NCBI RefSeq assembly: GCF_003386795.1
Contig: NZ_QTUC01000001.1
Coordinates: 3,038,001-3,102,000 of the forward strand
Reading direction: 5' to 3'
Origin: Thermasporomyces composti
GTDB taxonomy: Bacteria > Actinomycetota > Actinomycetes > Propionibacteriales > Actinopolymorphaceae
Length of the DNA stretch: 64,000 bases
Below, piece after piece: positions 1-64,000 of the stretch; positions within the stretch are counted from its first letter, which is position 1; the number at the start of each line of letters is the position of its first letter. A model generated the notes under the pieces. That model was not told the DNA's origin, did not search any database, and saw nothing but the letters and a program-made list of their open reading frames with translations. The position numbers were made by a program, and so were the translations under genes.

Positions 1-3000
1 CCGTGGATCCGGTACACCGCGTTGCGCTCGCCGTCGTTCTCGACGTACACGTAGCTGCCGACGAGAGCGGCGGGTTCCGGCACGTCCTCGGTCAGCTCGA
101 CGGTCAGTTGGTTGGTGTCGCTCAGCTCCCGCGTGAAGTCGCGAAGGGTTCCGACAAGCGCCGCTGGCCCCTCGCGGGCGGGCTCGGTGCCGATCAGCTG
201 AGTGTCGTGTCCCAGCACGTACTCGGCCCTGCCGTGGCGCAGCGAGTACACGCCGAACGCTCCGCGGAAGCTGAACCGGCCGTCCACTCGGAGCGCGACG
301 TCGGTCCGAAGCGCGCTCACCACGTAGTCGACGCGACCGTCGGTGAGCTCGACGCGCACCGCGGTTGCCTCGTGTGGTGCGAGCGATCCGCTGATCGGCT
401 TGACCGGCACCTCCCGCACTGACCGGATGTACGGCGTCCGACGATACGGCTCGATCACCGAGACGAACTGGCTGGCGAGATCGTCCCCAGTCCGGTGCGA
501 GATCACGTAGCGCAGCTTCTTCGGGTTGCCTGGTTTGTTGCGCGGCGGGATGCCGTCGCACAACGCCACGTCGTCGGCGTGGTGGACGGCGCGGAGGCGG
601 ACGTGCGCCTCCGGATCCGTCTCGTGCACCCGGTAGGTGTCGACGATCGACCAGTCGACGCGGAACGCGCCTGGCGGCGCGGTGTCGCGTTCGACGTTGA
701 CGAGCCAATCGAAACCACTCGCACCCGCGCGGGGAGCAGCGTCGGCGGGTGGCGCCTCGACGGTCGGGCCGGCGTAGCTGCCGGTCGAGTGGGGACTCAC
801 GGTGAATCTCGGCGCGTTGGTCTCGGTGCGCCAGGCGGTGGAGCTGGCGTCCTCGAAGTCGGGGTTCTCGATCCTCGCTCCGGTGATTCGGACCTCGTCG
901 AAGAGCACCGCGACACCGAAGTTCGACACTCCGCGCTTCTCGAACAGACGCAGCGTCAATGTCGCTTTGCTCTTTCCGGCCAGCGCGTCGGTGACGTCCG
1001 CGGTGAGCTCGCGCCACCCCGACGTCGTGGCCACGTCCTCCTCCGCCACGACCTGGCCGTCGAGCAGGACCTGGATCGTGTGGTAACCCGCGGTGGGCCC
1101 GTCGAAGTCATCCCACACCCGCACCGACAGCTGGTAGGAGTCGGCCGGTTCCACGGTGATGTCCTGGTGGAGCGCGCCGAACTGTCCGGTCGTCGAGGGC
1201 GTGCCCCACGGGAAGCTGATCCGGCCGTAGGCGGGCTGGCCTACGAGCGTCAGCCCTTCCGGGGTCGCGGCGCCTTCCGCCGCGTGGAACGAGAAGTAGT
1301 GGTCGTGACCGCCGACGACCCGGAAGACGTCGACGAGGTAGGAGTTCTGTTCGTCGACACGAATCTGGGCGACCGCCCGGCGGTAGACGCTGGTCTGGGA
1401 GTAGACCTGCGGCGCCTCGATGTCGACGTACTGCACCCGCTCGGTGGCGGCGAACCCCTTGGGAGTGCCCACCCACTGGGTCGCCTGCGGAGCCGCGTCG
1501 ACGACGACGGTGTTGTGCGCGATCGTGTTGGACGTCCACTCGTGGCGACGCGCGTTGTTGTCGGCGAACTCCGGGTAGCCCAGGTCGGGCAGCAAGGACA
1601 TCCCGAAGCCGAACAAGCCGAGGTTCAGGGCGTCGCGATGTCCATGGCCGTGGGTCCGACCGTAGTACACCCACGCGGTCCGCTCGTGCTCGCCGGCCCC
1701 GTCGCGCAGTGCCGCCAACCCGTAGCCGGTGAGGTTCTCGCTCGGCAGGCTCAGCTCGCCCCGTGTCTCGATGATGTCCCTGATGCGTTCCTGCGTACCC
1801 GCGACGTCGAGGGCGAAGACGTCGCTGTAGAGGCTGTCGATGTCGCCGTCGCCGGCGAGGTAGGCGAGCTGTGCGTACTCCGGTGAGCCGAACCGCTCGA
1901 ACGCCGCGACGTGCTGGCTCGCCGTCCCCGCCAACGGGAAGAGGCCGGTCTGGCCGCTGTCCCCGATCTCCGGCTGGTAGCGGCGAAGCATGGCCAGCCG
2001 GTACCGCATCTGGAACATCTTCGCGTACTTCGGGTGCGCGTACAGGTCGGCGTCGGGGTAGCGGGTGTACCCGGCGAGGACGTCGGCGACGCCCTGGACG
2101 TGGCCGATCCACAGGTCGTTGTAGTGCGGTGCGGCCTCGTTGCCCGCGCCGTCACGGTCGACCAGGTCGACCAGCGTCTGGTAGAAGGCGCCTCCGGTCA
2201 CCCGGTAGTCAGGGTCTTGCACCCGGCCGCCGCTGCGGAACACGAAGTCGATCCACGCCGGTGACTGCTCGGGATCGTCGAGCACGACCGCCGCCGAGGC
2301 AAGTGTGTTCTGGTGCATGCCGAAGTTGCCGAAGATCTTGGCGTCGAGCACCCCGGCGCAGACCTGCCGCAGGATGCCGTTCTCGATGTTGAGCCGGATC
2401 TGCTCGGGTGTGTCCTTGGGCGACAGCCCGTAGGTGCGAGCTTGCTCGGAGAGGAAGGGAACGACGTTCGCGACGTCCGACTCGGCGATGGCGGGGAAGA
2501 ACGCGTCGTAGGCCATGACCCAGTTGCGAATCAGGCCTGTCTCCCAGATGCAGCCCACGACACGACCGTTGCCACTGAGGCCGTCGGAGTGGAGGAAGCC
2601 GTCCTCTCGCTTGTAGGGAGCGGTGTCCATCGACGGGTACACGTCCGCGACCCGGTCGAGCAGGATCAGGCCGGCGTGGGCGTACATCGGGTCGCCGGTG
2701 TAGATGTAGGCGTCGCGGAGCGACGTGATCGCCTTCGCCAGCACGCCGGTGTGCCACACACCCCAGTGGTTGTAGTAGGCGATGAACGTCCACTTCCGAC
2801 CGCTCTCGTCGATCCACCCGAAGCCGTCGTCGACTCCCCACGTCGGGCCACGCTCGGGGTAGAGCTCGTTGACCAGGAGACTTTCGTCCGCTCGGGACCG
2901 GTCGAACCGGCCGTGCTCGTCGAGCCCGCTGCGGTAGAACGCCGCGAAGTCGTTCGTGGGGTAGATCCGGGGCAGGTCGGAGTCTTCCGGTACCGACGGG

Positions 3001-3473
3001 TCGACCAGTTTCCAGGGCAGGGTGAGGTGGTCGATGATCCAGGGATAGTTGCCGTACTCGTAGATGGCTTGCCCGGTGATCGGCGACCCCGCGTCCTGGT
3101 TGACGGCGTAGCTGCGGGGGAGGCCCTGCGTGGTGACGAGGTCCCACAGCCACTGGTCGTCCGCCTCGACGAAGGGACGCGCGGCCTCGACCGCGGCGTC
3201 GCGGAGCTTGGCGGCCCAGTCATACGTCGCGACGTTGCGGCGCGCGGCCTCGACCTTCTCCGGTGTGTAGAACGTGGGCGCGGTCTTGACCGGACTCGCC
3301 GCGGGGTCGTGGGGGATGTCCTGCGAGGCGACACGGGTCGCGGCGAGAGCTGGCCCACCGAAGCCGGACAGGAGCTTTCCGGCGGCACCAGCGACACCCG
3401 TGAGCGCTGTGGCTCGAAGAAGAGCTCGCCGACTCATTGAATGGGCGCCCAGGCAGCGTTCGAGACGGTCCAT
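1..3473 (-). CDS. Exported heparinase II/III-like polysaccharide lyase (3' end outside window)
   Basis: The frame is open from ATG 3473 to the left edge (about 1157 codons, no stop), so the C-terminus is missing. A GGAGG 8 nt upstream favours ATG 3473 over an in-frame ATG at 3437. The N-terminus has a twin-arginine-type signal (SRRALLRA, hydrophobic stretch, ALA-A cleavage site), implying folded export. An alpha/alpha-toroid-like region follows, then a heparinase II/III-type beta-sandwich with THGHGHRDALNLG near residue 608 and HEWTSNTIAHNTVVVD near residue 645. Beta-sandwich modules that may bind carbohydrate come after that. In this family Tyr/His residues cleave uronate-containing polysaccharides by beta-elimination. 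The substrate cannot be read from the sequence. A promoter lies at 3528-3556, so it is probably transcribed alone. A second, distinct protein of this type closes the window at 61561. Confidence 0.85.
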   Translation of the reverse strand, partial: MDRLERCLGAHSMSRRALLRATALTGVAGAAGKLLSGFGGPALAATRVASQDIPHDPAASPVKTAPTFYTPEKVEAARRNVATYDWAAKLRDAAVEAARPFVEADDQWLWDLVTTQGLPRSYAVNQDAGSPITGQAIYEYGNYPWIIDHLTLPWKLVDPSVPEDSDLPRIYPTNDFAAFYRSGLDEHGRFDRSRADESLLVNELYPERGPTWGVDDGFGWIDESGRKWTFIAYYNHWGVWHTGVLAKAITSLRDAYIYTGDPMYAHAGLILLDRVADVYPSMDTAPYKREDGFLHSDGLSGNGRVVGCIWETGLIRNWVMAYDAFFPAIAESDVANVVPFLSEQARTYGLSPKDTPEQIRLNIENGILRQVCAGVLDAKIFGNFGMHQNTLASAAVVLDDPEQSPAWIDFVFRSGGRVQDPDYRVTGGAFYQTLVDLVDRDGAGNEAAPHYNDLWIGHVQGVADVLAGYTRYPDADLYAHPKYAKMFQMRYRLAMLRRYQPEIGDSGQTGLFPLAGTASQHVAAFERFGSPEYAQLAYLAGDGDIDSLYSDVFALDVAGTQERIRDIIETRGELSLPSENLTGYGLAALRDGAGEHERTAWVYYGRTHGHGHRDALNLGLFGFGMSLLPDLGYPEFADNNARRHEWTSNTIAHNTVVVDAAPQATQWVGTPKGFAATERVQYVDIEAPQVYSQTSVYRRAVAQIRVDEQNSYLVDVFRVVGGHDHYFSFHAAEGAATPEGLTLVGQPAYGRISFPWGTPSTTGQFGALHQDITVEPADSYQLSVRVWDDFDGPTAGYHTIQVLLDGQVVAEEDVATTSGWRELTADVTDALAGKSKATLTLRLFEKRGVSNFGVAVLFDEVRITGARIENPDFEDASSTAWRTETNAPRFTVSPHSTGSYAGPTVEAPPADAAPRAGASGFDWLVNVERDTAPPGAFRVDWSIVDTYRVHETDPEAHVRLRAVHHADDVALCDGIPPRNKPGNPKKLRYVISHRTGDDLASQFVSVIEPYRRTPYIRSVREVPVKPISGSLAPHEATAVRVELTDGRVDYVVSALRTDVALRVDGRFSFRGAFGVYSLRHGRAEYVLGHDTQLIGTEPAREGPAALVGTLRDFTRELSDTNQLTVELTEDVPEPAALVGSYVYVENDGERNAVYRIH

Positions 3474-3527
3474 GGCACGGGCCTCCTGCTCCCGCCGACT
3501 TTCGGTCGTAGCCGGAAAGGTTGCCTC

Positions 3528-3556
3528 TTTATAGACGCGGTCTCGCAGCCGATCAA
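3528..3556 (-). promoter_or_regulatory. Sigma-70-type promoter of the heparinase-like gene
   Basis: On the minus strand, TTGATC (3556-3551) and TATAAA (3533-3528) are separated by exactly 17 nt. They match the -35/-10 consensus at 4/6 and 5/6 positions, which stands out against this GC-rich background. They lie about 55 nt upstream of ATG 3473, leaving a short leader with a GGAGG ribosome-binding site. The rest of the gap, to 3765, shows nothing else I can recognise. Confidence 0.6.
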
Positions 3557-3765
3557 CCCCGGTTCACACACGCGTCAGCGAACTTCTCGAGCAGGCGATG
3601 AGCGCGCGACGAGGCGCGGGCACCGCTTTCGTCCGAGACCGTGGCGGACGAGTCATCCCGCGGTGCCGTGGATTCGCCCGTTCGTCAGCGCCGATGGCAT
3701 GCCTGGTCGCGCGTGGCGGTGTCGTGGCCAGTCGCGTCAGCGAGTCCTCGAACAGGGTCCAGGTG

Positions 3766-5058
3766 CTAGCGAGTCGTTGAGGAGGGCGACGGAGAGCGGA
3801 AGGTGAGGCGCAGGATGCGGTCGTCTTCGGGTACCGGCTGGTTACGGCCGTCCCGGTTCGACGTCGTCAGCCAGACGCTGCCATCGGGCGCGCGGACCGC
3901 GTCCCGGATCCGCCCGTACCGCCCGGTCAGCGCCTCCAACGGTCGACCGGTGATACCAGCGCCCGGCCGCCACCGAATGCTCGCCTCGCCGACACCGGAG
4001 CCGACGATCCGCTCGCTTCCGATGTTGACCGGCCCACCCAAGCCGACGAGATAGATGCGCTGGCCTCGCAGGCACGTGACGATCGCGGTCTGACCGACGA
4101 TGGCGATGCCGTTCGTCACACCGATCTCGGGGCGCCAGACCACCAGCGGGTTGGTGAGGCCTCGTCCCGTGCCCATGCCCTGAACCTTGGGCCAGCCGTA
4201 GTTGCGTCCCGGCAGGATGAGGTTGAGCTCATCCCAGACCGCCTCGCCGATCTCGGCGGAGTACATGGTCCCGTTGGCGTCCCAGGCGATCCCCTCCGGG
4301 TTGCGGTGTCCGTACGACCAGACCAGTGAGCCCTTGAACGGGTTGCCGGGGGCCGGCTTCCCGTCCATCGTCATGCGGAGGATCTTGCCGCCCAGATCGT
4401 TGAGGTCCTGGGCACCTCCGGCCCGCGAGGCGTCGCCGGTGGTGGCGTACAGGTAGCCGTCCGGACCGAACGCCAACCGGCCACCGTTGTGGACGCCCGC
4501 CTGGGGAATACCGGTGACGATCGGAACGGGCCTCGGGCGGCGGTCACTGAGCCGCAGTTTCGCGATGCGGTTGTCCTTCTTCGTGGTGTAGTAGATGAAG
4601 ACCGTCTGGTCACGCCGGAAGTGAGGCGAGGCGGCGATACCGAGCAGACCGCCCTCGTTATTGGCGTAGACGCCCTCGATCGTCGTGACAGGACGGACGG
4701 TGAGCTCGCCGTCGGCGCCACGGCCGGGCCCGACCCGCAGGATCCGGCGCTTGTGGCGTTCGGTGACCAGCGCACTCCCATCGGGAAGGAACGTCACGCC
4801 CCACGGGATGTCGAGTCTCGTCACCAAGGTCTCGACGGTGACGAGATCGTCGCCTCGCGCGGTGCTCGCCGGCCCACGGTGGAAGTCGGTCGGCGTGGGA
4901 ATCGCCGCCGCGGCATTAGGACTCTTGGTCGCCGCGGGCTCGGGATCGCCGACGCACGCGCCGAGGCCCCCGACGGCGAGTGCCGCCACGGCGACGACCG
5001 CCCGCAGGCGGCGCGACACGGCGACGGAGTCGTGCGCAGGTCGCGACGACTTCTCCAC
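3766..5058 (-). CDS. PQQ-dependent glucose/sorbosone dehydrogenase-like lipoprotein
   Basis: 430 aa. The N-terminus has basic residues, a hydrophobic stretch and a lipobox (GLGAC, Cys35), so it is probably membrane-anchored outside the cell. The remainder is one six-bladed beta-propeller of the soluble aldose dehydrogenase/YliI type. Family signatures are PWGVTFLPDGSALVTER, EGGLLGIAASPHF, GVHNGGRLAFGPDGYLY, SYGHRNPEGIAWD and GRNYGWPKV. Family members oxidise aldoses with PQQ and pass electrons to the respiratory chain. No PQQ biosynthesis genes are in the window. It lies 292 nt upstream, in transcription order, of the heparinase-like gene, which has its own promoter, so co-transcription is doubtful. 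The substrate is unknown. Confidence 0.85.
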   Translation of the reverse strand: MEKSSRPAHDSVAVSRRLRAVVAVAALAVGGLGACVGDPEPAATKSPNAAAAIPTPTDFHRGPASTARGDDLVTVETLVTRLDIPWGVTFLPDGSALVTERHKRRILRVGPGRGADGELTVRPVTTIEGVYANNEGGLLGIAASPHFRRDQTVFIYYTTKKDNRIAKLRLSDRRPRPVPIVTGIPQAGVHNGGRLAFGPDGYLYATTGDASRAGGAQDLNDLGGKILRMTMDGKPAPGNPFKGSLVWSYGHRNPEGIAWDANGTMYSAEIGEAVWDELNLILPGRNYGWPKVQGMGTGRGLTNPLVVWRPEIGVTNGIAIVGQTAIVTCLRGQRIYLVGLGGPVNIGSERIVGSGVGEASIRWRPGAGITGRPLEALTGRYGRIRDAVRAPDGSVWLTTSNRDGRNQPVPEDDRILRLTFRSPSPSSTTR

Positions 5059-5201
5059 CCGCTGGACGGTAGCGGGTGTCCGCCCGCCCGCGGCGTCAGT
5101 CGGCGTTTCCCGGATTCGCGGACAGGCCCAAGCTCACCAAAGCCGGGCGTACCTGGGACCAGGTCCGCACCAAACCGAGCGGGAGGGGCGTGCCGCCCGG
5201 G

Positions 5202-6032
5202 TCAGGGCTTGCGCCCCACCCCGCACAGCCAGTAGCGGGAACCTTCGCTGTCCGCGTCCTCCGGCACTTCCGCGCCCCACAAGCCCGCGTAGGTGAGGGT
5301 CGCCGGTGCGCCAGGGTAGGGCGGAACGAGCTCCAAGCCCTCGAACAACCGCTCGATGTCCTCCTCCGAGCGCATGTAGAGCTGTGCGGAGGCGCTGGAG
5401 TAGAGCTTGGTGGCCTTCTCGACGAGCTCTGGGCTGGTCCGGCTGGTCGTCCCGTGGGACAGCGCCACGTAGCTGCCAGGCGCGAGCGCGTCCTTGTAGC
5501 GGCGGAGCAGACCCCAGGGGTCTCTCTCGTCAGGGACGAAGTGCACGACGGCGGCGAGGATGAGCCCGACTGGCTGGCTGAAGTCGATGAGCGCACGGAC
5601 GTCGGAGTTGTTGAGGATCGAGTCCGGGTCCTCGAGGTCGGCGCAGAGGTAGAAGGTGTTCGGGGTGTCCTTGAGCAGCGAGCGGGAGTACTCGCAGATC
5701 ACCGGGTCGTTGTCGACGTACACGACGCGAGCGTCCGGAGCGACGGCACGCACCGCCTCGTGCGTGTTGTTCCGGGTGGGCAGCCCGGCGCCGATGTCGA
5801 TGAACTGACGGATCCCGGCCTTCTCCGCCAACCACCGAGCGGAGCGCTGCAGGAAGCCTCGGTTGGCCCACACGCCATCCTCTGCCAGTTCGGGCGCGAG
5901 CTGCTTGAGCCGTTCAGCGGCCATCTTGTCGATCTCGAACCACTCGGTGCCCCCGAGAAGGTAGTCCCAGATGCGGCCGACGTTCGGCTTGGTGGGGTCG
6001 ATGCCGGGAGGGATGGTCTTCGAACCGTCCAT
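5202..6032 (-). CDS. S-adenosyl methyltransferase, DUF574 (Methyltransf_19) family
   Basis: 276 aa from ATG 6032, chosen because GGAGG lies 6 nt upstream and the family N-terminus (a Pro-rich segment, then PNVGRIWDYLLGG) begins just after it. The frame stays open 21 codons further upstream, but that extension is not family-like. The Rossmann core has an SAM-binding motif, IDIGAGLPTRNNTHE, then a strand ending in VYVDNDP and RALIDFSQPVGL. This family is expanded in actinomycetes, where most genomes hold many copies. Substrates are generally unknown, and regulatory or secondary-metabolite roles have been suggested. It stands between two unrelated minus-strand genes and gives no operon clue. Confidence 0.88.
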   Translation of the reverse strand: MDGSKTIPPGIDPTKPNVGRIWDYLLGGTEWFEIDKMAAERLKQLAPELAEDGVWANRGFLQRSARWLAEKAGIRQFIDIGAGLPTRNNTHEAVRAVAPDARVVYVDNDPVICEYSRSLLKDTPNTFYLCADLEDPDSILNNSDVRALIDFSQPVGLILAAVVHFVPDERDPWGLLRRYKDALAPGSYVALSHGTTSRTSPELVEKATKLYSSASAQLYMRSEEDIERLFEGLELVPPYPGAPATLTYAGLWGAEVPEDADSEGSRYWLCGVGRKP

Positions 6033-6115
6033 GCACAGCCTCCAGCAGGGGAAGATCGTTGCCGGTAGTCTGCCAAAACTTTGCGCTCCCGGCACTCGTC
6101 GTGATCCACGGTCTC

Positions 6116-7864
6116 CTATCGGCCAGCCTGCAGGGCTCCCCAGGTCTGAGCCCCGACGATGCCGTCGACGTCGAGTGACCGGCTTGCCTGGTAGTCGCGG
6201 ACGGCTTGTTCGGTCTGCGAGCCGAACACCCCGTCGATGGTGACGGTGCGCCCCAATGCCGCGGTCAGCGCGCGCTGCAGGCGCGAGACCGCGCTGCCAG
6301 TCGAGCCGAGCCGCAGGGTCGGCGTGCTGCCCGCCGAGAGCAGCGCCGTCCAGGTGCGGGGACCGACGATGCCGTCGGGGTCAAGCCCTCGGCTGCGTTG
6401 GAACGACGTGACCGCCGCCTGGGTCGCTGGACCGAACAGTCCGTCGATGGGCCCGGGATCGAAGCCGAGGCCGTCCAGCAGGCACTGGGCGGCCCGGACC
6501 GCTGCCCCGGAGGAGCCGGAGCTCAGCGTCGGATAGCTGGTGAAGTCGAGGTTGACGTTGGAGCACCCGGTGGGTGGCGGTGTCGAGCCCTTCCCGACGT
6601 CCAGGTAGTCGTTGTCGATGTTGATGGTCACGCCACCGTGGGTTTCGTTGTGGTCACCCCGGTACTGGTGGATGCGCTGGTGGTTCGCCCAGTACGAGTC
6701 CGGGATGTAGGAGCCGCCGTCGACGTCGGCGCGGCCGTTCCACCATGCGAAGAAGATGTGGTCGGGACGGGAGTAGGTGGAGCTGTTGTAGGCGGCGACG
6801 AGGTCGGCGACACCGGACGCGGCGCTGGAGTACACCCCGGACAGGTATCCGCGGGCATGGAGCTCGTCGGTCCAGCCGCTGAGGAACGACAGCACCGCGG
6901 TGGTGCAGGAGCCGCCTCGGGTGTAGGCCTCCATGTCCTCGTAGATGACGCTGCCGGGCGCCAGGCCCAACGCCGCGGCGAGGTTGGCCGCGTCAGCGCC
7001 GGCCTGGTGGCCTTGGCTGCGTGCCGTGGCCGGATCGGAGGACATCCTGTTCCGGAAGTTGGTACAGGGGGCCTGCAGACCGACGTAGATGGGGATGAGG
7101 TGCCACCCCTTCGACGTCTGTGTCGAGACCCAGCTCGCGGTCAGGTTCGGCTGCGCGCAGGCCCGGGAGACGCCGCCGATGTAGACGCCCACCGCGCGGT
7201 ACGGCGAGTTCAGCCAGGCGTCCATCGCCGACTGCGACGGCGCGGCGCAGGCGTCGAAGCCCGCGCCGGTGTAGTCGCCGGGATGGATGACGGAGGCGGT
7301 CGCTTTCGGTTCGGTGCGCACCGCCGACAGCGAAGCTGGGCGCGCGGCCGACGTCAGCGTCGCGGTCGCGAGGATGCGCCGGACCGTCGCCTCGGTCTCG
7401 GGGGTGTGCGCGGCGGTCACCAGGACGCCGGCGGCCTCGACCGCGACCTGCACCGTGTGGCCGAGAGACGGCACGACCGCCGGCGCCTTCGCCGATCCGG
7501 CGACCGCGGGGACGACGTTCGGAGCCAGGTGCTCTCGGGCGGTGCGGTCGAGCGGTTGCAGGATGAGGCCGGCGGTGCGTCCCACGAGGTCGGTGGGGCA
7601 GTCCTGGACGTCGCCCGGACGACCGAGGTAGACCGCGGGGCGATCGAACCGCACGCAGGCCCTGGGGTTGCGGCGGAGGTCCACCACCCGCCAGGTGCGT
7701 GGCACCTGCACCTGGTACCCGCGATAGGTCACGGTGGTGTCGGACGTGGGAGTGGTCGTGGGCTGCGCGGCCTCGGCGGATGGGAGAGCGGTGGTGGTCA
7801 CCGACGCACACATCGTGGCCACGGCGGCGAGCCCGGCGATCAGCGGTCGAGCGGCCCTGCGCAT
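6116..7864 (-). CDS. Secreted DUF1906 glycoside-hydrolase-like protein with two peptidoglycan-binding domains
   Basis: 582 aa with a Sec-type signal peptide (RR, hydrophobic segment, AEA-A near residue 33). Residues about 40-190 form an uncharacterised N-terminal region. Residues about 195-420 match the DUF1906/Rv2525c-like TIM-barrel domain (GAGFDACAAPSQSAM, GVYIGG, IYEDMEAY, FFAWWNG, HQYRGD, INIDNDYLD). The last about 140 residues are two tandem PG_binding_1 repeats, each with an FGPATQAAV- or FGSQTEQAV-like core and a DGIVGPRTW- or DGIVGAQTW-like end. The DUF1906 fold resembles GH25-type lysozymes, so a role on cell-wall glycan is likely but unproven. GGGGAGGACCC precedes the ATG. It is transcribed divergently from the 8020 gene across a 155-bp gap. 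Confidence 0.88.
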   Translation of the reverse strand: MRRAARPLIAGLAAVATMCASVTTTALPSAEAAQPTTTPTSDTTVTYRGYQVQVPRTWRVVDLRRNPRACVRFDRPAVYLGRPGDVQDCPTDLVGRTAGLILQPLDRTAREHLAPNVVPAVAGSAKAPAVVPSLGHTVQVAVEAAGVLVTAAHTPETEATVRRILATATLTSAARPASLSAVRTEPKATASVIHPGDYTGAGFDACAAPSQSAMDAWLNSPYRAVGVYIGGVSRACAQPNLTASWVSTQTSKGWHLIPIYVGLQAPCTNFRNRMSSDPATARSQGHQAGADAANLAAALGLAPGSVIYEDMEAYTRGGSCTTAVLSFLSGWTDELHARGYLSGVYSSAASGVADLVAAYNSSTYSRPDHIFFAWWNGRADVDGGSYIPDSYWANHQRIHQYRGDHNETHGGVTINIDNDYLDVGKGSTPPPTGCSNVNLDFTSYPTLSSGSSGAAVRAAQCLLDGLGFDPGPIDGLFGPATQAAVTSFQRSRGLDPDGIVGPRTWTALLSAGSTPTLRLGSTGSAVSRLQRALTAALGRTVTIDGVFGSQTEQAVRDYQASRSLDVDGIVGAQTWGALQAGR

Positions 7865-8019
7865 GGGTCCTCCCCGGAATACGGCCGAGCGGGGACAAAG
7901 CTCCTCTTCCGGTACTTTCCCGCCATGATCGGTCGTAGGCCAGACGTCTGGCGAATACCGGTCACGACACGGCCCTGCCGTGGCTCGGTTGGCCCAGTCC
8001 TCGGCGGGAAGAGAGACCG

Positions 8020-8739
8020 GTGTGGCGTGGGCGGCGGAGGCGCTGGAAGCAGAGGGATCAGGCTCTTCTGGCGCTTCTGTTGCTGTCGGCTGGCACCGGT
8101 GCCACGGACGTCTTCGCTTTCGCCGTGCTGGGTGGGGTGTTCACCAGCGTCATGACCGGCAACCTGGTCCTCCTCGGGCTCGGTGCCGGACGAGGGGAAC
8201 CGCTCACCACGGTCAGGCCAGCGCTCGCGATCGTCGCGTTCGTCGTCGGCCTCTACCTGGTCGCCCGATGGCTTCGCGACCTCGAGGTGGCGGGGGCGTG
8301 GCCATGGCCGCGGCGCGCCCTCGTCGCTCTCGATGTGGTTCTGGTCGTCTTCGCCGCTGTGTTCGTGGCGTGGTTCGCCACCGGTTCCACCCCACGACCG
8401 CTGCTTCGTGAGGCGATGGTGACCTTGCTCGCGGGCGCGATGGGCTTGCAGTCAGCGACGGTCAACAAGCTGGCGATCCCCGGTGGCGCCACGACGTACC
8501 TCACCGGCACCCTCACCCGGCTCGTCGATGACCTGGTGACCAGGCGGAAGCCGTCAGTCGTTCGGCGCCGGCAGGTCGGCGAGCTGGTCGCTCTGCTGTG
8601 CGGGGCGGTGGTGGCCAGCGTCCTCCTCGTGGTGGCGCCCGTTCTCGTACCGGCCGTGCCGCTCGTGGTGACGCTCACCGCGAGCGTCCTCGCCAGGCGC
8701 ATGGCTCCCCGAGGAGACGAACCGGAGCCCGGCCGGTGA
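8020..8739 (+). CDS. YoaK/DUF1275 family integral membrane protein
   Basis: 239 aa from GTG 8020. A strongly basic N-terminus (RGRRRRWKQRD) is followed by about six hydrophobic helices. The signature AGTGATDVFAFAVLGGVFTSVMTGN is typical of DUF1275, as is LQSATVNKLAIPGGATTYLTGTL. The family is widespread; its function and transported substrate are unknown. The start has only a weak purine-rich stretch (GGGAAGAGAG) as ribosome-binding site. The gene ends 30 bp from the convergent macrodomain gene. Confidence 0.85.
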   Translation: MWRGRRRRWKQRDQALLALLLLSAGTGATDVFAFAVLGGVFTSVMTGNLVLLGLGAGRGEPLTTVRPALAIVAFVVGLYLVARWLRDLEVAGAWPWPRRALVALDVVLVVFAAVFVAWFATGSTPRPLLREAMVTLLAGAMGLQSATVNKLAIPGGATTYLTGTLTRLVDDLVTRRKPSVVRRRQVGELVALLCGAVVASVLLVVAPVLVPAVPLVVTLTASVLARRMAPRGDEPEPGR

Positions 8740-8769
8740 GCGGTACGGGACACGTCGCCGACGCAGTGA

Positions 8770-9297
8770 TCAGTGGTCGCGTCGCAGTTGCTCGTAGACG
8801 GCGAGGGCGGTCTCGTAGGTGGCTTGCCCGAAGAGCACGAGCCGCGCCTCCGCCACCACCGCGGGTGTGGCGGGCAGCAGGACGCTCAGCGCCTGGCGTA
8901 CCGCGTCGTCGACCGGCCAGCCGTAGATGCCGGCGGAGATCAACGGGAACGCGATGGTGGTCGCCTTCAGCTCGTCGGCGACGTTGAGCGCGTTGGCGTA
9001 GCAGGCGCGCAACAGCTCGCTGCGGTCCTGCGAGGCGCTCCACACGGGGCCGACCGTGTGCACCACCCAGCGCGCCGGGAGCTGACCGGCCGTGGTCGCC
9101 ACCGCCTGCCCAGTCGGGAGCCCGTCGGGGTAACGGGAGGCGCGCAAGGCCTCGCACTCCTTGCGGATGGCCGGGCCGCCAGCCCGGTGGATGGCACCGT
9201 CGACCCCGCCACCGCCGAGCAGGGAGGAGTTCGCGGCGTTGACCACGACGTCGACGACCTGTTTGGTGATGTCGCCCTCGACCAGCTCGACCCGCAT
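8770..9297 (-). CDS. Macrodomain protein, probable O-acetyl-ADP-ribose deacetylase
   Basis: 175 aa from ATG 9297, preceded by GAGGGGGTGAC. Longer upstream readings have no ribosome-binding site. It is a single macrodomain of the MacroD/YmdB type: VNAANSSLLGGGGVDGAIH is the ADP-ribose-binding and catalytic loop, followed by GPAIRKECEAL, GQAVATTAG, VVHTVGPVW and AFPLISAGIYGWP. Members hydrolyse O-acetyl-ADP-ribose or remove ADP-ribose from acidic residues in the cytoplasm. It is monocistronic, divergent from the enolase-superfamily gene at 9417 and convergent with the DUF1275 gene. An ADP-ribosylglycohydrolase-fold gene lies 6 kb away (15133), but nothing links the two directly. Confidence 0.92.
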   Translation of the reverse strand: MRVELVEGDITKQVVDVVVNAANSSLLGGGGVDGAIHRAGGPAIRKECEALRASRYPDGLPTGQAVATTAGQLPARWVVHTVGPVWSASQDRSELLRACYANALNVADELKATTIAFPLISAGIYGWPVDDAVRQALSVLLPATPAVVAEARLVLFGQATYETALAVYEQLRRDH

Positions 9298-9416
9298 GTC
9301 ACCCCCTCGCCAGCCGTGGCCAACTCGAGTCAGTGTGGTAGCCGCGAGGACTCGTCGCCGGCCACAGTCGTGTCCGGTACCGCATGGTGCCAGGACTGGC
9401 GGAGGGAGAGCCAATC

Positions 9417-10505
9417 GTGTCGTGGTCGGACCACCGTGTCGCCACCGTGGAGGTCGCCCGGGTCACCACCCGGTACCCCCGAACCGTCGGACGGAACGCA
9501 CGCCTCGGGAGTCACGGTGCCGGGCCCGAGCAGACGGTCGTGCGCGTGCGAACCGACCAAGGCGGGCAGGGCTGGGGGTTGGCGGCGGGGGATCTCACGG
9601 ACGTGGCCGCGCTCGTCGGCCGGCGGGTCGACGAGCTGTTCGACCCGAAGGTCGGCGTCGTCGAGGCGCTCGCGACGCCGCTGGACTTCGCCCTCCACGA
9701 CCTCGCCGGCCGGCTGCTCGACCAGCCTGTGCACCAGCTGCTCGGCGGGCATGGGACGCGGGCCGTGCCTTGGTACGACGGGGCGATCTACTTCGACGAC
9801 CTGGACCCCGACGAGGCGCCGCGCGGCCTGGACGCCGTCCTGGCGAACTGTCGGGACGACTACGCGTTGGGCTTCCGCGCGTTCAAGGTCAAGATCGGGC
9901 GTGGCCATCGGTGGATGGCGCCCGAAGCCGGACGGCGACGCGACGTCGACGTGACCCGGGCGGTACGTGAGGCCTTCCCCGACTGTCGCATCCTCGTCGA
10001 CGCCAACGACGGCTATACCTGCGCCGACGTTCTCGACTACCTCGACGCGGTGGCCGACTGCGACGTGTTCTGGCTGGAGGAGCCGTTCCCGGAGAACCGG
10101 GAAGACCTGCGCCGGTTGCGGGAGCACCTCGCCGATCGAGGCACCCTCGTCGCGGACGGCGAGTCCGAGCCGGACGTGCCCTTCCTGCTCGACCTCGGCA
10201 AGGAAGGCTTGCTCGACGTCCTTCTCATGGACGTCGTGTCGTTCGGGCTCACCCGGTGGCGGGCGCTCATGCCACGGTTGGCGGAGCTCGGCGTGCGAGC
10301 CTCACCGCACGCCTGGGGCCTGCCCCTCAAGTCGCTGTACGCCGCGCAGATCGCCGCCGGTCTCGGCAACGTCCCCCTCGTGGAGGGCGTTCCGGGCACC
10401 ACGGATGGCGTCGACACCTCCGCCTACCGCTCGGTCGACGGCGTACTGCACGTCCCGGACGCTCCCGGTTTCGGTCTGGACCTGCTCGTGGACACCACCC
10501 GGTGA
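9417..10505 (+). CDS. Mandelate racemase/muconate-lactonizing (enolase superfamily) enzyme
   Basis: 362 aa from GTG 9417, chosen because GGAGGGAG lies 8 nt upstream; an in-frame ATG at 9384 has no such site. The N-terminal capping domain is followed by a barrel with KVKIG (catalytic Lys at the end of strand 2), DANDGY, LEEPFPE and the DGESEPD region (metal ligands), then ASPHAWG with the C-terminal His. This is the arrangement of acid-sugar dehydratases and racemases, which abstract the alpha-proton of a carboxylate using Mg2+. The substrate is not predictable from the sequence. The gene stands alone and ends in a shared hairpin with the convergent GH5 gene. A better-assigned relative is at 51040. 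Confidence 0.85.
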   Translation: MSWSDHRVATVEVARVTTRYPRTVGRNARLGSHGAGPEQTVVRVRTDQGGQGWGLAAGDLTDVAALVGRRVDELFDPKVGVVEALATPLDFALHDLAGRLLDQPVHQLLGGHGTRAVPWYDGAIYFDDLDPDEAPRGLDAVLANCRDDYALGFRAFKVKIGRGHRWMAPEAGRRRDVDVTRAVREAFPDCRILVDANDGYTCADVLDYLDAVADCDVFWLEEPFPENREDLRRLREHLADRGTLVADGESEPDVPFLLDLGKEGLLDVLLMDVVSFGLTRWRALMPRLAELGVRASPHAWGLPLKSLYAAQIAAGLGNVPLVEGVPGTTDGVDTSAYRSVDGVLHVPDAPGFGLDLLVDTTR

Positions 10506-10521
10506 GGTGAGCGTCACCGGG
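10498..10521. terminator. Bidirectional hairpin spanning both stop codons
   Basis: CCCGGTGA (10498-10505) and TCACCGGG (10514-10521) form a perfect 8-bp stem with an 8-nt loop. The TGA of the 9417 gene is the end of the left arm. The TGA of the minus-strand GH5 gene (complement of 10514-10516) begins the right arm. There is no U-tract, as is common for actinobacterial terminators. Confidence 0.6.
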
Positions 10522-11674
10522 GTCGCCGTCGGTTGCGGCGGAAGTACCCCTTGAGCAGCTCCAAGCGAGGTGTGGTCGGGTAACGGGTGAGGTCGTCCTT
10601 GTCGGTGTTGCTGAGCTCGGCGTCCCAGCCGTGCCACTCCCGCCAGGCGTGGTAGGCCCAGCTCCACCCGAAGCGCTCGAACCAGTCGATGGTGTCGCGG
10701 AGGTAGCGGTTGCCGCTGTCCCCGATCCAGCGCGGCGCGCTGAACTCGCCGACGAAGATGGGCACCTGGTAGGTCTGCTGGTATTCCAGCGCGGGGGCGA
10801 GGTACCGGCGGATGGTTTCCGAGTCCCAGTACACCGACGCGGGTAGACCCTCCCAGGCCTCCCCTGGCACCTCTCCTGGGTACGCCACGCCTTCCGGGTA
10901 GCTGACCCCTTGGTGGGTGAAGGCGTGCGGGGCGTACATGTGCGGCGTGATGACGATGTTCGGGTCGGGCGGTGGTGGCAACGCGTTCACCGACTCGAAC
11001 CGGGTGTACCACAGCGGGCTGTCACGCCGTGGGGAGATGGCCGAGGCCACGAGGATGGGCCGGTCCGGGTCGTGTGCTCGAATCGTGGCCACCAGGTCGA
11101 GGACCAGGGCGTTCCAGCTCGCCGGGCCTTCCTCGGCGTGGATGTCGGGGACGGCTGGCTCGTTCAGCAGGTCGTACCCGGCGAGGACCTCACCGCGGTC
11201 GTGGTACCGCGATGCGACGGCGTCCCAGAGCCGCATCGCCAGCTCGTGGTACCGAAGGTCCTTCCAGAACTCGTCGTCGGGGAACGTGGTGTAGTCGTCG
11301 CGCAGACCCGGGAACGTGTGTGGGTCGATGACCACCCGCACACCGTGGCGCTCACAGCTGTCGAGGATTCGGTCGAGCTGTTCGAAGGCCCCGGGGTCAA
11401 GGTCGAACGGCTCTTCCTTGCGCATCAACGGGCGGTTGCTGAAACCGACCCGCAGCAGGTTCCCGCCCGTGGCCGCGAAGGCGGCGATGTCCGCCTCGGT
11501 CAGGGACGACGGCGCTGTCATGCCGCGCATCCGGCTCCAGGCGTTGCGTCGGAACGTCGCCTTCGCGGACGCGGCTTCGGTGACCGCGTGGGCGGTGCTG
11601 GCGGGGATCGAGAGCGTCGCGGTTCCGACCGCGGCGCTGGTGACCTGGAGGAGACGCCTTCTCGTGAGCGTCAT
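10514..11674 (-). CDS. Exported GH5-type cellulase-family glycosidase
   Basis: 386 aa from ATG 11674 (upstream GGGAGAA). The N-terminus is a twin-arginine signal (TRRRLLQVTSAAVG with AHA-V near residue 31). The body is a TIM barrel with GH5 landmarks: NLLRVGF, VVIDPH, the acid/base Glu in LLNEP (E172), TPHMY and the nucleophile in FVGEF (E310). GH5 enzymes hydrolyse beta-1,4-linked glucans, mannans and related glycans with retention. The subfamily and substrate cannot be fixed here, and no carbohydrate-binding module is present. It is transcribed alone, divergently from the gene at 11783. Confidence 0.88.
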   Translation of the reverse strand: MTLTRRRLLQVTSAAVGTATLSIPASTAHAVTEAASAKATFRRNAWSRMRGMTAPSSLTEADIAAFAATGGNLLRVGFSNRPLMRKEEPFDLDPGAFEQLDRILDSCERHGVRVVIDPHTFPGLRDDYTTFPDDEFWKDLRYHELAMRLWDAVASRYHDRGEVLAGYDLLNEPAVPDIHAEEGPASWNALVLDLVATIRAHDPDRPILVASAISPRRDSPLWYTRFESVNALPPPPDPNIVITPHMYAPHAFTHQGVSYPEGVAYPGEVPGEAWEGLPASVYWDSETIRRYLAPALEYQQTYQVPIFVGEFSAPRWIGDSGNRYLRDTIDWFERFGWSWAYHAWREWHGWDAELSNTDKDDLTRYPTTPRLELLKGYFRRNRRRPR

Positions 11675-11782
11675 CGGTTCTCCCGGAAGCTTCCCACAGT
11701 GGACGCTGCCACGGTAATGAGCGGGAGCCGCCGCCTCCCACAGTCGAGCGGAGGATGGCCCAAACCGGCTACAGTCCCCGCT

Positions 11783-12511
11783 GTGCTGGAGACGATCGCG
11801 TACGACGAAGGGCCGCAGGGTCAGGTCGCGTTGCGTCGACGGACCAACGACGTCGGGGCCGACGTCTACGAGCTGATCGTCAACGGGACGTTCGTCATGG
11901 ATACCGTCGAGACGTCCACCGAGCGGCTCCTGGCGTCGGAGGCACTGCGGCGGCTCCACGACGACGACCTCGTCGTGGTGGTCGGAGGGCTGGGTCTGGG
12001 GTTCACCACCCGCGCTGTCCTGTCCGACGAGCGAGTGCGGCGGGTCGAGGTGGTCGAGCTGGCCCGCGTCGTCGTGGACTGGGTTCGGGCCGGGCTCGTG
12101 CCGGAGACACGAGGCGCGCTGGACGACCCGAGGGTTCGCGTCCACGTCGCTGACATCCGCGCCTTCGTCTCCACCCTCGAGGACACGAGTGTGGACGCGG
12201 TCCTGCTCGACGTCGACAACGGGCCGGAGTTCCTGGTCCACACCGCGAACCAGCAGGTGTACGAGCGCCCGTTCCTCGCCGCGTGCGCGCGAACGCTGCG
12301 GTGCGGTGGCGTCCTCGGCGTGTGGTCGGCCGACCGCTCCGGGCCGTTGCGAGAGACGCTGACGAACGTGTTCGGCGCGTGTGAGGAGCTGTCTCGAACG
12401 GTTCGCCGCGAGGGCCGAGTGTGGGACTACTACCTCTACCTGGCCACGAGGATGCCCGAGCCCGTCGACGGAGCGCCCAGGGCCCGGTGCGCGGGTGAGG
12501 TGACGACGTGA
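11783..12511 (+). CDS. Spermidine synthase-like protein
   Basis: 242 aa from GTG 11783. An in-frame ATG at 11717 would add 22 residues. Neither start has a clear ribosome-binding site, so the start is uncertain. It has the Rossmann core of the spermidine synthase family: VVVVGGLGLGFTTRAVL (motif I), VEVVELARVVVDWV, HVADIRAFV and LLDVDNGPEFLV. The N-terminal beta-hairpin oligomerisation domain of true SpeE is absent or reduced. Actinobacterial proteins of this type are usually annotated as spermidine-synthase-like methyltransferases, and polyamine synthesis should not be assumed. It is monocistronic and ends in a hairpin. Confidence 0.75.
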   Translation: MLETIAYDEGPQGQVALRRRTNDVGADVYELIVNGTFVMDTVETSTERLLASEALRRLHDDDLVVVVGGLGLGFTTRAVLSDERVRRVEVVELARVVVDWVRAGLVPETRGALDDPRVRVHVADIRAFVSTLEDTSVDAVLLDVDNGPEFLVHTANQQVYERPFLAACARTLRCGGVLGVWSADRSGPLRETLTNVFGACEELSRTVRREGRVWDYYLYLATRMPEPVDGAPRARCAGEVTT

Positions 12512-12545
12512 GCGGGGCGGCGGGTCTCACCGCCCGCCACCCCGC
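12512..12545. terminator. Hairpin between convergent genes
   Basis: GCGGGGCGGCGGG (12512-12524) pairs with CCCGCCACCCCGC (12533-12545) through 12 of 13 positions, with one C-A mismatch and an 8-nt loop. It starts directly after the TGA of the spermidine-synthase-like gene and lies 33 bp before the end of the convergent aldo/keto reductase gene, so it could serve both. Confidence 0.6.
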
Positions 12546-12577
12546 GTCTGGTTCCTTCCGCTCCGCGACGACCCGGC

Positions 12578-13543
12578 TTACTCGCCGGCTTCGTTGAGCC
12601 GACGCATCTGGTCCTCGGTCAGCTTCAGGTCAGCGGCGTCGAGCGCCTCGTCGAGCTGGGTGACCGAGCTGGCACCGATCAACGGGATGACGACGGGGTC
12701 GCTGTGGAGCATCCACGCCAGCACGACCTGGTTCGCCGTCGCGCCCGTCTCCTTCGCCACCTCGTGGAGGGCGTCCAGGCGACGCTGGGTGTCGACGGTC
12801 TGGTAGGCCTCGGTGAGCGGCTTGTCCGCGCGGCCGCTGTAGGCGCCGCCCAGCAGCGGCGAGTACGCGATGAGGCGCAGCTCGGGAGTCGAGCGCACGT
12901 AGTCCTGCAGCTCGGGTGTGACCGGTAGCTGCGCGCCGAGATCGGCGTCCGGCTTGGGACGCAGGTAGGAGTGGCGCTGCTGGATGACCGTGTAGGCGGG
13001 CCAGCCGTTGGCCTGGCAGATCTGCCGGGCTCGCTCGATTCGCCACGCCGGGTGATTACTGACGCCGAGCAACCGCACCTTGCCGTCGGCGACCACCTTG
13101 GCGAAGGCGCCGACCTGCTCCTCCAAAGGTGTGCGACGGTCCTCGATGTGCGCGTAGTAGAGGTCGACGTGGTCGGTGCCGAGTCGGCGCAGGCTCTCGT
13201 CGATCTGGGCGCGAATGACCTTCTCCGAGAGGCCTTCGGCGTTGTTGGGGAAGTCTTTGGGATCCCCGTCGGGACGGGCCCCGACCTTGGTCGCGAGGAT
13301 GACGGAGTCGCGGGTGCCACGCTCACGGAACCAGCGACCGAGCAAGGTCTCGCTCTCGTCGCCCCGACCGTCCTTCTCCCAGAACTGGTAGCAGTTCGCG
13401 GTGTCGAGGAAGTTCCCGCCGCGTTCGAGGTAGCGGTCAAGGATGGTGAACGACGTGCTCTCGTCAACCGTTGAGCCGAAGAACATCGTGCCGAGCGCGA
13501 TCGCGCTCACCTCGACGTCCTGGGCGAGGTTGAGGTGTCTCAT
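12578..13543 (-). CDS. Aldo/keto reductase
   Basis: 321 aa, a full-length NAD(P)H-dependent TIM-barrel oxidoreductase. The catalytic tetrad is visible as Asp47 and Tyr52 (FLDTANCYQFW), Lys86 (ILATKVG) and His132 (LYYAHIED). The C-terminal part has the cofactor-binding segment VVIPLIGASSVTQLDEAL. It resembles actinobacterial AKRs that act on sugars or small aldehydes. It sits 79 bp downstream of the sulfatase gene on the same strand, so the two may be co-transcribed and work on the same desulfated sugar, which is an inference from position. Confidence 0.88.
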   Translation of the reverse strand: MRHLNLAQDVEVSAIALGTMFFGSTVDESTSFTILDRYLERGGNFLDTANCYQFWEKDGRGDESETLLGRWFRERGTRDSVILATKVGARPDGDPKDFPNNAEGLSEKVIRAQIDESLRRLGTDHVDLYYAHIEDRRTPLEEQVGAFAKVVADGKVRLLGVSNHPAWRIERARQICQANGWPAYTVIQQRHSYLRPKPDADLGAQLPVTPELQDYVRSTPELRLIAYSPLLGGAYSGRADKPLTEAYQTVDTQRRLDALHEVAKETGATANQVVLAWMLHSDPVVIPLIGASSVTQLDEALDAADLKLTEDQMRRLNEAGE

Positions 13544-13621
13544 GGGCTTCGATCGTACGGCCGCAGCGCGCTCACGCCCGGGCCAATCCGAGGGCGGCTC
13601 ACCGGACCAATCGAGCCGGGC

Positions 13622-15061
13622 TCACCGTTCGGTGTCCACCTCGTCGCTCGGAGTGTACGGCGGGTCGCCGATCTCTTTCTGCAGCCGAGCCAGCTCGGCA
13701 GTGAGCTCGGCACGGACCGACGCGTAGGCAGGGTCGTCGTAGACGCTTCGCATCTCCTTCGGGTCGGTCTGGAGGTCGAACAGCTCCCACTCCGGCTCGT
13801 AGCGCTCCGATGACGTGCCGGGGAGGCCGAGGCCGTCGTTGTAGTAGTAGATGAGCTTGTAACGAGGCGTTCGAATGCCGTAGTGGGCGCGCACGTTGTG
13901 GCTGCCGTCGCCGTGCTCCCAGTAGCGGTAGTAGATCCGCTGTGGCCAGTCGTCCGGCGTGACGCCGCGCAGGACCGGTCGGAAGCTCCTGCCCTGCATG
14001 CGCGGGTGCGCCGGAACACCAGCGAAGTCCAAGAACGTCTGGGCGAAGTCGACGTTCGAGATCATCGCCGTCGACACCGAGCCGGCGGGGACCTCCCGCG
14101 GATACCGGACGAGGAACGGCATGCGCAGCGACTCCTCGTACATGAACCGCTTGTCGTACCACCCGTGGTCGCCGAGGAAGAAGCCCTGGTCGGAGGTGTA
14201 GACGACGATCGTGTCGTCGCGGAGCCCTTCGGCGTCGAGGTAGTCCAGCACCCGCCCGACGTTGTCATCCACGCTCGCCACGCAGCGCAGGTAGTCCTTC
14301 ATATACCGCTGGTACTTCCAGTAGGCCTCCTCCTCGGGCGTGAGGCCAGGCGGGACCGGCTCCTTCAGGTCGGTGGGTGTGAGGTCCCGCGCGACCCTCA
14401 TCAACGCGGCTTTGGCGGCCTCCGAGCGGTTGGCGTAGTCGTCGTGGAAGGTCTCCGGCAGCGGGATGTCGGTGTCCGCATAGAGGTGCATGTGTTTCTC
14501 ATCCGGCTCCCACGGGCGATGCGGAGCCTTGTGGTGGACGAGCAAGCAGAACGGTCGGGTCCGGTCCCGGCTGTCCAGCCAGGACAGCGAGAGGTCGGTG
14601 ATGATGTCCGTGGCGTAGCCGTCGAAGCGACGCTCGACCCCGTTATCGAAGAACGTCGGGTTGTGGTAGTCACCTTGGTCTGGCAGGACGACCCAGTGGT
14701 CGAAGCCGCGCGGGTCGTGGTCCGGGCCGTGACCGAGGTGCCACTTGCCCACGATGGCGGTCTGGTAACCAGCGTCCCGCAGCAGCCCGACAAAGGTCGG
14801 TTGACGGTTGTCGAAGTACGTGGAGAGTGTCCGCACGCCGTTGACGTGGCTGTGCGTCCCCGTGAGGATCGTCGCCCGGCTCGGCGCGCACAGCGCGTTC
14901 TGGCAGAAGACGTTGTCCAGGCGCATGCCCTCGCGGGCGAGGCGGTCGATGTGGGGCGTCTCGTTCACCCGGCTCCCGTACGCGCTGATCGCGTGCGCCG
15001 CGTGGTCGTCGGACATGATGAAGACGATGTTGGGGCGACGTGACGAGGACTGATCAGGCAT
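13622..15061 (-). CDS. Type I sulfatase
   Basis: 479 aa from ATG 15061, preceded by GGAAGGAAG; a TTG just upstream is less likely. The N-terminus carries the metal-binding Asp pair (FIMSDDHA, D18/D19). The sulfatase signature is CAPSRATILTG, with Cys58 the residue converted to formylglycine. Further landmarks are GKWHLG, VYTSDQGFFLGDHGWYDKRF and the family C-terminal subdomain. There is no signal peptide, so it should act in the cytoplasm on imported sulfated sugars, or be exported by an unseen route. The formylglycine-generating enzyme is not in the window. It lies just downstream of the ADP-ribosylglycohydrolase-fold gene (71-bp gap), suggesting one transcript with it and the aldo/keto reductase. 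Confidence 0.9.
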   Translation of the reverse strand: MPDQSSSRRPNIVFIMSDDHAAHAISAYGSRVNETPHIDRLAREGMRLDNVFCQNALCAPSRATILTGTHSHVNGVRTLSTYFDNRQPTFVGLLRDAGYQTAIVGKWHLGHGPDHDPRGFDHWVVLPDQGDYHNPTFFDNGVERRFDGYATDIITDLSLSWLDSRDRTRPFCLLVHHKAPHRPWEPDEKHMHLYADTDIPLPETFHDDYANRSEAAKAALMRVARDLTPTDLKEPVPPGLTPEEEAYWKYQRYMKDYLRCVASVDDNVGRVLDYLDAEGLRDDTIVVYTSDQGFFLGDHGWYDKRFMYEESLRMPFLVRYPREVPAGSVSTAMISNVDFAQTFLDFAGVPAHPRMQGRSFRPVLRGVTPDDWPQRIYYRYWEHGDGSHNVRAHYGIRTPRYKLIYYYNDGLGLPGTSSERYEPEWELFDLQTDPKEMRSVYDDPAYASVRAELTAELARLQKEIGDPPYTPSDEVDTER

Positions 15062-15108
15062 CAACTTCCTTCCTCGCGTCTTGGTGTCGAGCGCCGTCGT
15101 GAACGTGT

Positions 15109-15146
15109 CACTGAGTCCCAGGGGAGTGCCACTCAGTCCCAGGGGA
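15109..15146. repeat. 21-bp tandem duplication across a stop codon
   Basis: A 17-nt core, CACTGAGTCCCAGGGGA at 15109-15125, recurs at 15130-15146 with one mismatch (CACTCAGTCCCAGGGGA), a period of 21 bp. The second copy contains the last codons and the TGA of the 15133 gene; the first lies just beyond the stop. It looks like a small slippage duplication. Confidence 0.7.
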
Positions 15147-17091
15147 AGCGAGTCCGGCCGAGGTGCGGTTGGCCGTCACGGAACCGGTCGTCACTGGAGA
15201 TCAGGACGTGGCACTGCGCCGCCGGCGCGTCGGCGTTCCGAACGAGCTTGACGAGCAGCTCGTTCCAGCCGGCGCGCAACGTCACCGAGCTCGCCGAGTC
15301 GGCGCGCCCGCCGTAGTTGGGTCGGATGGGTTGGTACCGCTCGGCGGTGGCCACGTGGTCGTCGTTCACCCAGAACCGCACGGGGCAGTTCGCGTCGACC
15401 GCGAGCCACACGCGCTGCGCCTCCGGCGCGTGGATGAAGCTCTGCACGTAGAGCACGCCGGGTCCGTCGAAGACCTCGTCGAGGGGGAGGGCGTTGTCGT
15501 GCGCCGACAGCTCTCGCCACTCGCCGCCACGGCTGTCCGGCTCCTCGAGCGCGCCGGTCCGCTGCTCGGGCGGGAAAGCAGTGTCGAGCAGCTCGGTGTC
15601 GCTCCGACCGTTCCGGTCGTACGGGCCGCTCACGCGGATGGCCGCGGCGCCGACGAGGACGAGCGGAACGGCCGGCTGCGCGGGGCGTCCGCGTGGCGAC
15701 ACCGCGACGAAGCAGCGGTTGCTGTTGTGGAGGAGAGCGCGTCCGGGTATGTCGATCCGCCAGGTGAGCTCGGTGCGGCCACGCGCGGGAACCTCCACCT
15801 CTTGCGCGGCTGGAGCCTCCCACCCTGTCGGCACGGTCACCGCACAGGTCGCGACGATCGGGTCGGGGTGCGGGTTCGTCAGCGTGGTGACGATGGTCTT
15901 GGTGGTGTCGGGTGCGACCGCTGGCGTGTCGACGTAGTCGACCCCCACGTGCAGGTCGGGTGAGGGGAAGCTCACCAGCGTCGGGCTGGAGTCGCGCAGC
16001 GCGCGCACCTCGTCGTCGGCGTAGAGGTCCGTCTCGGAGACACGCACGACGCCGTCTGCGTCGAGGGCGCCATGGGTGGAGAGCACGGTGCGGGCGACGC
16101 GTCGGATCCGGGTGACGAGCTCGTCCAGGTTGGCCGGGATCGGGTTGTCGCCGTCGGAGAGGTGCCGCACGCCACCCCAGGATTCGTTGGTCGCGATGGT
16201 GTCGCCGAGCGGCTCGATCCACTTCGCGGGCAGGCCGGAGCGTCCGGCGAGGATGCCGAGGTAGCTGCCGATCGCGGCGCCCGAGGAGTCGGTGTCGTAG
16301 CCGCAGTTGACCGTCTTGCAGATGCCGTCGCCGAAGTCCTCGCCGTAGAGCAGGCCGATGACCTGGAAGCCGAGGTTGATGGGGGAGTACTGCGCGTTGT
16401 AGTGAGGCGTGGTCTCCAGCACCCGCCGTCGAGCCGCCTTCCAGTCCAGACCCTCGTCGTGGGCAGCGAGCACGGCGCGGATGGCGGCCGCGGTCTTGCT
16501 GTCGTCGGGGACGTACGACAGGCCGATGTCGACGAGCGCGCGCCGGTCGCTGACGACGAAGGCCGCCGACTCCACCGCGACGTTGAACAGCTCGCCGTAG
16601 ACCGACTCACCACCGGCGTGGTCGCAGATCGCGTCCTGGTAGGCGTACCGAGCCGCCACCCGCGGGGCTGCGGGAGCCACGCACGCCCAGATCTCCGAGC
16701 GGATCGGGCAGCCCATGCAGTCTTTGAACCAGTTGTTGTAGTGGCCGCTGATCGGCGGTTCGAGACCCAGCCGCAGGTTCGTCTTGGACAGGCCGTACTC
16801 GTCGAAGTTGTAGCCCACGTGGTCGAGCCAGTACCTGGCCAAGTCGCGCGCGGACAGGTGAGGGCCGACCTCCTCGAGGGCTTTCAGCCAGGCGAGCTGG
16901 ATCTCGAGATCGTCGTTGGGGAGACCGCCACCGCCCTCGGCGAGCTTCGGGTACCACCACACGTCGAACGGCTCGGGCTCGCCGAACGTCTTCTCCAGCG
17001 GGGTTCCGAGCGTGCCGCCGGCGTTCTTCCCCAGCCAGCACCCGTACACCTTGTCGTAGAAGAGCGGACCCTCGATGTCGAGCTCGAGCAC
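15133..17091 (-). CDS. ADP-ribosylglycohydrolase-fold protein fused to C-terminal beta-sandwich modules
   Basis: 652 aa from GTG 17091, chosen because GGAGGGAG lies 5 nt upstream; the frame stays open to 17253 without another good start. Residues about 5-330 are an ADP-ribosylglycohydrolase (DraG/ARH) domain: YGCWLGKNAGGTLG, the metal site NDDLEIQLAWL (where DraG has TDDT) and GYDTDSSGAAIG (where DraG has DTD). The C-terminal about 300 residues look like an Ig-like domain (VTVPTGWEAPAAQEVEVP) and a jelly-roll module (FWVNDDHVA, LRAGWNELLVKLVRN) of the kind found on glycan-active enzymes. No signal peptide. With a sulfatase and a reductase downstream, a glycan or nucleoside-sugar substrate is as plausible as ADP-ribosyl protein. 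Confidence 0.8.
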   Translation of the reverse strand: MLELDIEGPLFYDKVYGCWLGKNAGGTLGTPLEKTFGEPEPFDVWWYPKLAEGGGGLPNDDLEIQLAWLKALEEVGPHLSARDLARYWLDHVGYNFDEYGLSKTNLRLGLEPPISGHYNNWFKDCMGCPIRSEIWACVAPAAPRVAARYAYQDAICDHAGGESVYGELFNVAVESAAFVVSDRRALVDIGLSYVPDDSKTAAAIRAVLAAHDEGLDWKAARRRVLETTPHYNAQYSPINLGFQVIGLLYGEDFGDGICKTVNCGYDTDSSGAAIGSYLGILAGRSGLPAKWIEPLGDTIATNESWGGVRHLSDGDNPIPANLDELVTRIRRVARTVLSTHGALDADGVVRVSETDLYADDEVRALRDSSPTLVSFPSPDLHVGVDYVDTPAVAPDTTKTIVTTLTNPHPDPIVATCAVTVPTGWEAPAAQEVEVPARGRTELTWRIDIPGRALLHNSNRCFVAVSPRGRPAQPAVPLVLVGAAAIRVSGPYDRNGRSDTELLDTAFPPEQRTGALEEPDSRGGEWRELSAHDNALPLDEVFDGPGVLYVQSFIHAPEAQRVWLAVDANCPVRFWVNDDHVATAERYQPIRPNYGGRADSASSVTLRAGWNELLVKLVRNADAPAAQCHVLISSDDRFRDGQPHLGRTRFPWD

Positions 17092-17343
17092 GGTGTCTCC
17101 CTCCACGCCGCCGGACGGCGGCCGGGTCTGCATCGGCTGCACGACTCGGCGCCCGTCGACCGCCGCAGCCGGAGTGTAGTTCCGGTTCCGCGCTCCCACT
17201 CCCGAGAGGAACCGGCTTGGCCGTGAACGGCACCCTCGCGGGTCGAGGCTCACGAGCCACCGATCCGGGCCCAGGCCGAGCGAGCTAGGGTCCTCGCAGT
17301 GGCGGCAACAGCGCGCCGCCGCCGGTTGGAGGAGCTACGCACC

Positions 17344-18165
17344 ATGAGGAGCCGTGTGGAAGAGGCGGAACGTGCGGACGTCGCGGTCACGTCGAGACCG
17401 GTCCTGCCGTTCTTCGTCCTCGTCGTCCTCCTCTCGGTTCCTCTCTGGGTCCTCGGGTTGTTCGTGGAGAGTCCAGAGGGCACCCCGATGGACCTTCCGG
17501 TGAGTGCTCTCATGTTCGCCTGCCCGTTTCTCGCCGCGTGGATCATGCTGTGGCGGCAGGGCTCGGCCGGTGAGATCCGTCACCTGCTCAGGCGAGCGGT
17601 GGATCCCCGAACAGTTCGGCCCAGAACGTGGTATTTCCCCACGTTCCTGACGATCCCGGTGATCGTCGCCGCCGTCGACTGGTGTTTGCGGCTTACTGGC
17701 AGCGCGGATGGAGAGCGCGGCTCGATCGCCGCGCTGCCTCTGCTTCTCGTGCTGTTCCTCGTCAGCGCCGTCGGCGAGGAAACGGGCTGGATGGGCTACG
17801 CCGTGGAGCCGATGCGGGCCCGGTGGGGTGCACTCGTCGCGGGCCTGTTCATCGGCGCGTTCTGGGCGATCTGGCACGTGCTGCCGTTGGTCCAGGCGGA
17901 CCGGTCGTTCGTCTGGATCGCTTGGTGGTTCCTCGGCACGGTCGCCCTTCGCGTGCTCATCGTGTGGCTCTACGTCAACGCCGGGCGATCCGTCGTCGTG
18001 GCGGTGATCGTCCACGCGTTCGTCAACGTGGGGATGGTCCTCCTTCCGGACTACACCACCCACGTCGCTCCCGTCGCGTTGTTCGGCTGCCTCTCCGCGC
18101 TCTCCGCGCTCGTCGTGACGGTCTTGTGGGGCCCGACCTTGGCCCGCTTCCGTCTCCGCAGCTGA
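17344..18165 (+). CDS. CPBP-family intramembrane metalloprotease
   Basis: 273 aa from ATG 17344, preceded by GGAGGAG at a 9-nt spacing; the frame also runs back to GTG 17299. About eight hydrophobic segments. CPBP/ABI motifs are in order: the Glu pair in GEETGWMGYA, FWAIWHVLPL (His) and VIVHAFVNVGMVLL (His). Members include CAAX-type proteases and immunity or processing proteins; the physiological substrate is unknown. The gene is isolated, about 90 bp from the divergent end of the ADP-ribosylglycohydrolase-fold gene's upstream region. Confidence 0.85.
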   Translation: MRSRVEEAERADVAVTSRPVLPFFVLVVLLSVPLWVLGLFVESPEGTPMDLPVSALMFACPFLAAWIMLWRQGSAGEIRHLLRRAVDPRTVRPRTWYFPTFLTIPVIVAAVDWCLRLTGSADGERGSIAALPLLLVLFLVSAVGEETGWMGYAVEPMRARWGALVAGLFIGAFWAIWHVLPLVQADRSFVWIAWWFLGTVALRVLIVWLYVNAGRSVVVAVIVHAFVNVGMVLLPDYTTHVAPVALFGCLSALSALVVTVLWGPTLARFRLRS

Positions 18166-18228
18166 CCGTCTGTGGTCCGGCGTCACCTTTCACACGTCCC
18201 CGAGCCCGGAGGTCGACAGCCTGAGCGC

Positions 18229-19056
18229 TCAGCCCTTGTAGGTGAGCACACGACCCCACGTGCTGGCGGTGCCCCAGATGCCCGCGCGCATGCTCTCCAG
18301 CTGCACGATCTGGCTGTGGTCGATGAACAAGTTGACCTCGGGACCGTAGCTCTTGACGTACCAGGCGAACACCTCCGGGTCAGCGGCTTCGAACATCACG
18401 TGCTCGATCCCGATCTCGCTGGCGATTCGCGCGACCACGTCGGTGCGCCAGGTCCGCACGCTCTCGGTGATGCCCTCGGACTCGATCATGACCAGGTGCG
18501 CGCCGGCCTCCAGGTGGCGGCGGATGAGCGCGATCGCCGCGGTCACGTCGCGCGTGCCCTCCGCCTCGAGCGCTTCTGCGGTCGTGGTTCCGCCGGCGCC
18601 GAACTGGATCCCGACCTCGGGCTTCGCCTCCAGGCCCATCTCGCGGACCCGGTCGGCGAGCCGGACCAGGTCGTCCGGCGACATCATGACGAAGCCGTTC
18701 GACACCTCCACGATGTCGAACCCGAGGTCGCGGCATTCGCGCAGGTAGTCGTCCACGGCGGCAGGCCCTTGGGTGACGACGTACTCGAGGAAGCCGCCGG
18801 TGGAGACCCGCACGTCGTAGCGGTGGGCGAGGTCGATGAGGGATCGCAGAGCAGAGCGGGGCATGAGGCTGAACGAGCCGCCGGCGAACTTGAGGATGTC
18901 GACGTACTCGCCCATCGTCTCCAGGACGTCCGCCAGGTAGCGGGGCCCCATGACGCTGTAGTACGGCCCACGGATTTCGGTCAGACCCCGCGAACGCGGT
19001 TTGGACTCGCGCTGGTTGCGACGGATGCCGGTGAACACCCGCTCGTCCTTGGTCAT
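18229..19056 (-). CDS. Phosphosulfolactate synthase (ComA)-family protein
   Basis: 275 aa. The sequence follows the ComA/PSL-synthase TIM barrel: GPYYSVMGPRYLADVLE, YVDILKFAGGSFSLMP, VSTGGFLEYV, GFDIVEVSNGF, EAKPEVGIQFGAGG, LVMIESEGI, FEAADPEVF and INLFIDHSQIVQLE-like NLFIDHSQIV. The archaeal enzyme adds sulfite to phosphoenolpyruvate to give phosphosulfolactate. Many bacterial and plant homologues have no proven reaction. The gene's ATG overlaps the TGA of the upstream MmgE/PrpD gene by the 4-bp ATGA, so the two should be translated together. No other coenzyme M gene is present, so coenzyme M synthesis is unlikely here. Confidence 0.82.
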   Translation of the reverse strand: MTKDERVFTGIRRNQRESKPRSRGLTEIRGPYYSVMGPRYLADVLETMGEYVDILKFAGGSFSLMPRSALRSLIDLAHRYDVRVSTGGFLEYVVTQGPAAVDDYLRECRDLGFDIVEVSNGFVMMSPDDLVRLADRVREMGLEAKPEVGIQFGAGGTTTAEALEAEGTRDVTAAIALIRRHLEAGAHLVMIESEGITESVRTWRTDVVARIASEIGIEHVMFEAADPEVFAWYVKSYGPEVNLFIDHSQIVQLESMRAGIWGTASTWGRVLTYKG

Positions 19057-20453
19057 GGCCGGTCCTCCCTTCCGAGATGACGGGCGATCGCCCCGTTCAG
19101 GTCGGCCAGCAGGCTGGTCACGTCGGCTCGGGACGCGTCGTCGAGCTGACGGACCCGTTCGGCGACATCCGCGGTGGCCGGCTGTCCGAGCACCGGCTCG
19201 GCGAGCCGGGTGAACTTCTCCGTCACGGTGTCCCAGCTCATCGGGCGGGTGTGGAATCCCTCGTAGTCCCGCTTGTCCGCGGTGAGAGAGCGGCCGTCGC
19301 GCAGGCGGACCGTCAACCGACAGGCATGGTGGTCGGGAAACAGGTGGGACAGATCGTCGGCCGGGTGGATGTGGACGCGCCGCAGCAGCTGTTGGACGTC
19401 GTCGGCGGCGATGCGCTCGGGAGCGTACTGAGCGGGGAGGACCTGACCGTCCAGGGCGGCCACCGCGAGCAGGTAGGGCAGCGAGTGGTCGGCCTCCTCC
19501 TTGGTCCGGACTCGTGTCTTGTCGCCCTCGGCGCCGCCGCCGATGATGTCGTAGGCCACGTCGAAGGTCTCGAGCTCGATCCGCTCGACGTCGGAACCGG
19601 TGAAGCCGTCCCGCTCACGAAGCTCGAGCAGGGCCTCGATCGCCGATTGCGAGTGGACCTCGGCGTTGTAGCGCTTGAGGACGGTGCGTTCGACCCTGTC
19701 CGGCTTCTCGTCGGCCCACTGGATGGTGAACCGCCCGCTGATGGTGTCCATGAAGCCTTTCGCTCCCTCGAACACCTCCGCCGGGCCGGTGATGCCTCGC
19801 CGGGCGAGGAAGGCCGCCCACGTCGCGGCCGCGGTCGCCTGTGGCGCGGCGAGCCCTTTCCAGTGGGAGAGCCGGCCGGTACGGGTCACCCGCAAGGCGT
19901 GGAAGGCGGTTCCCGCGATGGCGATCGCGTTGGCCGTTTGTTCCAGGTCGAGCCCGAGTGCCTTGGCCACGCCCGCGGCGGCCGAGAACGTGAGGTGGGT
20001 GACGTGGTCGAAACCTCGGGCCCGCACCGGCGCTTCGTCGGCCAACCGGCACTGCACCTGGTAGGCGACGGCGAGAGCGGTGAGCAGGGCGGGTCCGTCG
20101 CCGTCCCCGCACTCCCATCCGGCGAGGACGGCGGCGAGGTTGTCGCTTGGGTGGCAGGTCTCACCCGGCGCGAGGTAGCTGTCGTTGAAGTCGAGGTAGC
20201 GAACGAGGAACCCGTTGGCGAGCGCGGCCCGGTCCGGCGCCGAGCGACCGAGGCCCAACACGGTGCACAGCGGGTTCCCGCCGAACTCGGCGATGGCGTC
20301 GTAGACGAGCCGGACCGGCGTGGCGTCGACAGCGCCGATGGCGCAGCCGAGCGAGTCCAGGACGCGGATCTTCAGCTGGTCGACGGCGCGCGACGAGAGG
20401 TCGTCGAACGAGGTGGCCAGGACGAACCGGGTGAGGTCGTCGACGACGCTCAT
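19053..20453 (-). CDS. MmgE/PrpD-family protein (2-methylcitrate dehydratase-like)
   Basis: 466 aa from ATG 20453, which overlaps the stop of the preceding AhpD-like gene by ATGA. Full-length MmgE/PrpD fold: an all-helical domain with LDSLGCAIGA, FLVRYLDFNDSYL, CHPSDNLAAVLA and HLTFSAAAGVAKALGLD, then GTAFHALRVTRTGRLSHWKG and AKGFMD, followed by the smaller C-terminal domain. The family includes 2-methylcitrate dehydratase, cis-aconitate decarboxylase and iminodisuccinate epimerase. No methylcitrate-cycle genes (prpB/prpC) lie nearby, so propionate catabolism is not indicated. Its coupling on both sides to an AhpD-like and a ComA-like gene suggests a different hydroxy-acid substrate. Confidence 0.87.
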   Translation of the reverse strand: MSVVDDLTRFVLATSFDDLSSRAVDQLKIRVLDSLGCAIGAVDATPVRLVYDAIAEFGGNPLCTVLGLGRSAPDRAALANGFLVRYLDFNDSYLAPGETCHPSDNLAAVLAGWECGDGDGPALLTALAVAYQVQCRLADEAPVRARGFDHVTHLTFSAAAGVAKALGLDLEQTANAIAIAGTAFHALRVTRTGRLSHWKGLAAPQATAAATWAAFLARRGITGPAEVFEGAKGFMDTISGRFTIQWADEKPDRVERTVLKRYNAEVHSQSAIEALLELRERDGFTGSDVERIELETFDVAYDIIGGGAEGDKTRVRTKEEADHSLPYLLAVAALDGQVLPAQYAPERIAADDVQQLLRRVHIHPADDLSHLFPDHHACRLTVRLRDGRSLTADKRDYEGFHTRPMSWDTVTEKFTRLAEPVLGQPATADVAERVRQLDDASRADVTSLLADLNGAIARHLGREDRP

Positions 20454-20800
20454 CCATCGTCCCCCGAGGGAGACGTCTCGGCGAGCGCGTGCATGGCGAT
20501 CGCGGAGTGGGCGTAGGCGGCGCCCGCACGCATCTCGATCGCCACCCAGATCGCTTCCATGATCTCTTCGGGGCTGGCTCCGGCGCGACGAGCGAGTTTC
20601 GTGTGACCGTCGATGCAGGTCGGACACTGGGTGACGTGCGCGGCCGCGACGGCGATGAGCTGCTTGGTCTTGGTCGGCAGCGCGCCGTCGGCGAAGACGG
20701 CCCGCCCCAGCTCCTCGAAGGCTCGATGGGGCTCTGGTGCGAGCTCCGCGCGCCGGCTCGCGAGCTCCGGAGTCATCGGACGGTACGGGTTTTCCGGCAT
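20450..20800 (-). CDS. Carboxymuconolactone decarboxylase/AhpD-like protein
   Basis: 116 aa with an excellent ribosome-binding site (GGAGGGG). All-helical CMD fold. The redox-type motif CPTCIDGH (CxxC plus a nearby His) places it with AhpD-like alkylhydroperoxidases rather than true gamma-carboxymuconolactone decarboxylases. The motif follows KTKQLIAVAAAHVTQ, as usual in the family. It is the first gene of a three-gene coupled unit; its TGA overlaps the ATG of the MmgE/PrpD gene. It could protect a partner enzyme from peroxide or act as a small lyase; neither can be decided from sequence. Confidence 0.88.
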   Translation of the reverse strand: MPENPYRPMTPELASRRAELAPEPHRAFEELGRAVFADGALPTKTKQLIAVAAAHVTQCPTCIDGHTKLARRAGASPEEIMEAIWVAIEMRAGAAYAHSAIAMHALAETSPSGDDG

Positions 20801-20867
20801 CCCACCACCCCTCCTCTGCCGTATCTGCTGCTCGCGTCAGAGGCGCCGCAAACCCGCCGGAACGACG

Positions 20868-20905
20868 ACCGCGCCTGGCACGACAGCGGTCGTGCCAGGC
20901 GCGGT
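20868..20905 (-). terminator. Perfect 17-bp hairpin ending the cyd operon
   Basis: The arms ACCGCGCCTGGCACGAC (20868-20884) and GTCGTGCCAGGCGCGGT (20889-20905) are fully complementary with a 4-nt loop. The hairpin follows the last gene of the cydABDC-orf operon by 37 bp and precedes the promoter region of the AhpD-like gene, insulating the two same-strand units. There is no clear U-tract. Confidence 0.8.
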
Positions 20906-20941
20906 TGGGGAGGGGCACCAGCGACGGGTTGGGTACGGGAG

Positions 20942-21373
20942 TCAGGTGGCGAAGAGCGAGATGCCGAGCGCCACCAGGACGAGGACCTTCACCGACTCCA
21001 GCGCGACGTACACGTGGTGCATCCGGGAGCGGGGAAGGTGGTCCTCGCCCGCGAGCACGCGGTCCGACCGACGGTTGAGGGGCGGACGAACGCCGAGGAG
21101 CTGGACGGCGAGGAGCCCTACCACAGCCGCTGTCAGCGCGGTCGTGACGCCGGAGACGTCTCCCAACGCGACGCCGATCAGCAGGAGGAGGGCGAGGGCG
21201 ATCTCGGCGGTGTTGAGCGCCCGGAAGACGATGCGTCCGATGCCCAGGCCGAGGCGAAGCGTGATGCCTGGGGCGCGGAACTTCAGCGGCGCCTCCATGA
21301 AGGAGATCGCCAGGACCATGCCCAGCCACACGAAGGTGGTCGCAGTCGCGAGTGCGGCCGCCGCGTCGTTCAT
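20942..21373 (-). CDS. Small four-helix membrane protein of unknown function
   Basis: 143 aa, with GGAGGAGAG just before the ATG. About four hydrophobic helices: FVWLGMVLAISFMEAPLKF, FRALNTAEIALALLLLIGVAL, TALTAAVVGLLAVQLLGV and VLVLVALGISLF. A charged loop (RRSDRVLAGEDHLPRSRMHH) separates the third and fourth. I do not recognise a characterised family. It starts 42 bp after cydC on the same strand, and the next strong hairpin lies after it, so it is probably transcribed with the cytochrome bd genes. That suggests a membrane role under the same conditions, but nothing more specific. Confidence 0.75.
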   Translation of the reverse strand: MNDAAAALATATTFVWLGMVLAISFMEAPLKFRAPGITLRLGLGIGRIVFRALNTAEIALALLLLIGVALGDVSGVTTALTAAVVGLLAVQLLGVRPPLNRRSDRVLAGEDHLPRSRMHHVYVALESVKVLVLVALGISLFAT

Positions 21374-21415
21374 CTCTCCTCCAAGGTGGTCAGCGCGTGG
21401 GGGTTGTCGGCGCGG

Positions 21416-23191
21416 TCACGTCGAGCGTGGGACACCGTGGTCGGCGGGGATCGCGAGGACGCGGTCCTGGAGTCGTTCGGCTTCCCACCACGACCGGTAC
21501 AGGGTCGGCCGCGCCATGAGCTCGGCGTGACTGCCCCGCTCGACCACGCGTCCGGCGTCGAGGACCAGGATCTCGTCCACGTTCTCCAACCCGGCCAGTC
21601 GGTGGGTGACCAGCAGCGTCGTCCGGCCGACGGTGGCGTCCAGCAGGTCGGCGGTGAGCTGGTCGGCGTTCGCCACGTCCAGGTGCGCGGCGGGCTCGTC
21701 GAGGAGCAGGATCGGGAAATCCGCGAGCAGGGCGCGCGCGAGCGCGATCCGTTGCCGCTGCCCACCGGAGACCTGGCTTCCGTGCTCGCCGACGGGTGTG
21801 TCCAGCCCGTGGGGTAGGGATTCCACCCATTCCAGCAGGCGAGCCCGACGGAGCGCGTCGCGGAGCTCGTCGTCGGTCGCGGAGCGGCGAGCGAGACGAA
21901 TGTTCTCCCCGATCGTCGTGTCGAACAGGTGCGCGTCCTGCGCGCACAGCCCCACGACCTTTCGCACGTCCTCCCCGCGCAGGGTCCGCAGGTCGACACC
22001 GTTCAACGTCACCGTTCCGCTCGAAGGCTCGAGGAACCGGAGCAGGACCGCTGTCAACGTTGACTTGCCGGAGCCGCTTGGCCCGACCACCGCGTAGCGA
22101 CGTCCCGGCTCCAGGGTGAGCGACACCCCGTCGAGGACGTCCGGACCGTCCGGCGTCCAGCGGGCACGCAGGTCCTCGATGGTGAGCACGTAGGGCGCGT
22201 CGGGAAGCGCGGCGGGCTGGGTCGGCTCCTGGACCGGCTCAGGAAGCTCGAGGACGGCGTCGATGCGGCTCGCCGACCGCCGGGTCCGCTCGATGGCCTG
22301 GGCGGCGAGGGGGAGGCCGGCCATCACCTCCGAGACCGCCAGCGGGAGGAGGACCACGACCGCGAGCAGGACACCGTCGAGTCGCCCGGACCGGACTGCT
22401 GGGACCCCGACGGCGAGCCCGCCCCACACGGCCAGACCGCCGGCCAGGGTGGTCAACGCGGCGCCGAGGCCGGCGGTGAGCGCTGACCGTGCCGATGCCC
22501 GGGTCAGGGAGCGGTCCAGCCGAGCCGCCTCGGTCAGCCGGGTCGCCGCGACGCCGTAGGCGATCAGCTCAGGCGCGCCGTGCAAGGTGTCGACGACGTG
22601 CGCGGTCAGCTCGCCGCGCAGGTCGGCCATGCGCCGCTCGGCGCTCTTGGCCACGGCGGCGGACACCCATGGCGCGAGGACGCCGGCGACGAGGAGGGCG
22701 ACGAGCAGGATCACACCCGCCTCGGGCAGCAGCGCCCAGGCCAGACCGACCGACGCGCCACCGACGATCGCGGCGACCGCGTAGGGCAGCAGGGTCCGCA
22801 GGTAGAGGTCTTGGATGGCGTCGACGTCGGCGACGAACCGTCCCAGCAGGTCGCCGGAGCGGAACACCGGCAGCCCGGTCGGTGCGAGCCGTTCCAGACG
22901 CTGGTAGACCGTGGCCCGGAGGTCGGCGAGGATCCGGAACGTCGCGTCGTGGCTCACGAGGCGTTCGAGGTACCGGAAGACGCCTCGGGCGATGCCGAAC
23001 GCCCGGACAGCCACGATGGCGACCATGAGCAGGAGCACTGGCGGGTGCTGGGCGGCGCGCGAGATCAGCCAGGCCGACGTCGCCATGAGTCCGACGCCTG
23101 ACCCCAGCGCGAGGGCGCCGAGCCCCACCGCGAGCGCGAGCCGGGCCCGAGGTACCCGGACCAGCCGGAGGATCCGCACGATCGGGGTCAT
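21416..23191 (-). CDS. cydC: Thiol reductant ABC exporter subunit CydC
   Basis: 591 aa ABC half-transporter: six N-terminal membrane segments, then an ATPase domain with Walker A GPSGSGKST, signature [14 protein letters not shown] and Walker B ILLLDEPAAHLD. CydDC exports cysteine and glutathione (low-molecular-weight thiols in actinobacteria) and is needed for maturation of cytochrome bd. Its start overlaps the end of cydD by ATGA (23188-23191). Length is normal for the family. Position as fourth gene of the cyd operon supports CydC rather than a generic exporter. Confidence 0.92.
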   Translation of the reverse strand: MTPIVRILRLVRVPRARLALAVGLGALALGSGVGLMATSAWLISRAAQHPPVLLLMVAIVAVRAFGIARGVFRYLERLVSHDATFRILADLRATVYQRLERLAPTGLPVFRSGDLLGRFVADVDAIQDLYLRTLLPYAVAAIVGGASVGLAWALLPEAGVILLVALLVAGVLAPWVSAAVAKSAERRMADLRGELTAHVVDTLHGAPELIAYGVAATRLTEAARLDRSLTRASARSALTAGLGAALTTLAGGLAVWGGLAVGVPAVRSGRLDGVLLAVVVLLPLAVSEVMAGLPLAAQAIERTRRSASRIDAVLELPEPVQEPTQPAALPDAPYVLTIEDLRARWTPDGPDVLDGVSLTLEPGRRYAVVGPSGSGKSTLTAVLLRFLEPSSGTVTLNGVDLRTLRGEDVRKVVGLCAQDAHLFDTTIGENIRLARRSATDDELRDALRRARLLEWVESLPHGLDTPVGEHGSQVSGGQRQRIALARALLADFPILLLDEPAAHLDVANADQLTADLLDATVGRTTLLVTHRLAGLENVDEILVLDAGRVVERGSHAELMARPTLYRSWWEAERLQDRVLAIPADHGVPRST

Positions 23192-24843
23192 GACGCCACC
23201 CCCACAGGCTCCAGGCGCACCACCCGGTTGGCCAGCGCGACGAGCGCGGGTCGATGCGCGACGAGGAGGACGGTCCGGCCCGCCGCCAAGCGAGCGACGG
23301 CCTCGGTGACGGCTGCCTCACTGTCCTGGTCGAGGTTCGACGTCGGCTCGTCCAACAGCAGCAGCGGGGCGTCGCGGAGGAAGGCGCGTGCGAGCGCGAT
23401 CCGCTGTCGCTGTCCCGCGGAGAGCCCGGCTCCTCGGTCACCGAGCCGGGTCGCGAAGCCTTGGGGCAGCGCCTCGACGAACGCCAGCGCGTTGGCCGCC
23501 TCGGCGGCACGGCGCACCTCGTCGTCGGTGGCGTCTGGCCGCCCCAGGCGAATGTTGTCGGCCACCGTGCCGGCGAACAGGTAGGGGCGCTGGGGGACCC
23601 AGGCGATACGCGACCGCCACACGTCGGGGTCGAACTCGGCGATGTCCACCCAGTCGGCGAGCACGTGCCCGCTGGTCGGCCGGACGAACCCGAGGAGAAG
23701 AGCCAGCACGGTGGACTTGCCGGAGCCGCTGGGGCCGACGAGCGCGACGGTCTCGCCGGGATGCACGGTGAGGGAGAAGTTCTCCAGGGCCGGTGTCTCC
23801 CGGCCTTCGTAGGTGACGGTCACCGACTCCAGGCGAAGGGTGGCCCGCGCGAGGTCCGGGACGTCGGTGCGTGTGCCAGGCGCCGGGGTCGGTGTCTCGA
23901 TGACCTCGAAGACCCGCTCGGCGGCGGTGAGGCCCTCGACGCTCGCGTGGTACTGCGCGCCGACCTGACGCAGCGGGAGGTACGCCTCGGGCGCGAGGAC
24001 GAGGATGAGCAGAGCGGTCCTGAGGTCCACGGCGCCGTGGAGCAGGCGCAAGCCGATGGAGACCGCGACGAGGGCGACCGAGATCGTCGACAGCAGCTCG
24101 AGGACGAGCGCGGAGAGGAAGGCGACCCGCAGGGTGGACATGGTCGCCTTGCGGTAGCTGTCGGTGACCTCGCGAATGGTCCGCGCCTGGGCCTTCGCAC
24201 GGCCGAAGACCTTCAGGGTCGGCAAACCGGCCACGACGTCGAGGAAGTGCCCGGCGAGCTTGGACAACGTCCGCCACTGGCGATCCATCTTCCAGCGGGT
24301 GGTGATGCCGACGAGGATCGCGAAGATCGGGATGAGCGGCAGGGTCAGCGCGATGGTGAGGGCCGACAGCCAGTCGTCGAGCAGGATGCGGAAGCCCACG
24401 GCGGCCGGCACGATCACCGCGAGCACCAGCTGCGGCAGGTAGCGGGAGAAGTAGCCGTCCAGCGCGTCCACACCGCGGGTCGCGAGGGTCGCCAGCTCAC
24501 CGCTGCGCTCGCCGACGAGCCAGCGCGGGCCGAGCCGCATCGCGTGCTCGAGGAGGCGTTCCCGAAGCTGGGACTTCACCGCCGCCGACGAGCGGTGCGC
24601 CGCCACCTCCTGCAGCCACGCGACGAACGCCCGAGCGGCCACCACACCGAGGAGCAGCAGGAAAGGTGTCCGCAGGGTGTCGAGGGAGGCCCCGCCGAGG
24701 TACGCCCGGCTCACCGTGTCCGCGAGCAGGGTCGCTTGCGCGATGACCAGCCCGGCGGTGGCGCTGCCGAGGAGGACGGAGAGGAGAAGGTAGCCCCGGG
24801 TGGTCCGGGCGTACCTCAGCAAGCGGGGGTCGAGTGGTTTCAT
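23188..24843 (-). CDS. cydD: Thiol reductant ABC exporter subunit CydD
   Basis: 551 aa ABC half-transporter. Membrane domain with the CydD-type start KPLDPRLLRYAR, and GPRWLVGERSGELATLATRGVDALDGYFSRYLPQL-like features (LVGERSGELATLATRG is visible). The ATPase domain has GPSGSGKST, LSAGQRQRIALARA and LLLLDEPTSNLD. It forms a heterodimer with CydC. ATG overlaps the stop of cydB (24840-24843), and its own stop overlaps the start of cydC, so cydB-cydD-cydC are translationally chained and should be made in fixed ratio. Confidence 0.92.
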   Translation of the reverse strand: MKPLDPRLLRYARTTRGYLLLSVLLGSATAGLVIAQATLLADTVSRAYLGGASLDTLRTPFLLLLGVVAARAFVAWLQEVAAHRSSAAVKSQLRERLLEHAMRLGPRWLVGERSGELATLATRGVDALDGYFSRYLPQLVLAVIVPAAVGFRILLDDWLSALTIALTLPLIPIFAILVGITTRWKMDRQWRTLSKLAGHFLDVVAGLPTLKVFGRAKAQARTIREVTDSYRKATMSTLRVAFLSALVLELLSTISVALVAVSIGLRLLHGAVDLRTALLILVLAPEAYLPLRQVGAQYHASVEGLTAAERVFEVIETPTPAPGTRTDVPDLARATLRLESVTVTYEGRETPALENFSLTVHPGETVALVGPSGSGKSTVLALLLGFVRPTSGHVLADWVDIAEFDPDVWRSRIAWVPQRPYLFAGTVADNIRLGRPDATDDEVRRAAEAANALAFVEALPQGFATRLGDRGAGLSAGQRQRIALARAFLRDAPLLLLDEPTSNLDQDSEAAVTEAVARLAAGRTVLLVAHRPALVALANRVVRLEPVGVAS

Positions 24844-25871
24844 GACACCAGCTCACGGCTCGGGGTCGACTGCGTGGGCTCCTGAGGGATGTGGGCGACG
24901 CCGATCCGCTTCCGGAAGACCCAGTACGTCCAGCCCTGGTAGAGCAGGACCAGGGGCGTGAAGATGACCGCGACGACCGTCATGATCGTCAGCGTGTAGG
25001 GCGTCGCCGCGGCGTTCGTCGTGGTGAGGCTGTTCCCGGGGATGGTCGACGGCATCACGTTCGGGTACAGCGCGAGGAAAAGCGTGACGACGGCGGCGAC
25101 GATGGCGGTACCGGTGCCGATGAACGCCCAGCCCTCGCGGCCTCGGGTGTTGGCGAGGGCCGCGCCGACGAGCCCGGCCGCCGCGACGGCGACGGTGAGC
25201 CAGGTCACCGGCTTGCCGTACTGGAGCTGGGTGAGGAGGAGGAAGAGACCGCCCGCGGCGATCGCGGCGGCGACCACCACCGACGCGACCCGGCTGGCCC
25301 GCTCCCGCACCTCACCGGTCGTCTTCAGGGCCAGGAACACCGCGCCGTGCAGCACGAACAGGGCCAGTGTGACGAGCCCGCCGAGCAGGGCGTAGGGGTT
25401 CACCAGGTCGAGCAGGGAACCGGCGTACTCGTGGTTGTCGTCGAGCGGGACGCCGCGGACGATGTTGGCGAACGCCACGCCCCACAGGACGGCGGGAACG
25501 AGGCTGCCCCAGAAGATGGCCTGGTCCCACCGGCGCCGCCAGCGAACGTCGTCCTTCTTCCCGCGGTACTCGAACGCGACGCCCCGCACGATGAGCGCGA
25601 GCAGGATCGCCAGCAGGGGCAGGTAGAAGCCGCTGAAGAGGGTGGCGTACCACTCGGGGAACGCGGCGAACGTGGCGCCTCCGGCGACGAGGAGCCAGAC
25701 CTCGTTGCCGTCCCAGACTGGCCCGATCGTGTTGATCAGCACTCGCCGCTCGGTGTCGTCGCGGCCGAGGACCGGGAGGAGGATGCCGACGCCGAAGTCG
25801 AACCCCTCGAGGAAGAAGTAGCCGATCCAGAGGAAGGCGATGATGACGAACCAGACAGTGGTGAGCTCCAT
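24840..25871 (-). CDS. cydB: Cytochrome bd oxidase subunit II
   Basis: 343 aa, about nine hydrophobic helices. Typical CydB features are FFLEGFDFGVGILLP near the start, IGPVWDGNEVWLLVAGGATFAAFP, and FSGFYLPLLAILLALIVRGVAFEYR. A charged cytoplasmic loop contains RGKKDDVRWRRRWDQAIF. It pairs with CydA to form the quinol:oxygen oxidoreductase, which reduces oxygen to water with high affinity and does not pump protons. It begins 15 bp after cydA with GGAAGG upstream, and ends in a 4-bp overlap with cydD. Confidence 0.95.
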   Translation of the reverse strand: MELTTVWFVIIAFLWIGYFFLEGFDFGVGILLPVLGRDDTERRVLINTIGPVWDGNEVWLLVAGGATFAAFPEWYATLFSGFYLPLLAILLALIVRGVAFEYRGKKDDVRWRRRWDQAIFWGSLVPAVLWGVAFANIVRGVPLDDNHEYAGSLLDLVNPYALLGGLVTLALFVLHGAVFLALKTTGEVRERASRVASVVVAAAIAAGGLFLLLTQLQYGKPVTWLTVAVAAAGLVGAALANTRGREGWAFIGTGTAIVAAVVTLFLALYPNVMPSTIPGNSLTTTNAAATPYTLTIMTVVAVIFTPLVLLYQGWTYWVFRKRIGVAHIPQEPTQSTPSRELVS

Positions 25872-25886
25872 GGGTCGGCACCTTCC

Positions 25887-27296
25887 TTAGTAGGCGAACG
25901 TGAGGGCGCGGTCGGAGTCGTCCTTGGCGGTGTCGGAGTCCGGCAGGACCTCCGCCTCCGTCGGGGGGCCTTGCTTGGCGAACCGGACCATGAGGCCCGC
26001 CTCGATGACCGCGAGCACGCCGTACAGGACGGTCAGCGCGATGAGGGAGATGAGCATGGAGGCGGCGGTGACGCCGGGGGAGAGGCTGGCCGAGGTCTTC
26101 AGCACGCCGTAGACGGCCCAGGGCTGGCGGCCCATCTCGGTGAAGATCCAGCCGACGGAGTTGGCGATGAACGGCAGGGCCAGCGAGAGGACACCGATCC
26201 TCCAGACCCAGCGGTTCTTGGGCAGCCGTCCCCGTCGGATCAGCCACAGGCCGACGAGCGCGAGGCCGGCGGTGAGGAAGCCGATGCCGACCATGAGCCG
26301 GAACGTCCAGTACGTGACCGGGATGATCGGGCGGTAGTCGCCGGGACCGTACGTTTCCTGCGCGGCGGCTTGGAGGTCGTTGATGCCTTCGACCTTGCCG
26401 TCGAAGTCGCCGGTGGCGAGGAAGGAGAGCACCTTCGGCACCCGGACGCTGAAGACCTCCTCGCTGCCGTCGAGCGTGCCGACGGTGAACAGGGAGAACG
26501 CCGCGGGCTGCTCGGTCTCGTACAGGGCCTCAGCCGCCGCCATCTTCATCGGCTGCTGCTCGGTCATGAGCTTGCCCTGGAGGTCACCGCTCACCGCCAC
26601 GCCGAGGGAGGCGATGAGCGTGACGACCAGGGCCATCTTCAGCGACGGCCGGAAGACCTCGACGTGCTTGCCGCGGGCGAGGTGCCAGGCGCTGATCCCG
26701 ACGATGAACAGCCCCGCGGTGAGGTAGGACGCCGCGATGGTGTGCGGGAACGTGGTGAGCATCGTCGAGTTGGTCAGCACCGCCACGAAGTCGGTGAGCT
26801 CGGCGCGGCCGGTGGCCTCGTTGATGCGGTAGCCGACCGGGTGCTGCATCCAGGAGTTGGCCGCGAGGATGAAGTACGCCGAGAGCGTCGTGCCCAGCGC
26901 GACCATCCACATGCACGCGGCGTGGAGCTTCTTCGGCAGCTTGTCCCACCCGAAGATCCACAGGCCGAGGAACGTCGACTCCATGAAGAAGGCGAGCAGT
27001 CCCTCGATCGCAAGGGGTGCGCCGAAGATGTCGCCGACGAACCGGGAGTACTCCGACCAGTTCATGCCGAACTGGAACTCCTGGACGATCCCGGTGACGA
27101 CGCCCATCGCGAAGTTGATGAGGAAGAGCTTCCCCCAGAACTTCGTGGCCCGCAGGTAGGCGACCTTGCCGGTACGGATCCACGCGGTCTCGAGACCGGC
27201 GACGAGAGCGGACAGGCCGATCGTCAGGGGGACGAAGAGGAAGTGGTAGACGGTGGTGATCCCGAACTGCCACCGCGCGATGTCGAGTGGGTCCAT
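25887..27296 (-). CDS. cydA: Cytochrome bd oxidase subunit I
   Basis: 469 aa; ATG 27296 with GGGGAGG 7 nt upstream. About nine membrane helices. Haem ligands by alignment with the E. coli protein are His18 (TTVYHFLFVPLTIG) and His185 (TTFPHTIAAS); Glu98 and Glu106 (AIEGLLAFFMESTFLGLW) match the conserved proton-path glutamates. The quinol-binding Q loop is short (the 'S' type), running up to GDYRPIIPVTYWTFRLMVGIG-like sequence. First gene of cydA-cydB-cydD-cydC-orf. The promoter region carries a palindrome array (27330-27372) that probably binds a repressor. Confidence 0.96.
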   Translation of the reverse strand: MDPLDIARWQFGITTVYHFLFVPLTIGLSALVAGLETAWIRTGKVAYLRATKFWGKLFLINFAMGVVTGIVQEFQFGMNWSEYSRFVGDIFGAPLAIEGLLAFFMESTFLGLWIFGWDKLPKKLHAACMWMVALGTTLSAYFILAANSWMQHPVGYRINEATGRAELTDFVAVLTNSTMLTTFPHTIAASYLTAGLFIVGISAWHLARGKHVEVFRPSLKMALVVTLIASLGVAVSGDLQGKLMTEQQPMKMAAAEALYETEQPAAFSLFTVGTLDGSEEVFSVRVPKVLSFLATGDFDGKVEGINDLQAAAQETYGPGDYRPIIPVTYWTFRLMVGIGFLTAGLALVGLWLIRRGRLPKNRWVWRIGVLSLALPFIANSVGWIFTEMGRQPWAVYGVLKTSASLSPGVTAASMLISLIALTVLYGVLAVIEAGLMVRFAKQGPPTEAEVLPDSDTAKDDSDRALTFAY

Positions 27297-27329
27297 CCCG
27301 AGGCCTCCCCGGAGCGCACGACGACTCCC

Positions 27330-27372
27330 GTAGTACTACAAGCAGTCGTAATTCTACAGGTCGTAGTACTAC
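27330..27372 (-). promoter_or_regulatory. Palindrome array over the cydA promoter
   Basis: The perfect 10-bp palindrome GTAGTACTAC occurs twice (27330-27339 and 27363-27372), with centres 33 bp apart, about three helical turns. A near copy (GTAATTCTAC, 27348-27357) lies between. Read on the minus strand, the near copy contains TAGAAT (27356-27351), 5/6 to the -10 consensus, with ACCACA 17 nt upstream as a weak -35. Protein bound to the palindromes would cover the -10/-35 spacer and the transcription start. The sequence is not a Rex (TTGTGA-N6-TCACAA) site. TACTAC-type half-sites recall BlaI/CopY-family operators, but the regulator is not in the window. Confidence 0.6.
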
Positions 27373-27555
27373 GTGTGGTCGTTGTTTGCGTCACAGGTCG
27401 ACTCCCGACGCGCGGTTGGACCCGGGAGCGGCCCCTGACCGGCGTCGGCCGGGTACGACGGCTTCCGCTCCCGGACTTGCGGGTCCCCTCGTGGAAGGTC
27501 CTGGCGTACGTTGAACCGCCGAGACGCGAGCCGCTGTCGCGGCGTGCGGTGCTGT

Positions 27556-27594
27556 CCGAGCGAGCGGACCGGCCGAGCGAGCGGACCGGCCGAG
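27556..27594. repeat. 17-bp tandem repeat (2.3 copies)
   Basis: The unit CCGAGCGAGCGGACCGG occurs at 27556-27572 and 27573-27589, with a further CCGAG to 27594. It lies 17 bp upstream of the first SDR gene, within its untranslated leader. It is a GC-rich simple duplication with no dyad symmetry that I can see. Confidence 0.75.
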
Positions 27595-27610
27595 AGGGAG
27601 GGTTGCCGCG

Positions 27611-28378
27611 ATGGGGTTGGAGGTGTTCAGGCTCGACGGGCGGGTCGCCGTCGTGACCGGCGGCAACCGGGGCCTCGGGCGGGTGATGGCCCGCGCGTTG
27701 GCCGGCGCGGGCGCCGACGTGGCGGTCGTGAGCAGGCAGCAGGCTCAAGCAGAGCAGGCCGCCACCGAGATCGGGAAAGAGACCGGACGCCAAACGCTCG
27801 GCGTCGGCGCCGACGTCACCCGCGTCGACGACGTCGAGCGCATGGTGGCGACGGTGCTGGATCGGTTCGGCCAGGTCGACATCCTGATCAACAACGCCGG
27901 CGTCAACATCCGCAAGCCGATCGAGGACTTCGACGAGGACAGCTGGGACCTCGTGCAGGCCACCAACCTCAAGGCGCCGTACCTGTGCGCGCGGGCGGTC
28001 GCCCCCCACATGAAGGCGCGCCGCTACGGACGGGTCATCAACGTCGGTTCCATGCTCGGGATGACCGCGCTGCCCGACCGGAGCGCGTACTGCTCCAGCA
28101 AGGCGGGCGTCATCCAGCTCACCAAGGTCCTGGCCCTGGAGTGGGCGAGCCACGGCATCACCGTCAACGCCTTGTGCCCCGGACCGTTCGCCACCGACCT
28201 GAACATCCCCGTCCTGGAGAACCCAGAGACGAACAAGTACTTCGTCGACCGCATCCCGCTCGGCCGGTGGGGCGATCCCAACGAGATCGGCGGCGCGGCG
28301 ATCTTCCTCGCCTCCGACGCCTCCAGCTTCATGACGGGGGCCGCGTTGGTCGTCGACGGCGGGTGGACGGCGCAGTGA
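27611..28378 (+). CDS. SDR-family oxidoreductase (gluconate 5-dehydrogenase/3-ketoacyl reductase-like)
   Basis: 255 aa classical short-chain dehydrogenase. Cofactor motif TGGNRGLG near the N-terminus, NNAG in the middle, catalytic Ser in NVGSMLG and the YxxxK pair in SAYCSSKAG; the C-terminus ends DGGWTAQ as usual. GGGAGGG precedes the ATG. It resembles sugar-acid and polyol dehydrogenases more than fatty-acid reductases. It is the first of three overlapping genes (SDR, TIM-barrel isomerase, SDR), an arrangement typical of small carbohydrate-oxidation operons; the substrate is not known. Confidence 0.9.
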   Translation: MGLEVFRLDGRVAVVTGGNRGLGRVMARALAGAGADVAVVSRQQAQAEQAATEIGKETGRQTLGVGADVTRVDDVERMVATVLDRFGQVDILINNAGVNIRKPIEDFDEDSWDLVQATNLKAPYLCARAVAPHMKARRYGRVINVGSMLGMTALPDRSAYCSSKAGVIQLTKVLALEWASHGITVNALCPGPFATDLNIPVLENPETNKYFVDRIPLGRWGDPNEIGGAAIFLASDASSFMTGAALVVDGGWTAQ

Positions 28379-29397
28379 CGGGCTCGACGATGCGGGTCGG
28401 TCTGTCGGTCTACGGCACCACGTACAGCATGGGCCTGCGGCCGGAGGCCGGCCGCCCGCAGGTCACCGCGCGTGACGTGATGGACCAGGCGATCGGGTAC
28501 GGCCTCGCCGGTGTGGAGCTACCAGCGACCATGGTCGAGGCCGGGGACGTCGACGAGCTCCGTCGGTACGCCGCTGAGCGAGGCTTGTTCATCACCGTCG
28601 ACACCGGCGGCTACGACCCCGACGCGCTCGCCCGAGTCATCGACCTCGCCCGCCGGGTCGGGGCGGCGACCGTGCGGACTGTCGTGGGGGGCGCCAAGAT
28701 CGGCGGCGACCGGCGGCCGTTGGCCGGCCGATGGCAAGCCTTCCTTGACGAGGTTCTGGCGAAGCTACGGAAGGCGGTCGAGTACGCCGAGCGGGCCGGC
28801 GTCACGCTCGCGGTCGAGAACCACCAGGACCTCGCGTCCGAGGAGCTGCTGTGGCTGTGTGAGTCGATCGGGTCGCCGTTCTTCGGCATCAACCTCGACA
28901 GCGGAAATCCCCTGGCCACCGCCGAGGAGCCGGTCGAGTACTTCCGCCGCGTCGCGCCGTACGTCAAGAACGTCCACCTCAAGGACTACTGGGTGTGGCT
29001 GAGTGAAGAGGGGTACCGGCTCGTGCGGTGTCCTCTCGGCCAAGGGTTGACCGATTTCCCGGCCCTGCTCGACATCCTCGACCAGGCCGTGCCCGGGGTG
29101 ACCATGGCGATCGAGCTCGGCGCGCTGGAGGCGCGCCACATCCGGGTGTTCGCCGCTGACTTCTGGCCGGACTACCCGCCCCGCACGGCGGCGCAGCTCG
29201 TCGAGGCGCTGCGGGTGGTCCACCAGAACGCGCGTGGCGGCGGTGACTGGCGGACCCCCTACGAGCGGGGCGAGCCGCCGGAGGTCATCGCGGCCTACGA
29301 GGAGCGGCAGCTCCTCCAGAGTGTCGCGTACGTGCACGCGCTCGCCGCCGAGCGAGGGAAGCAGGGCGAGCGGCCTGACCGAACGGAGCCTCGGTGA
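28375..29397 (+). CDS. Sugar phosphate isomerase/epimerase-like TIM-barrel protein
   Basis: 340 aa from GTG 28375, which overlaps the TGA of the SDR gene (GTGA). An ATG at 28390 is a possible alternative start. Xylose-isomerase-like TIM barrel (AP_endonuc_2 family) with metal-binding residues in order: Glu in LAVENHQD, Asp in GINLDSGNP, His in NVHLKDY and Glu in MAIELGAL. Members isomerise or epimerise keto sugars, or dehydrate inosose derivatives, with a divalent metal. Position between two SDRs suggests oxidation of a sugar, isomerisation of the keto product and reduction or further oxidation. That order is inferred. Confidence 0.85.
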   Translation: MTGSTMRVGLSVYGTTYSMGLRPEAGRPQVTARDVMDQAIGYGLAGVELPATMVEAGDVDELRRYAAERGLFITVDTGGYDPDALARVIDLARRVGAATVRTVVGGAKIGGDRRPLAGRWQAFLDEVLAKLRKAVEYAERAGVTLAVENHQDLASEELLWLCESIGSPFFGINLDSGNPLATAEEPVEYFRRVAPYVKNVHLKDYWVWLSEEGYRLVRCPLGQGLTDFPALLDILDQAVPGVTMAIELGALEARHIRVFAADFWPDYPPRTAAQLVEALRVVHQNARGGGDWRTPYERGEPPEVIAAYEERQLLQSVAYVHALAAERGKQGERPDRTEPR

Positions 29398-30170
29398 TGG
29401 CGGACCTTTCCGGCAAGGTCGCCCTCGTCACGGGGTCGAGCCGGGGCCTCGGCCGCCACTACGCGCACCACCTCGCCCAGGCGGGCGCGGACGTCGTCAT
29501 CCACGACCTTCGGTCGGACTCGGCGGCTGAGTTCGGTGAGGCCAAGTCCGGAGAGGCGGTCGCCGACGAGATCCGATCCTTCGGACGGCGGTCCGCGTTC
29601 TATCCGGCCGACCTCACCGACCCGCGCCAGACCGCCGGTCTGGTACAGCAGGTCGTCGCTGACTTCGGTCGGATCGACATCCTCGTCAACAACGCGGGCG
29701 GGGACATCGGCGCCCGCACCCCTCGACCGACCCCGAACACCGCCCTCGACATCGAGCCGGACGACATCCGCTCCGTCCTCGAGCGCAACCTGCTCACCAC
29801 GATGTATGCGTGCAAGTACGTCGGACAGCACATGCGCGAACGGCGGGCCGGCAAGATCGTCAACATCGGCTCGGTCGCCGGCCACCTGCCCGCCCGTGAG
29901 GGCGTCGTCTACGCGGCGGCCAAGGCCGCGATCGCGCACTACACCCGGTGCCTGGCGGAGGAGCTGCGGCCGTACGAGGTCAACGTCAACTGCCTCGCGC
30001 CGGCGCCGACGTACACGGGTCGCTTCCTCGCCACCCGCAGCGTCCCGGCGCACGACGACGCGTCCCGGCTGCGGCGCGTCGCCCAGCCAGAGGACATGGC
30101 GTCCATCGTGCTGTTCCTCGCCGGCCCGGAGTCCGACCGCCTCACCGGCGAGACGATCGTGTGCTGGTGA
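29397..30170 (+). CDS. SDR-family oxidoreductase
   Basis: 257 aa from ATG 29397, which shares one base with the TGA of the isomerase gene; a GTG one codon earlier is also possible. Cofactor motif TGSSRGLG, NNAGG, catalytic Ser in NIGSVAGH and the pair VVYAAAKAA (Tyr and Lys). An insert after NNAGG (about residues 100-115) is longer than in the first SDR. The C-terminus ends in ETIVCW rather than the usual DGG, so the dimer end differs. Last gene of the three-gene sugar operon; the next gene is convergent 32 bp downstream. Confidence 0.88.
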   Translation: MADLSGKVALVTGSSRGLGRHYAHHLAQAGADVVIHDLRSDSAAEFGEAKSGEAVADEIRSFGRRSAFYPADLTDPRQTAGLVQQVVADFGRIDILVNNAGGDIGARTPRPTPNTALDIEPDDIRSVLERNLLTTMYACKYVGQHMRERRAGKIVNIGSVAGHLPAREGVVYAAAKAAIAHYTRCLAEELRPYEVNVNCLAPAPTYTGRFLATRSVPAHDDASRLRRVAQPEDMASIVLFLAGPESDRLTGETIVCW

Positions 30171-30202
30171 GGCGGTCGGCCACCGGCGAGGGGGAAGGGG
30201 AT

Positions 30203-31186
30203 TCAGGACCAGTACACGACGACCTTGTCGCCGACTTTCGCTTCGTTGAACAGCTTCTCCAGCTTGTTCCAGTCACGGATGTTGACGCAGCCGTGGGAGC
30301 AGCCGTTGTAGCCGCGGGCGGCGAAGTCGTCGGAGTAGTGGACGGCCTGGTGCCCGCTGAAGAACAGGGAGAAGGGCATCCGCGTGTTGTAGAACTTCGA
30401 GTAGCCGTGACGCACCTTAGCGTTGACCCGGAACAGGCCCTCTCGCGTGGGCGAGGACTTGCAGCCGAACCGCGCGTCCATCGTCAACCGAACCTTGCCG
30501 TCCACCACCCAGCGCAGCGTGCGGGTCGACTTGTCGACGCAGATGGCTCGGCCGGTCGTGCACCGGGGGTCGAGCGTGCCGGGCTGGTTCGGCGCGGACG
30601 TGGGCTTCGGCGGATACATCTCATCGCGCGTCGGCTCGCGGGTCTTGTCCTTGAGAACCCGCCAGGTGGCGGCGTCCACGAAGCCGAGCTGTCGGAGGTC
30701 GTGACGGGCCTGCAAGCTCGTGACGGCCTTCCGGGTGGCGGTGCCGAAGTAGCCGTCGACCCACTCGGTGGAGAGCAGCCCGAGCTGAGCCAGCCGCGCC
30801 TCCAGCTCCCGCACCTGGGTGCCCCGGTCCTCGAGCTTCATGACGGCCGGCGGCAGGGGCTGTGTGGTGGCGGTGGGAGTCGGGGCAGGTGTCTCCGGGG
30901 CGGGTGCGGTCGTCGTCGGGGTGGGTGTCCGCTGAGGGGGTGTCGGCGTCATCGGCCGAACCGTCGGCGTCGGGATGTCGGTCGGCAGAGGGGCCAGGGT
31001 CAGTGTGGGCCGATGCGTCGGCCTCGGCGGCTCGATCGTCGGCGTCGCCTGCCGTTCCCCGTCGGTGCTGACCGCCCAGGTGGCACTCTGGGACGTGGTG
31101 AACGGTGGCAGGCCCCGCGCGAAGGCGACGCCGCCGGCGACCGTCACGCCGACCGCGATCATCGCGGCCAACAGACGAGCGCGCAT
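30203..31186 (-). CDS. L,D-transpeptidase with peptidoglycan-binding domain
   Basis: 327 aa. N-terminal signal/anchor helix (LLAAMIAVGVTVAGGVAFA); a Pro/Thr-rich linker (residues about 45-115) that would span the cell wall; a PG_binding_1 domain (GYFGTATRKAVTSLQ, VDAATWRVLKD); and a C-terminal YkuD catalytic domain with AVHYSDDF and the active-site motif SHGCVNIRD (Cys nucleophile, His). Such enzymes form 3-3 cross-links between meso-diaminopimelate residues of peptidoglycan or attach proteins to it. It is transcribed divergently from the GH53 gene with a 223-bp gap, and is probably monocistronic. Confidence 0.92.
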   Translation of the reverse strand: MRARLLAAMIAVGVTVAGGVAFARGLPPFTTSQSATWAVSTDGERQATPTIEPPRPTHRPTLTLAPLPTDIPTPTVRPMTPTPPQRTPTPTTTAPAPETPAPTPTATTQPLPPAVMKLEDRGTQVRELEARLAQLGLLSTEWVDGYFGTATRKAVTSLQARHDLRQLGFVDAATWRVLKDKTREPTRDEMYPPKPTSAPNQPGTLDPRCTTGRAICVDKSTRTLRWVVDGKVRLTMDARFGCKSSPTREGLFRVNAKVRHGYSKFYNTRMPFSLFFSGHQAVHYSDDFAARGYNGCSHGCVNIRDWNKLEKLFNEAKVGDKVVVYWS

Positions 31187-31409
31187 GAACTTCCCCCTCT
31201 GTCAGTCGTGGTGCGTCACTCGATAGATGCCGCTGGGCGGTCGCCGGTTGCTTGAGTCTCCGAATCCTCGAGTCACGTTCTGGTCACGATGATCCTCGTG
31301 CCTCGTCGGGCTCGACGGCGTCCGAGGGTGGCACTCGCCGCGCCTTCAACGGCGCGGCTCACGTGGCTAGCGTGATCACGACCGTGCGTGCCCAGTCGGG
31401 GACGGTGTC

Positions 31410-32624
31410 ATGGAGTCGTGGTCGTCGAGTGAGCGGCAGGAGCTGTCCCGGCCCAGCCGGCGCCTGGTGCTGGCGGCCGCCACGGCGTTACCGCTGGCGG
31501 GCGCCGGGACCGGCACCGCGCACGCCGGCGCTCAGCCTAGAGGGCTGAGCGTGCGGGGAGCCGACATCTCCTTCACCCTGCAGGAGGAGGCGGTCGGCAA
31601 CCAGGTGCGTGACCTGCACGGGCGGGTTCGGCCCATCGAGAGGATCCTCCGCGCCTACGGCGGCACCCATGTGCGGCTGCGGGTGTGGACGGACCCGCCT
31701 CCGGGCTACAGCGACCTGGACTCGGCGCTCGAGCTCGGCCGCCGGGCCCACCGGGCCGGCCTACGCATCCTGCTCAACCTGCACTACAGCGACTTCTGGG
31801 CCGACCCAGGGAAGCAGCCGACTCCCGTCGCGTGGCGCGGACAGGACCTGCCGACGCTCGCCGAGACCGTCCGCCGGTACACCCGCGAGGTGGTCGCCGC
31901 GTTCGTCAGACAGCGGACGCCGGTCGACATGATCCAGATCGGCAACGAGATCACCTCGGGCATGCTCCACCCGGTCGGCGAGCTGTATCCGACCGACGGG
32001 CGGCCTCCGCAGTGGTCGGCGTTCACGACCCTGCTCAAGGCCGGTATCACCGGCGCCCGGGAAGGGGCGCCCAGAGCCCACCGGCCGCGGGTCATGCTGC
32101 ACATCGACCGGGGCGGTGACAACGGCGGCGCGCGGTGGTTCTTCGACCACATGGTCGAGTTCGGCGTGCCGTTCGACATCATCGGGCTCTCCTACTACCC
32201 GATCTGGCATGGGCCGCTGGTCGCTCTCCAGTCGAACCTGCACGACCTCGCCGCCCGCTACGACAAGGACATCGTGGTCGTCGAGACCGCCTACCCTTGG
32301 ACGACGGAGAACGGTGACGAGCTGACGAACTTCTACACCGGTGAGGTGCCGCTGCCGGACGAGGCGACCTATCCGCCCACTCCGCAGGGGCAGGCCGGCT
32401 ACTTCGAGGCGTTGCGCGAGATCCTGCTCGGCGTACCGCGGGGGCGCGGCCTCGGCTTCTTCGACTTCGAGCCGGGGTGGCTGCCCGGGGTGGGCTGGGA
32501 GCCGGGCGCCGGCACCCCCAACGACAACCTCACCATGTTCGACTTCGAGGGCTACGGTCTTCCCTCGCTTCACGCGTTCCGGCCGCCGCACGCGCGGGGC
32601 AACCGTGCCGGCGTTCCGTCGTGA
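31410..32624 (+). CDS. Exported GH53 arabinogalactan endo-beta-1,4-galactanase
   Basis: 404 aa. The N-terminus (RPSRRLVLAAATALPLAGAG, cleavage near AHA-G) is a twin-arginine-like signal. The catalytic barrel shows GH53 landmarks: RGADISFTLQEE, HVRLRVWTDPP, NLHYSDFWADPGKQ, the acid/base Glu in QIGNEI, GLSYYPIWHG and the nucleophile in VVVETAYPW. Family members cut beta-1,4-galactan side chains of pectin (type I arabinogalactan). No extra binding module. A GH32 gene follows 95 bp downstream and an exported beta-helix protein after that, so this is a small plant-polysaccharide locus. Confidence 0.92.
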   Translation: MESWSSSERQELSRPSRRLVLAAATALPLAGAGTGTAHAGAQPRGLSVRGADISFTLQEEAVGNQVRDLHGRVRPIERILRAYGGTHVRLRVWTDPPPGYSDLDSALELGRRAHRAGLRILLNLHYSDFWADPGKQPTPVAWRGQDLPTLAETVRRYTREVVAAFVRQRTPVDMIQIGNEITSGMLHPVGELYPTDGRPPQWSAFTTLLKAGITGAREGAPRAHRPRVMLHIDRGGDNGGARWFFDHMVEFGVPFDIIGLSYYPIWHGPLVALQSNLHDLAARYDKDIVVVETAYPWTTENGDELTNFYTGEVPLPDEATYPPTPQGQAGYFEALREILLGVPRGRGLGFFDFEPGWLPGVGWEPGAGTPNDNLTMFDFEGYGLPSLHAFRPPHARGNRAGVPS

Positions 32625-32719
32625 CGTGGAAGGCTGGGCGCCGGCCGCGCGAGGACGCTGACCGACCTTCGCCCTTCGCGCTGCCGATCGCGTCGGCCCG
32701 ACCGAGGAGTGTGGGAGGT

Positions 32720-34141
32720 GTGGTGGCCCCAGCGAACGCGGCCTGTCGGCGGGAGGACTATCCGGAGTTCCCCTACCCGGACACTGACTACCAGGAGGAC
32801 AACCGGGGGCAGTTCCACTTCAGCGCGCGCGGGGGATGGATCAACGACGTCAACGCCCCGCTGTATTACCGCGGCGTCTACCACCTGTACTTCCAGCACA
32901 ACCCGCACGGGCTGGCCTGGGGCACCATGCACTGGGGACACGCCACGAGCGAGGACCTCGTGCACTGGACGCAGCAACCCGTCGCGCTTCAACCCGGCGT
33001 TCACCCCGGTGACCTGTTCTCAGGTGGGGGCGTGGTCGACACCGCCAACGTGAGCCGGCTCAGACACGGCGAGCACGACCCGATCCTGGTCTACTCCGGT
33101 ACGAACGGCGTGACAGTCTTCTACTCCCTCGACGGCGGGTACACGTTCGAGGCCTACGACGAAGGCCGGCCGGTCGTCGTCCCGGCGGGGACGAGCCGGG
33201 ATCCCATGGTGTTCCGGAACGAGCCCGCCGGAGCTTGGGGCATGGTCGTCTGGTCCGATGAGGGCGGCAACGGCGTGAACTTCTACACCTCGCGCAACCT
33301 CCTGGACTGGACGTTCGCCTCCCGCTACCAGGCGGACTGGCTGTTCGAGTGTCCCAACCTCGTCGCGATGCCGCTGGACGGTGACCCGTCAGCCATCCGG
33401 TGGATGCTGCACGCCGCCAGCGGGGAGTACGTGGTCGGCGACTTCGACGGGGCGACGTTCACGTCCGACTGGGCCAGCCCGAAGCGGATCAACCAGGGCC
33501 CGGCTGCCTTCGACGGCTCGTACTATGCCGGGCTGACCTTCGCCAACATGCCCGACAACCGGGTCGTCTCCATGGCCTGGCAGCCGGGCAATCGTGGCTC
33601 CGTCTGGACCGGCAACCTGACCTTTCCGGTCGAGCTTCGGCTCACGTCGTTCGATGACGGTCCACGGGTCGTCGCCACACCGGTGCGCGAGATCGAGAAG
33701 CTCCGTGTCTCCCGCCGCACCTGGCCGGAAGGTGTGCTGGACGAGCGAGAGGCCGCCCGGCTCCTCGCCGACGTCCGCGCGGACACCTACGAGATCGACG
33801 CCGAGTTCGACGTCTCCGGCTTTCCCGAGTCCCGCTTCGGCTTTCGGCTGCGCACCGGCGGGCCTGGGTCGGGGTACGAGGTCCGGTACGACACAACCAG
33901 CCAGACGCTCGACGGCGTCCCGCTCTCGCCCGTGGACGGTCGAGTCAGGATTCGCCTGCTCGTCGACCGTGGCCAGCTCGAGGTCTTCGGGAACGACGGC
34001 GAGCTCTACCGCAGCCTCAACGTCGACTTCGGCGGCATGGCGGGAGACGGCATCGAGCTGGTCGTCGACGGCCGGGTACGCCTCCACTCACTCGCGGTGC
34101 ACGAGCTGGGCTCGATCTGGCGCGGGGAGCAATGTCCATGA
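32720..34141 (+). CDS. GH32 fructan hydrolase (levanase/inulinase/sucrose-6-phosphate hydrolase type)
   Basis: 473 aa from GTG 32720 (GTG 32723 is also possible; GAGGAG and GGGAGG precede them). Five-bladed propeller plus C-terminal beta-sandwich. The three GH32 acidic residues are visible: nucleophile Asp43 (GGWINDVNAP, where most have WINDPNG), transition-state stabiliser Asp161 (SRDP) and acid/base Glu210 (WLFECPNL). No signal peptide, so it probably hydrolyses imported fructosides in the cytoplasm. It lies between exported GH53 and beta-helix proteins on the same strand. A frame open back to 32477 overlaps GH53 and gives no plausible leader. Confidence 0.9.
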   Translation: MVAPANAACRREDYPEFPYPDTDYQEDNRGQFHFSARGGWINDVNAPLYYRGVYHLYFQHNPHGLAWGTMHWGHATSEDLVHWTQQPVALQPGVHPGDLFSGGGVVDTANVSRLRHGEHDPILVYSGTNGVTVFYSLDGGYTFEAYDEGRPVVVPAGTSRDPMVFRNEPAGAWGMVVWSDEGGNGVNFYTSRNLLDWTFASRYQADWLFECPNLVAMPLDGDPSAIRWMLHAASGEYVVGDFDGATFTSDWASPKRINQGPAAFDGSYYAGLTFANMPDNRVVSMAWQPGNRGSVWTGNLTFPVELRLTSFDDGPRVVATPVREIEKLRVSRRTWPEGVLDEREAARLLADVRADTYEIDAEFDVSGFPESRFGFRLRTGGPGSGYEVRYDTTSQTLDGVPLSPVDGRVRIRLLVDRGQLEVFGNDGELYRSLNVDFGGMAGDGIELVVDGRVRLHSLAVHELGSIWRGEQCP

Positions 34142-34310
34142 ACCCCGACCGGCGCCGCGAGGCTCACGACGGCGTGCTTCATCGGCTCGCTTCAACCCGA
34201 TCATGGGGCCCACGTCGCACAGCCGTCGAGGGTGCGGGTTGCGGCCTCAGAACTGCGAGCGGAACCGCTCGCCACGGGCGGAGCCGATCGTGAGCGGCCT
34301 TATTCGGACA

Positions 34311-34328
34311 GTGACATTGGTGACATAG
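34311..34328 (+). promoter_or_regulatory. Direct repeat upstream of the beta-helix gene
   Basis: GTGACATTG (34311-34319) is followed head to tail by GTGACATAG (34320-34328), 7 of 7 core bases identical. It lies about 90 bp before ATG 34420, in a 278-bp gap with locally lower GC. It could be a regulator site; no -35/-10 pair is convincing nearby. The function is a guess. Confidence 0.3.
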
Positions 34329-34419
34329 CGGACGAAACCGCCCTATCCTCCCGCTACCGCGTTCCCGACGTTTGCGGACGACTCGTTTTTTGGGGACGTT
34401 CTGATGGAAGGATGAGGCA

Positions 34420-35577
34420 ATGACTGCGCGCCGCCCCACAGGATCTGAGAACCGTCGTGGCTTCATCCGCGCCGCCAGCGCCGTGGTGGGTGGCGGCGTC
34501 GCTTCCGCTCTCCTGACCGGCTCGAACGCCCATGCCGAACCGTCGGGTTCGAACGTGCCCCCCGGTTACCCGTACTGGGTGGGGCTGCCAGGGTCCGGGG
34601 CGCCGTACGTCGTCGACCCCGCGGTGGGTGCCCAGGACGCGATCAACCGGGCACTGAGCGACGTGGGCCGGGGCGTGGTGTTCGTCGCTGGCGGTCGCTA
34701 CCCGATCAAGGGTCCCATCCACCTCCGCACTGGCCAGACCTTGTGCGGAGCGGGACCGCACGGGACCGTCCTCGATGGGTCGGCGGCGGGCCGGGTTCGC
34801 GAGCCCATGATCAGCAACCGGGACCCCAACTCCACCAGGATTGTCATCCGCGACATCGGCTTGGAGTGCGCGGGCCGTTTCGACTACGGGATCCGGCTCC
34901 TCCAGGGCTCCCGGCCGGAGGAATGGGGGCCCGACCCCAACCACCTCCTGCACCGGGTGTACGTCTACAGCCCGGCCGTCGACGGCATCTACCTGGGCAC
35001 GGCCGGATACCCAGGCGGCGTTCGGGAGACCAAGATCAACGACTGCAGGGTCACCGACGCGGCGCAGGTCTCGTACCGCATCGAGGGTGCCTCCGACACG
35101 ACGGTGGTTCAGTCGGTGTCGCAGGCGGGCCGCATCGGATTCCTCGTCGCCGGCGGCAACTCCAAGCTCTCGATGTGCAAGGCCTTCTTCACCAAGGGGC
35201 CAGGCTTCCGCATCACCTCGAGCCGACCGACGATCACCGGCTGTGAGTCCCAGGACGCTCAGCGCGGGTGCGGCTTCGAGCTGATCGGTGTGACCAACGG
35301 CACCCTGTCGGGGTGTACGGCGGACTCCAACGGCGACGATCGGTCCGACCGGACGTCGGCTGGCTTCTACCTGGAGAACGTCCAGGCGGTTCGGCTCAGC
35401 GGTGCGACGTACCAGCGGCCCGACGGAGCGGGCAAGCAGCGCTGGGGGGTGTACTTCGGGGCGGATGTCGACCGAGTGCTGGTCTCGATGGTGACCGACA
35501 GCTCGGTCGGCCGGCCCTACCGGGGAGCGGTTCTGGGCTCGGCCGGCCCCCGCTCGAAGGTCGAGATCATCGGCTAG
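34420..35577 (+). CDS. Exported right-handed beta-helix (pectate-lyase-like) protein
   Basis: 385 aa. A clear twin-arginine signal (ENRRGFIRAA, hydrophobic stretch, AHA-E near residue 39). The remainder has the pattern of a pectate-lyase-3/parallel beta-helix domain: AQDAINRALSDVGRGVVFVAGG, GTVLDG, repeated short strands such as TRIVIRDIGLEC and TKINDCRVTDA, and SGCTADSNGDD near the end. Catalytic residues cannot be assigned. A 278-bp leader contains the direct repeat GTGACATTG/GTGACATAG (34311-34328). Its stop codon overlaps that of the convergent GntR regulator, which may control it. Confidence 0.82.
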   Translation: MTARRPTGSENRRGFIRAASAVVGGGVASALLTGSNAHAEPSGSNVPPGYPYWVGLPGSGAPYVVDPAVGAQDAINRALSDVGRGVVFVAGGRYPIKGPIHLRTGQTLCGAGPHGTVLDGSAAGRVREPMISNRDPNSTRIVIRDIGLECAGRFDYGIRLLQGSRPEEWGPDPNHLLHRVYVYSPAVDGIYLGTAGYPGGVRETKINDCRVTDAAQVSYRIEGASDTTVVQSVSQAGRIGFLVAGGNSKLSMCKAFFTKGPGFRITSSRPTITGCESQDAQRGCGFELIGVTNGTLSGCTADSNGDDRSDRTSAGFYLENVQAVRLSGATYQRPDGAGKQRWGVYFGADVDRVLVSMVTDSSVGRPYRGAVLGSAGPRSKVEIIG

Positions 35578-36350
35578 TGACCGGACCGGCCGCGGATGAG
35601 CCGGGTGCGCGCGAGGTCGGGCTCCTCGTCCTCGTCGGCGATGAAGTAGTCAGGGAACTGCCGCTCCAAGGGCTCGAGGACGTCGAGCGCGAGGCGCAGG
35701 TGTCGACGAAGGACGTCCTGAGCCTGTCGGCGCTTCTTCGCCACCACGGCGTCCACGATCTGCCGGTGCTGCTCGTGCAGCTCGGCGAGGATCCCCGGAT
35801 CGGGGAGGGTGAGCATCCGCACCCGGTCGAGGTGGGCTTTCGCTGAGGACACCACCGACCACGCTCGGGGGTGGCCGCCGATCTCCAGCAGAGACCGGTG
35901 CAGGTCCTCGTCCGTGGCGAACCATCGTCGCAGGTCACCGGTGCGACCCGCCTCGGCCTGCTCCTCCACGAGCGCGCGGAGGTAGGCCTCGTCCGCCGCG
36001 GTGACGTTGGCGATCGCGTGCGGCAGACTGGCCAGCTCCAGTGTCTCCCGGATGAACTGGACCTCCACGACCTCGCGGGCGCTGATCCGTGACACGAACG
36101 TGCCGAGCTGCGGCGCGACCTCGACCAGCCCTTCGTCGGCGAGGCGGATGATGGCCTCACGGACCGGGGTCCGGCTCACGCCGTACCGGGCGGCGAGCTC
36201 GTTCTCCGACAAGCCTTGTCCGGGCGGTAGGTCCAAGGAGACGATCGCGCGGCGGATCAGGGCGTACACCTGGGCACGAGTGCTGGCGCCACGAAGGACG
36301 TTCAGCCGCGCGCGCCGCGGTGAGAGTGCGCGCCCGCCTCGAGCTGCCAT
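35574..36350 (-). CDS. GntR-family regulator, FadR subfamily (FCD domain)
   Basis: 258 aa from ATG 36350 (GAGGGAAGG upstream; the frame stays open for a further 42 low-complexity codons that I exclude). N-terminal winged helix, residues about 20-90: AQVYALIRRAIVSLDLPPG, SENELAARYGVSRTPVREAI and GLVEVAPQLGTFVSRIS, the standard GntR motif. C-terminal all-helical FCD ligand domain with VQFIRETLELA, DEDLHRSLLEIGGHP and ELHEQHRQIVDAV. FCD regulators usually bind a carboxylate (sugar acid or organic acid) with a metal. It probably controls the neighbouring glycan genes. It overlaps the convergent beta-helix gene by 4 bp. Confidence 0.92.
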   Translation of the reverse strand: MAARGGRALSPRRARLNVLRGASTRAQVYALIRRAIVSLDLPPGQGLSENELAARYGVSRTPVREAIIRLADEGLVEVAPQLGTFVSRISAREVVEVQFIRETLELASLPHAIANVTAADEAYLRALVEEQAEAGRTGDLRRWFATDEDLHRSLLEIGGHPRAWSVVSSAKAHLDRVRMLTLPDPGILAELHEQHRQIVDAVVAKKRRQAQDVLRRHLRLALDVLEPLERQFPDYFIADEDEEPDLARTRLIRGRSGH

Positions 36351-36370
36351 GGTGACGCCGCCTTCCCTCC

Positions 36371-36464
36371 GCTGCTGCCGGCCCCTGCTGCCGCTTGCCC
36401 CTGCTGCCGCCGGCCCTGCTCCTGCCGCTGGCCACTGGTGCCGCTGGCCCCTGGTGCCGCTGGC
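36371..36464. repeat. Low-complexity CTGCTGCCG/CCGCTGGCC repeat tract
   Basis: About 95 bp of imperfect short tandem units. It begins with CTGCTGCCGGCCCCTGCTGC-like units and drifts to CTGGTGCCGCTGGCCC-like units of about 15 bp. The tract lies directly upstream of the gntR ribosome-binding site, in the gap between gntR and the zinc-finger gene (36351-36528). Spacers are not unique and the units are not palindromic, so it is not a CRISPR. Length variation by slippage could alter gntR expression. Confidence 0.7.
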
Positions 36465-36528
36465 ATGGTAGAGCACCGGAGGGCTACGCGAGGGGAGCGG
36501 CGGGACGGCGGGTCGACGAGACGGACGA

Positions 36529-37059
36529 TCACAGCGTCCGGTGCTTCTTCCCCGCCAGGATCATCTGGGTGGCCAGGTAGCGGCTCACGCCGAGCTTTCG
36601 CGCGATCTCGTCAGGCCGAAGCCCTTGCTGGTGGTAGATCATGGCGAGCTTCTGCTGGGACCGCGTCCAGGGGACGCGCCGCACGGGCTGAGCCGGGCGT
36701 CGGTAGCGTCGCGGCGGTCGGTCACCCGTCGGGCCGTCGCCTGTCGTGGAGCGGACCGTGGTCGTGGCGTCGCCGCGCGCCGAGCCGGACGGCTGTGCCT
36801 GATCGCTTGGTCGGTCCAGTGACCCGTATGTGGCACGCCGCTGATCGTGGTGACGGCCGCTCGCCAGATCACGTCGGGTCTGGTCGTCAAGAATGTGGTA
36901 CTGGTCCGCCGCCTTGTTCAGACCCACGGAGACGATCGTCAGACCTCGGGCGTTTTTCTCCTGACATTCCCGACTCGTGCAGTAGTTGTACTTCTCCGCG
37001 CGCTCGGGGTGCAGCTCACTGCCGCAGGTCACGCACTTCGGCGTCAACGTCCTGGTCAC
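36529..37059 (-). CDS. Zinc-finger/HTH protein of unknown function
   Basis: 176 aa from GTG 37059. The frame stays open to 37263, but codons between 37060 and 37150 have unusually AT-rich third positions and hold two palindromes, so I treat that part as non-coding with moderate confidence. N-terminal treble-clef-like zinc site: CVTCGSELHPERAEKYNYC, then a Cys in the next few residues. A conserved stretch (ARGLTIVSVGLNKAADQYHIL) follows, then a charged linker (Arg/Asp/Thr-rich), and a C-terminal helix-turn-helix (WTRSQQKLAMIYHQQGLRP, EIARKLGVSRYLATQMIL). It may be a DNA-binding regulator. No characterised homologue comes to mind. Confidence 0.7.
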   Translation of the reverse strand: MTRTLTPKCVTCGSELHPERAEKYNYCTSRECQEKNARGLTIVSVGLNKAADQYHILDDQTRRDLASGRHHDQRRATYGSLDRPSDQAQPSGSARGDATTTVRSTTGDGPTGDRPPRRYRRPAQPVRRVPWTRSQQKLAMIYHQQGLRPDEIARKLGVSRYLATQMILAGKKHRTL

Positions 37060-37089
37060 ACCTCGACTCGACCGATTTGTTCGATCCAA

Positions 37090-37115
37090 CCGACTGTCGG
37101 ACTCAACCGACGGTT
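37090..37115 (-). promoter_or_regulatory. Twin 11-bp palindromes upstream of the zinc-finger gene
   Basis: CCGACTGTCGG (37090-37100) and AACCGACGGTT (37105-37115) are both perfect palindromes around a single central base, with centres 15 bp apart. Both share the core ACCGAC or its complement. They lie 31-56 bp before GTG 37059, where an operator would be expected; the zinc-finger/HTH protein itself is a candidate ligand. Confidence 0.4.
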
Positions 37116-37287
37116 CGACCCGACTGACGACGGGGTCGACAACGACAAACGGGAGACGTCTCGTCGGTGTTCCCGTGTCGAGCCCTCCGAGTCGAAGGCC
37201 AGGGAACCGCTCCATGGGGGGTATGCCGACGATCATGGGCATGCCGACGGTGCGGAAGAACACTAGGTCCGTCGAGCCTAGGTGCCG

Positions 37288-40017
37288 TCAGGTTCCCGGG
37301 AGCGACCTCCGTCTTCCCGGGAGCGACCTCCGTCGTCGCCAGCGGTCCAGCTCGTCCACCCCCCACACGATGACGGGCAGCGGCGCCAACAGGAGGAGCA
37401 CCCACGCGGGCAGCGGTCTCGTGCCGAAGATGCTCTGCAGGGCCGGGACGTAGATGAGACAGGCGGCGAAGCCGATCTCGAAGGCGATGCCCGCCAGAAG
37501 CAGCGGATTGCTGAAGATCCCGAGGCTGCGAAGCGAGGAGTGCTCGGTGCGGGCGGCGAAAGCGGTGCCGATCTGGCACGCCACGATTCCGGCGAAGGTC
37601 GCTGTCGTGGCTTGCAGATAGGCCTCATGCAAGGCGCTCCCCGGGCCGGTGGGTAAGCCCGGCCGCCAGCCGGCGGCGACCAGGACCGCGAAGTACGCCG
37701 CGAGGGTGAGGATCGTCGAGACGACCCCGAGCAGTCCCCAGGCCCGCCACAGCAGGCGGGAGTTGATGATGCCTTCACGCCGGTCCCGAGGCGGACGGCG
37801 CATGATGCCGGGTTCGGCTCGCTCCCGACCCAGCGCGAGCGCTGGCAGCGTCTCGGTTCCAAGGTCGATGGCGAGGATCTGTAAGACGGTCAGCGGGAGC
37901 GGAATGGCGCCTCCGGAGAGGGCGAACAGCAGGAACGGCACGACCTCGGGGACCGTGTGGGCGAAGATGTACAGAACGAACTTCCGTACATTGTCGAAAA
38001 CCCGGCGGCCCTCCTCGACCGCGGCGACGATCGTCGCGAAGTTGTCGTCGGTGAGCACCATCGCCGCGGCCTCCCGGGCGACGTCGGTGCCGGTGCGTCC
38101 CATGGCGACGCCGATGTCGGCCCGGCGCAGCGCGGGCGCGTCGTTGACCCCGTCCCCCGTGACCGCGACGATCCGACCTTGGCGGCGTAGGGCGTCGACG
38201 ACCCGGAGCTTGGTCTCGGGTGAGCTTCGGGCGAAGACCAGCTCGCCCCCGCTGGCGAGGAGCTCCTCGAGCCGCTGCTCACTCATCGCGGCTACCTCCT
38301 CGCCGGTCAGAGCTCGGCGGACGTGAAGACCCACCTTGGTGGCGATCTCGGCGGCGGTCCGCCGATGGTCGCCGGTGATCACGTGGACGGTGATTCCCGC
38401 CGTGTGGCAGGCGGCCACCGCGGCGGGCACCTCCGGTCTGGGCGGGTCGTGCAGACCCACCAGCCCCACTAGGCAGAGGTCGCGTTCGACCTCCTCCCGC
38501 GCGGGCGCCGCGTTTCCCGCGACCGCGGACGCGTCGATCTCACGGCGCGCGAACGCCAGGACCCGCAGACCCTGTGCCGTCATGGAGCTTTCGGCGGCGC
38601 GGACCCTTTCGAGGTCGGCGCTTGTCGCGGGGCGCGGCACGCCGTCCATGAGGGTCGTGCACAGCGGAAGCACCGATTCAGGCGCGCCTTTGACATGCAG
38701 GATGAGCTGTCGGCTCGACTCGGATGGCTGGTCGAGAGTCGACATCCGGGCCAGGCGAGGGTCGAACCGGTAGAGCATTCGGCGCCGACGCTCCCGGCGG
38801 TCGGGGTCGATGTCCGCGCCGGCGTCCCGCGCGTACCGAAGGAGAGCGATCTCGGTCGGATCACCGACGTCCGCGGCACCGGCCGCGGTCTCCGCGAGCT
38901 CGGCGGTGTTGCACGCCACCATCACCTCGACCAGCGAGGACAACTCGTTGTCCCGCCCGCCGGGAGTCCACGCCTGGCTCACGCGCATGAGGTTCTCGGT
39001 GAGCGTGCCCGTCTTGTCGGTGCAGATCGTGGTGGTCGAGCCGAGGGTCTCCACCGACGAGAGTCGCTTGACGACCGCGCCGCGTCGTGCCAGCGCGCGG
39101 ACGCCCACGGCGAGCGCCAGAGTGATCGTCGGCAGGAGCCCTTCCGGAACGTTGGCCACCAGCAGGCCGATCGCGAAGATGAACGCGTCCGCGACCGGCA
39201 GACCGGCCAGCGTTCCCAGCGGCAGGAACGCGGCACCCGCACCGACCGCCACAGCGGCGATCAGCCACGCGGCTCGACGGACCTGCTTCTCGAGCGGGCT
39301 CGGCTCGGCGGCGAGGTGCTCGGACAGCGCGGCGATCCGTCCCAGCTCGGTATGTGGCCCCGTGGCGAACACGAGCGCCCGGGCGGCGCCGGCCGTGCAC
39401 GTCGTCCCACTGAACACGACGTCGCGTGCCTCGAGCAGCGGCGCGTGCGGCTCCACCGGTCCCGCCTGGCGTGACACCGGGGTCGACTCGCCGGTGAGCG
39501 CCGACATGTCCACCTCGATCTGGCCGTCGAGGAGTCGCGCGTCGGCGGAGATCCTGTCGCCCTCCTCGATCACGATCACATCGCCTGGGACGAGCGCCGC
39601 GGCTGGCACCTGTCGGACGCGGCCATCGCGTAGCGCGGTCGCATGCGGGGGCACATACGAGCGCAACGCCTGCACGGCCCGCTCAGCCTGCTGCTCCTGC
39701 ACGAACGCCAGGACAGCGTTGAGCGCGATCACCGCGATGATCGCGCCCGCCAGCACAGGGGTCCCGGTGAGGTACGCCAGTCCCGCGGCCAGCCACAACA
39801 AGAGCGCGAGCGGATGGACGAACTGCCGCCCCAACTCACGTGCCAACCGGCGTCTGCCACGTCGCCGCAGCTCGTTCGGCCCGAAGATCACGAGCCGGTG
39901 CTCGGCCTCTTGCTGCGACAACCCCGCCGGACCGCTGCGCAGGTGGGCCATGAGCAAGGCCAGCGGCTCGTGGCTAGCCTCCGCTGGGTCGCTCACCGAG
40001 ATCTGGTCGTCGCTCAT
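37288..40017 (-). CDS. P2-type cation-transporting ATPase
   Basis: 909 aa, full length. Cation_ATPase_N domain, actuator domain with TGES (175-178), phosphorylation motif [10 protein letters not shown] (Asp334), ATP-binding domain, and hinge motif [20 protein letters not shown]. The M4 ion-site motif is [11 protein letters not shown] (PEGL at 291-294), and M6 reads [19 protein letters not shown]. These two segments look like the Na+/K+-ATPase (P2C) group rather than SERCA or heavy-metal pumps, but the transported ion is inferred. Ten membrane helices are expected, with the last four near the C-terminus. The C-terminal tail ends in a 7-residue duplication encoded by a 21-bp tandem repeat (37293-37334). 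It is probably monocistronic. Confidence 0.9.
37293..37334. repeat. 21-bp tandem duplication in the 3' end of the P-type ATPase gene
   Basis: A 21-bp unit beginning TTCCCGGGAGCG and ending ACCTCCGTC occurs twice without a gap (37293-37313 and 37314-37334), identical in both copies. It is in frame and duplicates seven residues (SLPGRRR-type) at the extreme C-terminus. It therefore lengthens the tail without affecting the fold. Confidence 0.85.
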
Positions 40018-40245
40018 GTGAGGCGATAGCCGGGCGCACGTCCGGCTTTGCGCTCAGCCGGTCTGGGCGGGTCGAAGGCCTCGACGACGCCGTGGTCGGG
40101 TCACGACCGCCTCCGCCGCGCCACTGCCGATCGTCGCACCCGTGGTGATCGCCGCGAGGCTCCTCATACCCGAGACCTTGCCCGGGAAGGCGACGGGGTA
40201 GTCACACCGTCGCGGCGCGGTCGATCACCTACACCGATCGCGCGG

Positions 40246-42657
40246 TCACGAGCGTGGAGCGAAGTGGGCGGTGATCGTGTGGTCAGCCTCCACGGTGAGG
40301 GCGAGGGTCGACGGGGCGTTGACGATCTCGCCGTCCACGCTCCAGTGCGTGAACGTGTAGCCCTTGGCCGCTGCGGCCGACACCGTGATCTCCGCCCCGC
40401 GCTCGTACCGTCCGGGCTCGGCCTCGTTGCCGGAGAGCAGCACGGCTCCGCCGTCGGGTGGGGTCGCCGTCACCTCGACCGCGTGCGTGACCATGCCGAT
40501 CGCCATGATGTTGAGCAACCGCGCCGGTCCGGTCAGCGTGGCGCCGTTGTAGCGCAGCACGTTGGTGATGGTGACCTCGCCGGCGGTGACGTCGATCGTG
40601 TGGCCGTCCTCGCCGAGATTGTCGGTGCCGAGGTTCCAGCCGGTCACGTCGCCGGACCGCACGACCAGCCCGTCGTGGAAGCCGTAGGCGAACACGTGCG
40701 TGAGCCGGAGTCGCCGCGCCCCGTCGACGGTCACCAGCACCGCTTGCCTGCGCATGTACTTGTCGATCACCTCGGGGAAGATGTTCCCCTCCTCCGCCCA
40801 GCCCGGTATGCCGAAGCCGACCCGGGTGACCGCGTTCCCGTTGGAGAGCAGCCCCTCAATCCTGCCTCCGTCACTACGGCCCACGGTGACGGCGCGCTTG
40901 AAGAAGGCGCCGTTCACTTTCCGAACGACGAACCGGTCATTGCGGTAGGTGGCCAGGTCGATGCCGTTCCACGCGTTCGGCAGCCCGACGTTGACGATGT
41001 AGGTGCGCTCGCCGTTTCCTCGGATCGCGTACGGATAGGGCACGAGCCCGTCAGGGCTGGCCGGGTTGTTCTCGGGATAGAAGATCCGCAGTCCGCGCAC
41101 GCCGGCGCGGTCGCCGTCCAGCGTCACGAAGGCGGGGGCGGTCTCGGGCACCGAGGTATCGCGCCCTTCGTACGCGAGCAGGACGGTGCCGCCGCTCAAG
41201 CCCAGCTGGTCACGGTTCGGCACCGCCGAGGCCCCACGCAGCTCCACCCTCGCGGGCACGCGGAGGTGGCTCGCGATGCGGTACCAGCCGGCGGGGAGGT
41301 AGACGATCCCGCCCCCGTCGGCGTGCGCTTGGTCGAGTGCTCGCTGGATCGCCGCGGTGGCGTCCTCGTTGGGAAGGACACCGACTCCGCGCGGGGCGTT
41401 GAACGGCGGCTTGGTGATGTCGTAGAGCGCGGCACGCGGACGAGCTGGCGGAGGTCCGGGCTCCAACGTCGGTGGGCGTCCCTCGAGCGCATGGACCGTG
41501 CCCCGGACGTCGCCGACCACGGACGTTCCGGTGATCTTGACGTAGCCCTCGGCGTCGTTGCGAATCGCGTGCTGGCTTCCCTCGAGCACACCACCCGCGA
41601 TGGACAGGCCCCACCGGGGGTCGACGTCGTCCACCTGGAGCGCCACGTCGGTGCGGCGGACGGTGGGCTCGACGAAGCTCCCGGCGAAGCGGATTCGCTG
41701 GCCGGGGACGATCCGAATCCCGACCCGGTAGTCGGCGACGTCGATGTGGGAGAACTGCTCCCACTCCAGGTCGCCGAGGACGAGCCCGGTCCCGTGGGCG
41801 CGCGTCCACGCGTCGAGTGCCGCGCGTGCGGGTGGTCGGTAGGCCCGGGGGGCGTCCGCCCAGTAGGCGTTGCTGAACCGGACGTTCTCCCACGTGCCCA
41901 CGTCAGCGCCGTTGTAGGCGCGGACACCCTCGTAGAGCACGGTCCCCTTGACGTTGCGAATGGTGGCCGACTCGTGAACCTGCCCGGAGCTGGGTGGCTC
42001 CCCTCGGTCGCTGGCCATGGTGCTGACGCCGATGCCCCGATAGGAGTTGAGCATCGTGACGTCGGACACCGTCGACATCATGTAGTTCTGGGTGCCGATC
42101 CACGCCACGCCCGGGATCTCGAACGTGTAGTTGTACGGCACCGGGGAGGCCGCGTCCTGGCGTGGGTAGTAGGTCGTGACGCCCATGACGCCCGCGCTGC
42201 CGCCGATCCGGAACAGCGCCGGACCGTCGTCACCCGGCGGGAGGTCGGCCACCACGACCGTGCCGTAGTCGCCTCGCCCTTCATCGGGGTCGCGGCGGTC
42301 GCCGCGCATGGTGCAGAACGCCCGCACCTCGAGGGTGTCCGTGACACGGTAGGTGCCGGCTGGGAGCCAGACAGTGCCTCCGCTCGCGGCGTAGCAGTCG
42401 TCGAGCGCGTCCTGAATGGCGCGCGTCGAGTCGCCAACGCCGGTCGGGTCTGCCCCGTAATCGGAGACGTCGAAGTCCGCGACGACCACGTCCTCGGTGG
42501 GGTAGCGAGTCTGGACAAGCCGTGGGCTGGGCTCCGGTCGCTCGCGCGCCTCGGCGGGCGCCATGTCCGCCGCCGCGACACCCGCGCTGGTGAGCGCAAC
42601 GATGGTCAGCAAAGCGGACGTCAGCGCACAGCCACGTCGGGACGCCAGGGCGGACAC
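40246..42657 (-). CDS. Exported double pectate-lyase-like protein with C-terminal InlB-like repeat domain
   Basis: 803 aa from GTG 42657, chosen because GGGAGGTGG lies 4 nt upstream. Sec-type signal (basic start, ALLTIVALTSAGVAAA). Two successive pectate-lyase-3/beta-helix units are each introduced by the same pattern: VSDYGADPTGVGDSTRAIQ then GGTVWLPAGTYRV (near residues 65-110), and NEDATAAIQRALDQAHADGG then IVYLPAGWYRI (near residues 420-460). A C-terminal about 75-residue 'bacterial repeat' module follows (VTATPPDGGAVLLSG, GYTFTHWSVDGE, ADHTITAHF). Polygalacturonase/rhamnogalacturonase-type activity is plausible, but no catalytic Asp triad can be named. It is divergent from the ABC importer at 42964. 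Confidence 0.8.
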   Translation of the reverse strand: MSALASRRGCALTSALLTIVALTSAGVAAADMAPAEARERPEPSPRLVQTRYPTEDVVVADFDVSDYGADPTGVGDSTRAIQDALDDCYAASGGTVWLPAGTYRVTDTLEVRAFCTMRGDRRDPDEGRGDYGTVVVADLPPGDDGPALFRIGGSAGVMGVTTYYPRQDAASPVPYNYTFEIPGVAWIGTQNYMMSTVSDVTMLNSYRGIGVSTMASDRGEPPSSGQVHESATIRNVKGTVLYEGVRAYNGADVGTWENVRFSNAYWADAPRAYRPPARAALDAWTRAHGTGLVLGDLEWEQFSHIDVADYRVGIRIVPGQRIRFAGSFVEPTVRRTDVALQVDDVDPRWGLSIAGGVLEGSQHAIRNDAEGYVKITGTSVVGDVRGTVHALEGRPPTLEPGPPPARPRAALYDITKPPFNAPRGVGVLPNEDATAAIQRALDQAHADGGGIVYLPAGWYRIASHLRVPARVELRGASAVPNRDQLGLSGGTVLLAYEGRDTSVPETAPAFVTLDGDRAGVRGLRIFYPENNPASPDGLVPYPYAIRGNGERTYIVNVGLPNAWNGIDLATYRNDRFVVRKVNGAFFKRAVTVGRSDGGRIEGLLSNGNAVTRVGFGIPGWAEEGNIFPEVIDKYMRRQAVLVTVDGARRLRLTHVFAYGFHDGLVVRSGDVTGWNLGTDNLGEDGHTIDVTAGEVTITNVLRYNGATLTGPARLLNIMAIGMVTHAVEVTATPPDGGAVLLSGNEAEPGRYERGAEITVSAAAAKGYTFTHWSVDGEIVNAPSTLALTVEADHTITAHFAPRS

Positions 42658-42963
42658 CGCCACCTCCCTCACGTCGGCGCAGAAAAGAACCGACAGGTGA
42701 TCGCTTCGTGCCGTCAGCACACCGGTCTTGGCATGGTCGTCCCGGTGTGGTGGTGCGGGCAATCACGATGACGGAAATCGGCCCTGACCATCGTCGGATC
42801 CTCCGCCAGGCGGAAAAGCCCGGCAGGCGCCGCGACAACGTCCGCGGCAGAGTTGGCCATCTCCGGCGATGGAGATTTCAAGGCGGTCACAAGTGCTTGA
42901 CTGGCGGGGCGACGTACCCAAGCATTCACTCACCTTGCGTCGACCCTGAAGCGGGAGACAGCC
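42658..42963. other. Divergent regulatory gap between beta-helix gene and ABC importer
   Basis: 306 bp without a gene. Visible elements: an inverted repeat ATCTCC-GGCGAT-GGAGAT (42859-42876), and a TTGACT (42897-42902) that could be a -35 for the importer, with only a weak -10 (AAGCAT, 42920-42925). GGGAGAC serves as ribosome-binding site of the importer's first gene. A shared regulator acting on both directions would fit the spacing. Confidence 0.45.
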
Positions 42964-44781
42964 ATGCCGCCCACGTTTCCCGGTAGTTCCCGACGTGATT
43001 TCCTGAAGTTGGCCGGAATCAGCTCCGCTGCCATCGCGCTGTCCGCCTGCGGCACACCGGAGCTGCCACCGACGCCGGAGGGGTCCGGCTCCCCGACACC
43101 GGAGCGCGAGGTGCCTCGGGGGAATCCACGCAAGATCCCACGCGAAAAGACGTTGATGCTGGCTTTCGGGGACGGCTCGGACGTCGGCATCTGCAACCCC
43201 TACGCGTCTGGCTTCAACCACCAGCGGGGCATGGCGGCGATGCTGGAGCCGCTGTACTTCTATTCCACGTTCACGGGAGAGACGATTCCGTGGCTCGCCG
43301 ACGGCGACCCTGTCTATGCCGACGACTACATGAGCGTCACGATCAAGACGCGATCGGACGCCTACTGGAGCGACGGCACCCCGTTCGGGGCGAAGGACGT
43401 CGCCTTCACGCTCACCATGCTGAAGGACGAGAAGAACGCCGCGATGACCTACTCGGCGGACATCCGGGAGTGGGTCAAGAGCGCGGAGGCGACGGACGAG
43501 CACACGGTGACGATCACGTTCACCAAGCCGGCGCCGCGCTTCGTCTTCGACTACCTGTACTTCAAGAACGACCTGGGCATCTTCCTCGTCCCCGAGCACA
43601 TCTTCTCCAAGGAGAAGAACCAGTACGGCTTCCTGTTCTACGACCCCGCGAAGAAGTGGCCGGTGGTCACGGGGCCCTACCAGGTGGTCGACTGGACGGT
43701 GCAACGGCGGCTCCTCGACCGACGGGACGACTGGTGGGCGGTCAAGGCGGGACTCGCTGAGCTTCCCGGACCGGAACGCATCATCGTCGTGCCGTTCACC
43801 GACCCCACGAACATCGCCCAGCAGCTCATCAACGACGAGCTGGACTCCTCGCTCGACCTCAGACCGCCGGTCATCAAGCAGGTGGTCGAGCAGAACCCGA
43901 AGATCATCGCCTGGAGCGGGCGCGAGGAGCCGTACGGGTACGTCGACTGGTGGCCGCAGTCGCTGTTCTTCAACTGCGCTGTCAAGCCCTACGACGACCC
44001 TGACATCCGGCGAGCGGTCAACCACGCGATCGACCGTCAGCAGCTGGTCGAGATCGGCTACGAGGGCGCCGGGATCACGTCCGAGCTGCCGTTCCCGGAC
44101 TTCCCGCCTCTGCGGAAGTACCTCGACGCGGTCAAGCCACTCCTCGAGAGGTACCCGACGAACGCCTACGACCTGGGCGAGGTCGAGCGGATCATGACCA
44201 GCAAGGGATACACCCGCGACGCCGAGAACCTGTGGGTCGACGAGAAGGGTGCCAGGGTGGACGCCACCATCTACGGCATCGTCGACCTCGTCAACGACTA
44301 CGGCGCGATCCTCGCCGAGCAGCTGCGTGCCGCCGGGTTCGACGCGTCCCTGCAGACGCCGTCCGACTCCTACACACGCATGGCTGACGGGTCGGCGAAG
44401 CTGTTCCTGTTCGGCTTCGCCGGAGCCATCGCGGACCCGTACCCTTCGCTGGAGCTCATGCACTCCCGGCACTACTCCAAGGTCGGTGAGGCGGGCGACA
44501 TCAGCAGCCGCTGGCGCAACGAGGAGTTCGACAGGACCGTCGAGCAGATGGCCTCCCTGCCGGTCGACGACCCACAGGAGCTCCCACTGTTCCTCCAGGC
44601 GATGGAGATCTACCTACGGGAGCTGCCGCACACGCCTCTGGTGCAGTGGCTCCACCGGATTCCCTACAACACCAGGTACTGGACCGGCTGGCCGACCGCT
44701 GACGACCCGTACCTGCCCGGCGCGTTCTGGTTCAAGACGTTCGCGTTGGAGCTCACCCGCCTCAAGCCCGCGTCCGGCTGA
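42964..44781 (+). CDS. ABC importer substrate-binding lipoprotein, family 5 (Opp/Dpp type)
   Basis: 605 aa. N-terminus is both twin-arginine (SSRRDFLKLAG) and lipobox (LSAC, Cys29), giving a folded, lipid-anchored extracellular protein. SBP_bac_5 features follow: NPYASGFNHQRGMAAMLEPLYFY, KTRSDAYWSDGTPFGAKDVAFTL, VVTGPYQVV and DDPDIRRAVNHAIDRQQLVEIGYEGAG. Family 5 proteins bind peptides or, in many biomass degraders, oligosaccharides. The divergent exported pectate-lyase-like gene favours oligosaccharides here. First gene of a five-gene operon with two permeases and two ATPases. Confidence 0.92.
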   Translation: MPPTFPGSSRRDFLKLAGISSAAIALSACGTPELPPTPEGSGSPTPEREVPRGNPRKIPREKTLMLAFGDGSDVGICNPYASGFNHQRGMAAMLEPLYFYSTFTGETIPWLADGDPVYADDYMSVTIKTRSDAYWSDGTPFGAKDVAFTLTMLKDEKNAAMTYSADIREWVKSAEATDEHTVTITFTKPAPRFVFDYLYFKNDLGIFLVPEHIFSKEKNQYGFLFYDPAKKWPVVTGPYQVVDWTVQRRLLDRRDDWWAVKAGLAELPGPERIIVVPFTDPTNIAQQLINDELDSSLDLRPPVIKQVVEQNPKIIAWSGREEPYGYVDWWPQSLFFNCAVKPYDDPDIRRAVNHAIDRQQLVEIGYEGAGITSELPFPDFPPLRKYLDAVKPLLERYPTNAYDLGEVERIMTSKGYTRDAENLWVDEKGARVDATIYGIVDLVNDYGAILAEQLRAAGFDASLQTPSDSYTRMADGSAKLFLFGFAGAIADPYPSLELMHSRHYSKVGEAGDISSRWRNEEFDRTVEQMASLPVDDPQELPLFLQAMEIYLRELPHTPLVQWLHRIPYNTRYWTGWPTADDPYLPGAFWFKTFALELTRLKPASG

Positions 44782-44818
44782 TCGGCGGCGACGGACCGGA
44801 CCAGGGAGGGGTGGTCGA

Positions 44819-45826
44819 GTGATCTCCAGGCGGTACCTCGTCAGGCGGATCCTGCTGCTGGTCACGGTGATGTGGACGGCGGCCAGCATCAACTTCTTCA
44901 TTCCCAAGCTCAGTCCACGCGACCCGATCAGGGAACGGCTGATGCTGGCCGCCACCCAGGGCGGCCGTAACCAGACCGGGCTGGAGGCCATGGTCGAGGC
45001 CTACAACCAGCAGTTCGGCCTCGACCAGCCGCTGTGGAAGCAGTACCTCACCGCCATGCTGAAGGTGGTGCGGTTCGACTACGGATACTCGATCTCGCAG
45101 TATCCGCGGACAGTCAACTCGATCATCAAGGACGCGCTGCCCTGGACGCTCGGCCTGGGGCTGATGTCGATCCTCATCGCGTTCGTCATCGGCACGCTGC
45201 TCGGTGCCCTGCTCGGCTGGCCGCGCTGTCCACGCTGGCTGCGCATCTTCGTGCCCGCCAGCATGCTGACCAGCGCCGTCCCAGCGTTCGTGCTCGGGTT
45301 CCTGCTGATCTACCTCTTCGCGTTCCAGCTCAAGATCTTCCCGCTGTCGGGGGCGTACTCGCGCACCGCGACGCCGGAATGGTCCCTCGAGTTCGCGCTC
45401 GACATCGCCAAGCACGCGTTCCTCCCCGCATGCGCCTTGGTGCTGTTCCAGCTCGGCGGCCAAGCCCTGCAGATGCGCAGCCTCATGGTCATGACCGTGG
45501 GGGAGGACTACATCACCTTCGCCGAGGCCAAAGGGCTGCGCCCGCGTCGCATCTTCGCGCGGTACGCGGTCCGCAACGCGATGCTGCCTCAGGTGACCGG
45601 CCTGGTGATGTCGCTCGGCACGTTCGTCTTCTCCACCGTGCTCGTCGAGACGCTCTTCGCGTATCCAGGTCTCGGCGGCTTGATCAACGGGTCGATCCAG
45701 GTGCTCGACTACAACCTGCTCTACGGCATCACGATGATCCTCGTCTTCGCCGTGTGCATCGCCACGCTCATCGTGGACCTGATCTATCCGTTGCTCGACC
45801 CGCGCATCCGGTACGAGAAGGGGTGA
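44819..45826 (+). CDS. ABC importer permease, DppB/OppB type
   Basis: 335 aa from GTG 44819 (GGGAGGGG 8 nt upstream). Six membrane segments; the N-terminal helix plus the long periplasmic loop (FGLDQPLWKQYLTAMLKVVRF) typical of OppB. The EAA loop near the C-terminal third reads ITFAEAKGLRPRRIFARYAVRNAMLP, which contacts the ATPase subunits. LFAYPGLGGLINGSI follows, as usual. Works with the 45833 permease to form the channel. Spacing to the next gene is 6 bp. Confidence 0.93.
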   Translation: MISRRYLVRRILLLVTVMWTAASINFFIPKLSPRDPIRERLMLAATQGGRNQTGLEAMVEAYNQQFGLDQPLWKQYLTAMLKVVRFDYGYSISQYPRTVNSIIKDALPWTLGLGLMSILIAFVIGTLLGALLGWPRCPRWLRIFVPASMLTSAVPAFVLGFLLIYLFAFQLKIFPLSGAYSRTATPEWSLEFALDIAKHAFLPACALVLFQLGGQALQMRSLMVMTVGEDYITFAEAKGLRPRRIFARYAVRNAMLPQVTGLVMSLGTFVFSTVLVETLFAYPGLGGLINGSIQVLDYNLLYGITMILVFAVCIATLIVDLIYPLLDPRIRYEKG

Positions 45827-45832
45827 GGAGCG

Positions 45833-46744
45833 ATGGTCGCCACGGCGTCCCAGACGGCCACGATGCTCACGCCACGTTCCCGGGTGGGGCGAGCCACGTC
45901 GGTTCTCCGGTACCTGCGGCGGAATCCCTTGCTGGTGATCGGGCTCGCGATGTTCGTCGGCCTGATCCTCTTCGCCACCGTGGGGACGTTCTTCATCGAC
46001 CCCGCCAAGGACCCCTACCCCCTCGCGGGCCCGGCGAGCAAGCCGCCGTCGGCTGAGCACTGGTTCGGTACCGACGCGCAGGGACGTGACCTCTTCGCGG
46101 TCATGGTGGTGGGAACCCGCCTGAGCCTGAAGATCGGACTGCTCGCCGGGTCGATCGGGCTGGCGATCGGCATCGTGCTGGGTCTGGTGTCGGCGTTCTA
46201 CGGCGGTTGGCTGGACAGCGTGATCCGCTGGATCGTCGACGTGATGTTCACCATCCCCAGCTTCCTCGTCATGGTGGTCATCGCGTCGCTGCTGCGCCAG
46301 TACATCTCCATCGAGAACATGGCGCTCATCCTCGCCGCGTTCGCCTGGCCGGGGCCGACGCGTGCGATCCGAGCCCAGGTGCTGTCGCTGCGCGAGCGGG
46401 AGTTCATCCGACTGGCCCGTCTGTCGGGGATGCGCGGGCCGGAGATCATCGTCCGGGAGCTGTTGCCGAACCTGACGCCGTTCCTCCTGGCTGGCTTCGT
46501 GGCGGCGCTCATCGGGGCCGTCTACGCCGCGCTCGGCCTGGAGATGCTCGGTCTCGGCTCTCAGCGAGAGCCCACCCTGGGCATGACGTTCTTCTGGATG
46601 CAGAGGTTCTCCGCGCTGCTGCGCAACCTCTGGTGGTGGTGGGGCATCCCGATCGCGATCATCTGCGTGCTGATCCTCTCCTTGTACTTCATCTCCTTCT
46701 CGTTGGACGAGTGGGCGAACCCGCGGTCTCGGAGGTCGCGATGA
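45833..46744 (+). CDS. ABC importer permease, DppC/OppC type
   Basis: 303 aa. N-terminal cytoplasmic arm, first helix (LLVIGLAMFVGLILFATVG), then the OppC motif HWFGTDAQGRDLFAVMVVGTRLSL. The EAA loop reads FIRLARLSGMRGPEIIVRELLPN. About six membrane helices; the family ending LSLYFISFSLDEWANPR is present. Its TGA overlaps the ATG of the next gene by ATGA (46741-46744). Confidence 0.93.
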   Translation: MVATASQTATMLTPRSRVGRATSVLRYLRRNPLLVIGLAMFVGLILFATVGTFFIDPAKDPYPLAGPASKPPSAEHWFGTDAQGRDLFAVMVVGTRLSLKIGLLAGSIGLAIGIVLGLVSAFYGGWLDSVIRWIVDVMFTIPSFLVMVVIASLLRQYISIENMALILAAFAWPGPTRAIRAQVLSLREREFIRLARLSGMRGPEIIVRELLPNLTPFLLAGFVAALIGAVYAALGLEMLGLGSQREPTLGMTFFWMQRFSALLRNLWWWWGIPIAIICVLILSLYFISFSLDEWANPRSRRSR

Positions 46745-47766
46745 CGAGTACCTCGACCGCGCCGCGGACGGACCGAGCGGCCGGCACCGGCGAGCCGGTT
46801 CTCTCGGTGCGCGACCTTCGGGTCGAGTACCACACCGACGCCGGCGCCGTCCGGGCCGTCAACGGCGTGAGCTTCGACCTCATGCCGGGCGAGAAGCTCG
46901 GGCTGGTCGGCGAGTCCGGCTCGGGGAAGTCGACGATCGCGCTCGCGCTCATGCGCATGATCAAGGAGCCGGGCCGCATCGCCGGCGGGCAGATCCTCCT
47001 CCACGGACGTGACATCCTCCGGCTGCCCGAGAAGGAGATGCGTCAGGTCCGCGCCGCTGAGATCAGCATGATTCCCCAGGGCGCCATGAACTCCCTCAAC
47101 CCGGTGGCGCGGATCGAGGACCAGATCGTCGACACGTTGGAGGACCACTCGCCCAAGCGAGTCGCCAAGAAGGAGCTCCTCGAGAAGGCCCACGCCGCTC
47201 TCGAGTCGGTCGGGCTCCGACGGGAGGTGGGGCGGATGTATCCGCACCAGCTCTCCGGCGGCATGAAGCAGCGCGTGTGCATCGCGATCGCGGTGGCGAT
47301 GGAGCCGAAGGTGCTGATCGCGGACGAGCCCACGTCCGCGCTCGACGTCGTCGTCCAACGTCAGGTGATGGGGACGCTGCTGCGCCTGCAGGAGGAGCTC
47401 GGCGTCGCGGTCGTCCTCATCGGTCACGACATGGGCCTGATGGCCCAGTCGGTCGACCGCCTCGCGGTGATGTACGCGGGGAAGCTCGCCGAGGTGTCCC
47501 CGATCCGGGAGATCTTCGACGACCCGCTCCACCCCTACACCGATCTGCTCATCGACAGCCTGCCGAAGCTGGAGCGCCGGGGCACGTTCCGCGGAATCCC
47601 GGGCCTGCCGCCGTCGCTGCACTCGCTGCCGCCTGGGTGCCTGTTCCATCCACGGTGCCCCAAGGCCATGGACATCTGCGCCGAGCAGGTGCCGCCGTAT
47701 CGGGAGCATCGCCCCAACCGGTTCGTCGCCTGTCACTTGCACGAGGAGGGCCATGCCACCGCGTGA
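46741..47766 (+). CDS. ABC importer ATP-binding protein, DppD/OppD type
   Basis: 341 aa from ATG 46741, overlapping the permease stop. Walker A GESGSGKST, Q-loop MIPQGAMNSLNP, signature LSGGMKQRVCIAIA, Walker B VLIADEPTSALD, switch His in IGHDMG. C-terminal oligopeptide-transporter extension with a Cys cluster (CLFHPRCPKAMDICAEQ) that in this family can bind an iron-sulfur cluster. It overlaps the following ATPase gene by 14 bp. Confidence 0.94.
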   Translation: MTSTSTAPRTDRAAGTGEPVLSVRDLRVEYHTDAGAVRAVNGVSFDLMPGEKLGLVGESGSGKSTIALALMRMIKEPGRIAGGQILLHGRDILRLPEKEMRQVRAAEISMIPQGAMNSLNPVARIEDQIVDTLEDHSPKRVAKKELLEKAHAALESVGLRREVGRMYPHQLSGGMKQRVCIAIAVAMEPKVLIADEPTSALDVVVQRQVMGTLLRLQEELGVAVVLIGHDMGLMAQSVDRLAVMYAGKLAEVSPIREIFDDPLHPYTDLLIDSLPKLERRGTFRGIPGLPPSLHSLPPGCLFHPRCPKAMDICAEQVPPYREHRPNRFVACHLHEEGHATA

Positions 47767-48832
47767 CGAGACCGCCCGCGAGGGCGGCGGTGACGCCACC
47801 CCGCTGATGGAGCTGCGCAACGTCAGCAAGGTCTACGGCGGCGGTGTTCTCTCGCGTACGGCGACAGTCGCGCTGGACGATGTGTCGCTGACCATTCCCG
47901 GGGACAGCCCGCAGATCTTGTCCGTCGTCGGGGAGAGTGGAAGCGGCAAGACCACCTTGGCGTCCCTGCTGTTGGGGTTCATCAGCCCGACGAGCGGCAC
48001 GGTGTTGTATCGAGGATCGGACCTCAGCCGGTTGCGCGGCGCTCGGCTGCGCGAGTTCCGACGAGACGTCCAGGCGGTCTTCCAGGACCCGTTCGCGGTC
48101 TTCAACCCGTTCTACAAGGTCGACCACGTGCTCACGGTGCCTCTGCAGAAGTTCCGTCTCGGCCGGTCGAAAGCGGAACGGCAGGAGCTCATGGTGAACG
48201 CGTTGGAGGCTGTGGGCTTGCGTCCGGACGAGACGCTCGGTCGCTATCCCCACCAGCTGTCCGGCGGGCAGCGTCAGCGGATCATCGTGGCGCGAGCGTT
48301 GATGCTGCGGCCCAAGCTGATCGTCGCCGACGAGCCGGTGTCCATGGTCGACGCCTCACTGCGCGCGACGATCCTGGAGAGCCTGCGCACGGTCAACCAG
48401 ACCCTGAAGGTGCCCATCCTCTACATCACGCACGACCTCGGCACCGCGTACCACGTGAGTGACCACATCGTCGTGATGTACCGGGGTGGCATCGTGGAGG
48501 CCGGTGACGTCGAGGACGTCATCACCGCGCCGAAGCACCCCTACACCCGCATGCTCATCGACTCCATCCCCTGGCCGGACCCTCGCCGGCGCTGGGGCTC
48601 GGAGGAGACCGGCGCCAGGAACGGCGTCGAGGTGCCGGAGGACCACCAGGGGTGCCGGTTCGCCGAGCGATGCCCTGCGGCCATGCCGCGGTGTACACAG
48701 GCGCAGCCGCCGACGTACCTCGCGGCGTCCGGCCACGCCGTCAGTTGCTACCTGTACGACGAGAAGCCGACCCTGCCGAAGGAGCGGCTCAGCGCCCTAC
48801 TGACCCAGCACAGCTCACTCACGTCGGCGTGA
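47753..48832 (+). CDS. ABC importer ATP-binding protein, DppF/OppF type
   Basis: 359 aa starting inside the preceding gene (14-bp overlap). Walker A GESGSGKTT, Q-loop AVFQDPFAVFNPFY, signature LSGGQRQRIIVARA, Walker B LIVADEPVSMVDASLR, switch His in ITHDLG. The DASLR pattern and C-terminal Cys motif (CRFAERCPAAMPRC) are typical of OppF. Completes the importer; the operon ends here without a strong hairpin. Confidence 0.94.
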   Translation: MPPRDETAREGGGDATPLMELRNVSKVYGGGVLSRTATVALDDVSLTIPGDSPQILSVVGESGSGKTTLASLLLGFISPTSGTVLYRGSDLSRLRGARLREFRRDVQAVFQDPFAVFNPFYKVDHVLTVPLQKFRLGRSKAERQELMVNALEAVGLRPDETLGRYPHQLSGGQRQRIIVARALMLRPKLIVADEPVSMVDASLRATILESLRTVNQTLKVPILYITHDLGTAYHVSDHIVVMYRGGIVEAGDVEDVITAPKHPYTRMLIDSIPWPDPRRRWGSEETGARNGVEVPEDHQGCRFAERCPAAMPRCTQAQPPTYLAASGHAVSCYLYDEKPTLPKERLSALLTQHSSLTSA

Positions 48833-49139
48833 TCCCGCGACTATCGGGCGCGTGGTGACCCGGCGGCGTCCCGGCTCAGCGCGTGGCGCGACGAGGCTAC
48901 GCGGGGGACGAAAGATTCGGCAGACAGGCGAACACCCGCTCCCCGCGGAAAGCGGCCGCGACCTGGTCGCCGGTGCCGGACGTCGGGTAGCCGACCTCGA
49001 CCGCGCCGGTCATGGGGCGGGCCACCAACCGTCGTCACGAGCGTACGCACACTCCGTTACCGATGCGGCGGCCAGCGGTGCTCTGCAGGTCACGAGCGGT
49101 CCTCCGGCTCCACGACACCTCCCGGGGGAGCGGCATGCC
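48833..49139. other. 307-bp gap after the importer operon; possible 42-codon small gene
   Basis: No convincing hairpin or promoter. On the minus strand a short frame runs from 49025 (GTG; ATG at 49013) to a TAG at 48897-48899, encoding about 42 residues that read protein-like (TGAVEVGYP, QVAAAFRGERVFACLPN). It lacks a ribosome-binding site and I cannot place it in a family, so it may be a small gene, a remnant or chance. Confidence 0.35.
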
Positions 49140-49907
49140 ATGATCACGGCGACGTTCCGAGCGACTGGGAAGGAGCGACGCCGAGCCATGATGTGGCGGA
49201 CGCACGCCGCGACCGGCCTCGCAGCCGGGTCCGGACTCCTCGCCGTCCTGCCGATCGACGGGGTGGCCGACCAGCTGTCCTTCGTGGCGGCGTGTGCCGG
49301 CGCGGCGTTGGTGCCCGACTGGGACCACCGCTCCTCGTCGGTCACCGTCATGTGGGGGCCGCTGTCCCGTGCGGTGCACCGGGTGGTGCGGGTGCTCTTC
49401 CGTGGCCACCGCGGTGGGACGCACGACTGGCTGGTCGCGCCACCGCTGTTCGCCGGTCTCGCCTGGTTGGCCTCGCTGCATCCGGTCTCGACGGGTGTGG
49501 CGGTGGCCATCGCGGTGGGGGCGACCCTGCGCGCGCTGGCGTTCGTCATTCCCGGCGACAACGAGCGGTACTGGCTGGCGAACCTCGTCGTCTCGGCCGT
49601 CGTCGGGTACGCCTCCGCCCGCTACGCCGCGTACCCGTGGTGGCTGCCGCTGGCGTTCGGGCTGGGAGTGCTCGTGCACATCGTCGGTGACGCGGTGACC
49701 AAGACCGCCGTGCCGCGCCCCTTCTCCTGGATCGACGGCCGAGACCGGGGCGACAACTACGACGGCGGCCCGTTGACCACCGGCGCCTGGTACGAGTCAC
49801 GGGTGATCTTCCCCGCGCTGCTCGTCGTCACGGCGATCGGCCTCTACGCGGGGGTTCCCCCCATCGCGAACGCCGTGTCCGCCGTCATCTCCCTCGCGGG
49901 CGGCTGA
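49140..49907 (+). CDS. YdjM/DUF457-type membrane-bound metal-dependent hydrolase
   Basis: 255 aa from ATG 49140 (GGGGGAG 9 nt upstream). ATG 49188 (MMWRTHAATG) is an equally family-like start, with GGAAGGAG at a longer spacing. Conserved His/Asp set: RTHAATGLAAG, VPDWDHRSSS, FRGHRGGTHDWL and LVHIVGDAVTK, surrounded by about five hydrophobic helices. This matches the LexA-regulated, inner-membrane putative hydrolase family (YdjM). The reaction is not known; the conserved residues suggest a metal site at the membrane. It stands alone between the importer operon and a divergent region. Confidence 0.8.
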   Translation: MITATFRATGKERRRAMMWRTHAATGLAAGSGLLAVLPIDGVADQLSFVAACAGAALVPDWDHRSSSVTVMWGPLSRAVHRVVRVLFRGHRGGTHDWLVAPPLFAGLAWLASLHPVSTGVAVAIAVGATLRALAFVIPGDNERYWLANLVVSAVVGYASARYAAYPWWLPLAFGLGVLVHIVGDAVTKTAVPRPFSWIDGRDRGDNYDGGPLTTGAWYESRVIFPALLVVTAIGLYAGVPPIANAVSAVISLAGG

Positions 49908-49978
49908 CCCTCGCCCGACGCGGGGGCCTGGTCGAGCCGGCACCCGGCCTCGAGCCGGCATCCGTCGGTCGCCGCGGC

Positions 49979-51043
49979 TCAAGGCTCGCAACGGTGGTGT
50001 CGTCGCAGCACAGGTTCGGCGCGGCCCGAGGCGGCGGACCGGTAGGCGGCGTCGAGGAACGCGACCGTGGCGGCGGCGTCCCGACCAGGTGCGTGGTTGG
50101 GGCCGCGGCCGGCGATGAGGTCGGCGAAGGCGCGCGCCGGCGCCTCGGCCGGGTACGCCGGTTCGCCCTCGTCGAGAGCACGCTCGACGACGGCGCCGTC
50201 GTTGCGGTGCAGAACAGCCCTGGCGCCGAGGAGGTCCTGCTCGACGACGCCGTCGGTGCCGAAGTACTGGATCCGCTGCCGTGGCGGCTGATGGCCGAGC
50301 GCGGTTCCTGTAGACGTGACGGTGCCCAGGCCGCCCCCGGCGAAACGGAACGCCATGACGTCGACGACGTCGACGTCACAGCCCCGGTTGTCCATGTAGC
50401 AGAAGACCTCCTCGACCTCGCGGCCGGTCGCCCACAGGACCGTCCCCATGAGGTGGGTGACCTGGGTGTGGCCCTGGCCGCCACCCGACAGCCGCGGGTC
50501 CGCGTACGTCGTGGGATGTGGAGTCGCGGGGTCGGCGGAGTCGTCCCCACCGGCGAAGAGCGTCAGCGTCGACGAGGTGAACTGCGCGGCCACGCACACG
50601 AGCGAACCGATCCGCTCCCGGACGGCGTGCCGGACGAACTGGGCGGCTCGGGTGTAGTGATAGGTGTAGCCGACGCTGAGGTGGAGGCCGTTCGCCTCCG
50701 CCCTCTCGACGAGTTCCCAAGCCTCGGCGGCCGTCGTGGTGAGGGGTTTCTCCACGAACACGTGGACGCCGGCGTCCAGTGCCGTCCGAGCGAGCGCGTA
50801 GTGGGTGGTGTGCGGAGTGGCCACGACCACGCCGTCGATGTGCGTCGCGGCGAGCGCGCTGGGGAGATCCGTCGCTGTCACCGGGACGCCGAACCGCTCC
50901 GCCGCGGCGCGAGCGCGCTCGGGCCGGGTATCGCAGACGGCGACGAGCTCCGCGCCGTCGTAGCTCGCCAACGAGGGCAGGTGCCGGGTCGTCGCCCACC
51001 AGCCCGCGCCGACGACGGCGATGCGCGGCCTCCGGCTGGTCAT
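49979..51043 (-). CDS. Gfo/Idh/MocA-family oxidoreductase
   Basis: 354 aa. Rossmann domain starting RIAVVGAGWWATTRHLPSL, with GVVVATPHTTHYALA and the catalytic Lys of FVEKPLTTT. The C-terminal alpha/beta domain has HPTTYADPRLSGGGQGHTQVTHLM. Members are NAD(P)-dependent dehydrogenases of sugars, inositols and their derivatives. Its ATG overlaps the TGA of the L-rhamnonate dehydratase-like gene (51040-51043), so both are made together. It could be the sugar or keto-acid dehydrogenase of the same acid-sugar route. Confidence 0.9.
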   Translation of the reverse strand: MTSRRPRIAVVGAGWWATTRHLPSLASYDGAELVAVCDTRPERARAAAERFGVPVTATDLPSALAATHIDGVVVATPHTTHYALARTALDAGVHVFVEKPLTTTAAEAWELVERAEANGLHLSVGYTYHYTRAAQFVRHAVRERIGSLVCVAAQFTSSTLTLFAGGDDSADPATPHPTTYADPRLSGGGQGHTQVTHLMGTVLWATGREVEEVFCYMDNRGCDVDVVDVMAFRFAGGGLGTVTSTGTALGHQPPRQRIQYFGTDGVVEQDLLGARAVLHRNDGAVVERALDEGEPAYPAEAPARAFADLIAGRGPNHAPGRDAAATVAFLDAAYRSAASGRAEPVLRRHHRCEP

Positions 51044-52293
51044 GGCGCCGTCCGAGGCGCTGGTACGGCCGGGACGAGCCGGATCTCCGGGTTGAGCGTG
51101 AGCCCGAACCCGGGCTTGTCGCTCACCGTGAGCCAGCCGTTCTCCGGCAGGTCCTCACCGAGCATGAGCGGCGCGTGCTGGGGCGCGAGGGCTTCGCCGT
51201 CGGGCGACAGGACCGGGAACTCGGCGAGTTCGCCATGGGGCTGGGTGACGACAAAGTGGTAGTTCGGCATGCCGCAGGTGTGGGGAATGACCTTGACGCC
51301 GTAGACGCGGGCCACGTCCGCGATGCGGAGCACCTCCGTCATCCCGCCGCACCAGCCGAGGTCGGGCTGGATGACGTCGACGCCGGCCTCGCAGAGCAAC
51401 TTGAACCCGGCCGCCGTGTACTCGTGCTCCCCGGTGTTGAGCGTCATCGTAGGCGGCATCCGGTCACGGATTCTGCGCAGCCCGGCGTAGTCGTCTGGGG
51501 GCAGCGGCTCCTCGATCCAGGTGAAGCCGAGGGGCGCCACCGCGTGGGCGAGGCGGACGGCGTAGTCGACGTCGAGCGCCATCCAGCAGTCGTACATGAG
51601 CGGGAAGTCGTCCGGCACGCTGGCCCGGGCCTGCTCGGCGATCTCGACATTGCGCCGGAACCCTTCCTCGCCCTCGCAGGGGGCGTAGACGAGCGGCAGC
51701 TTCGCGCCGGCGAACCCCAGCCGCGCGGCGAGCGCCGGCGACGGACCGGTGGCGTAGACCTGGACGGCGTCGCGGATCTTCCCGCCGATGAGCTCGTGCA
51801 CCGGCTCGCCCAGGACCTTGCCGTGCAGGTCCCAGATGGCCAGGTCGACCGCCGAGATGGCGTGGAGGACGAGCCCTTTGCGGCCGTAGCGCAGGGTGCT
51901 GGAGAACATCCGGTCCCAGATGCGTGTGTGGGCGCTCGCGCGCTCGCCGCGAACCAGCCGGGCCAGGTGCTGGTGGATGATGGCCGCAGCGGCGAGGCCG
52001 CTCGTGGTCGACAGACCGACCTCACCGGAGGCGGACTCCACCTCGACCACGACCGTGCCCCCGTCGTCGGCCCGGATGCCGGCGTCCCGGTTGTCGCGGA
52101 ACTCGGGGTACTTGGTCATGGGGTTGGCGACCTTGCCCCCGAGCCAATGCCTGGCCCGGTCGATCTGGGCGGGCGGTGAGCTGTGGGAACCCGACTCCGT
52201 CTCCTCAGTGGATCGCTCGGTTGGGTCGGCCGGATCCGATTCGTCGCTGGCGACGAACGAGACGCGGACGTCGACGATTTCGTCCTTGCGCAT
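51040..52293 (-). CDS. L-rhamnonate dehydratase-like enolase-superfamily enzyme
   Basis: 417 aa from ATG 52293 (GGGAAGAG upstream). Residues line up by eye with E. coli RhmD/YfaW: HWLGGKVANPMTKYPEF (RhmD has a near-equivalent), HAISAVDLAIWDLHGKVLG, VQVYATGPSPALA, MYDCWMALDVDYAVRLAHAVAP, WIEEPLPPDDYAG, NTGEHEYT, IQPDLGWCGG and VIPHTCGMPNYHF (His general base). The family dehydrates L-rhamnonate (or L-lyxonate/L-mannonate) to the 2-keto-3-deoxy acid. A 30-residue acidic N-terminal insert (SDESDPADPTERSTEETE) is unusual. The frame continues upstream through a methyltransferase remnant; I do not regard that as part of this protein. Confidence 0.85.
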   Translation of the reverse strand: MRKDEIVDVRVSFVASDESDPADPTERSTEETESGSHSSPPAQIDRARHWLGGKVANPMTKYPEFRDNRDAGIRADDGGTVVVEVESASGEVGLSTTSGLAAAAIIHQHLARLVRGERASAHTRIWDRMFSSTLRYGRKGLVLHAISAVDLAIWDLHGKVLGEPVHELIGGKIRDAVQVYATGPSPALAARLGFAGAKLPLVYAPCEGEEGFRRNVEIAEQARASVPDDFPLMYDCWMALDVDYAVRLAHAVAPLGFTWIEEPLPPDDYAGLRRIRDRMPPTMTLNTGEHEYTAAGFKLLCEAGVDVIQPDLGWCGGMTEVLRIADVARVYGVKVIPHTCGMPNYHFVVTQPHGELAEFPVLSPDGEALAPQHAPLMLGEDLPENGWLTVSDKPGFGLTLNPEIRLVPAVPAPRTAP

Positions 52294-52464
52294 GGCTCTT
52301 CCCGTGCGGTGGTGCGGCGTCGTTCGCGCTTGACTCGACGACGTGGGCGACTGCGCAAGGAGTCCTTGCCTCGACTCAGGCCGGCCCCTAGCGCTCGCGC
52401 TGGATGCTAACCGCCGTCGCCAGAGGGTGGTAGGTCTTCGGTTCCCAGCCTCCCGTGCTGGCAG

Positions 52465-52797
52465 GAACTGGTCGACGCAGAGAACACCGTCGAAACGGTG
52501 CTGGAGCTCTGGTCCGTCGCCGAGGTCCTGCAGGGCGCAGACGACGGTCTCCACGCCCGGGTGCTTGGCCCGTGCCCTCGCGAGCATCCGCCGCGAGTGG
52601 TCGACGCCGAACGAGACGCAGCCGGCGGCCACCAACGTCGACCAGTACGTCCCGGTCCCGCATCCGGCGTCGAGCACCTCCGGCCGTTTCGAGGCCGACG
52701 TGAGGAGGGAGACGAAGCGGTCGACGAACCTCGCGTGGGTCGGGTTGACGTATCCGCCCCGGCGGTCGTCGTAGATCGCGGCGAACACCGTGTCCAT
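52465..52797 (-). pseudogene. Remnant of a class I SAM-dependent methyltransferase
   Basis: About 111 codons from ATG 52797 look like the N-terminal half of a methyltransferase: MDTVFAAIYDD, NPTHARFVDRFV, motif I EVLDAGCGTGTYWSTL, VDHSRRMLARARAKHPG and FDGVLCVDQF (the usual acidic-loop position). The rest of the domain, with the C-terminal strands, is absent in all three frames. The frame then runs, without a stop, into non-family residues and on into the rhamnonate dehydratase gene. A deletion in this intergenic stretch is the simplest reading. It lies between the lactonase-like and dehydratase genes. Confidence 0.6.
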
Positions 52798-52920
52798 GCG
52801 CTCGGCGTTGATCCGCCTGCGTCGGCGAGGAACCGGCGGCGCTCGTCCGTGTCGCCCGTCCTCGTCGAGGTGTTCCCGTGCCGCACGTGGGCGGTCCGTG
52901 CTTCTTCGGGCTTGGCTCAC

Positions 52921-53784
52921 TCAGCCGTCGGCTGGCGGCGCCGGGCGGCGGGTGTCGAGGATCCGCGTGAGCGTGCCGCCCAGGATCAGGTCGAGGTCCT
53001 CGGCGGGGAGGAAGTCGCAGTACGCGCGAACCACCTCCAGCGACTGGGTGTACGTGACGTGCGGTCGGGCGGCGGGGAAGTCCGAACCCCAGCAGAGGCG
53101 GTGCGCCCCGTACGCCTCGTACAGACGGCGGAACACCTCGCGGCCCTCGGCGAACGGGAAGTCCCAGGGCCGGGTGGCGAGGTAGTGGAATCCGGACACC
53201 TTGAGACCGATGGTGGGGACCGCGGCGCTGGCGAGCACCTCCGCGAGGTCGTCCTCGAATGGGGGCGAGCCGGGTCGGGCCAGCCCGAGGTGGTGCACGA
53301 GGATCGGCAGCGTCGGAAACCGCCGGGCGACGTCCCGTAGGTCGGCGTGCCAGCGTGGGGACACCGCCAGGCTGGCCACGAGGTTCAGCTCCGCCGCTGT
53401 CGCGAAGAGCTCCAGTGCCTCGTCGGTGCGGAACCAGCCGTCGTTGTCGTCGTGGACGTAGTGGGTGAAGCCGGCGATCTCCAGGCGCTCCGCCGTCGCC
53501 CGCAGTCGAGCGGCGGCACCCGGCGTGTGGTACTCGGGACGCCAGAAGCAGTCGACGTCGGCCAGGACGGCGAGCCGGTCGGGATGGCGAGCCGCCGCCT
53601 TGGCGACGTACTCGTTGTTGTCGTCGTTGTCGCCGATGCGCGCGCACACCACGGCGGCCCGCTCGACACCGTGGCGGTCCATCTCGTACAGGAGGAGGTC
53701 GACGCTGCCATGCCCGGTCGGGTCCGGCACAGGTGGTTGGTAGGGCCAGACCCGCCAGGCATGGCAGTGGCTGTCGGCGATCAT
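52921..53784 (-). CDS. Amidohydrolase-2 family protein, probable sugar-lactone hydrolase
   Basis: 287 aa. TIM-barrel metal-dependent hydrolase (COG3618 type): metal motif ADSHCHAW at the start, VVCARIGDNDDNNEYV, GFTHYVHDDND, ILVHHLGLARPG (His), GLKVSGFHYLA and the final CWGSDFPAARP (Asp). Related enzymes open L-rhamnono-, L-fucono- and 2-pyrone-dicarboxylate lactones. The dehydratase and oxidoreductase downstream on the same strand make a deoxysugar-lactone substrate likely, but the family also includes decarboxylases. No ribosome-binding site is visible before ATG 53784. Confidence 0.82.
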   Translation of the reverse strand: MIADSHCHAWRVWPYQPPVPDPTGHGSVDLLLYEMDRHGVERAAVVCARIGDNDDNNEYVAKAAARHPDRLAVLADVDCFWRPEYHTPGAAARLRATAERLEIAGFTHYVHDDNDGWFRTDEALELFATAAELNLVASLAVSPRWHADLRDVARRFPTLPILVHHLGLARPGSPPFEDDLAEVLASAAVPTIGLKVSGFHYLATRPWDFPFAEGREVFRRLYEAYGAHRLCWGSDFPAARPHVTYTQSLEVVRAYCDFLPAEDLDLILGGTLTRILDTRRPAPPADG

Positions 53785-53877
53785 GGAGCAGGTATGAGGT
53801 CCGTCCGAGTGGTCGTACCGACGTCGTAGCGGTCGACGACGGACCTGTCAATGGCCGGTGCCGTGCGTTCGGCCCGC

Positions 53878-54501
53878 TCATCCGTCGACGTACCGGCCGA
53901 ACGCGCGCCGGTACGCCGCGGCATCGGGTTTGGAGAGCAGTCTCGGGTCCTCTCCTTGGCGCCAGACGTGCATCGCCGGGCACATGCCGTCGTCGAAGTC
54001 CTTCCTGCCGGCGATGCCTTCCACCTTGGCGACCTTCTTGCCGGTCTTCGCCTCGTAGAGGGTGGCGGTGTAGATGCCCTGGTGCATGGGGATGGTCTCA
54101 CCCCTGAACTCACACTCGCCGATCCTGGGTCCCTCGTCGTCGATCTCCACGCAGGCGACGAGCTGGACCTTCGTCGGCGCCCTGTGGTGCGACCACCAGT
54201 GCTGGGGGAGAGGTTGGCGAACCTGGGAGGAGAACCAGCCGGGGTCACTCGTCTGGGAGTCGGACTGCTCGAAGATCTTGATCGGGTGCGGGGCGGGACC
54301 GGTGTAGGTGGCGGCCTCCGGGTAGTACCTCCTCTGGTACCAGCAGAGGCTCTCCAGGTCGCTGTCGTGCTCGAGCGGTTCGTCGTTGGCCCTCGCGGTC
54401 GGCCCGAAGAAGAGGTAGCCCCCGTAGCCGATCGCGCCGAGGACGGCGAGCACGAGCAACCGGACGAGGGCGGTCTTCAGGAAGCTCCCAACCTTGGACA
54501 T
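53878..54501 (-). CDS. Membrane-anchored extracellular protein of unknown function
   Basis: 207 aa with GGGAGGTGGAGG before the ATG. A single N-terminal helix (FLKTALVRLLVLAVLGAIGYGGYLFF, uncleaved-looking) anchors an extracellular domain containing four Cys (SLCWYQRRYYPEA, LVACVEI, GECEFRG, GMCPAMHVW), suggestive of disulfides. Later landmarks are THH-type RAPTKVQLVACVE and YTATLYEAKTGKKVAKVEG. I do not recognise a family. The next gene is the ABC exporter on the same strand, beyond a perfect terminator, so there is no operon link. Confidence 0.78.
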   Translation of the reverse strand: MSKVGSFLKTALVRLLVLAVLGAIGYGGYLFFGPTARANDEPLEHDSDLESLCWYQRRYYPEAATYTGPAPHPIKIFEQSDSQTSDPGWFSSQVRQPLPQHWWSHHRAPTKVQLVACVEIDDEGPRIGECEFRGETIPMHQGIYTATLYEAKTGKKVAKVEGIAGRKDFDDGMCPAMHVWRQGEDPRLLSKPDAAAYRRAFGRYVDG

Positions 54502-54614
54502 CGCCTGTCCTCCACCTCCCGGTCGGGGAATGCTACGCCCGACCGGGCGCCGAGGCGGCCGTGGAGCTTCTCGCCTGTGGACAAGTCGGCCCGCGTGCCC
54601 AACGCTCTCAAGAC

Positions 54615-54648
54615 GGACCCCACGCCGCGCGCTGGCGGCGTGGGGTCC
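54615..54648 (-). terminator. Perfect 14-bp hairpin ending the ABC exporter operon
   Basis: GGACCCCACGCCGC (54615-54628) and GCGGCGTGGGGTCC (54635-54648) are exact complements with a 6-nt loop. The hairpin lies 20 bp beyond the stop of the 54669 gene. No U-tract. Confidence 0.82.
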
Positions 54649-54668
54649 TCGCGGCTCGTGTGGAGACC

Positions 54669-56687
54669 TCAGGTGCGAGTCGAGGGCACCTCGACCTGGC
54701 CTGGGGTCGCGCTGGGCCAGTCGTCGACGGTGTCCAGCTCGGCCACCGGCTGGGTGAACTGCGCGTTGTAGAGGCGGTAGTACGCGCCCTCCGCCTTGAG
54801 CAGCTCCTCATGGGTGCCCTGCTCGACGATGCGACCGTTCTCCATCACCAGGATGCGGTGGGCGTCGCGGATCGTGGACAGCCGGTGCGCGATGACGAAG
54901 CTGGTGCGGTCCGAGCGCAGCGCCGCCATCGCGTGCTGGACCAACGCCTCGGTGCGGGTGTCGACCGAGCTGGTGGCCTCGTCGAGGATCAGCAGGGACG
55001 GGTCGGCGAGGAACGCTCGCGCGATGGTGATGAGCTGCTTCTCGCCGGCGCTGATGTTGCTGGCCTCCTCGTTGATCACCGTGTCGTACCCATCAGGGAG
55101 GGTCCGCACGAAGTGGTCGACGAGCGCCGCCTTCGCCGCGGCGAGGATCTCCTCCTCGGTCGCCCCCGGCTTGCCGTAGGCGATGTTGTCGCGGATCGTT
55201 CCGTTGAACAGCCAGGCGTCCTGGAGGACCATGCCGATCTTGCTGCGCAGCTCGTCTCTGCGCATCGTGGCGATGTCCACGCCGTCGAGGGTGATCCGTC
55301 CGGAGTCCAGCTCGTAGAACCGCATGATGAGGTTGACGAGCGTGGTCTTGCCGGCCCCGGTCGGCCCCACGATCGCGATGGTGTGTCCCGGCTCGGCGAC
55401 GAGTGACAGGTCCTCGATCAACGGCTTGTCCGGCTCGTACCGGAAGGACACGCGCTCGAACTCGACTCGGCCCCGTGGCTTGTCGACCCGAGCCGGGGTG
55501 GCCGGCTCCGGGCTCTGCTCCTCCGCGTCCAGCAGGTCGAAGACCCGCTCGGCCGACGCCACACCGGACTGCAGGAGGTTCGCCATCGAGGCCACCTGCG
55601 TCAGCGGTTGGGTGAACTGCCGGGAGTACTGGATGAACGCCTGGACGTCGCCCAAGGTCATCGTCCCGGACGCCACCCGGAGGCCGCCCACCACAGCCAC
55701 GGCGACGTAGCTGAGGTTCCCGATGAACATCATCGACGGCATGATGATGCCGGAGATGAACTGGGCCTTGAAGCTCGCTTTGAACAGCTCCTCGTTCGTG
55801 GCGGCGAAGGCGGCCTGCACCTCGCGGTGACGCCCGAAGACCTTGACGAGGTCGTGGCCGGTGAAGGCCTCCTCCACCTGCGCGTTGAGCGTTCCGGTGT
55901 GCGCCCACTGCGCGACGAACTGGCGCTGGGAGCGTTTGGCGATCTGCTGGGTGACGACGACCGACAGCGGCACCGCCACGAGCGCGATCAGGGCGAGGAG
56001 CGGCGACACCACGAACATCATGGTCAGCACGCCGATGACGGTGAGCAGGGAGAAGAGCAGCTGGCCCAGCGTCTGCTGCAGGCTCTGGGCGATGTTGTCG
56101 ATGTCGTTGGTGACCCGGCTCAGCAGCTCACCGCGTGGCTGCCGGTCGAAGTAGGACAACGGCAGCCGGTGCAGCTTGTCCTCGACGTCGGACCGCAACC
56201 GCCGCATCGCGTTCTGGACGACGCTCGCCAGAAGGTATCCCTGCAGCCAGGCCAGGACGCTCGCGGCGAGGTAGATCAGCAGCACGGTGAGCAGGATCTG
56301 GCCGAGCTTGCTGAAGTCGATTCCCGCGCCGGGGACGACCTCCATGCCGCTCAGCATGTCGGCGAACTGGTCCTGGCCGTTCGCTCGGGCGTACTCGATC
56401 GCCTCCTGTTGGGTGATCCCCTCCGGCAGCTGCTTGCCGATGACACCGGCGAAGATGACGTCGGTCGCGCGGCCGAGGACGCGCGGGCCTATGACGTTGA
56501 GCGCCACGCTGGCGATCGCCAGGATGACGACCAACAGCAGCCGGGCGCGGTCGGGACGCAGCCGTCCGAGCAGGCGCTTGGCGGAGGGGCCGAAGTTCAT
56601 GGCCTTCGCGGGAGGCATGGCCCACGGTGGACCGCCACCGGGGCCAGCGTTCCGCCGTGGCGTCGAGGTGGTGGACCGCTCGCTCAT
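54669..56687 (-). CDS. ABC exporter half-transporter, second subunit
   Basis: 672 aa from ATG 56687, which overlaps the TGA of the 56684 gene by ATGA; a GGAGGCGGC precedes it. A Gly/Pro-rich N-terminal extension ([20 protein letters not shown]) is typical of one subunit of actinobacterial heterodimeric exporters. Six membrane helices, Walker [10 protein letters not shown], signature [14 protein letters not shown] (an unusual 'SAGEK' signature), Walker [13 protein letters not shown], switch His in VIAHRLST. Likely exports drugs or lipophilic compounds with its partner. Confidence 0.9.
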
Positions 56688-58414
56688 GCCGCCTCCGCGC
56701 TTCGCTGGGACTCGACGATCTCGAGGTAGGTCTGGCAACTGGTGAGGAGCTCGTCGTGGCGGCCGATGCCGACGACGGCCCCGTCGTCGAGGACGACGAT
56801 CTGGTCCGCATCCACGATCGTCGACACCCGCTGGGCGACGACGATGACCGTGGCGTCACGGGTGACGGGACGCAGGGCCGCGCGGAGCCTGGCGTCGGTA
56901 CCCAGGTCGAGGGCGGAGAAGGAGTCGTCGAACAGGTAGATCTCCGGCTTGCGGACCAACGCGCGAGCGATGGCCAGCCGCTGTCGTTGCCCGCCGGAGA
57001 CGTTGGTCCCGCCCTGGGCGATGGGGGAGTCGAGCCCTTCGGGCATCGCCTCGACGAAGTCCTTCGCCTGCGCGATCCGCAGAGCCTCCCACAGCTCCTC
57101 GTCGGTCGCGTCCGGGTTCCCGTAGCGCAGGTTGCTCGCGACGGTCCCCGAGAACAGGTACGGCTTCTGCGGGACGAGCCCGATCTTGCTCCACAGCAGC
57201 TCGGGGTCGAGCTCGCGGACGTCGACACCTCCGACGAGAACGGCGCCGCCCGTGACGTCGAAGAGCCGGGGGATGAGTGAGATCAGCGCGGTCTTCCCGG
57301 AGCCGGTGCTGCCGATGATCGCGGTCGTGGTCCCCGGTTCGGCCCGGAAGCTGATGTCGCGGAGCACGGGGTCGGCAGCGCCGGGGAGCTTGAACTGGAC
57401 GTTCCGTAGCTCGACGTCCGCGCGCCTGGTCAGCGTGGTGACGGGGGTGGCGGAGGTCCGGACCGTGGGTTCGGTGTCGAGGACCTCGGCGATCCGCTCC
57501 GCGCACACGGCTGCGCGGGGGACCATCATCGCCATGAACGAGGCCATCATCACCGACATGAGGATCTGCATCAGGTAGTTGAGGAACGCGATCAGCGACC
57601 CGACCTGAATCCCGCCGGACTCCACGCGCAGGCCGCCGAACCACAGCACCGCGATGCTGGAGGCGTTGAAGACGAACATCACGACGGGGAACATCAGCGC
57701 GAACAGCCGGCCGACGTTCAGCGCGGTGGCGGTCAGGTCGGAGTTCGCGACGGCGAAGCGTCGCCTCTCCTCGGACTCCCGGACGAACGCGCGGACGACG
57801 CGGATGCCGGTGATCTGCTCCCGCAGGATGCGGTTGACGGTGTCGATCCGCTCCTGCATGGCCCGGAACTGCGGCGACATCCGGCTCAGGATCAGCCCGG
57901 TCGCCAACGCCAGGGCCGGCACGCTCACGAGCATGAGCCAGGACAGCCCGACGTCCTCGCGCAGCGCCATGATGACGCCGCCCACGCACATGATCGGCGC
58001 CACGACCAGCATGGTGCAGGTCATCACGAGGAGCATCTGGACCTGCTGGACGTCGTTGGTGTTGCGCGTGATGAGGGAGGGGGCGCCGAACTGGCTCACC
58101 TCACGCGCGGAGAACTCACCGACGCGTTGGAAGACCGCCGCGCGCAGGTCGCGTCCGACGCTCATGGCGGTGCGGGCACCGAAGTAGACCGCGGCGATGG
58201 AGCAGGTGATCTGGGCGGCGCTGACCAGCAGCATCCAGCCGCCGGTTCGCAGGATGTAGGCGGTGTCCCCCTTGGCGATCCCGTTGTCGATGATGTCGGC
58301 GTTCAGGCTGGGCAGGTAGAGGGAGGCGATGGTGGCGACGAGCTGGAGCAGGACGACAGCCGTCAGCGGTCGCGTATAGGGCCGCAGGTAGGTGCGTAAT
58401 AAGCGAATCAGCAT
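56684..58414 (-). CDS. ABC exporter half-transporter, first subunit
   Basis: 576 aa; GGAGAGA lies 5 nt before the ATG. Six membrane helices (the first from [21 protein letters not shown]), then an ATPase domain: Walker [10 protein letters not shown], signature [14 protein letters not shown], Walker [13 protein letters not shown]. The residue after the second Asp of Walker B is Ser rather than the catalytic Glu, so this is the degenerate ATPase site of a heterodimer, with the active site provided mostly by the partner. Downstream of a TetR gene on the same strand, with a 91-bp gap. Confidence 0.9.
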
Positions 58415-58505
58415 GAAGTCTCTCCGGATCGTGGGACGGCCATCGGGGAGGCTGTCGGGCGGTCTTGGGTCTTGTCGGTGACGTCAACGTCGCGTCGGAC
58501 GCCCA

Positions 58506-59156
58506 TCACAGGGCTTCCTGACGGTGGTGGAGCACGCCGTTGAGGACGATGTCGACGATCTCCTCAGGCGTCAGCGGGCGGCCTTCGGTGATCATCGGGT
58601 GCGTGCCGCTAAAGATGAGCAGACGCAGGATACGCGCCACCTCGACGACCGGACGGCGGAACCGCTCGCGGTCGGGTTCGAGCACGCGAGCGATGGCGGT
58701 GTGGATCATCTCGTTCGTCGGGTGGACCTGCTCGCAGTGATCGTCGAGATCGTCTGGCGGACGCTGGAGTCCCACCGCGGTCAGCACGTTGATGATGCTG
58801 ACCAGCCGTCGTTGCAGGACGTCGGTCAGCCGGAGCAGCCGCTCCCGCAGCTCGAGCGTGAGGTCGATCCGCGCCAGCTCGTCGAACAGGGGCGTGGGAT
58901 CCAACGCGACGGCCAGCGCTTGCCCGATCAGGGCCTCCTTGTCGGGGAAGACGCGGAAGATCGTCCCCTCCGCGATGCCGGCCGCCTCGGCGATCTGCCG
59001 GGTGGTGACCTTGGTGCCGTACTCGGCGACGAGCGGCAGGGTCGCGGCGATGAGGGAGGCCCGACGTTCGTCCGGTGGTAAGGGACGCGCCCGGGAGTGC
59101 GGACGCCGGTCGAGTGGACCGTGGGAGGGCGTCGACTGTCGGAAGGACGGCGGCAC
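58506..59156 (-). CDS. TetR/AcrR-family regulator of the ABC exporter
   Basis: 216 aa from GTG 59156. N-terminal helix-turn-helix at residues about 33-80: LIAATLPLVAEYGTKVTTRQIAEAAGIAEGTIFRVFPDKE is of standard TetR form, recognised in pieces (TTRQIAEAAG, GTIFRVFPDKEAL). The C-terminal domain is a helical ligand pocket. No ribosome-binding site is present, and the predicted -10 ends 7 nt before GTG, so the mRNA may be leaderless. A perfect palindrome at 59172-59190 lies in its promoter, consistent with autorepression and control of the downstream exporter. Confidence 0.9.
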   Translation of the reverse strand: MPPSFRQSTPSHGPLDRRPHSRARPLPPDERRASLIAATLPLVAEYGTKVTTRQIAEAAGIAEGTIFRVFPDKEALIGQALAVALDPTPLFDELARIDLTLELRERLLRLTDVLQRRLVSIINVLTAVGLQRPPDDLDDHCEQVHPTNEMIHTAIARVLEPDRERFRRPVVEVARILRLLIFSGTHPMITEGRPLTPEEIVDIVLNGVLHHRQEAL

Positions 59157-59163
59157 GGCGGGG

Positions 59164-59193
59164 AGTCTAAATGAGTGAGCAGCTCACTCACAA
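59164..59193 (-). promoter_or_regulatory. TetR operator embedded in a leaderless promoter
   Basis: TGAGTGAG (59172-59179) and CTCACTCA (59183-59190) form a perfect inverted repeat around CAG. On the minus strand a -35-like TTGTGA (59193-59188) and -10-like TAGACT (59169-59164) bracket it with an 18-nt spacer. Transcription would start near 59157, at the GTG of the regulator (59156). The operator thus fills the -35/-10 spacer. Confidence 0.7.
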
Positions 59194-59398
59194 GCGAGTT
59201 TCGGCTGGTCACGCCGCGAGTGGTCGCCCCGTGACCGCACGTGGTCGACGCTCTGTCGTTGACGGTCGAGGTCACGGCGTGAAGTCTCGAGACGATCTCG
59301 CTCGCTCGACGTCGACAGGAGACCGGCGACGTCGACACGCACCCCAGCGCCACCGTCGTGGTGGGCACCGTGTGCGCTCGAAGGAAGGGAATCGGACG

Positions 59399-61459
59399 AT
59401 GCCGGACGATCGTTCGCGCGCTCGCGCGCTTCGGCGCCGGGACGTTCTCAAGGGCGGTGTCGTGGTCGCCGGCGCCACCGTCGGCCTCGGCCACACCACG
59501 CCGGCCTTTGCCGACAACGCGGAGGACGACGTGCTGACCTGGAGCGACGATTTCGTGCGACCCGACGGCGACAAGATCGGTCACGGGTGGCGGGAGCTGC
59601 GCGGCGACTGGGCGATCGTCGACTCGACCCTGCGCACCACCGGAGGGCCAGGCGAGCGGATCGCCGCCCAGACCGGTTTCGAGCTGGGCAGGACGTTCTC
59701 GGTCGAAGCCAGCCTCGGCAGCTACGACACGACCGCCCGGCGCTGGAACGGCCTGGCGGTCAACATCGTCGACAACGGCGACGGCACCCAGGACTACTAC
59801 GCCCTGCGGTTCGTGACATCCGAGCCAGGCCGTCCCTCGGCGTGGCAGTTCCTCCAGGTCACCGGCTCCGTCGTGGACAACGCGAGCCTCCTCGACCAAG
59901 GGGAGGTGCCGATCGAGAACGGCCGCGACTACGTCGTGCGGGTCTCGACGACCTCCTACGGCCTGTTCGAGATCGCGGTCCTCGACGGCGAGACCGAGCT
60001 GGTGCGGCGGTCACTCGTCACGCCCCTGAACGCGCTCCTCGCGGGCGGGTACGCGGGCGTCTACTCCAGCGCTGGCAACCTGCGCGTGAGCTGGATTCGC
60101 GTCCACACCTCCACGACGCCCGCCGCGCCACCCGACCCCGGGCCGCTGGAGTGTCCACCCGTCGTCGACCGGCCGTACGAGCTGCCGGACGAGCGGGAGA
60201 CCGTGGTGGCGACCAGCGTCGTGGACACCACTTGGGCAGGCCATCCGGTCGGGCAGTCCCTCCTCACCGACGGCACCACGCAGTACGTCGCCTACTACAA
60301 CGCCGAACGCCAGATGGTGGTCGCGCAGCGCGACATCACCAGCGACACCTGGATCAAGCAACCGCTCGACACGTTCGTCGGATGGGACAGCCACAACTAC
60401 GTCACCATGGCGCTCGACCGGGACGGACACCTGCACGTGTCGGGCAACATGCACGTCGTTCCGCTCATCTACTTCCGCACCACGCGGCCCGGCGACGTCA
60501 CCTCCCTGGTCCGGGTACCCACCATGGTCGACCCCGCGACCGAGCAGCGGGTCACCTACCCGCGCTTCCTGCGCGACGCCGAGGGAGCGCTCGTCTTCCG
60601 CTACCGGGACGGCGCCAGCGGTGACGGTCGCGACCTCTACAACGTCTACGACGAGGTCACCCAGCGGTGGCAGCGGCTGCTCGACCAGCCACTCCACGAC
60701 GGGGAAGGCCTGCGCAACGCCTACGTGGAGGGGCCGGTCCTCGGTCCGGACGGCTACCACCACATCGCCTGGGTGTGGCGTGACACCCCGGACGCGGCGA
60801 CCAACCAACACCTGTCGTACGCGCGCAGCCGAGACCTCGTGCACTGGGAGACCAGTGACGGCACTCCGCTCGACCTGCCGATCACCTACGCCACGGGCGA
60901 GGTCGTCGACCCGGTGCCGATGAACGGCGGCATCATCAACGGCAATACCAAGGTGGGCTTCGATGCCGAGGGTCGGGTCGTCCTCAGCTACCACAAGTAC
61001 GACGAGGAGGGGAACACCCAGGTCTACGTCGCCCGCCGGGACCGCACCAGGTGGACCATCCGGCAGGTGAGCAGGTGGCGCGGACGCTGGACGATCGGTG
61101 GTCGGGGGAGTCTGGTCTTCGAGGTGCGCCTCTCACCGGTCTCCGTGCTCCCCGACGGCCTCCTTCGACTGGACTTCGTCTGCCACGACACGAGGCGCAC
61201 CTGGGTGCTGAACCGTGCCCTGCGACCGGTCGCGGAGGTGGACACGCCCGCTCTGCCGAGGGAGATCACCGACGTCCGCTCGGACTTCCCGGGTATGCAG
61301 GTGAACGTGGCGGCGGATCTCGCCACGACGCAGGACGCCGCCGCCCGGTATCTCCTCCGGTGGGAGAGCCTGCCGACCAACCAGGACCAACCGCGTGACC
61401 CGCCGTACCCCGAGCCCGGCCCGCTCGAGGTCTGCCTGCTGCGCGAGGAAAGCTCCTGA
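59399..61459 (+). CDS. Exported BNR_4 beta-propeller protein, putative rhamnose-uronate lyase
   Basis: 686 aa from ATG 59399 (GGAAGGGA 9 nt upstream; the frame is open back to 59171 but overlaps the TetR operator). Twin-arginine signal (LRRRDVLKGG, AFA-D). Residues about 45-240 form a concanavalin-like beta-sandwich (DDFVRPDGDKIG, AIVDSTLRT, GGYAGVYSS). Residues about 260-680 are a seven-bladed BNR_4 propeller with GWDSHN (His332) and SGNMH (His352), 20 residues apart, and VTYPRFL. From memory, PL25 ulvan lyase has its two active His 20 residues apart too; PL24/PL25/PL42 and GH145 share the fold and act on rhamnose-uronate links. Assignment to a family is an inference. Confidence 0.75.
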   Translation: MPDDRSRARALRRRDVLKGGVVVAGATVGLGHTTPAFADNAEDDVLTWSDDFVRPDGDKIGHGWRELRGDWAIVDSTLRTTGGPGERIAAQTGFELGRTFSVEASLGSYDTTARRWNGLAVNIVDNGDGTQDYYALRFVTSEPGRPSAWQFLQVTGSVVDNASLLDQGEVPIENGRDYVVRVSTTSYGLFEIAVLDGETELVRRSLVTPLNALLAGGYAGVYSSAGNLRVSWIRVHTSTTPAAPPDPGPLECPPVVDRPYELPDERETVVATSVVDTTWAGHPVGQSLLTDGTTQYVAYYNAERQMVVAQRDITSDTWIKQPLDTFVGWDSHNYVTMALDRDGHLHVSGNMHVVPLIYFRTTRPGDVTSLVRVPTMVDPATEQRVTYPRFLRDAEGALVFRYRDGASGDGRDLYNVYDEVTQRWQRLLDQPLHDGEGLRNAYVEGPVLGPDGYHHIAWVWRDTPDAATNQHLSYARSRDLVHWETSDGTPLDLPITYATGEVVDPVPMNGGIINGNTKVGFDAEGRVVLSYHKYDEEGNTQVYVARRDRTRWTIRQVSRWRGRWTIGGRGSLVFEVRLSPVSVLPDGLLRLDFVCHDTRRTWVLNRALRPVAEVDTPALPREITDVRSDFPGMQVNVAADLATTQDAAARYLLRWESLPTNQDQPRDPPYPEPGPLEVCLLREESS

Positions 61460-61516
61460 CCGCGCCGGTCGCCAGCGTGACGCGCGGGGCGGGCCGGCGC
61501 GCCGCGGACGAAGGGA

Positions 61517-61551
61517 CGCCCGGTCCGCCCCTCCGGGGAGCGGACCGGGCG
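61517..61551. terminator. Bidirectional hairpin between convergent genes
   Basis: CGCCCGGTCCGC (61517-61528) and GCGGACCGGGCG (61540-61551) form a perfect 12-bp stem with an 11-nt loop, in the 101-bp gap between the BNR_4 gene and the convergent heparinase-like gene. It is placed to end both transcripts. Confidence 0.75.
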
Positions 61552-61560
61552 CCGTTCGCG

Positions 61561-64000
61561 TCACTGGTCGTCGGCGAGCTGGACCAGCAGGTAGGGAGCT
61601 TGCGAGGACTCCCGGCTCCGCACCTGCGTCGCCAGGCCATCGACGCCTTCCTCTTGGGTGAGCGCGAGGTTGATCGGCTGCCCAGCGGCGACCGCGTCGC
61701 GCAACCCCTCGGTGAGGTCGACGCCGTACCACGCGGCGGTGCTGGTGACGTGCACCGAACCCAAACGCTCGCCCAGCGGAGGCTTGGTGTTCCAGGTGGT
61801 CGTGTACTCGTCGAACGTCCCGTCGAGCGCGTGCACGAGCAGGTCGATCTCGGTGCCTTCGGAGTCGGAGACGTTGGCGTGGAAGTACAGCGTGACCGAC
61901 TCGATGGGCTCCTCGATCGCGGTCGGCTCGAACCGCAGGAACGCCTGCCGGTTGTAGCCCGAGTCCGCCCGACGCACCGTCTTCACGGTCAGCGAAGAGG
62001 ACCCGCCGTAGTTGGTGTCCGCGTGCTGGCCGTCGTTGACGTAGGTGTCCGCGGTCGCCGTGAAGCGGCGCTTGCTCGGGTCCACGACGGTCACCTCGCG
62101 GCGTCCCCACTCCAGGCGCCAGTCCTGGGTGACGACGACGCCGGCGACCGTGACGGTACCTTCCGCGTGAGCCACCAGCGTGCCGTCCTCCTCGACGGTG
62201 GCGACCTCCGGATCAGCGCTGGCGAAGGTGACCGACGCTGCCGAGAGGTCGGCCTCGCTTCCGTCGCTCATGGTGCCGCGGATCTCGAGCGTGGCCGTCT
62301 CGCCGAGCATCAGGGAGTCGGGCGCGATCAGCTCGACCTCGGCGAGGTAGGGCTCCACCTGGGGGAGCTCCACGGTCCGGCCCGGGATGACGACCTCGGT
62401 GATGCTGTTCCAGGCGTTGGCGGAGTTGCCGTGTCCGACGATCCGCAGGTATCGGGCGGTGGTCTCCTCGAAGGTGTAGGTCTCCAGCGTGGTCTGCGTA
62501 CCGGAGCTGGTGCCGCTGAAGACCCGCCGCCACTCGGTCTCCCCCTCGGCGGCGACCTCGATGTCGAACCGGGCTGACCGGACGTCGCCCTGGTACCACG
62601 CGATCTGCACCGACGACACCGGCCCGTCGGAGCCCATGTCGTAGGCGATCCACTGGCCGTCGCCCTCGGCCGACCAGCGGGTGGACAGGTCGCCGTCCAT
62701 CGTGTTCTCCGGCACGTTGCCGTCGTCGGTGCTGGCGATGATGGTGCTCGGGAACGAGCCCGGGCCGGTCGCCCGATCGACCCACACCTCGTAGCGCCCA
62801 CGGGGCTTGCCGGGCTCGAGCACCTCGATCGCGGCGCGGCCGGGGGCGCGACGGACTGGGTGCACGATCACACGGGCCTGGGGGTTGGCGGCTTTCGCGG
62901 TGATGGTCGGCAACGGCGCCGAGGCAGGCAGGCGCATGTCGTAGGCGAAGGTCGCCGGCGCGAAGCCGTCGAGGGGTTTCCCGTCAACGCTGATGCTCGC
63001 CAGCTGAGCGACCTGGTCCGGCCCGGTGTCCCACTGCGACAGGGGAGTGACCGGCTCCGGGTCAGGCGTCTCCTGGCCCGCGCGCAGCGGCGTGAGCTGC
63101 ACCGTCAGCCGCGTGTCCGTCACGTCCCTCAGCCGGATGGCGAGCTTGCGGATGCCACGGTTGGTGTTCTGGACCGATGGCTCGGGTGAGGTCCACAGGG
63201 GGCGAGCCGGCGCGTTGTAGAAGACGGCCTCACCAGGGGAGGTGATGCGGGCGAGCAGGCGTTGGCCGGCACGCTCCAGCAGCGCGCTCCGACCGTCGTC
63301 GGCCACCGTGATGGTCGCGGTCGTGTGCATGAACCACCACACCTCGACCGGGGAGTCGGCGCTGATCTCGTCCTGGATGACCAGCTGTTGGCGCCGGTCG
63401 AACAGGCGAGCTCCGCGGCGCCAGGAACTGAGCTCCGGGTGCGCCTCGGTCAGGTCCGCGATCGCGAAAGCCGCCGTGGGTCCGGAGGCCCGTTCCGTGA
63501 TCCGGCCGGCCGCGGTGACCTGCTGGTCGTCGCCGCTCTTGGGCGCGGCGACGAGGGTGTTCTGGCCCTCCGCGCGCTTGCGGTAGTAGGTCCAGCGTTC
63601 CCCGCCCGGGTTGCCGTTGAAGTAGCCGGGCATGTTGTAGTCGTCGCTGCCCAGCTCGACGGCCCATCGAATGCCCAGCGCGTCGAAGACGAACGTGCCG
63701 AGGTCGAGGTCGCCGTGGTTCGTCCAGTTCTCCCCACCCTTGAAGCCGACGAAAGACGCGGTGGGCGTCTCCCAGCCGCCGCGCATCGTGGCGACCTCGC
63801 AGCGACCGAAGTAGCAGTCCAACGGCAGACCGGCCTCCAGCGGCGATGCGAGGGCGCCAGGCTGGTACCACAGGAGCGCGAGCGGGCTCTGGAACCAGCT
63901 GATCGGGTTCTTGGTCATGCCCTGCGCGCCCCACCAGGCGAAGACCGGGTTGTCGTACGTCGACGCGAGCCAGAACATCTCCGGTGGCTGCGGTGAGCCG
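61561..64000 (-). CDS. Multimodular heparinase II/III-like protein (N-terminus outside window)
   Basis: The frame is open to the right edge, with about 813 codons visible; an ATG at 63978 is internal, since in-frame residues (GSPQPPE) continue upstream. Visible modules: the end of the alpha/alpha toroid (YDNPVFAWWG), a heparinase II/III beta-sandwich (NHGDLDLGTFVFDALGIRWA), a sheet/Ig region, an F5/8 type C (discoidin) domain at about 405-545 (NTMDGDLSTRWSAEGDGQWI), a BIG2-like domain at about 545-620 (TVEEDGTLVAHAEGTVTV), and a C-terminal DNRLRE/CBM96-like module (TADTYVNDG, ALTQEEGVDG). Probably secreted and glycan-binding; the signal lies off-window. Confidence 0.85.
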   Translation of the reverse strand, partial: GSPQPPEMFWLASTYDNPVFAWWGAQGMTKNPISWFQSPLALLWYQPGALASPLEAGLPLDCYFGRCEVATMRGGWETPTASFVGFKGGENWTNHGDLDLGTFVFDALGIRWAVELGSDDYNMPGYFNGNPGGERWTYYRKRAEGQNTLVAAPKSGDDQQVTAAGRITERASGPTAAFAIADLTEAHPELSSWRRGARLFDRRQQLVIQDEISADSPVEVWWFMHTTATITVADDGRSALLERAGQRLLARITSPGEAVFYNAPARPLWTSPEPSVQNTNRGIRKLAIRLRDVTDTRLTVQLTPLRAGQETPDPEPVTPLSQWDTGPDQVAQLASISVDGKPLDGFAPATFAYDMRLPASAPLPTITAKAANPQARVIVHPVRRAPGRAAIEVLEPGKPRGRYEVWVDRATGPGSFPSTIIASTDDGNVPENTMDGDLSTRWSAEGDGQWIAYDMGSDGPVSSVQIAWYQGDVRSARFDIEVAAEGETEWRRVFSGTSSGTQTTLETYTFEETTARYLRIVGHGNSANAWNSITEVVIPGRTVELPQVEPYLAEVELIAPDSLMLGETATLEIRGTMSDGSEADLSAASVTFASADPEVATVEEDGTLVAHAEGTVTVAGVVVTQDWRLEWGRREVTVVDPSKRRFTATADTYVNDGQHADTNYGGSSSLTVKTVRRADSGYNRQAFLRFEPTAIEEPIESVTLYFHANVSDSEGTEIDLLVHALDGTFDEYTTTWNTKPPLGERLGSVHVTSTAAWYGVDLTEGLRDAVAAGQPINLALTQEEGVDGLATQVRSRESSQAPYLLVQLADDQ

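Follow-up and report, generated by a model that had tools for sequence, protein, structure and literature searches.

A recurrent pair of ComA-like and MmgE/PrpD-like genes as a candidate short pathway, tentatively an Fe-S-free route on a citrate-like acid

In Thermasporomyces composti, three chained genes encode a CMD/AhpD-like protein, an MmgE/PrpD-family protein and a ComA-like protein, raising the question of whether they serve a single pathway and on which substrate it would act. They lie within a 64,000-nucleotide stretch of contig NZ_QTUC01000001.1, referred to here as the window, with the following features.

18229 to 19056, minus strand: ComA-like TIM-barrel protein (ComA-A), 275 aa, third gene of the operon; PF02679 at 275.1 bits, over the cut-off
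19053 to 20453, minus strand: MmgE/PrpD-family protein (MmgE-A), 466 aa, second gene; PF03972 at 235.2 and PF19305 at 150 bits, over the cut-off
20450 to 20800, minus strand: CMD/AhpD-like protein with a CPTCIDGH motif, 116 aa, first gene, an optional partner; PF02627 at 79.4 bits, over the cut-off
19053 to 19056, minus strand: ATGA overlap of the MmgE-A stop and ComA-A start, read from the sequence
20450 to 20453, minus strand: ATGA overlap of the CMD stop and MmgE-A start, read from the sequence
20868 to 20905, minus strand: 17-bp hairpin without a U-run, in the gap that separates the trio from the gene upstream; z -2.73 for all 144 nt of this gap
21416 to 27296, minus strand: context outside the module, with cytochrome bd I (25887 to 27296) and II (24840 to 25871) and two ABC-transporter genes, labelled cydDC by position only

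The coordinates bear out the predicted ATGA overlap at both junctions. All three genes lie on the minus strand: CMD runs from an ATG at 20800 to a TGA ending at 20450, MmgE-A runs from an ATG at 20453 to a TGA ending at 19053, and ComA-A begins with an ATG at 19056, so that each adjacent pair shares four bases (20453-20450 and 19056-19053). A 758-aa open reading frame is an in-frame upstream extension of the 466-aa MmgE-A. Overlaps of this kind are in themselves frequent in operons, and the arrangement exceeds chance because it is conserved across loci, as described below. The 4.37-Mb genome holds one ComA, one MmgE/PrpD and three CMD genes, and the meeting of the trio is therefore not due to abundance. 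The hairpin may separate transcription units; no sigma70-type promoter or canonical terminator emerged from a pattern scan, in which the hairpin was not scored as a terminator, and an Rfam search of 17000-22000 gave no match.

Conservation centers on two of the three genes. Among 92 ComA-A loci, drawn from haloarchaea, plasmids and a wide range of bacterial phyla, 73 carry an MmgE of the same clade as MmgE-A, on the same strand in 72, within 100 bases in 59, overlapping in 14 and with the same four-base overlap in seven (start codons being those of our own gene caller). One locus is counted twice among the 92 (L065 and L166), and six near-copy loci were omitted from the flank list. In a 396-genome phylum sample, all eight genomes with MmgE-A also encode ComA-A, and among 30 of these genomes examined, MmgE-A was present in eight of the nine recognised as ComA-A carriers. 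Distances within the two families are correlated (r 0.86, reached in none of 2000 permutations). MmgE-A was not found in 10 of the 15 genomes searched in which MmgE is non-adjacent, namely nine MAGs and a complete Halosimplex chromosome, and we count this against the reading preferred below. Because of this co-occurrence, adjacency and correlated divergence, MmgE-A and ComA-A very probably act together. The concern that the trio might occur only in this strain proved false, as did, for those 73 loci, the concern that the ComA-like gene might sit beside unrelated genes elsewhere.

The core is thus the ComA-A/MmgE-A pair, with CMD recurrent but optional, and no third conserved enzyme was found beside the pair in the loci examined. 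The original prediction of a pathway shared by all three is supported for the pair but not for CMD, which lies near it in 16 of the 92 loci, other phyla included. Pooled, CMD accounts for 19 of 616 near genes versus 4 of 409 far ones (p 0.018). Outside Balneolota, ten CMD genes lie near the pair, not all of them independent, versus 0.59 expected, a figure derived from the CMD density of 16 genomes (93 domain matches over about 87 Mb), part of which were picked for a nearby CMD. The window protein scores 75.4 against TIGR00778 (ahpD_dom; cut-off 27.8) and contains CPTC.

The predicted structure of MmgE-A (pLDDT 94.0) has the fold of PrpD, cis-aconitate decarboxylase and IDS epimerase (Z 39.5-43.6). 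D91, H101, H150, K199 and E265 are present in all 49 aligned rows and H267 in 46; we take D91, H101, H150, K199 and H267 to be the catalytic residues of the MmgE/PrpD family. The best PDB sequence match is PrpD, at 103 bits. Scores against the PrpD equivalog models are below cut-off (153.4 versus 950, 130.1 versus 575, 109.3 versus 458), as are those of PrpDs encoded beside PrpB (e.g., 212.4 versus 950 and 158 versus 575). By identity, the nearest relatives outside the clade belong to an uncharacterised subfamily and are not PrpDs, which we count against the reading preferred below. According to PMC9468356, E. coli PrpD dehydrates 2-methylcitrate without rehydrating it and can also use citrate, with an efficiency about 12-fold below that of AcnB; changes in its methyl pocket (W110/G111/I331) improved its efficiency on citrate by as much as 3.1-fold. 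The corresponding residues of MmgE-A are T/C/I.

For ComA-A, the AlphaFold2 model (pLDDT 90.4) is closest in fold to 1qwg (Z 29.6, rmsd 2.0, 242 aligned residues). ComA entries lead the best 50 fold matches (Z 27.5-29.6), followed by pyruvate carboxylase transferase domains at Z 15, a likeness by which no function is shown. The score against the ComA equivalog TIGR03849, an archaeal model, is 105.7 versus a cut-off of 280, and a long branch separates the ComA-A clade from canonical ComA. Lys137, Arg170 and Arg244 of MjComA, which we infer to serve PEP/sulfite binding, are present in 23 of 23 canonical rows; in the ComA-A clade, the first two are Gln and Glu in 94 of 94 rows and the third is Trp in 93, with one gap. 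Because of these three replacements, sulfite/PEP chemistry and a coenzyme M role are unsupported for ComA-A, and the phosphosulfolactate-like chemistry first suggested for the locus finds no support in score, branch or residues. The concern that sulfite/PEP active-site residues might be missing proved true, insofar as these residues serve as we suppose. Other features are retained, namely K56 and E91, E117, E147, E192 and E223, which we count in favor of the preferred reading. With three positive residues lost, one Glu gained and R29 and K145 also gained, the net change suggests a site unlike that expected for a tricarboxylate, despite the new R29 and K145.

In the reading that we prefer, MmgE-A and ComA-A would catalyse successive steps of a single short pathway, neither of them with an Fe-S cluster. 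MmgE-A, an enzyme of the PrpD kind, would dehydrate (or rehydrate) a citrate-like hydroxy acid, and ComA-A, a Glu-lined TIM barrel without the three canonical positive residues, would act on the resulting unsaturated acid, the simplest possibility being its hydration. The likeliest reactions would be the interconversion of citrate and cis-aconitate by MmgE-A and of cis-aconitate and isocitrate by ComA-A. Aconitase requires a [4Fe-4S] cluster, and the pair might allow its step to be passed when NO or oxidants have damaged that cluster; CMD, if present, might be an accessory thiol-redox protein. We infer the substrates, direction, metal and physiological role of the pair. Such a two-step aconitase bypass is offered tentatively, as a possibility. 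Its fullest form, a horizontally spread, Fe-S-independent aconitase in which the PrpD-like enzyme makes cis-aconitate and a repurposed phosphosulfolactate-synthase barrel makes isocitrate, sustaining TCA or glyoxylate flow under NO or oxidants, we regard as unlikely.

The genomic context bears on the proposed bypass in a minority of loci, where RIC (Fe-S repair), SUF, Rrf2 or cytochrome bd genes are near. RIC-like genes occur in 12 of the 92 loci, and RIC-like or SufB genes in 13, nine of them from one related group (Balneolota), which counts against the bypass; neither was among the genes identified beside the window trio. In two haloarchaea, ComA-A is directly 3' of RIC with SufB near, and in one of them MmgE-A is directly 3' of SufB. 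Elsewhere, ComA-A is divergent from Rrf2-SufB (L090), or a CRP-type regulator and DUF2249 are found (L077); cytochrome bd adjoins the window trio and recurs at L167 and L168. Overall, the recurrent neighbors of the pair are CMD, DUF488, DUF2249-like, RIC-like and regulator genes, in a Pfam tally that included 141 of 168 selected same-strand neighbors and lists 25 of 168 matching families. No single family shows more than weak enrichment near the pair (near versus far p 0.04-0.42; ABC and SDR controls 0.64-0.67). Grouping by ComA identity chained 58 of the 92 loci together and was left unused. A pair that replaces a missing aconitase was considered and rejected: an aconitase-family gene, in a family that also covers LeuC, is present in 29 of 29 genomes, including that of T. 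composti, which also counts against the bypass.

The strongest alternative, which we put a little short of an even chance, is that dehydration followed by addition or isomerisation acts on a different hydroxy or unsaturated acid. This might be one that arises under NO or oxidative stress, as a damage product or toxic acid, or else an intermediate of catabolism, and CMD would then be a thiol peroxidase or decarboxylase. The pairing itself, the CMD, DUF488 and DsbA-like neighbors, and an aconitase family lacking in none of the 29 genomes are all compatible with it; the fewer positive residues of ComA-A suggest a less anionic substrate, and IclR-type regulators upstream in seven loci fit a catabolic role equally. 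Against it, the complete PrpD catalytic set favors a citrate-like acid, and no pair-specific transporter or catabolic enzyme is among the recurrent neighbor families, most neighbors not being individually annotated. A bypass for an Fe-S dehydratase other than aconitase, isopropylmalate isomerase for example, would share the context argument and the reaction type (dehydrate, then rehydrate), but no leu gene is among the 25 families listed, and relatives of MmgE-A with solved structures take their names from citrate-, aconitate- or iminodisuccinate-type substrates; we consider it decidedly doubtful.

Less probable again is a place for the pair within the methylcitrate cycle, with MmgE-A as 2-methylcitrate dehydratase and ComA-A as 2-methylaconitate hydratase. 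The PrpD-like catalytic set agrees with this, as does one locus without MmgE-A (L073) in which ComA-A is 5' of prpB and an E. coli-type prpD, an arrangement that we also count in favor of the preferred reading. However, PrpB exceeds its cut-off in only eight of 26 bearer genomes searched, two of which (G026 and G666) look like one species; the T. composti genome has none over it either, six of the 26 have no PrpB match and some others fall below (e.g., 286 and 280 versus 354). Where prpDBC was identified (L133), MmgE-A is a separate copy. A methylcitrate role for MmgE-A is unlikely because its methyl pocket is not kept and a PrpB over the cut-off is missing from 18 of the 26 bearers. Least credible of all is that ComA-A is a true synthase of phosphosulfolactate or another sulfonate whose product MmgE-A dehydrates, since its PF02679 score and 1qwg-like fold are set against the low TIGR03849 score, the replaced residues, a separate clade and a lack of coenzyme M genes among the recurrent neighbors.

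Members of the ComA-A clade are annotated as phosphosulfolactate synthase in public plasmid records, and they very probably have another function; sulfonate and coenzyme M metabolism may therefore be wrongly predicted in many genomes. In the accessible open-access literature, with most subscription journals outside its scope, we found no paper linking ComA-like and MmgE proteins, and "phosphosulfolactate synthase" together with "MmgE" was found in no paper there. Separately, "MmgE" and "nitrosative" are co-mentioned in at least PMC5563964 and PMC5481317. The pairing of ComA-A with a PrpD-like enzyme offers a small, testable pathway spanning bacteria and archaea, and a true Fe-S-free aconitase substitute would explain how central metabolism persists under nitrosative or oxidative damage in some microbes.

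Among known systems, canonical ComA (1qwg of M. jannaschii, 1u83 of B. subtilis and a homologue on a Xanthobacter Py2 plasmid) resembles ComA-A in fold (Z 29.6 and 27.5) and shares K43, D40, E79, E103, E133, E168, E205 and R240 (MjComA numbers). Identity is 25-31%, and ComA-A differs by K137Q, R170E, R244W, Q212F, N227F and W46G, by a shorter loop after R170 and by adjoining MmgE rather than the genes beside the Py2 homologue. PrpD has the fold and family catalytic residues of MmgE-A, and prpDBC-type PrpDs are 37-43% identical to it, but the methyl pocket of PrpD is W/G in E. coli, Salmonella and B. subtilis and P/A in six prpDBC-type rows where MmgE-A has T/C, and MmgE-A has two additional Gly at 305-306 and ComA-A as its partner. 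Cis-aconitate decarboxylase/IRG1 and IDS epimerase tie with PrpD in fold (Z 42-44), whereas their sequence matches reach 57-70 and 40 bits, respectively. The uncharacterised MmgE subfamily (L173, L174), at 43-45% identity the closest outside the clade, has the motif GGLCHPADN and does not keep R188/R191; no ComA was found in its genomes. The window CMD shares PF02627, the ahpD_dom core and CxxC with the AhpD/CMD family but falls below the AhpD subfamily cut-off (24.1 versus 191.95). Aconitase is a likeness of function only, in the overall reaction proposed for the pair, and is itself, to our knowledge, an unrelated protein.

ComA-A (the window's 275-residue ComA-like protein and its clade) and MmgE-A (the 466-residue MmgE/PrpD-like protein and its clade) form a conserved two-enzyme module, with the CMD gene as an optional member; we found no description of such a ComA-like/MmgE module in the open-access literature searched. 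An MmgE of more than 44% identity adjoins ComA-A in 73 of 92 loci, on the same strand in 72, within 100 bases in 59 and overlapping in 14. This pooled set, which excludes the window, combines 80 loci from a species scan, five plasmids and seven actinobacterial stretches, and one locus is counted twice (L065 and L166). Nineteen loci have no neighbouring MmgE, five of them at contig ends. Whole-genome searches, run for 15 of the 19, placed a 58-59% MmgE elsewhere in four genomes and, in the haloarchaeal locus L102, a 42-43% MmgE with the clade signature about 5 kb downstream of ComA-A; the MmgE-A clade was not found in the other ten whole genomes searched (nine MAGs and Halosimplex aquaticum). 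Matches of 42-43% in three of these ten (L093, L098, L101) are PrpD-like, and the one tested (L137) lies near PrpB and a 2-methylcitrate/citrate synthase.

In a phylum sample of 396 genomes, PF02679 occurs in 38, and nine of the 30 fetched, the window's own included, belong to the ComA-A clade. Eight genomes of the sample encode an MmgE of at least 60% identity, all eight with ComA-A; in the ninth ComA-A genome, a truncated piece of MmgE adjoins ComA-A. MmgE matches ranking below these, at 45% or less among at most four candidates scored per genome, come from genomes without ComA-A. Distances within the two families are correlated (r 0.86 over 73 rows, a value reached in 0 of 2000 permutations; r 0.80 over the 66 rows left when haloarchaea and outliers are removed). 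Part of this correlation comes from the shared ancestry of the hosts.

The original prediction of three genes chained by ATGA overlaps is borne out by the sequence: they lie on the minus strand, and both junctions are present (20450-20453 and 19053-19056). Pfam matches over cut-off cover CMD, ComA and both MmgE_PrpD domains (N and C); the whole genome (4.37 Mb, one contig) holds one ComA, one MmgE/PrpD and three CMD matches. Because a 17-bp hairpin, which has no U-run, separates the CMD start from the upstream gene, the trio probably stands as a separate unit. It is neighboured by genes for cytochrome bd subunits and by two ABC genes in the cydDC position; the 143-codon gene that lies between cytochrome bd and the trio (20942-21373, minus strand) had no Pfam or NCBIfam match. 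Downstream of the trio is a CAAX-protease-like gene, beyond which three genes lie in a row:

17299-18165, plus strand, CAAX-protease-like gene
15133-17253, minus strand, ADP-ribosylglycohydrolase-domain protein with a long C-terminal part
13622-15064, minus strand, sulfatase (SGSH-type)
12578-13543, minus strand, aldo/keto reductase

The species scan, with one genome per species, found 85 ComA-A loci, and the 80 kept show 51-74% identity. Going by record titles, the bearers include Thermogemmatispora and other Ktedonobacteria, Chloroflexi, Acidobacteria, Planctomycetes, Nitrospirae, Manganitrophus, Verrucomicrobia, Armatimonadetes, Gracilimonas/Fodinibius (Balneolota), Rubrobacter, haloarchaea and others. 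ComA-A is also plasmid-borne in Methylosinus, Methylocystis, Salinibacter and haloarchaea; all five plasmid regions examined annotate it as 'phosphosulfolactate synthase', adjoined by an 'MmgE/PrpD family protein' (in one, 1.7 kb upstream). In the window's order, ComA-A is patchy and probably horizontally acquired, since it occurs in 1 of 57 genomes, the window's own. In locus L107, ComA-A (near 8001-8809) is split over two frames by a frameshift or sequencing error.

Canonical ComA joins sulfite to phosphoenolpyruvate (PEP), a reaction of coenzyme M biosynthesis, a pathway also known from bacteria. Phosphosulfolactate-like chemistry had been proposed for the window's trio, but ComA-A probably does not act as a phosphosulfolactate synthase. 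A branch with SH-aLRT 100 divides its clade (83 rows) from canonical ComA (23 rows, among them the Xanthobacter Py2 homologue and ComA of M. jannaschii). Whereas all 23 canonical rows have Lys137, Arg170 and Arg244, ComA-A has Gln151 (94/94), Glu194 (94/94) and Trp261 (93/94, one gap); the residues replaced presumably bind PEP and sulfite. Q212, N227 and W46 are likewise switched, and ComA-A has a shortened loop following Arg170; common to both are K43, D40, E79, E103, E133, E168, E205 and R240. The predicted structure (pLDDT 90.4) matches the folds of 1qwg (Z 29.6) and 1u83 (Z 27.5), and in it positions 151 and 194 come after barrel strands 143-148 and 189-191, respectively, on the usual active-site side.

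A Pfam tally of the pair's neighbours (141 of 168 selected) is headed by CMD (8 members), DUF488 (5) and DUF2249 (4). By clustering, the families within four genes of the pair are DUF488 (13 loci), a second CMD type (12), an 80-aa family named DUF2249-like by likeness (9), RIC-like (9), the window's CMD type (7), an IclR-type regulator (7), multicopper-oxidase-domain (6), DsbA-like (5) and Rrf2 (4). Two haloarchaea (L102, L103) have a RIC iron-sulfur repair gene directly followed by ComA-A, with SufB in the same stretch; in L102 (RIC 225.9 bits against a cut-off of 204.7, SufB 716.6 against 346.4), MmgE-A comes after SufB, and a single small predicted gene lies between them or overlaps. At L090, Rrf2 and SufB are divergent from ComA-A. 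Of the 92 loci, 12 have RIC-like genes nearby and three have SufB, together 13 loci, nine of them Balneolota; the Balneolota RIC-like protein tested scored 54.9, below cut-off. DUF2249 and CRP-type genes lie upstream at L077, and two actinobacterial loci, related to each other, also have cytochrome bd next to the pair. L073 (7959-11636) has no MmgE-A; there, PrpB and an E. coli-type PrpD come after ComA-A on its strand, an order not seen in the other annotated loci. The RIC, SufB, Rrf2, DUF2249/CRP, cytochrome bd and PrpB contexts, a minority of loci and partly interrelated, are a lead rather than proof.

In the mechanism that we favour, MmgE-A would dehydrate a citrate-like acid and ComA-A would add water to the product. 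Its boldest specific reading is that the pair may be an Fe-S-free bypass of aconitase, whose reaction also dehydrates and rehydrates its substrate. Against this stand the presence of aconitase-family genes in every one of 29 genomes, the fact that ComA-A has on balance lost positive residues, and the occurrence of ComA-A without MmgE-A in 10 of 15 searched genomes.

MmgE-A retains the catalytic residues of the MmgE/PrpD family; in four haloarchaeal members (L102, L104, L181, L182) the conserved His267 is Tyr, with the other checked residues kept. Outside the clade, its nearest relatives by identity (43-45%) are an uncharacterised MmgE subfamily (L173, L174), which differs in having no ComA in its genomes, several changed active-site residues and a GGLCHPADN motif; at L174 it lies beside LysR and DUF2127 genes. 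PrpDs rank next (37-43%), and PrpD is the best solved relative by sequence. Related PrpDs at the tested loci (L133, L137, L175) are near PrpB over cut-off, two with a citrate-synthase-family gene; other PrpD neighbourhoods were judged by the sizes of their genes alone. In Manganitrophus, MmgE-A and a prpDBC-type PrpD occur together in one genome. PrpB over cut-off is present in 8 of 26 bearer genomes, G026 and G666 of which look like one species, and a profile search found none in the window's own genome. A study of E. coli PrpD assigns W110, G111 and I331 to a methyl-group pocket, and states that the wild type also accepts citrate, with lower efficiency than aconitase, and that substitutions in this trio of residues increase citrate efficiency (PMC9468356). 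The first two positions are Pro and Ala in six prpDBC-type PrpDs, whereas MmgE-A has at the three positions Thr (47/49; Ser in 2), Cys (43/49) and Ile. Given this changed pocket and the PrpB count, a role of MmgE-A in propionate use is unlikely, and its preferred substrate may be one that lacks the methyl group.
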